Notes under the pieces: generated by a model | Told to the model about the DNA's origin: nothing | Database searches by the model: none | What the model saw: only the letters and a program-made list of their open reading frames with translations | NCBI GenBank assembly: GCA_025936615.1 | Contig: JAICSZ010000010.1 | Span: 1-14,601 of the forward strand | Source of the DNA: Pedococcus sp. | GTDB lineage: Bacteria > Actinomycetota > Actinomycetes > Actinomycetales > Dermatophilaceae | DNA length: 14,601 bases | Reading direction: 5' to 3' | Shown: positions 1-14,601 of the stretch, one piece after another | Position numbering within the stretch: position 1 is the stretch's first letter | Layout: the number at the start of each line of letters is the position of its first letter | Program-made: the position numbers and the translations under genes

Positions 1-60
1 CGCGGTCCCGGCCACGCGGCATACGGGCTGTGCTCCGGCGGACCCACTCAGCACAGGAAA
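1..60. other. Unassigned left edge
   Basis: No gene can be supported here. On the plus strand one frame stays open from the edge to a TGA at 62-64, which could be the last 20 codons of a gene entering from the left. On the minus strand an ATG at 22-20, with a GGAG about ten bases upstream, could start a gene running off the left edge. Too little sequence is present to choose between them. Confidence 0.3.
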
Positions 61-98
61 GTGAATGGCGGACAGGGTATACCATGTCCACCATTCAC
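61..98. repeat. 38-base imperfect palindrome centred on GGTATACC
   Basis: The two halves pair at 17 of 19 positions; only 69/90 and 75/84 mismatch. The outer arms are GTGAATGG and CCATTCAC, the middle contains GGACA and TGTCC, and the core is GGTATACC (76-83). It lies about 40 bases beyond the stop codon of the hydrolase gene and abuts a second palindrome. It could be an operator for a dimeric regulator of a gene to the left, or part of a bidirectional terminator. The symmetry is seen directly; the role is inferred. Confidence 0.7.
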
Positions 99-123
99 GA
101 ACCTTTGCTAGCAAAGGTTCGTG
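96..123. terminator. 28-base perfect palindrome, possible terminator of the hydrolase gene
   Basis: The sequence is perfectly self-complementary, starting CACGAACCTTT and ending AAAGGTTCGTG around a GCTAGC core. It lies 15 bases past the stop of the minus-strand hydrolase gene, where a transcription terminator is expected. No T tract follows on the minus strand, so it would be of the U-less type common in actinobacteria. An operator role is also possible because it shares three bases with the neighbouring palindrome. Confidence 0.55.
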
Positions 124-137
124 CAGCGGGCGGGGTG

Positions 138-1049
138 TCAGTGCAGGGTCGCGAGCCAGGACACCAGCCGGTGGTTGACCTCCTCCGGTGCCTCCTCGGG
201 CAGGAAGTGCCCGGCCCGCTGCACGAGGTGCGCCTCGAACCGGCCGGAGCAGTAGTGCGCCGAGCCGCCCGCTGACTCGGGCAGCACCGCGCTGTCGTGC
301 TCGCCGTGCAGCCGCAGCACCGGCACGGCCACCGGCGTGCGCAACCGCCTGGCGAAGCGCCACCCGTCCGGACGCAGCTGGCTGCGCACCACCCACCGGT
401 AGTACTCCGCCGCCGAGTGGGCGACGAACGGCAGCGCCATCGCCTCGGCGTAGGTCCGTGCCTCCTCGGGCGAGGGCCAGATCCCTTGGGGCGATGCCCA
501 CTCGCGCAGCAGCCGCTGCACGTACCCACCGTGGACCGTCATCTGCCGCTCCGGGACGAACGGGCGCTGCAGCCCACCGAGGTAGCCGTTGGCCCTCAGC
601 TGCGCTGCGCTCGTGAACGACGCCCGCCGGAACAGCAGCGGGTGCGGCATCGACAACGACGCGACCGCGCGGGTCACGGTCGGCTGCAGCGTCGGCATCG
701 TCCAGGCGATCCAGCCGCCCCAGCCGTGCCCGACCACCGCGGCACGCGAGGCGCCGAGGGAGCGCAGCACCGAGGCGACGTCGGTCGCGGAGGTGTAGGT
801 GTCGTAGCCCCGCGGCGGCTTGTCGGACGCGCCGTAGCCGCGCAGGTCCAGGGCGCAGGCTCGGTAGCCCGCCTCGGCCAGCGCGACCAGCTGGTGGCGC
901 CAGGCCCACCAGAACTGCGGGAACCCGTGCAACAGCAGCACCACCGGGCCGTCGCCGAGCTCGGCGACGTGGAAGCGCGCGCCGTTGGCGGCCACGAAGC
1001 GGTGCTCCCACGGACCCTCGATGAGGGCCATCGAGGCGTCAAGGGACAT
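138..1049 (-). CDS. Alpha/beta hydrolase, epoxide-hydrolase (EphE) type, nucleophile replaced by Gly
   Basis: This 303-residue protein has an alpha/beta-hydrolase fold of the epoxide hydrolase/haloalkane dehalogenase type. It shows the oxyanion-hole motif HGFP (41-44), the DLRGYGASDKP strand-turn (68-78), a candidate catalytic acid D252 in HGEHD and a candidate catalytic His281 in RAGHFLPEEAP. The nucleophile elbow, normally GHDWGG with Asp, reads GHGWGG here, so residue 109 is Gly (codon GGC; Asp would be GAC). Catalysis by the standard ester mechanism is therefore doubtful. It lies 54 bases after the holin-like gene on the same strand and is probably co-transcribed; a similar EphE/small-membrane-protein pairing is known in mycobacteria (from memory). 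I see no clear ribosome binding site before this ATG; an internal ATG at codon 7 is an alternative. The substrate is unknown. Confidence 0.87.
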   Translation of the reverse strand: MSLDASMALIEGPWEHRFVAANGARFHVAELGDGPVVLLLHGFPQFWWAWRHQLVALAEAGYRACALDLRGYGASDKPPRGYDTYTSATDVASVLRSLGASRAAVVGHGWGGWIAWTMPTLQPTVTRAVASLSMPHPLLFRRASFTSAAQLRANGYLGGLQRPFVPERQMTVHGGYVQRLLREWASPQGIWPSPEEARTYAEAMALPFVAHSAAEYYRWVVRSQLRPDGWRFARRLRTPVAVPVLRLHGEHDSAVLPESAGGSAHYCSGRFEAHLVQRAGHFLPEEAPEEVNHRLVSWLATLH

Positions 1050-1103
1050 GGACTCGTATGCCGTTCGGCTGGGTGGGTGCGCGGCCCGCGGCGGGTGCCG
1101 GGC

Positions 1104-1502
1104 TCAGGACCCGGACTTCACGGTGGAGATGGTCTCCTGCGCGTTGCGGATCGTGCGCTCCGGCTTGCCCTTGACCCCTTGCACGCTCTTCTTGCCGACC
1201 AGGGCGAGGCCGCCGGCGACGAGGAACAGCAGCGCCGTGGTGATGCCGTAGGACGCCGAGATGGGCAGCCAGATGTGGATCACCAGGGCAACGGTGTGGA
1301 CCAGGAAGATGAGGCCGAGGATGCCCAGGAAGGCGGCCGCGCCGAACATGCCGGCACCCTTGGCAGCGGCCTTGGCGTCGTCCTTGAGCTCCGTCTTGGC
1401 CAGGGCGATCTCGTTGTGGACGATGCTCGAGATGTCGTGGGTCGCGTCGGCAACCAGCTGGCCGATCGTGCGCTCGACACCGGGTTCGCGCGTCGTGGTC
1501 AT
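1104..1502 (-). CDS. Small two-helix membrane protein, actinobacterial holin-X (phage holin family) type
   Basis: This 132-residue protein has a soluble N-terminal amphipathic stretch (about 8-48, with TIGQLVADATHDISSIVHNE and a Lys/Asp-rich part). Two hydrophobic helices follow at about 52-77 and 83-104, then a basic, polar C-terminus. That layout fits the family annotated 'phage holin family / Actinobacterial holin-X', a chromosomal membrane family whose function is not settled. The start is well supported: GGAGGTG lies about eight bases upstream of the ATG. It is the first gene of a probable two-gene unit with the hydrolase. No lysin or other phage gene is nearby, so the holin label should not be read as evidence of a prophage. 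Confidence 0.83.
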   Translation of the reverse strand: MTTTREPGVERTIGQLVADATHDISSIVHNEIALAKTELKDDAKAAAKGAGMFGAAAFLGILGLIFLVHTVALVIHIWLPISASYGITTALLFLVAGGLALVGKKSVQGVKGKPERTIRNAQETISTVKSGS

Positions 1503-1653
1503 CGCCTCTCACCTCCGTCGGGGCGGTCGTGCCCGCAGCACGAGCCTATCCACCCGGCTGGGTCGGCGCCGCTCGAGCCGGCCCGTCTCTGGGGCAACGC
1601 CTCCTAGACTGCGGCGCACAGCGTTCGCGCATCCGCCGTCCGAGGAGGTGCCC
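1503..1653. promoter_or_regulatory. Divergent promoter region between holin-like and CBS genes
   Basis: This 151-base gap separates two genes that point away from each other, so it must carry a promoter in each direction. On the plus strand TAGACT (1605-1610) is a fair -10 box for the CBS gene; no convincing -35 is visible. On the minus strand TAGGCT, read from about 1547 to 1542, is a possible -10. Ribosome binding sites are clear at both ends: GAGGAGGT before the CBS gene and GGAGGTG before the holin-like gene. Confidence 0.4.
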
Positions 1654-2109
1654 ATGCGGGCCAGGGACCTGGCCCAGCCCTTCGCCACCGTGGGGCTGGA
1701 GGACTCGGCGCTCGAGGCGGCCCGCGCCATGGCGGAGGCGGGGCGGCCGGGGATCGTCGTGCTCGGCGAGGACGGCACCCCGTGGACCGTGCTGCCGGGG
1801 TCGCAGGTGCTACGGCTGGCCATCCCGAAGTACGTCCAGGAGGACCCGCACCTTGCCCGGGTCTACGACGAGAAGGGTGCGGACGAACTGTTCGCCCGGC
1901 TCGAGGGCAAGGTGGTGCGCGACCTGGTCCCCGGGCACCGTGAGCAGGACGAGCTCCCCGTGGTCGACCCTGACGCGACCTCGATCGAGGTCGCCGCGGT
2001 GATGGCCCGGATGCGCAGTCCCTTGGCGGTGGTGAGCGACGGCGACGAGATCCTCGGCGTGGTCACCGTGAGCCGGCTGCTGCGGGCGCTGCTGCCCAAG
2101 GACGCATGA
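1654..2109 (+). CDS. CBS-domain protein coupled to NhaD-type transporter
   Basis: This 151-residue soluble protein looks like a tandem CBS pair. The first unit spans about 1-60, including GRPGIVVLGEDGTPWTVLPG. The second spans about 85-147, with LPVVDPDATSIEVAAVMARM and SPLAVVSDGDEILGVVTVSRLL. CBS pairs commonly bind adenosyl nucleotides and gate a partner protein. The ATG has a strong GAGGAGGT ribosome binding site about five bases upstream; the open frame extends further upstream but without such a signal. Its stop overlaps the start of the transporter gene (ATGA at 2106-2109), so the two are translated together. The natural reading is that it senses nucleotide or energy status for the transporter. 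No membrane segment is present. The ligand is unknown. Confidence 0.85.
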   Translation: MRARDLAQPFATVGLEDSALEAARAMAEAGRPGIVVLGEDGTPWTVLPGSQVLRLAIPKYVQEDPHLARVYDEKGADELFARLEGKVVRDLVPGHREQDELPVVDPDATSIEVAAVMARMRSPLAVVSDGDEILGVVTVSRLLRALLPKDA

Positions 2110-3398
2110 TCACCACGCTGGTCGTGGTCGCGTTCGTCGCGGCCTACGTCCTGATCGCCACCGAGCGGATCCACCGGGTCGCCGCGGCCCTGTGGGGCGC
2201 GGCGGCCATGGTGGTGCTCGGCGCCGTCGACGCCAGGACCGCGTTCTTCAGCGAGGAGACCGGTGTCGACTGGAACGTCATCTTCCTGCTGCTGGGGATG
2301 ATGCTCATCGTCGGCGTCCTGAGACAGACCGGGGTGTTCGAGTACCTCGCGATCTGGGCGGCCAAGCGCGCGCGGGGGCGGCCGTTCGCCGTGATGGTGA
2401 TGTTGGTCGTCATCACCGCAGTCGCCTCGGCACTCCTCGACAACGTGACCACGGTGCTGCTGATCGCGCCGGTGACCCTGCTGGTCTGCGACCGGCTGGG
2501 GGTGGCGCCGGTGCCCTACCTCATCGCAGAGGCGATGGCCTCCAACATCGGCGGCACCGCCACCCTGGTCGGCGACCCGCCCAACATCATCATCGCGAGC
2601 CGCTCCGGCCTGTCCTTCAACGACTTCCTCGTGCACATGGCCCCCATCGCGACGCTGCTGGTGGTGGTGTTCGTCGGCCTGTGCTGGCTGCTGTTCCGAA
2701 AGGGCCTCACGCACGACCCGGAGCGCGCGGCCGCGGTGATGGGCCTCGACGAGCGTGAGGCGATCCAGGACCGGGGCCTGCTGGTGCGCAGCCTGGTGGT
2801 GCTCGCCCTGGTGCTCGCCGGCTTCATGGCGCACTCGGTCACCGGCCTCGAGCCGTCCGTGGTGGCGCTGATGGGCGCCGGCGCGTTGGTGGCGCTGTCC
2901 AGGCTGGAGCCCCGCGACTACCTTCGCGACGTCGAGTGGCCGACGCTGGTGTTCTTCGCGGGGCTGTTCGTCATGGTGGGCGCACTGGTGCACGTCGGCG
3001 TCGTCGAGCACGTCGGCCACGCGCTCAGGGACGCCGTCTCCGGACGGCTGCTGCTGGGCAGCACGGTCATCCTGTGGGGCTCGGCGGCCCTGTCGGGGGT
3101 GATCGACAACATCCCCTACGTCGCCACGATGGCGCCCATCGTCAGGGACCTCGCCGGCGGCGTCGGCGCCGACCAGCAGCACCAGGCCCTCTGGTGGGCC
3201 CTCGCGCTGGGCGCCGACCTGGGTGGCAACGCCACCGCCGTGGGCGCCAGCGCAAACGTGGTGATCCTCGGCATCGCGGCTCGCAACGACCACCCGATCA
3301 GCTTCTGGCGGTTCACGAAGTACGGCCTGGTCGTCGCCGCGGTGACCGTGGCCGTGGGCTGGGGCTACCTTTGGCTGCGCTACTTCGCGTTCGCCTGA
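2106..3398 (+). CDS. ArsB/NhaD-type ion transporter (probable Na+/H+ antiporter)
   Basis: This 430-residue polytopic membrane protein has about eleven or twelve hydrophobic segments. Signatures of the ion transporter superfamily are present: [15 protein letters not shown] at about 115-130, [20 protein letters not shown] at about 142-161, and the matching second-repeat ends [12 protein letters not shown] and [19 protein letters not shown] in the last 100 residues. These two repeats, each with a re-entrant hairpin, are the ArsB/NhaD/CitM plan. Arsenite efflux is a formal alternative, but no ars gene is near and a NhaA gene lies next door, which favours Na+/H+ exchange. It overlaps the CBS gene by ATGA. 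Its last 19 bases overlap the end of nhaA on the other strand, so the two genes converge with no room for a terminator. Confidence 0.85.
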
Positions 3399-4741
3399 GT
3401 CGGCTCGAAGCAGTCGGGGACGCCGTCGCCGTCCGCGTCGGCCGACTCGGTCGCGGCGATCCGCCGGTACACCCGGTTGCGGGCCCGCAGCACGACCGTC
3501 GCCAGCAGTGCGGACAGCAGCGACCCGGTCAGCACGGCCAGGCGCACGTGCTCGTCGCGTGGGCTGCCCGCCCCGAACGCCAGCTCGCTCACCAGCAGGG
3601 AAACGGTGAAGCCGACGCCCCCGAGAAGCGCGAGCCCGGCCACGTCCCACCAGGCGAGGTCGTCGTCGAGCTCCGCCCGGGTGAACCTCGCGAAGACCCA
3701 GGTCCCCCCGAGAACGCCGACGAACTTGCCGACCACCAGCGCAGCCACCACCGCGAGGGCGGCCTCGTCGGCGAACGACTCACGCAGCCCGCCGCCCACG
3801 AACCGCACCCCAGCGGCGAAGAACGCGAACACCGGCACCGCGACCCCCGCCGACAGCGGGCGCATCCGGTGCTCGAACCGCTCGGCGACGTCGACGTCGG
3901 CACCGTGCGTGCTGATCCGCGGCACGCTCGCCCGCGGCTTGACCGGCACCGCCAGGCCGAGCAGCACCCCGGCAACGGTCGCGTGCACGCCGGAGGCGTG
4001 CACCAGCCCCCAGGTCGCGGCGGCGAGCGGGAGCAGCAGCCACCACCGGGTGACCCTGCGCTGCACCAGCCACGCGAACCCGGCCAGCGGCAGGAGGGCC
4101 AGGCCGAGCGCAGGCAGGTCGAGGTCACCGGTGTAGAAGACGGCGATCACCGTGATGGCGACCAGGTCGTCGACCACGGCGAGGGTGAGCAGGAACGACC
4201 GCAGCGCCGACGGCAGGTGGGTGCCGATCACGGCCAGCACGGCGAGCGCGAACGCGATGTCCGTCGCAATCGGCACCGCCCAGCCGCGCAGGGTGTCTCC
4301 GGACCCGCCCAGGAAGGTGACGCCCGCGGCATACAGCAGTGCCGGCACCGCCACGCCACACAACGCGGCGGCCACGGGCAGCGCCGCTCGTGACGGGGAC
4401 CGCAGGTCGCCCACCAGCACCTCGCGCTTGAGCTCCAGCCCGGCGACGAAGAAGAACACGGCGAGCAGGCCGTCGGCCGCCCACTGGGCCAGGCTGAGGT
4501 CGAGGTGCAACGCGGAGGGCCCGACCCGCAGGTCGTGGAGGGTGGAGTACCCGCCGTGCCACGGGGAGTTGGCCCAGGCCAGCGCGACGAGTGCCGCGGC
4601 GAGCAGCAGGGCACCGCCGACGGTCTCGGTGCGCAGGGCGGCGGTGACGAGCTGCGCCTCGCGCCACGTGGATCGGCGCAGCAGGCGCGGCCGGGGGGGA
4701 ACGAGGGTCACAGGGGGCCTTTCGATGGCGTCACACGTCAT
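3380..4741 (-). CDS. nhaA: Na+/H+ antiporter NhaA with a calcium-loop-like C-terminal tail
   Basis: This 453-residue protein exchanges Na+ (or Li+) for H+ across the cytoplasmic membrane. [12 protein letters not shown] (96-107) is a family signature. The ion-binding acids match E. coli D133, D163 and D164: D161 in ATDIAFAL and D191/D192 in VVDDLVAI, with identical spacing. The [10 protein letters not shown] segment matches the unwound helix region. A proline- and arginine-rich N-terminal stretch of about 25 residues precedes the first helix. The C-terminus adds D-x-D-x-D-G-x-x-D (435-443), as in calcium-binding thrombospondin type-3 loops. The ATG has no evident ribosome binding site. A GTG ten codons in (4711) has AAAGG six bases upstream and may be the true start. 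The gene is separated by 111 bases from the flavoprotein gene upstream. Confidence 0.93.
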
Positions 4742-4852
4742 CGCGACGCGGCCGACCAGGCTTCCCGGCTCACCAAGAGCCCCAGTCTACCGACTCGGGG
4801 TCTGCGGAGGATCCGGCGCGTCCTGACCCGTCGGCTCCTCCGAAGACTGGCG
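4742..4852 (-). promoter_or_regulatory. Leader/intergenic region of nhaA with two potential hairpins
   Basis: Read towards nhaA, two inverted repeats occur. One lies at 4805-4842 (7-bp arms, CGGAGGA with TCCTCCG around 24 bases). The other lies at 4780-4800 (CCCC/GGGG plus AGT/ACT with one bulged base). The first comes just after the flavoprotein stop and may be its terminator; the second may shape the nhaA leader. I cannot match either to a known riboswitch. I see no clear promoter boxes. Confidence 0.35.
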
Positions 4853-5404
4853 TCACGAGGGGGTCCGGGCCTTGGCGCGCAGCTCCTCGAACATCGTCGC
4901 CAGCCCCTTCGCGGCGATGTCGAGCTGTTCGCCGGGCAGCAGCTCACCGGCCAGGGTCAGGCTCTGGTCGAATGCCAGGCCCGGCCCCTCGACCCACGTC
5001 ATCCTGACCCGCTCCAGGGTCTGGCGGAGCGCCGACTTCGCGTAGGACGCGCCGTGCCAGCCGTAGCCGACACACGCCACCGGCAGGCCCTCCCACTCGG
5101 CGTAGAGGTAGTCGATCGCGTTCTTGAGGGCGGCGTTGTAGCCGCGGTTGTACTCGGGCATGACGAGAACCAGCACGTCGGTCGCCCGCATCGCCGCCGA
5201 CCAGCGCTTCGTGTGCGCCTTGGTGTACCGGCCCTCGAACGGCTGGTGCGGCTCGTCGAGGAACGGCAGGTCGATCTCGCGCAGGTCGTGGACGGTGACC
5301 TCGAAGCCGTCGGGCAGGTGTTCCAGCACCCAGTCGGCCACGAGCGGCCCGATGCGGGTCGGGCGGGTGCTCGTGACCACGACCGACAGGCGAGGGGATG
5401 ACAT
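4853..5404 (-). CDS. NADPH-dependent FMN reductase-family flavoprotein
   Basis: This 183-residue flavodoxin-like oxidoreductase would use bound FMN to pass electrons from NAD(P)H to FMN, quinones or other acceptors. The phosphate-binding N-terminal strand-loop is VVVTSTRPTRIGPLV (8-22), where the usual GSTR is TSTR. The isoalloxazine-contact motif PEYNRGYNAALKNAIDYL (83-100) is intact, as is the following W-rich turn (YAEWEG). Length is normal for the family. I chose the ATG at 5404 because it places the first beta strand four residues from the start. An upstream in-frame GTG at 5452 would add 16 residues, but neither start has a strong ribosome binding site. It stands alone, divergent from the malic enzyme gene; its physiological acceptor cannot be told. 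Confidence 0.85.
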   Translation of the reverse strand: MSSPRLSVVVTSTRPTRIGPLVADWVLEHLPDGFEVTVHDLREIDLPFLDEPHQPFEGRYTKAHTKRWSAAMRATDVLVLVMPEYNRGYNAALKNAIDYLYAEWEGLPVACVGYGWHGASYAKSALRQTLERVRMTWVEGPGLAFDQSLTLAGELLPGEQLDIAAKGLATMFEELRAKARTPS

Positions 5405-5529
5405 GAAGGGCAGTCTGTCAGTGCGACGTCCATGGTCCGGACATCTCGACACTTCCGCTTAACAGAAGTTACTATCCACGATACAGAAATACGCTCGAAG
5501 AGACGCTGTGCTGGCAAGGAGGCCTTCGC
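5405..5529. promoter_or_regulatory. Divergent promoter region upstream of malic enzyme, with a 19-base palindrome
   Basis: For the plus strand, TCGACA (5446-5451) and TACTAT (5470-5475), 18 bases apart, form a plausible sigma-70-type promoter. Between and touching the boxes lies the imperfect palindrome ACTTCCGCTTAACAGAAGT (5451-5469; outer five bases fully paired), well placed to block RNA polymerase. Its TTCC...GAA half-sites resemble the elements before the urate and glyoxylate genes, but the match is weaker. AAGGAGG at 5517-5523 is the malic enzyme ribosome binding site. The minus-strand promoter for the flavoprotein must overlap; no boxes stand out. Confidence 0.5.
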
Positions 5530-6951
5530 ATGTCCGCTCCGTCACCCGGGTACTCGATCACCGTCCGTGTGGAGGCGCCGGCCGCCATCGACACCACGGG
5601 GGTGATCGCGGCGGCCGTGGCCGAGGCCGGTGGCGCGCTCACCGCGCTCGACGTCGTGGAGTCCCGGACGAGCAGCCTCGTGGTCGACGTGACGTGCAAC
5701 GCCGCGGACGAGGACCACGCCGACGAGATCACCGCCAAGATCGCGGCGGTCCCCGGGGTCACGGTGCGCAAGGTCAGCGACCGCACCTTCCTGCTCCACC
5801 TCGGGGGCAAGCTCGAGGTCGTCCCCAAGGTGCCGCTCAAGCACAGGGACGACCTGTCCCGCGCGTACACGCCGGGCGTCGCCCGCGTGTGCCTGGCCAT
5901 CGCCGAGAACCCCGAGGACGCCCGCCGGCTGACCATCAAGCGCAACACCGTCGCCGTCGTCACCGACGGCTCCGCCGTGCTCGGTCTGGGCAACATCGGC
6001 CCAGCCGCCGCACTGCCCGTCATGGAGGGCAAGGCCGCGCTGTTCAAGCAGTTCGCCGGCGTCGACGCCTGGCCGGTCTGCCTCGACACCCAGGACACCG
6101 AGGAGATCATCAGCATCGTCAAGGCGCTGGCCCCCGTCTACGGTGGCGTGAACCTCGAGGACATCTCCGCCCCCCGCTGCTTCGAGATCGAGCAGCGGCT
6201 GCGCGACGAGCTCGACATCCCCGTCTTCCACGACGACCAGCACGGCACCGCCATCGTCGTGATGGCGGCCCTCACCAACGCGCTGCGGGTCGTCGGCAAG
6301 AAGCTCGAGGAGGTCAGCATCGTGGTGTCGGGCGTCGGGGCCGCCGGGCACGCGATCGTCCGGCTGCTCGACGCACAGGGGGCCACCGACATCATCGGCT
6401 GCGACCGGCACGGGGCGCTCGACCCGGACGCCGAGCACCGCGACGAGTTCCGAGGCTGGATCGCCAAGAACACCAACCCTCGTCGTGTGCGCGGCACGCT
6501 CAAGGAGGTGCTCGCCGGGACCGACGTCTTCATCGGCGTCTCCGCCCCCAACCTGCTCGACGGGGCGGACATCGCCACGATGGCCGACGACGCCATCGTG
6601 TTCGCCCTCGCCAACCCCGACCCCGAGGTCGACCCGGTCGCCGCCAGCAAGCACGCAGCGGTGGTCGCGACCGGCCGCTCCGACTACGCCAACCAGATCA
6701 ACAACGTGCTGGCCTTCCCAGGCGTCTTCCGCGGGCTGCTCGACGCCCAGGTCAGGGACATCACCGACGCCATGATGATCGCCGCCGCGACCGCCATCGC
6801 GGACTGCGTCAGCCCGGAGGAGCTCAACGCGGCCTACATCGTGCCCAGCGTCTTCGATGCCGACGTCGCCCCCGCCGTCGCCGCCGCCGTGCGGGCAGCG
6901 GCAGACGGGCACCGCCACCACTCCGACCCCACGCCGAAGGCATCCACCTGA
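5530..6951 (+). CDS. Malic enzyme with N-terminal ACT-like domain
   Basis: This 473-residue protein catalyses oxidative decarboxylation of malate to pyruvate and CO2 with NAD(P)+. Residues 8-82 form an ACT-like domain ([10 protein letters not shown] start, beta-alpha-beta pattern), expected to bind a regulatory small molecule. The catalytic part follows. Tyr113 lies in [10 protein letters not shown] and Lys168 in [11 protein letters not shown]. The metal acids are E210/D211 (NLEDI) and D235/D236 (FHDDQHGT), and the dinucleotide fold has SGVGAAG (267-273). All key residues are present. The ATG follows AAGGAGG by six bases. Its stop overlaps the next start (TGATG), so it is translationally coupled to the CitE-like gene. 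The placement suggests it drains malate made from purine-derived glyoxylate. The cofactor (NAD or NADP) cannot be decided by eye. Confidence 0.93.
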
Positions 6952-8201
6952 TGACACTCGACCCCGACGCCCTCACGACCGAGCTCGAGGGGCGCCTCGC
7001 AGGGGCGGATGCTGCCCTGGCGCAACAGTTCCCGGGCGAGCGAGCCACCCGGCAGCCGGTCCACACCGTCTACGTACCCGCCGACCGCTACGACGCGGGC
7101 CTCGTCCCGCAGTGGGGCAGGGAAGCCCTCGCCGCCCTCGACGAGCACGGGGGCAGCGCTGCTGACTTCGCAGCGACCCTGGGACTGCCGGCCACCCTCG
7201 CCGACGAGGTCGTGAGCCGGGTGCGCAGCAAGCTCGAGCGGGAGCCCATCGAGGACCTGCGCATCGACTTCGAGGACGGCTACGGCCCGCGGCCCGACCC
7301 CGAGGAGGACCAGGCGGTCGACGCGTCGGTGAAGGGGCTGCGCGAGTCGGTGGCGAGCGGCGCCGCTGCGCCGTTCCACGGCATACGGTTCAAGAGCTTC
7401 GAGGCGCCCACCCGAGCGAGGGGGGTTCGCACACTCGCCAGGTTCGTCGAGGGTGTCGCCGACGGCGACGCCCTCCCGGACGGCTTCGTGGTCACCCTCC
7501 CCAAGGTGACCTCCGTCGAGCAGGTGGAGGCCATGGTCCACGCCTGCGAGCAGATCGAGTCCGGGCTCGGGCTGCGCTCAGGGGCAATGGGTTTCGAGAT
7601 CCAGGTCGAGACACCCCAAGCCATCGTCGGGCCGGACGGCTCGGCGCTCGTGGCCCGCATGGTCCACGCCTCGACGGGTCGGTGCACCGCGCTCCACTAC
7701 GGCACCTACGACTACTCGGCGTCGTGCGGGATCGCCGCGGCCTACCAGTCGATGGAGCACCCCGCCGCCGACTACGCCAAGGCGGTCATGCAGGTCGCTG
7801 CCGCCGGCACGGGCGTTCGGCTCTCCGACGGCTCCACCAACATCCTGCCGGTCGGGGACCGCGAGCGCGTGCACGCCGGCTGGGCACTGCATGCCCGACT
7901 CGTGCGCCGGTCCCTCGAACGTGGCTACTACCAGGGCTGGGACCTGCACCCGGCCCAGCTGCCGAGCCGCTACGCCGCGACCTACGCGTTCTACCGCGAG
8001 GGCCTGCCCGCAGCGGCCGAGCGGCTGCGGAACTACGTCGGCCAGGTCGACTCCGGCGTCATGGACGAGCCGGCGACGGCGCGGGCGCTCGCCGACTTCG
8101 TGGTGCGTGGCCTCGACTGCGGTGCCGTCGACGACGCCGAGGTCGAGTCGCTCACCGGCATCGACCGGGGCCGGTTGGACACCCTGGCGAAGCGCGCCTG
8201 A
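6951..8201 (+). CDS. CitE/HpcH-like C-C lyase-fold protein (DUF6986 type)
   Basis: This 416-residue protein has the landmarks of the CitE/HpcH-HpaI superfamily, TIM barrels that cleave or form C-C bonds next to a carboxylate or CoA ester. IDFEDGYGP (105-113) resembles the LDLEDAV strand. R146 in GIRFK is a candidate substrate-binding Arg. E220 (QVETPQ) and D254 (GTYDYS) are the expected Mg2+ ligands, and WDLHPAQLPSRY (330-341) matches the IHPxQ segment. It is about 100 residues longer than CitE, with a helical N-terminal extension. I recognise it as the actinobacterial family called DUF6986, which has no settled function that I know of. Coupling to malic enzyme, and a neighbouring glyoxylate pathway with no malate synthase in view, suggest malate, malyl-CoA or a related hydroxyacid as substrate or product. 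That is inference. Confidence 0.82.
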   Translation: MTLDPDALTTELEGRLAGADAALAQQFPGERATRQPVHTVYVPADRYDAGLVPQWGREALAALDEHGGSAADFAATLGLPATLADEVVSRVRSKLEREPIEDLRIDFEDGYGPRPDPEEDQAVDASVKGLRESVASGAAAPFHGIRFKSFEAPTRARGVRTLARFVEGVADGDALPDGFVVTLPKVTSVEQVEAMVHACEQIESGLGLRSGAMGFEIQVETPQAIVGPDGSALVARMVHASTGRCTALHYGTYDYSASCGIAAAYQSMEHPAADYAKAVMQVAAAGTGVRLSDGSTNILPVGDRERVHAGWALHARLVRRSLERGYYQGWDLHPAQLPSRYAATYAFYREGLPAAAERLRNYVGQVDSGVMDEPATARALADFVVRGLDCGAVDDAEVESLTGIDRGRLDTLAKRA

Positions 8202-8215
8202 GTAGCGTGGTCGCC

Positions 8216-8464
8216 GTGCACGTAAGGGCGGAGTTCACGACCGAGCCCTTCCATGGGGAGGGTGAACCGCCCGCGCACGTGGCGGCCGCTGCGCAGCCGT
8301 TGGAGTATGCCGGGTTGTCACCCGACCTCGGACCGCTCGGCACGGCGGTGGACGGCGCCGCAGACGACGTCCTGCCGGCCATCGCCAAGGCGATGGAGGC
8401 CGCATTCGCCTCGGGCGCAACGCGGTTCACGCTCCAGGTCGAGCGGGTGGACGGTCATGGCTGA
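8216..8464 (+). CDS. Thiamine-binding-type small protein (MTH1187/YkoF-like)
   Basis: This 82-residue protein has a ferredoxin-like beta-alpha-beta pattern. The pattern HVRAEFTTEPF, then a helix with PPAHVAAAAQPLEYAGL, then DLGPLGTAVDGAADDVLPAIAKAMEAAFASGATRFTLQVERV, matches the small thiamine-binding family (PF01910 type), thought to bind thiamine or related pyrimidines in the cytoplasm. The GTG at 8216 is the best start because it gives the usual family N-terminus; another in-frame GTG lies at 8207. No strong ribosome binding site is seen. Only 14 bases follow the upstream stop, so re-initiation is likely. The end overlaps the next gene by eight bases. Its position near the thiamine-diphosphate enzyme Gcl may be meaningful. 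Family call moderately sure; function inferred. Confidence 0.72.
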   Translation: MHVRAEFTTEPFHGEGEPPAHVAAAAQPLEYAGLSPDLGPLGTAVDGAADDVLPAIAKAMEAAFASGATRFTLQVERVDGHG

Positions 8465-8894
8465 GCCCCTTTCGCAGCTGCCGACGACCAAGGGTGCGAC
8501 AGGCGGACAGTCGGCGGACCTGCAGGAGGCGTTGCGCCCACTGCTCCAGCGGGTGGGGGGCCAGGTCGTCCAGGCCGAGCCGCAGCCGGGTGACGTGCCG
8601 GTCGAGTGGGGTGGCGCGGTGCTCTTCCACGTGCGCCTGGCAGAGCCGGCGGCCGGGGGAGAGCTGGTCGCCCCCGACCTGACCGACGGCTTGGCGCGGC
8701 TCATCGAGGACGTCGAGGCCGAGCTCGGTGGCCGGCTCTCTGAACTGCCCAGGGCGCAGAAGCAGCACGCCGTCCGGATTCTGGAGGAGCGGGGAGCCTT
8801 CGAGATGCGCCGCTCCGCCGAGACCGTCGCCGAGGCGCTCGGCGTCACCCGGTTCACCGTCTACAACTACCTCAACCGTGCGCGGGGCGCCTGA
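8457..8894 (+). CDS. Helix-turn-helix protein, HTH resembling the YheO C-terminal domain
   Basis: This 145-residue protein ends in a convincing DNA-binding domain. Residues 102-142 (KQHAVRILEERGAFEMRRSA, then VAEALGVTRFTVYNYLNRAR) match the plan of the HTH found at the end of YheO/DauR regulators. The N-terminal part (about 20-95) is short and lacks the PAS-like domain of YheO. It has VEWGGAVLFHVRL, a beta-rich stretch, then a helix DGLARLIEDVEAELGG that could dimerise. The ATG lies inside the end of the thiamine-binding gene (eight-base overlap). It directly precedes the urate gene promoter, so it is the best in-window candidate for the local regulator. Its ligand and targets are unknown. 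Confidence 0.75.
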   Translation: MAEPLSQLPTTKGATGGQSADLQEALRPLLQRVGGQVVQAEPQPGDVPVEWGGAVLFHVRLAEPAAGGELVAPDLTDGLARLIEDVEAELGGRLSELPRAQKQHAVRILEERGAFEMRRSAETVAEALGVTRFTVYNYLNRARGA

Positions 8895-9010
8895 GCCAGC
8901 TCCATATATTCAACAAACTGTTGACTCCCTGTCCGGAGCATGCCAGCCTTTCGCAACACGGAAATCTCTTTCCATTTGGTGAGAGCCCATCCAGTGAGAG
9001 GACTCAAGAG
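8895..9010 (+). promoter_or_regulatory. Promoter and operator region of the urate operon
   Basis: Three elements are visible. TCAACAAACTGTTGA (8910-8924) is a perfect palindrome with 6-base arms. TTGACT (8921-8926) is a good -35 box overlapping it, with CAGCCT (8944-8949) as a poor -10 at 17-base spacing. GGAAATCTCTTTCC (8960-8973) is a 14-base inverted repeat lying 39 bases after the -35 start, just past the expected transcription start. GAGAGGA (8996-9002) serves as ribosome binding site for the GTG at 9011. AT content is far above the flanks. The poor -10 suggests an activated promoter or a different -10. Confidence 0.6.
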
Positions 9011-9505
9011 GTGGACCTGGACCGGTTCAACGGGGAGACAGTCGACGCGCTGACCCCCACCTTGTTGGCCTGCTGCGACGTGCCCGGCTGGGCCAACGCC
9101 GTGGCCGAAGGTCGTCCCTACGCGGATGTCGACGCCGCACTCGCGGTGGCCGACAAGGCCGCCCGCGGCCTGACCCCGGCCGAGGTCGACCGCGCACTCG
9201 CCGCCCACCCCCGGATCGGGGAGCGCGCCGAGGGCCGGGGCACCGAGGCCGCCTGGTCCCGTGGCGAGCAGTCCGGTGTCGGCCGCGACGAGCGGACCGC
9301 CGCCGCGCTCCTCGAGGGCAACCGGACCTACGAGGAGCGGTTCGGCCGGGTCTTCCTCATCTGCGCCACCGGCCTTTCCGGTGAGCAGGTCCTCGACAGC
9401 CTCACCGAGCGGCTCGGCAACGACGACGAGACCGAAGCGGCCGTCGTCGCCGACGAGCTGCGCAAGATCGCCGTGCTCCGACTGCGAAAGGTCCTCGACT
9501 CATGA
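9011..9505 (+). CDS. uraD: 2-oxo-4-hydroxy-4-carboxy-5-ureidoimidazoline (OHCU) decarboxylase
   Basis: This 164-residue cytosolic enzyme performs the third step of urate degradation, decarboxylating OHCU to (S)-allantoin with correct stereochemistry. The catalytic His66 in AAHPRIGE and Glu86 in WSRGEQSGV match the His67/Glu87 pair of the zebrafish enzyme. The all-helical length is normal. I chose the GTG at 9011, which follows GAGAGGA by eight bases and gives the family-like N-terminus VDLDRFN. A longer open frame to an ATG at 8921 would translate the operator and has no ribosome binding site. The stop overlaps the next start (ATGA), so it is coupled to the HIU hydrolase gene. First gene of the urate operon. 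Confidence 0.93.
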   Translation: MDLDRFNGETVDALTPTLLACCDVPGWANAVAEGRPYADVDAALAVADKAARGLTPAEVDRALAAHPRIGERAEGRGTEAAWSRGEQSGVGRDERTAAALLEGNRTYEERFGRVFLICATGLSGEQVLDSLTERLGNDDETEAAVVADELRKIAVLRLRKVLDS

Positions 9506-9834
9506 GCGCGATCACCACCCACGTCCTCGACACCTCGCGCGGCAGGCCGGCACGCGGCATACCGGTGCGCCTCGAGGCCCTCGAACCACAGCCGCACGTC
9601 CTCGCGGAGGCAACCACCAACGAGGACGGCCGTGTTCCCGAGCTCGGACCCGACCGGGTCGAGAACGGCACGTACCGCCTGGTCTTCGACACCGCCGCCT
9701 ACCACGCGGCGCAGGGCGAGACCGGATTCTTCCCCGAGGTCGTCATCACGTTCACCCTCGACGACCCCGCCCAGCACTACCACGTGCCCGTCCTGCTCAG
9801 CCCGTTCGCCTTCTCCACCTACCGAGGAAGTTGA
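9502..9834 (+). CDS. uraH: 5-hydroxyisourate hydrolase (transthyretin-like)
   Basis: This 110-residue enzyme hydrolyses 5-hydroxyisourate, the product of urate oxidase, to OHCU. Family hallmarks are complete: ITTHVLDTSRGRPARGIPV at the N-terminus (His7), DGR with Arg44, HYHVPVLLSPFAFSTYRGS at the C-terminus with the conserved His pair and the diagnostic YRGS ending. It is a small homotetrameric cytosolic protein with no signal peptide. It is coupled to uraD by ATGA overlap and lies six bases before urate oxidase. Gene order uraD-uraH-uox runs opposite to reaction order but keeps all three unstable-intermediate steps together. Confidence 0.96.
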   Translation: MSAITTHVLDTSRGRPARGIPVRLEALEPQPHVLAEATTNEDGRVPELGPDRVENGTYRLVFDTAAYHAAQGETGFFPEVVITFTLDDPAQHYHVPVLLSPFAFSTYRGS

Positions 9835-9840
9835 TCCACC

Positions 9841-10746
9841 ATGGCCATCAAGCTTGGTCCCAACCAGTACGGCAAAGCCGAGAACCACCTGGTCCGCGTC
9901 TACCGCGACAGCGACCGCCACGAGATCCACGACCTGACCGTCTCCACCTCACTGCGCGGTGACTTCAGCGCCGCGCACGCCTCGGGTGACCAGGCCGAGG
10001 TGCTCCCCACGGACACCCAGAAGAACACCGTGTTCGCGTTCGCCAAGGAGAAGGGGGTGGAGTCGCCCGAGCAGTTCGCGCTCGAGCTCGCCGACCACTT
10101 CCTGGCCACCTCCAAGGTCGCCGAGGGTGCGCGCATCGAGGTCGACGAGGCCGCCTGGAGCCGCATCGAGGTCGACGGCCAGGGTCACGACCACGCCTTC
10201 GTCCAAGGCGGCAACGGCACCCGCACCACCGTCGTCAACGTGGACGGCCGCGGTGCCGACCGCAAGGCGCACGTCGTCTCCGGCCTGAAGGACCTCGTCG
10301 TCCTCAAGTCGACCGGTTCGGCCTTCCGCGGCTTCCTCAAGGACAGGTACACGACGCTGCAGGAGACCGACGACCGCATCCTCGCGACCTCGCTCGTCGT
10401 GCGCTGGCGCTACGAGGGGACCGACGTCGACTGGAACAAGACCTTCGACGCGGTCAAGGCCCTGCTGTTGGAGAAGTTCGCCGTGCCGCACTCGGAGGCG
10501 CTGCAGCAGACCCTCTACGGCATGGGCGAGGCAGTGCTCGAGCAGTTCCCGGCGATCCAGGAGATCAAGTTCTCCGCGCCGAACAAGCACCACTTCCTCG
10601 TCGACCTCGCGCCGTTCGGGCTCGACAACCCCGGCGAGGTCTTCTACGCGGCCGACCGCCCGTACGGCCTGATCGAGGCCACCGTCGTCCGTGACGACGC
10701 CACCGACCCCGGGGCCGCGTGGCACGCGGTGCCCGGCTTCTGCTGA
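9841..10746 (+). CDS. Urate oxidase (uricase)
   Basis: This 301-residue cofactor-free enzyme oxidises urate with O2 to 5-hydroxyisourate and H2O2. Landmarks are NQYGKAENHLVRVYRD (8-23) with catalytic Lys12, LPTDTQKNTVFAFAKE (55-70) with Thr57, the RGFLKDRYTTL turn (163-173), and NKHHFLVDLAP (248-258) with the catalytic-site Asn/His. Both tunnelling-fold halves are present and length is standard. The ATG is preceded by GAGGAAG at 9824-9830, inside the end of uraH. It requires O2, so it implies aerobic purine catabolism and a need for catalase, which is not in this window. Third gene of the operon. Confidence 0.97.
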   Translation: MAIKLGPNQYGKAENHLVRVYRDSDRHEIHDLTVSTSLRGDFSAAHASGDQAEVLPTDTQKNTVFAFAKEKGVESPEQFALELADHFLATSKVAEGARIEVDEAAWSRIEVDGQGHDHAFVQGGNGTRTTVVNVDGRGADRKAHVVSGLKDLVVLKSTGSAFRGFLKDRYTTLQETDDRILATSLVVRWRYEGTDVDWNKTFDAVKALLLEKFAVPHSEALQQTLYGMGEAVLEQFPAIQEIKFSAPNKHHFLVDLAPFGLDNPGEVFYAADRPYGLIEATVVRDDATDPGAAWHAVPGFC

Positions 10747-10763
10747 AAGGGGTGTGAGGACCG

Positions 10764-12227
10764 ATGAAGCTCCTCTCCCGCCCGGGAAACCCGAGGTACC
10801 GCGGACGCCCCGAGGACCAGAGCTACGGCCCCGGGCAGCTGCTCGCCTATGGCACCCAGCACATCCTCACGATGTACGGCGGGGTCATCGCACCGCCGCT
10901 GATCGTCGGTGGCGCGGCCAAGCTCTCGCCGGGCGACATGGCGCTGCTCGTCACCGCCGGACTGTTCATCAGCGGGCTCGCCACGCTGCTGCAGACCCTG
11001 GGGGTCGGGCCGTTCGGCAGCCGGCTGCCCATCGTGCAGGGCATCTCCTTCGCGAGCGTGTCGACGATGGTCGCCATCGCGAGCGACGGCGGCGTGCGGC
11101 CCGTGTTCGGGGCGATCATCGTCGCCGGGCTGATCGGCCTGGTGGCGAGCTCGTTCTTCGCCCAGCTGGTACGGCTGTTCCCCGCGGTCGTGACCGGGTC
11201 GATCATCACGGTGATCGGGCTGTCGCTGTTGCCGGTGTCCTTCACCTGGGCGATGGGCGGCGCGGGCGCCAAGGACCTCGGGTCGACGTCCAACATTGGC
11301 TTCGCCGCGCTGACGCTGCTCATCATCCTGGTGATCAGCCGGGTGTTCCAGGGCGCCATCTCGCGGCTGTCCATCCTCATCGGCATGGTGGTCGGCACGC
11401 TGGTCGCCGCGCTCGTCGGCAAGGCCGACTTCTCCACCGTCGGTGACGCCAAGATCATCGCCCTCCCGCAGCTGTTCCACTTCGGGGGCCCGACCTTCCA
11501 GGTCGGCGCGATCGTCTCGATGACCATCGTGATCTTCGTGATCATGACCGAGACGACGGCCGACATCCTGGCCATCGGCGAGATCGTGGGCACCGAGGTC
11601 GACGCCAAGCGGGTCGCCGACGGCCTGCGCGCGGACATGGTCTCGACGGCGGTGGCGCCGGTGTTCGGTTCCTTCCCGTGCAGCGCCTTCGCGCAGAACG
11701 TCGGCCTGGTGGCGCTCACCGGCATCAAGAGCCGCTTCGCGGTGGCTGCCGGTGGCGGCGTGCTCCTGGTGCTCGGCCTCCTGCCGGTCGTCGGTGCGGT
11801 CGTGGCCGCGATTCCGTACCCCGTCCTGGGTGGCGCGGGAATCGTGCTCTTCGGCTCGGTGGCGGCTAGCGGCATCCGCACCCTGTCCCGTGTCAACTAC
11901 CACGACAACCTCAACATGGTGATCGTCTCCGTCGCCATCTCGGTGGGCATCATCCCGATCGCCGCCCCGACCTTCTGGGACTCCTTCCCGAACTGGTTCA
12001 GCGTGATCATGCACTCGGGCATCAGTGCCACCGCGGTGGTCGCCGTCCTGATGAACCTGCTGTTCAACGAGGTCAAGGCGGGCAACAAGCCCGGTGCCTC
12101 TGTCTTCGCAGCGGCAGAGTCCGAGAAGGACGAGCTCGGGGACACCCTCGACGACGAGCTGCGCGGCGAGAAGCGCCCGGTCCAGGGCAGCCGGCGGCCG
12201 GTCGAGCCAGCCGGCGGACCGCACTAG
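10764..12227 (+). CDS. NCS2 nucleobase:cation symporter, probable urate/xanthine permease
   Basis: This 487-residue integral membrane protein has about 12-14 hydrophobic segments on the NCS2/NAT (UraA, UapA) plan. The key acidic residue of the TM8 region is E263 in ETTADILAIGEIVG. The NAT signature QNVGLVALTG starts at Q311/N312 and is followed by IKSR. The Q-N-x-G form is the one common in purine rather than uracil carriers. A hydrophilic, acidic C-terminal tail of about 40 residues follows the last helix. GAAAGGGGTGTGAGG lies shortly before the ATG, 17 bases after the urate oxidase stop, so it is the last gene of the urate operon. Context makes urate the likely substrate; xanthine is the main alternative. 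Confidence 0.93.
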   Translation: MKLLSRPGNPRYRGRPEDQSYGPGQLLAYGTQHILTMYGGVIAPPLIVGGAAKLSPGDMALLVTAGLFISGLATLLQTLGVGPFGSRLPIVQGISFASVSTMVAIASDGGVRPVFGAIIVAGLIGLVASSFFAQLVRLFPAVVTGSIITVIGLSLLPVSFTWAMGGAGAKDLGSTSNIGFAALTLLIILVISRVFQGAISRLSILIGMVVGTLVAALVGKADFSTVGDAKIIALPQLFHFGGPTFQVGAIVSMTIVIFVIMTETTADILAIGEIVGTEVDAKRVADGLRADMVSTAVAPVFGSFPCSAFAQNVGLVALTGIKSRFAVAAGGGVLLVLGLLPVVGAVVAAIPYPVLGGAGIVLFGSVAASGIRTLSRVNYHDNLNMVIVSVAISVGIIPIAAPTFWDSFPNWFSVIMHSGISATAVVAVLMNLLFNEVKAGNKPGASVFAAAESEKDELGDTLDDELRGEKRPVQGSRRPVEPAGGPH

Positions 12228-12365
12228 CGGCCCGGTCCGGGTATATCCGGCCCACCTGCTGGGACGGGCCGACCGGTGGTTGACCACCCGCCGCCGGTCG
12301 GCCTACCCTCTCACTAATCGGAAAACAACTTCCACAATCCGAAATCTCTTCCGGAAGGGGCAGCC
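12228..12365 (+). promoter_or_regulatory. End of urate operon, then promoter and double operator of the glyoxylate operon
   Basis: A short hairpin, CGGCCC (12248-12253) with GGGCCG (12266-12271), follows the permease stop and may terminate the urate transcript; it has no T tract. TTGACC (12280-12285) and TACCCT (12304-12309), 18 bases apart, form a good promoter. Two operator-like elements follow: GGAAAACAACTTCC (12320-12333), GGAA-N6-TTCC as before uraD, and GAAATCTCTT (12341-12350), identical to the 10-mer before uraD. The second abuts the GGAAGGGG ribosome binding site of the next gene. Confidence 0.65.
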
Positions 12366-13193
12366 ATGGCCGACCACGGACTGCGCTACGAAGCCAACCT
12401 GTCCATCCTGTTCACCGAGCTCCCGCTGCTCGAGCGGCCCGCCGCCGCCAGGGCGGAGGGCTTCACCGCGGTCGAGTTCTGGTGGCCCTGGCCGGACCAG
12501 CCGGTGCCGGCTGACCGCGACGTCGACGCCTTCGTGTCGGCGGTGCAGGACGCCGGCGTGCAGCTGGTCGGCCTCAACTTCTTCGCCGGTGACCTCGCCG
12601 GCCCCGACTGCGGGGTGCTGTCCATCCCCAGCCGGGTCCAGCAGTTCCGCGACAACATCGACGTCACCGTGGGCATCGGCGAGCGGCTCGGGGTCTCCGG
12701 GGTCAACGCGCTGTTCGGCAACCGCGTCGACGACGCGTCGCCCGAGGAGCAGGATGCGCTCGGTCGCGAGTCGATCGCCGCTGCGGCCAAGGCCGCCGAC
12801 CGCATCGGGGCGACCGTGCTCGTCGAGTCGGTGAGCGGCCCCAAGCCGTACCCGCTGCGCACCGCCGCCGACGCCGTCTCCGTCGTCGACGACGTGCGGG
12901 CGACCGGCGCCGCCAACGTCGGCTTCCTCATGGACCTCTACCACCTCGCTGCCAACGGCGACGACCTCGATGCCGCCATCGCGGCGTACACCGACCGCAC
13001 CGCGCACGTGCAGGTCGCCGACGCCCCCGGCCGTGGGGAGCCCGGCACTGGTGACCTCGACCTGGACCGCTACCTCGGCCAGCTGGCCGACCACGGGTAT
13101 GCCGGGTGGGTGGGCCTGGAGTACAAGCCCACCACCGCGACCACTCCCGAGAGCCTCGGCTGGCTGCCGCGCGAGCGCCGCGCCGCCGGCTGA
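12366..13193 (+). CDS. hyi: Hydroxypyruvate isomerase
   Basis: This 275-residue TIM-barrel enzyme of the xylose-isomerase-like fold interconverts hydroxypyruvate and tartronate semialdehyde. It starts with the family-typical LRYEANLSILFTELPLLERPAAA and has GFTAVEFWWPWP (about 32-43). Likely metal-binding residues are the Glu in VLVESVSGPKPYPL (about 156), the Asp and His in GFLMDLYHLAANG (about 183-186), and the Glu in WVGLEYKP near the C-terminus. The ATG follows GGAAGGGG by about six bases. It opens the glyoxylate operon with glxR and gcl. A sugar isomerase of the same fold is the only alternative, and the context argues against it. Confidence 0.93.
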   Translation: MADHGLRYEANLSILFTELPLLERPAAARAEGFTAVEFWWPWPDQPVPADRDVDAFVSAVQDAGVQLVGLNFFAGDLAGPDCGVLSIPSRVQQFRDNIDVTVGIGERLGVSGVNALFGNRVDDASPEEQDALGRESIAAAAKAADRIGATVLVESVSGPKPYPLRTAADAVSVVDDVRATGAANVGFLMDLYHLAANGDDLDAAIAAYTDRTAHVQVADAPGRGEPGTGDLDLDRYLGQLADHGYAGWVGLEYKPTTATTPESLGWLPRERRAAG

Positions 13194-13231
13194 GACCCCA
13201 CCGACAAACCAGACCCCGGACCCTCGCCCCT

Positions 13232-13284
13232 TGCTTGCGTCTGCGGTTTTGCCCCGCTGGTGGGCAAAACCGCAGACGCAAGCA
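13232..13284 (+). repeat. Perfect 23-bp-arm inverted repeat inside the glyoxylate operon
   Basis: The left arm (13232-13254) starts TGCTTGCGTCTGCGG and the right arm (13262-13284) is its exact complement, ending CCGCAGACGCAAGCA. The loop is seven bases, CGCTGGT. It fills the middle of the 117-base gap between hyi and glxR. In RNA it would be a very stable hairpin, placed to reduce read-through to glxR-gcl or to protect the upstream message. Such long perfect arms also fit a dispersed palindromic element. The repeat is certain; its role is inferred. Confidence 0.9.
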
Positions 13285-13310
13285 GGAAAGACCACCGCAA
13301 GGAGAACGCA

Positions 13311-14213
13311 ATGAGCACCATCGCCTTCATCGGACTCGGCATCATGGGCAGCCCCATGGCCGTGCACCTGCAGAACGCCGGGAACACCGTCGTCGGCTAC
13401 AACCCTTCCCCCGAGAAGGCGCAGCCCCTCGTGGACGCCGGCGGCAGCGCAGCCGGCTCGATCGCCGAGGCGGTCAAGGACGCCGACGTCGTGGCAGTCA
13501 TGGTCCCCGACAGCCCCGACGTGCAGGACGTGCTGCTCGGGGAGGAGGGGGTCTTCGCCGGCGCCAAGGAGGGCACCCTGGTCATCGACTTCTCCAGCAT
13601 CCGCCCCGACGTGACGGTCGAGCTCGCGAAGACGGCCAAGGACAAGGGGTTCCGCCTCCTCGATGCGCCCGTCTCCGGTGGCGAGGCCGGCGCGAAGAAC
13701 GCTGCGCTGTCGATCATGGTCGGTGGTGACGCCGCTGACTTCGACGCCGCCAAGCCGGTCTTCGACGCGGTCGGCAAGACCGTCGTCCACGTCGGCGGCA
13801 ACGGCGCGGGCCAGACCGTCAAGGCCGCCAACCAGCTGATCGTCGCCGCCAACATCGAGGCGCTCGCCGAGGCCGTGGTGTTCCTCGAGGCCTACGGTGT
13901 CGACCTCGGCCCCGCCCTCGACGTGCTCGGCGGCGGCCTGGCCGGCTCCAAGGTCCTGGACCAGAAGCGCGACAACATGGCCACCAAGAGCTTCGAGCCG
14001 GGCTTCCGGATCGACCTGCACCACAAGGACCTGGGCATCGTCACCTCCGCCGCCCGCGAGGCAGGTGTCGTCGTCCCCGTCGGCGCCCTCGTCGCCCAGC
14101 TCATGGTCTCCGCCCGCGCCAACGGCGACGGCGGCCTCGACCACTCCGGCCTGCTCCGCGGGGTGCAGCGCCTCTCCGGCACGCTCACCGACAACCCGAC
14201 CAAGGAGGGCTGA
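13311..14213 (+). CDS. glxR: 2-hydroxy-3-oxopropionate (tartronate semialdehyde) reductase
   Basis: This 300-residue beta-hydroxyacid dehydrogenase reduces tartronate semialdehyde to D-glycerate with NAD(P)H. The Rossmann motif is IAFIGLGIMGSPMA (4-17). The substrate-binding loop is DAPVSGGEAGAKNAALSIMVGG (118-139). The catalytic Lys171 lies in GAGQTVKAANQLIVAANIEALAEA, and KRDNMATKSFEPGFRIDLHHKD is the C-terminal signature. The ATG has AAGGAG six bases upstream. A longer open frame to 13260 starts inside the hairpin and is rejected. The stop lies three bases before gcl. Length and residues are complete. Related 3-hydroxyisobutyrate dehydrogenases are excluded mainly by context between hyi and gcl. 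Confidence 0.94.
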   Translation: MSTIAFIGLGIMGSPMAVHLQNAGNTVVGYNPSPEKAQPLVDAGGSAAGSIAEAVKDADVVAVMVPDSPDVQDVLLGEEGVFAGAKEGTLVIDFSSIRPDVTVELAKTAKDKGFRLLDAPVSGGEAGAKNAALSIMVGGDAADFDAAKPVFDAVGKTVVHVGGNGAGQTVKAANQLIVAANIEALAEAVVFLEAYGVDLGPALDVLGGGLAGSKVLDQKRDNMATKSFEPGFRIDLHHKDLGIVTSAAREAGVVVPVGALVAQLMVSARANGDGGLDHSGLLRGVQRLSGTLTDNPTKEG

Positions 14214-14216
14214 ACC

Positions 14217-14601
14217 ATGGCCCGCATGACCGCGGCCCAGGCGGCCGTCGAGATCCTCAAGAAGGAGGGGGTGACCAACCTCTTCGGGCTGCCCGGGGCG
14301 GCGATCAACCCCTTCTACAAGGCGATGAAGACCAATGGCGGTCTCCACCACACGCTCGCCCGTCACGTCGAGGGTGCCTCGCACATGGCCGAGGGCTACA
14401 CCCGCGCCAAGCCCGGGAACATCGGCGTCTGCATCGGCACCTCCGGTCCCGCTGGCACCGACATGATCACCGGCCTGTACTCCGCCAGCGCGGACTCGAT
14501 CCCGATCCTGTGCATCACCGGTCAGGCGCCGGTGTCCAAGCTGCACAAGGAGGACTTCCAGGCGGTCGACATCGCGTCCATCGCCAAGCCGCTGACCAAG
14601 A
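14217..14601 (+). CDS. gcl: Glyoxylate carboligase (tartronate-semialdehyde synthase), truncated by the window edge
   Basis: Only the first 128 codons are present. The enzyme is thiamine-diphosphate dependent and joins two glyoxylates, releasing CO2, to give tartronate semialdehyde. [31 protein letters not shown] is the typical N-terminus. [16 protein letters not shown] carries Val51 where other members of this enzyme superfamily have the glutamate that activates thiamine diphosphate, which is the hallmark of Gcl. [30 protein letters not shown] follows as expected. The ribosome binding site AAGGAGGGC overlaps the glxR stop region. It runs off the right edge intact. Confidence 0.96.

Follow-up and report, generated by a model that had tools for sequence, protein, structure and literature searches.

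A non-palindromic 8-mer abundant in one family of Micrococcales, with dialects in sister lineages, as a probable DNA uptake sequence

The 8-mer CGGCATAC and its complement GTATGCCG, which recur through the 14,601-nt stretch of DNA analysed here (the window), probably serve a Micrococcales family as a DNA uptake sequence (DUS/USS-like tag) with dialects. This reading of the genome sequences is drawn from the family-wide abundance of the word, its exact core, its dialects, its intergenic inverted pairs, its scarcity in atypical DNA, the avoidance between copies in the same orientation, the presence of ComEC and ComEA, and the gain of the word by point changes. Among the roles that the earlier note had listed for the word, uptake fits best, while a polar chromosome-organisation word and a mutation context fit poorly.

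The word occurs seven times in the window, and every coordinate that had been given for it was exact:

Copy 1 of CGGCATAC, 17..24, plus strand, past the end of the gene at 138-1049.
Copy 2, 1056..1063, minus strand, intergenic, 6 bp upstream of the ATG of an alpha/beta-hydrolase gene (138-1049, minus).
Copy 3, 4327..4334, plus strand, within an NhaA-type Na+/H+ antiporter gene (3380-4741, minus), read as TAT GCC (Tyr-Ala).
Copy 4, 7379..7386, plus strand, within a DUF6986 gene (6951-8201, plus), read as GGC ATA (Gly-Ile).
Copy 5, 8305..8312, minus strand, within a small Thiamine_BP-family gene (8237-8464, plus), read as TAT GCC (Tyr-Ala).
Copy 6, 9555..9562, plus strand, within a hydroxyisourate hydrolase (HIUase) gene (9502-9834, plus), read as GGC ATA (Gly-Ile).
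Copy 7, 13097..13104, minus strand, within a hydroxypyruvate-isomerase-like (Hyi-like) gene (12366-13193, plus; Pfam AP_endonuc_2), read as TAT GCC (Tyr-Ala).

The over-representation claimed for the window was confirmed, as seven copies compare with a mean of 0.24 and a maximum of 3 in 200 dinucleotide shuffles, and with 0.19 expected under a third-order Markov model. All seven occurrences of CATAC/GTATG in the window fall within CGGCATAC/GTATGCCG. The five copies that had been placed inside genes (copies 3 to 7) do lie there, reading TAT GCC where the word is antisense to the gene and GGC ATA where it is sense. They had been described as occupying different reading frames; two orientations are indeed used, but all five copies begin at codon position 3, the phase of the copy at 8305 being reckoned from position 8237, where its gene starts, and phases beyond position 3 are occupied by the word in other genomes. 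After synonymous codon shuffling of the window, 0.4 in-gene copies were obtained against 4 in the actual sequence, a count that omits the small gene at 8237-8464.

The observation that nearly all in-gene TAT/ATA triplets belong to the word holds in the window, where such triplets outside the word lie at 78-79, 1547, 5473-5489, 8904-8907, 10848 and 12242-12244, the one at 10848 being the sole other in-gene triplet. It does not hold in G166, a genome in which 117 of the 512 TAT codons and 27 of the 48 ATA codons are part of the word. The equal frequency of these triplets in other contexts, which had been named as evidence against a special word, thus occurs in part, since TAT and ATA in other contexts are present in relatives; the near-confinement to the word belongs to this GC-rich window rather than to the system.

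Within one family (Dermatophilaceae-type Micrococcales), 186 genomes were counted, and 110 of them contain at least 300 copies of CGGCATAC, with a maximum of 4,724. The family totals were 101,874 on the forward strand and 101,543 on the reverse strand, and the density in rich genomes ranged from about 0.09 to 1.4 per kb, both strands being equal. The genome-wide count proposed in the earlier note, made here in relatives, lay far from expectation, the median ratio to the reversed control being about 11 among the 110 rich genomes. Outside the family the word stayed near background, with at most 180 copies in 362 genomes of the order and at most 386 copies in 233 genomes of the rest of the phylum sample. 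It was the top over-represented 8-mer in five of six sampled genomes, a tandem array heading the list in the sixth (G013), and 395 kb of G166 contained 317 copies where 3.6 were expected (~88-fold). The 24 one-mismatch neighbours pooled remained near chance, at 283 against 250 expected in G166 and 96 against 86 in G143. All eight bases of the word matter, the core being fixed and single deviations not being enriched. In-gene copies exceeded synonymous shuffles about 10-fold in three main-word genomes and about 5-fold in two dialect genomes. Together with the family-wide abundance and the exact core, this excess strongly supports the proposal that the word is maintained as a signal in the DNA itself, in spite of codon preference.

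Sister lineages employ one-letter variants of CGGCATAC as dialects. The variant CGGCATCC was clear in seven of the 186 family genomes (686 to 1,248 per Mb, against 382 in the next genome) and CGGCGTAC in ten (312 to 930 per Mb, against 230 in the next), with intermediate CGGCGTAC densities per Mb in four genomes (G010, G025, G145 and G148). Genomes G042 and G043 carry both CGGCATAC and CGGCATCC. In G090, CGGCGTAC reached 1,463 copies genome-wide, though it was weak in the sampled stretches of that genome; the dialect-word signal was likewise weak in sampled stretches of G010 and G005, and no clear dialect word was detected in those of G162, G187, G028, G044 and G059. None of the three words was clear in 62 of the 186 family genomes, which counts against the uptake reading.

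Along the chromosomes, the arrangement of copies depends on their relative orientation. Same-orientation pairs at 100-1000 bp numbered 174, against 246.9 in orientation shuffles, none of 2000 shuffles being that low, whereas opposite-orientation neighbours showed no mutual avoidance within about 1 kb. Opposite-orientation pairs less than 60 bp apart were intergenic in 29 of 44 cases from four genomes, 10 of these lying between convergent genes, and many close inverted pairs form long hairpins, as judged by eye among 31 pairs. Over one 3.17 Mb contig, 20 stretches were sampled; they gave strand counts of 162 and 155, and none was strongly skewed. Overall, the gaps separating words in G166 appear random (coefficient of variation 0.99); even spacing was therefore rejected, and the randomness counts against the uptake reading. 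Non-coding and coding copies per kb, based on a simple gene finder, were 1.50 and 0.68 in G166, 1.90 and 0.59 in G083, 0.47 and 0.81 in G106, 1.22 and 1.32 in G040, and 1.07 and 1.02 in G094; the absence of an intergenic excess in the last three also counts against uptake. Atypical composition was taken as a proxy for recently acquired DNA, and the most atypical eighth of 4 kb bins was poorer in the word in five of six genomes, the exception, G106, again counting against uptake. In one low-GC island, a 13 kb portion lacked any word.

Uptake sequences have been attributed to the Neisseriaceae and Pasteurellaceae, two Gram-negative families (PMC3630211, PMC5031613), and in the portions of the literature available they have a similar density, strand balance, terminators formed by inverted pairs, and dialects, and a non-coding excess such as that of G166 and G083 (PMC7811141, PMC1939737, PMC3630211, PMC5031613). 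Competent cells of the present family would recognise the word on incoming DNA. A Tad (Flp) type pilus and the ComEA/ComEC pathway would bring the tagged DNA in, as in Micrococcus luteus; recombination would follow, and biased uptake could then propagate the word through molecular drive. Judging from the strand-specific spacing of about 1 kb, each copy may act for a single strand or entry direction, in which case a second same-strand copy within about 1 kb would be redundant.

Micrococcus luteus belongs to the same order as the word-bearing family. It undergoes natural transformation with a Flp/Tad pilus, comEC and tad genes being needed or studied there, and tad together with comEA/comEC is reported to be frequent in actinobacteria (PMC4322843). 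The excerpt of that paper at hand mentions no uptake word, and the sample of the order outside the family, which may not include M. luteus, showed no CGGCATAC enrichment. A literature search retrieved no uptake or transformation datum for the species carrying the word, which counts against uptake; the matches listed for its letters, as far as their excerpts go, were papers on other subjects.

ComEC matches were present in 180 of 186 family genomes and ComEA matches in 77 of 79, word-poor genomes included. As the presence of ComEC, ComEA or T2SSE-family ATPases does not separate word-rich from word-poor genomes, no gene tracks the word so far, a further point against uptake. The six genomes with no ComEC match (G022, G057, G125, G131, G170 and G183) are all word-rich, which counts against the uptake reading and lowers our confidence in it; gaps in genome bins may account for the missing matches. 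PilM of the Type IVa pilus matched in seven of 186 genomes at E 0.001 or better (six over the cut-off). Since the other 179 had no match, the pilus of the known uptake-sequence systems is missing, which also counts against uptake, and the Type IVa pilus was rejected as the apparatus for word-dependent uptake. A Tad pilus may replace it, the Type IVa feature being a mark of the known hosts and not of the word.

The genomes with no ComEC match would pose no difficulty if the word were a Chi-like recombination signal, at which a directional helicase-nuclease halts on meeting a properly oriented word and loads RecA, each copy serving one DNA end. Such directional reading would also account for avoidance by same-orientation neighbours only; CGGCATAC resembles Chi in being a short oriented word scattered over the chromosome, and Chi words vary between lineages, as the dialects do. 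We nevertheless consider this explanation unlikely. RecC is the Chi-reading subunit of RecBCD, yet it was found in 14 of 38 main-word-rich genomes against 23 of 41 main-word-poor genomes (16 of 45 against 21 of 34 when seven dialect genomes were moved from the 41), and it had no match in the densest genomes, G001, G168 and G153. RecC therefore does not track the word, which disfavours a RecBCD Chi site. AdnAB is not known to respond to Chi. The 3.17 Mb contig lacks the leading-strand bias that marks Chi sites, the intergenic hairpins formed by inverted word pairs also count against Chi, and the ~88-fold over-representation far exceeds the level known for it.

The word could instead mark self DNA inside the cell, where an enzyme of a defence or modification system would bind or methylate it and spare the DNA carrying it. 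The family-wide density, the dialects and the scarcity in atypical DNA would follow equally from such a marker. The cyanobacterial HIP1 (GCGATCGC) is likewise a genome-wide 8-mer with lineage-specific substitutes, but HIP1-type words are described as palindromic and tied to orphan methyltransferases (PMC4390886, in part). CGGCATAC differs from its complement GTATGCCG and is not a palindrome, so that a palindromic methylation word is excluded by the sequence itself. A self-marker also offers no obvious reason for repelling same-orientation copies only, and it appears improbable.

A role in nucleoid organisation or chromosome segregation (KOPS/AIMS, parS or SMC-loading type) would suit the high copy number across the chromosome, but it is very improbable, because the strands are balanced both in the 20 stretches of one contig and genome-wide, no replication-arm polarity of the KOPS/AIMS kind is seen, and segregation proteins are general whereas the rest of the phylum sample shows no enrichment.

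A mutation or repair context that turns one neighbouring word into CGGCATAC is just as hard to credit. Word sites do arise through point changes at orthologous places, and the neighbour CGGCGTAC is scarce in some word-rich genomes. At the site of copy 4, the word was absent from all eight aligned orthologues, three of which have GGC ATC (CGGCATCC) there, while at the site of copy 5 it was present at the orthologous place in one of six aligned sequences (L214). The word is thus gained and turned over by point changes, but the source words differ among the window sites. In G166 and G143, for which the pooled neighbour counts are given above, no single common neighbour is missing, on which ground directed mutation was rejected.

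Returning to the uptake reading, one close likeness is to the 12-mer DUS of the Neisseriaceae, with its dialects and its ComP receptor, which also has hundreds to thousands of copies, rare single deviations and dialects that follow phylogeny (PMC3630211, PMC5031613, as far as excerpted), some copies being arranged as inverted repeats (PMC1939737, likewise). CGGCATAC differs from it in letters and is shorter, its hosts are Gram-positive with PilM in only seven of 186, and its spacing is strand-specific. The Pasteurellaceae USS, with its Hin and Apl dialects, is likewise a different word. In Haemophilus, uptake is orientation-independent according to the accessible part of one paper, whereas same-strand copies of CGGCATAC avoid each other, which counts against the uptake reading, though strandedness influences transformation according to the accessible part of a review.

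A fuller proposal is that the word represents a third independent origin of DUS and the first in Gram-positive bacteria, served by a Tad-type pilus and split into three or more dialects, between which some genomes would be in transition, the tag being strand-specific and each copy licensing one strand or entry direction over less than about 1 kb. We advance this only tentatively, as quite possible in its entirety but with the balance tipping slightly the other way. If true, it would show that self-tagging of DNA evolves repeatedly, here in high-GC Gram-positives whose envelope and pilus are different. The dialect series over about 124 genomes (110 + 14) would help to locate the receptor by co-variation, and natural transformation would be predicted in many untested actinobacteria, for which the words could serve as practical tags for transformation. 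The orientation-specific spacing offers a quantitative handle on the reach of the tag and on its possible restriction to one strand. The Neisseriaceae DUS starts with ATGCCG, which is contained in GTATGCCG; this was taken as a coincidence.

All seven places that the earlier note had reported for the 8-mer CGGCATAC/GTATGCCG in the window are exact (four forward, three reverse). Across 200 shuffles, the mean was 0.24 matches and the maximum 3; a third-order Markov model predicts 0.19, and the inner 5-mer CATAC is confined to the word (7/7). Five copies fall inside genes, which Pfam assigns to the families NhaA (Na_H_antiport_1), DUF6986, Thiamine_BP, HIUase, and AP_endonuc_2. The claim that the word holds nearly all in-gene TAT/ATA triplets stood for the window, where the pattern is a matter of base composition, but failed as a general property, as 117 of 512 TAT codons lie in the word in one relative. 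The copy at 1056-1063 is directly ahead of the start codon of a hydrolase gene (CGGCATACGAGTCCATG).

Named genomes were scanned with the window's DUF6986 protein, and the best 80 loci from 540 relatives were used for word counts. The word was concentrated in four of these 80 loci, and the others carried 0 to 3 copies.

Word-rich loci among the best 80 loci
Intrasporangiaceae metagenome bin: 25 copies in 21 kb
Ornithinimicrobium tianjinense: 17 copies
Leekyejoonella antrihumi: 6 copies
O. pekingense: 5 copies

NCBI assigns O. tianjinense to Ornithinimicrobiaceae, L. antrihumi to Dermacoccaceae, and the word-poor Intrasporangium flavum to Intrasporangiaceae; in the genome tool's grouping, all three fall into a single family-level group of 186 genomes, which we take to be the Dermatophilaceae of GTDB. 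As the window's DUF6986 protein showed 84% identity to that of genome G139 and 82-83% to those of G144, G145, and G149, the window was placed near the group G139-G151. A threshold of 300 copies, together with a count no lower than twice that of the reversed word (control), was reached by 110 of the 186 family genomes, and 94 carried 1,000 or more, the top counts being 4,724 in 4.2 Mb (G001) and 4,205 in 3.1 Mb (G168). Over the 110 rich genomes the strands are equal (101,874 forward, 101,543 reverse). The 362 non-family members of an order-level draw of 396 genomes carried at most 180 copies each, and the 233 of a phylum-level draw of 236 at most 386, a maximum reached in a 7.5-Mb genome (G598; control 176). 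Thus, the word is a family trait, not a composition effect of actinobacteria.

The excess is restricted to the exact word. In 395 kb of G166, 317 copies were found against 3.6 expected from word-masked sequence, and the 24 one-mismatch words summed to 283 against 250; the respective counts in G143 were 118 against 0.95 and 96 against 86. Flank preference is weaker than the core and varies (3' C in G166, G143, and G002; G in G001, 77%). Among over-represented 8-mers, the word ranked first in five of the six genomes sampled, and a repeat array ranked first in G013, where a repeat containing GGAAGCACTCCCGCG, possibly CRISPR, occurs in about 56 copies (L115-L119); G059 stretches (L132-L135) show a similar excess around CGCAACTGCCCGG. 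In line with the DNA-level signal proposed in the earlier note, in-gene copies lay far above synonymous codon shuffles in G166 (219 to 21), G106 (133 to 14), and G083 (104 to 8), and so did in-gene copies of the one-base variants described next (300 to 54 in G040; 253 to 53 in G094).

Stretches of 12 word-poor or intermediate genomes were searched for such dialect words, with a second look at locus L002. One-base variants led the 8-mer list in five genomes, CGGCATCC in G040 and G180 and CGGCGTAC in G094, G021, and G009; the signal was weak in stretches of G010, G090, and L002, and those of G162, G187, G028, G044, and G059 had no clear leading dialect 8-mer. Family-wide, 7 genomes carry 2,099 to 4,480 copies of CGGCATCC, a density of 686 to 1,248 per Mb; G160 (382) and G155 (346) are intermediate, and no other genome exceeds 238. 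For CGGCGTAC, 10 genomes carry 1,125 to 4,185 copies, a density of 312 to 930 per Mb; G148, G145, G025, and G010 reach 207 to 230, and no other genome exceeds 187. Measured against the reversed control, these words separate genomes less cleanly: some genomes left uncounted have ratios of up to 6.6 (CGGCATCC) and 5.7 (CGGCGTAC). None of the three words was at a clear level in 62 of the 186 genomes. G042 and G043 carry both CGGCATAC (1,217 and 1,189) and CGGCATCC (2,195 and 2,099), as if caught mid dialect switch, and a mixture is possible in G145 and G148 as well. In G154-G165, CGGCGTAC is about 4 to 6 times the reversed control despite a density of just ~125 to 190 per Mb, and G155 and G160 have elevated CGGCATCC; a dialect here may be faint or fading. 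Several CGGCATAC-rich genomes (G113-G115, G107, G055, G153, G022) hold two to five times less CGGCGTAC than reversed control, as though near-misses had been eliminated or converted there.

Using our own gene finder, word densities per kb (intergenic/in-gene) were 1.50/0.68 in G166 and 1.90/0.59 in G083, without clear intergenic excess in G106 (0.47/0.81), G040 (1.22/1.32), and G094 (1.07/1.02). Opposite-orientation pairs less than 60 bp apart numbered 44 in four genomes, 29 of them intergenic, including 10 between convergent genes; by eye, many of 31 such close pairs are long hairpins, and the published excerpts likewise describe uptake-sequence terminators as hairpins from inverted word pairs. 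The most atypical eighth of 4-kb bins by composition held fewer words in five of six genomes, G106 being the exception, and a low-GC biosynthetic-type island in G166 had no copy in 13 kb. This island (L100:1-13000, C1 ~1.80 Mb) encodes a carbamoyltransferase, a radical SAM protein (weak B12-binding match), and aconitase-like, AMP-binding, and PLP enzymes, and looks like an acquired secondary-metabolite cluster. At window site 7379, eight orthologues have other letters (GGC ATC in three), and some orthologues have the word where the window has none; therefore, copies are gained and lost through point changes.

Pooled gaps in G166 looked random (coefficient of variation 0.99). Adjacent copies, however, alternated in orientation more often than expected by chance (alternating:repeated) in G166 (197:100), G143 (74:37), G045 (27:13), G001 (25:12), and G083 (98:38), and more weakly in G106 (83:58), G040 (187:140), and G094 (153:120, p 0.053); smaller samples gave 23:14 (G013), 15:3 (G119), 9:7 (G002), 2:2 (G004), 1:4 (G003), and 5:1 (window). 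Pooling the first eight genomes over seven distance bins, the shortest being 9-100 bp and the longest 2.5-5 kb, ratios to Poisson were 0.60, 0.58, 0.65, 0.74, 0.92, 0.94, and 0.95 for same-orientation pairs and 1.36, 1.14, 1.07, 0.99, 1.01, 0.95, and 0.96 for opposite pairs. When orientations were shuffled within stretches, same-orientation pairs at 100-1000 bp numbered 174 against 246.9 permuted for the main word (six genomes) and 270 against 308.2 for dialect words (two genomes), with 0 of 2000 permutations as low in either case and no effect past 1 kb. Convergent and divergent pairs were alike (158 and 180). The alternating fraction of 27 control words of like frequency was 0.41 to 0.56. 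At 100-1000 bp, same-orientation ratios of single control words go down to 0.69, which is lower than that of the main word in G106 (0.84), so the rule is supported by G166 (0.51), G083 (0.56), and the pooled test. Copies thus avoid same-strand copies only, suggesting that each copy acts for a single strand or a single direction of entry.

Density, strand balance, exact core, dialects, hairpins, and scarcity in atypical DNA are shared with uptake sequences, as far as described in the published excerpts (PMC7811141, PMC1939737, PMC3630211, PMC5031613), and we favor this reading. The excerpts attribute such sequences to Neisseriaceae and Pasteurellaceae (PMC3630211, PMC5031613), and a literature search, with bioRxiv and most subscription papers outside its scope, returned no report of the word or of actinobacterial uptake sequences. 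The main rival is a Chi-like word read by an enzyme other than RecBCD, since it would be directional too. The distribution of RecC, which 14 of 38 word-rich genomes and 23 of 41 word-poor ones encode, argues against a RecBCD Chi site.

Of the import machinery, ComEC was present in 180 of the 186 family genomes. All six genomes without a match (G022, G057, G125, G131, G170, G183) are rich in the word, a point against uptake unless the assemblies are incomplete. ComEA was found in 77 of 79 chosen genomes, usually adjoining ComEC by coordinates, PilM in 7 of 186, and PF00437 ATPases, a family-level match that includes but is not specific to the Tad ATPase, in 78 of 79; none of the four divides word-rich from word-poor genomes. 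As transformation of Micrococcus luteus requires two tad loci and tad co-occurs with comEA/comEC across many actinobacteria, according to the excerpted text of PMC4322843, import may plausibly run through Tad and ComEA/ComEC.

Apart from the word, window positions 5530-14213 carry in a row genes for malic enzyme, DUF6986, ureidoimidazoline decarboxylase, HIUase, urate oxidase, a permease, a Hyi-like isomerase, and a reductase (the decarboxylase, oxidase, permease, and reductase assigned by eye). This row is a purine-ureide breakdown cluster, within which DUF6986 looks like a candidate lyase.
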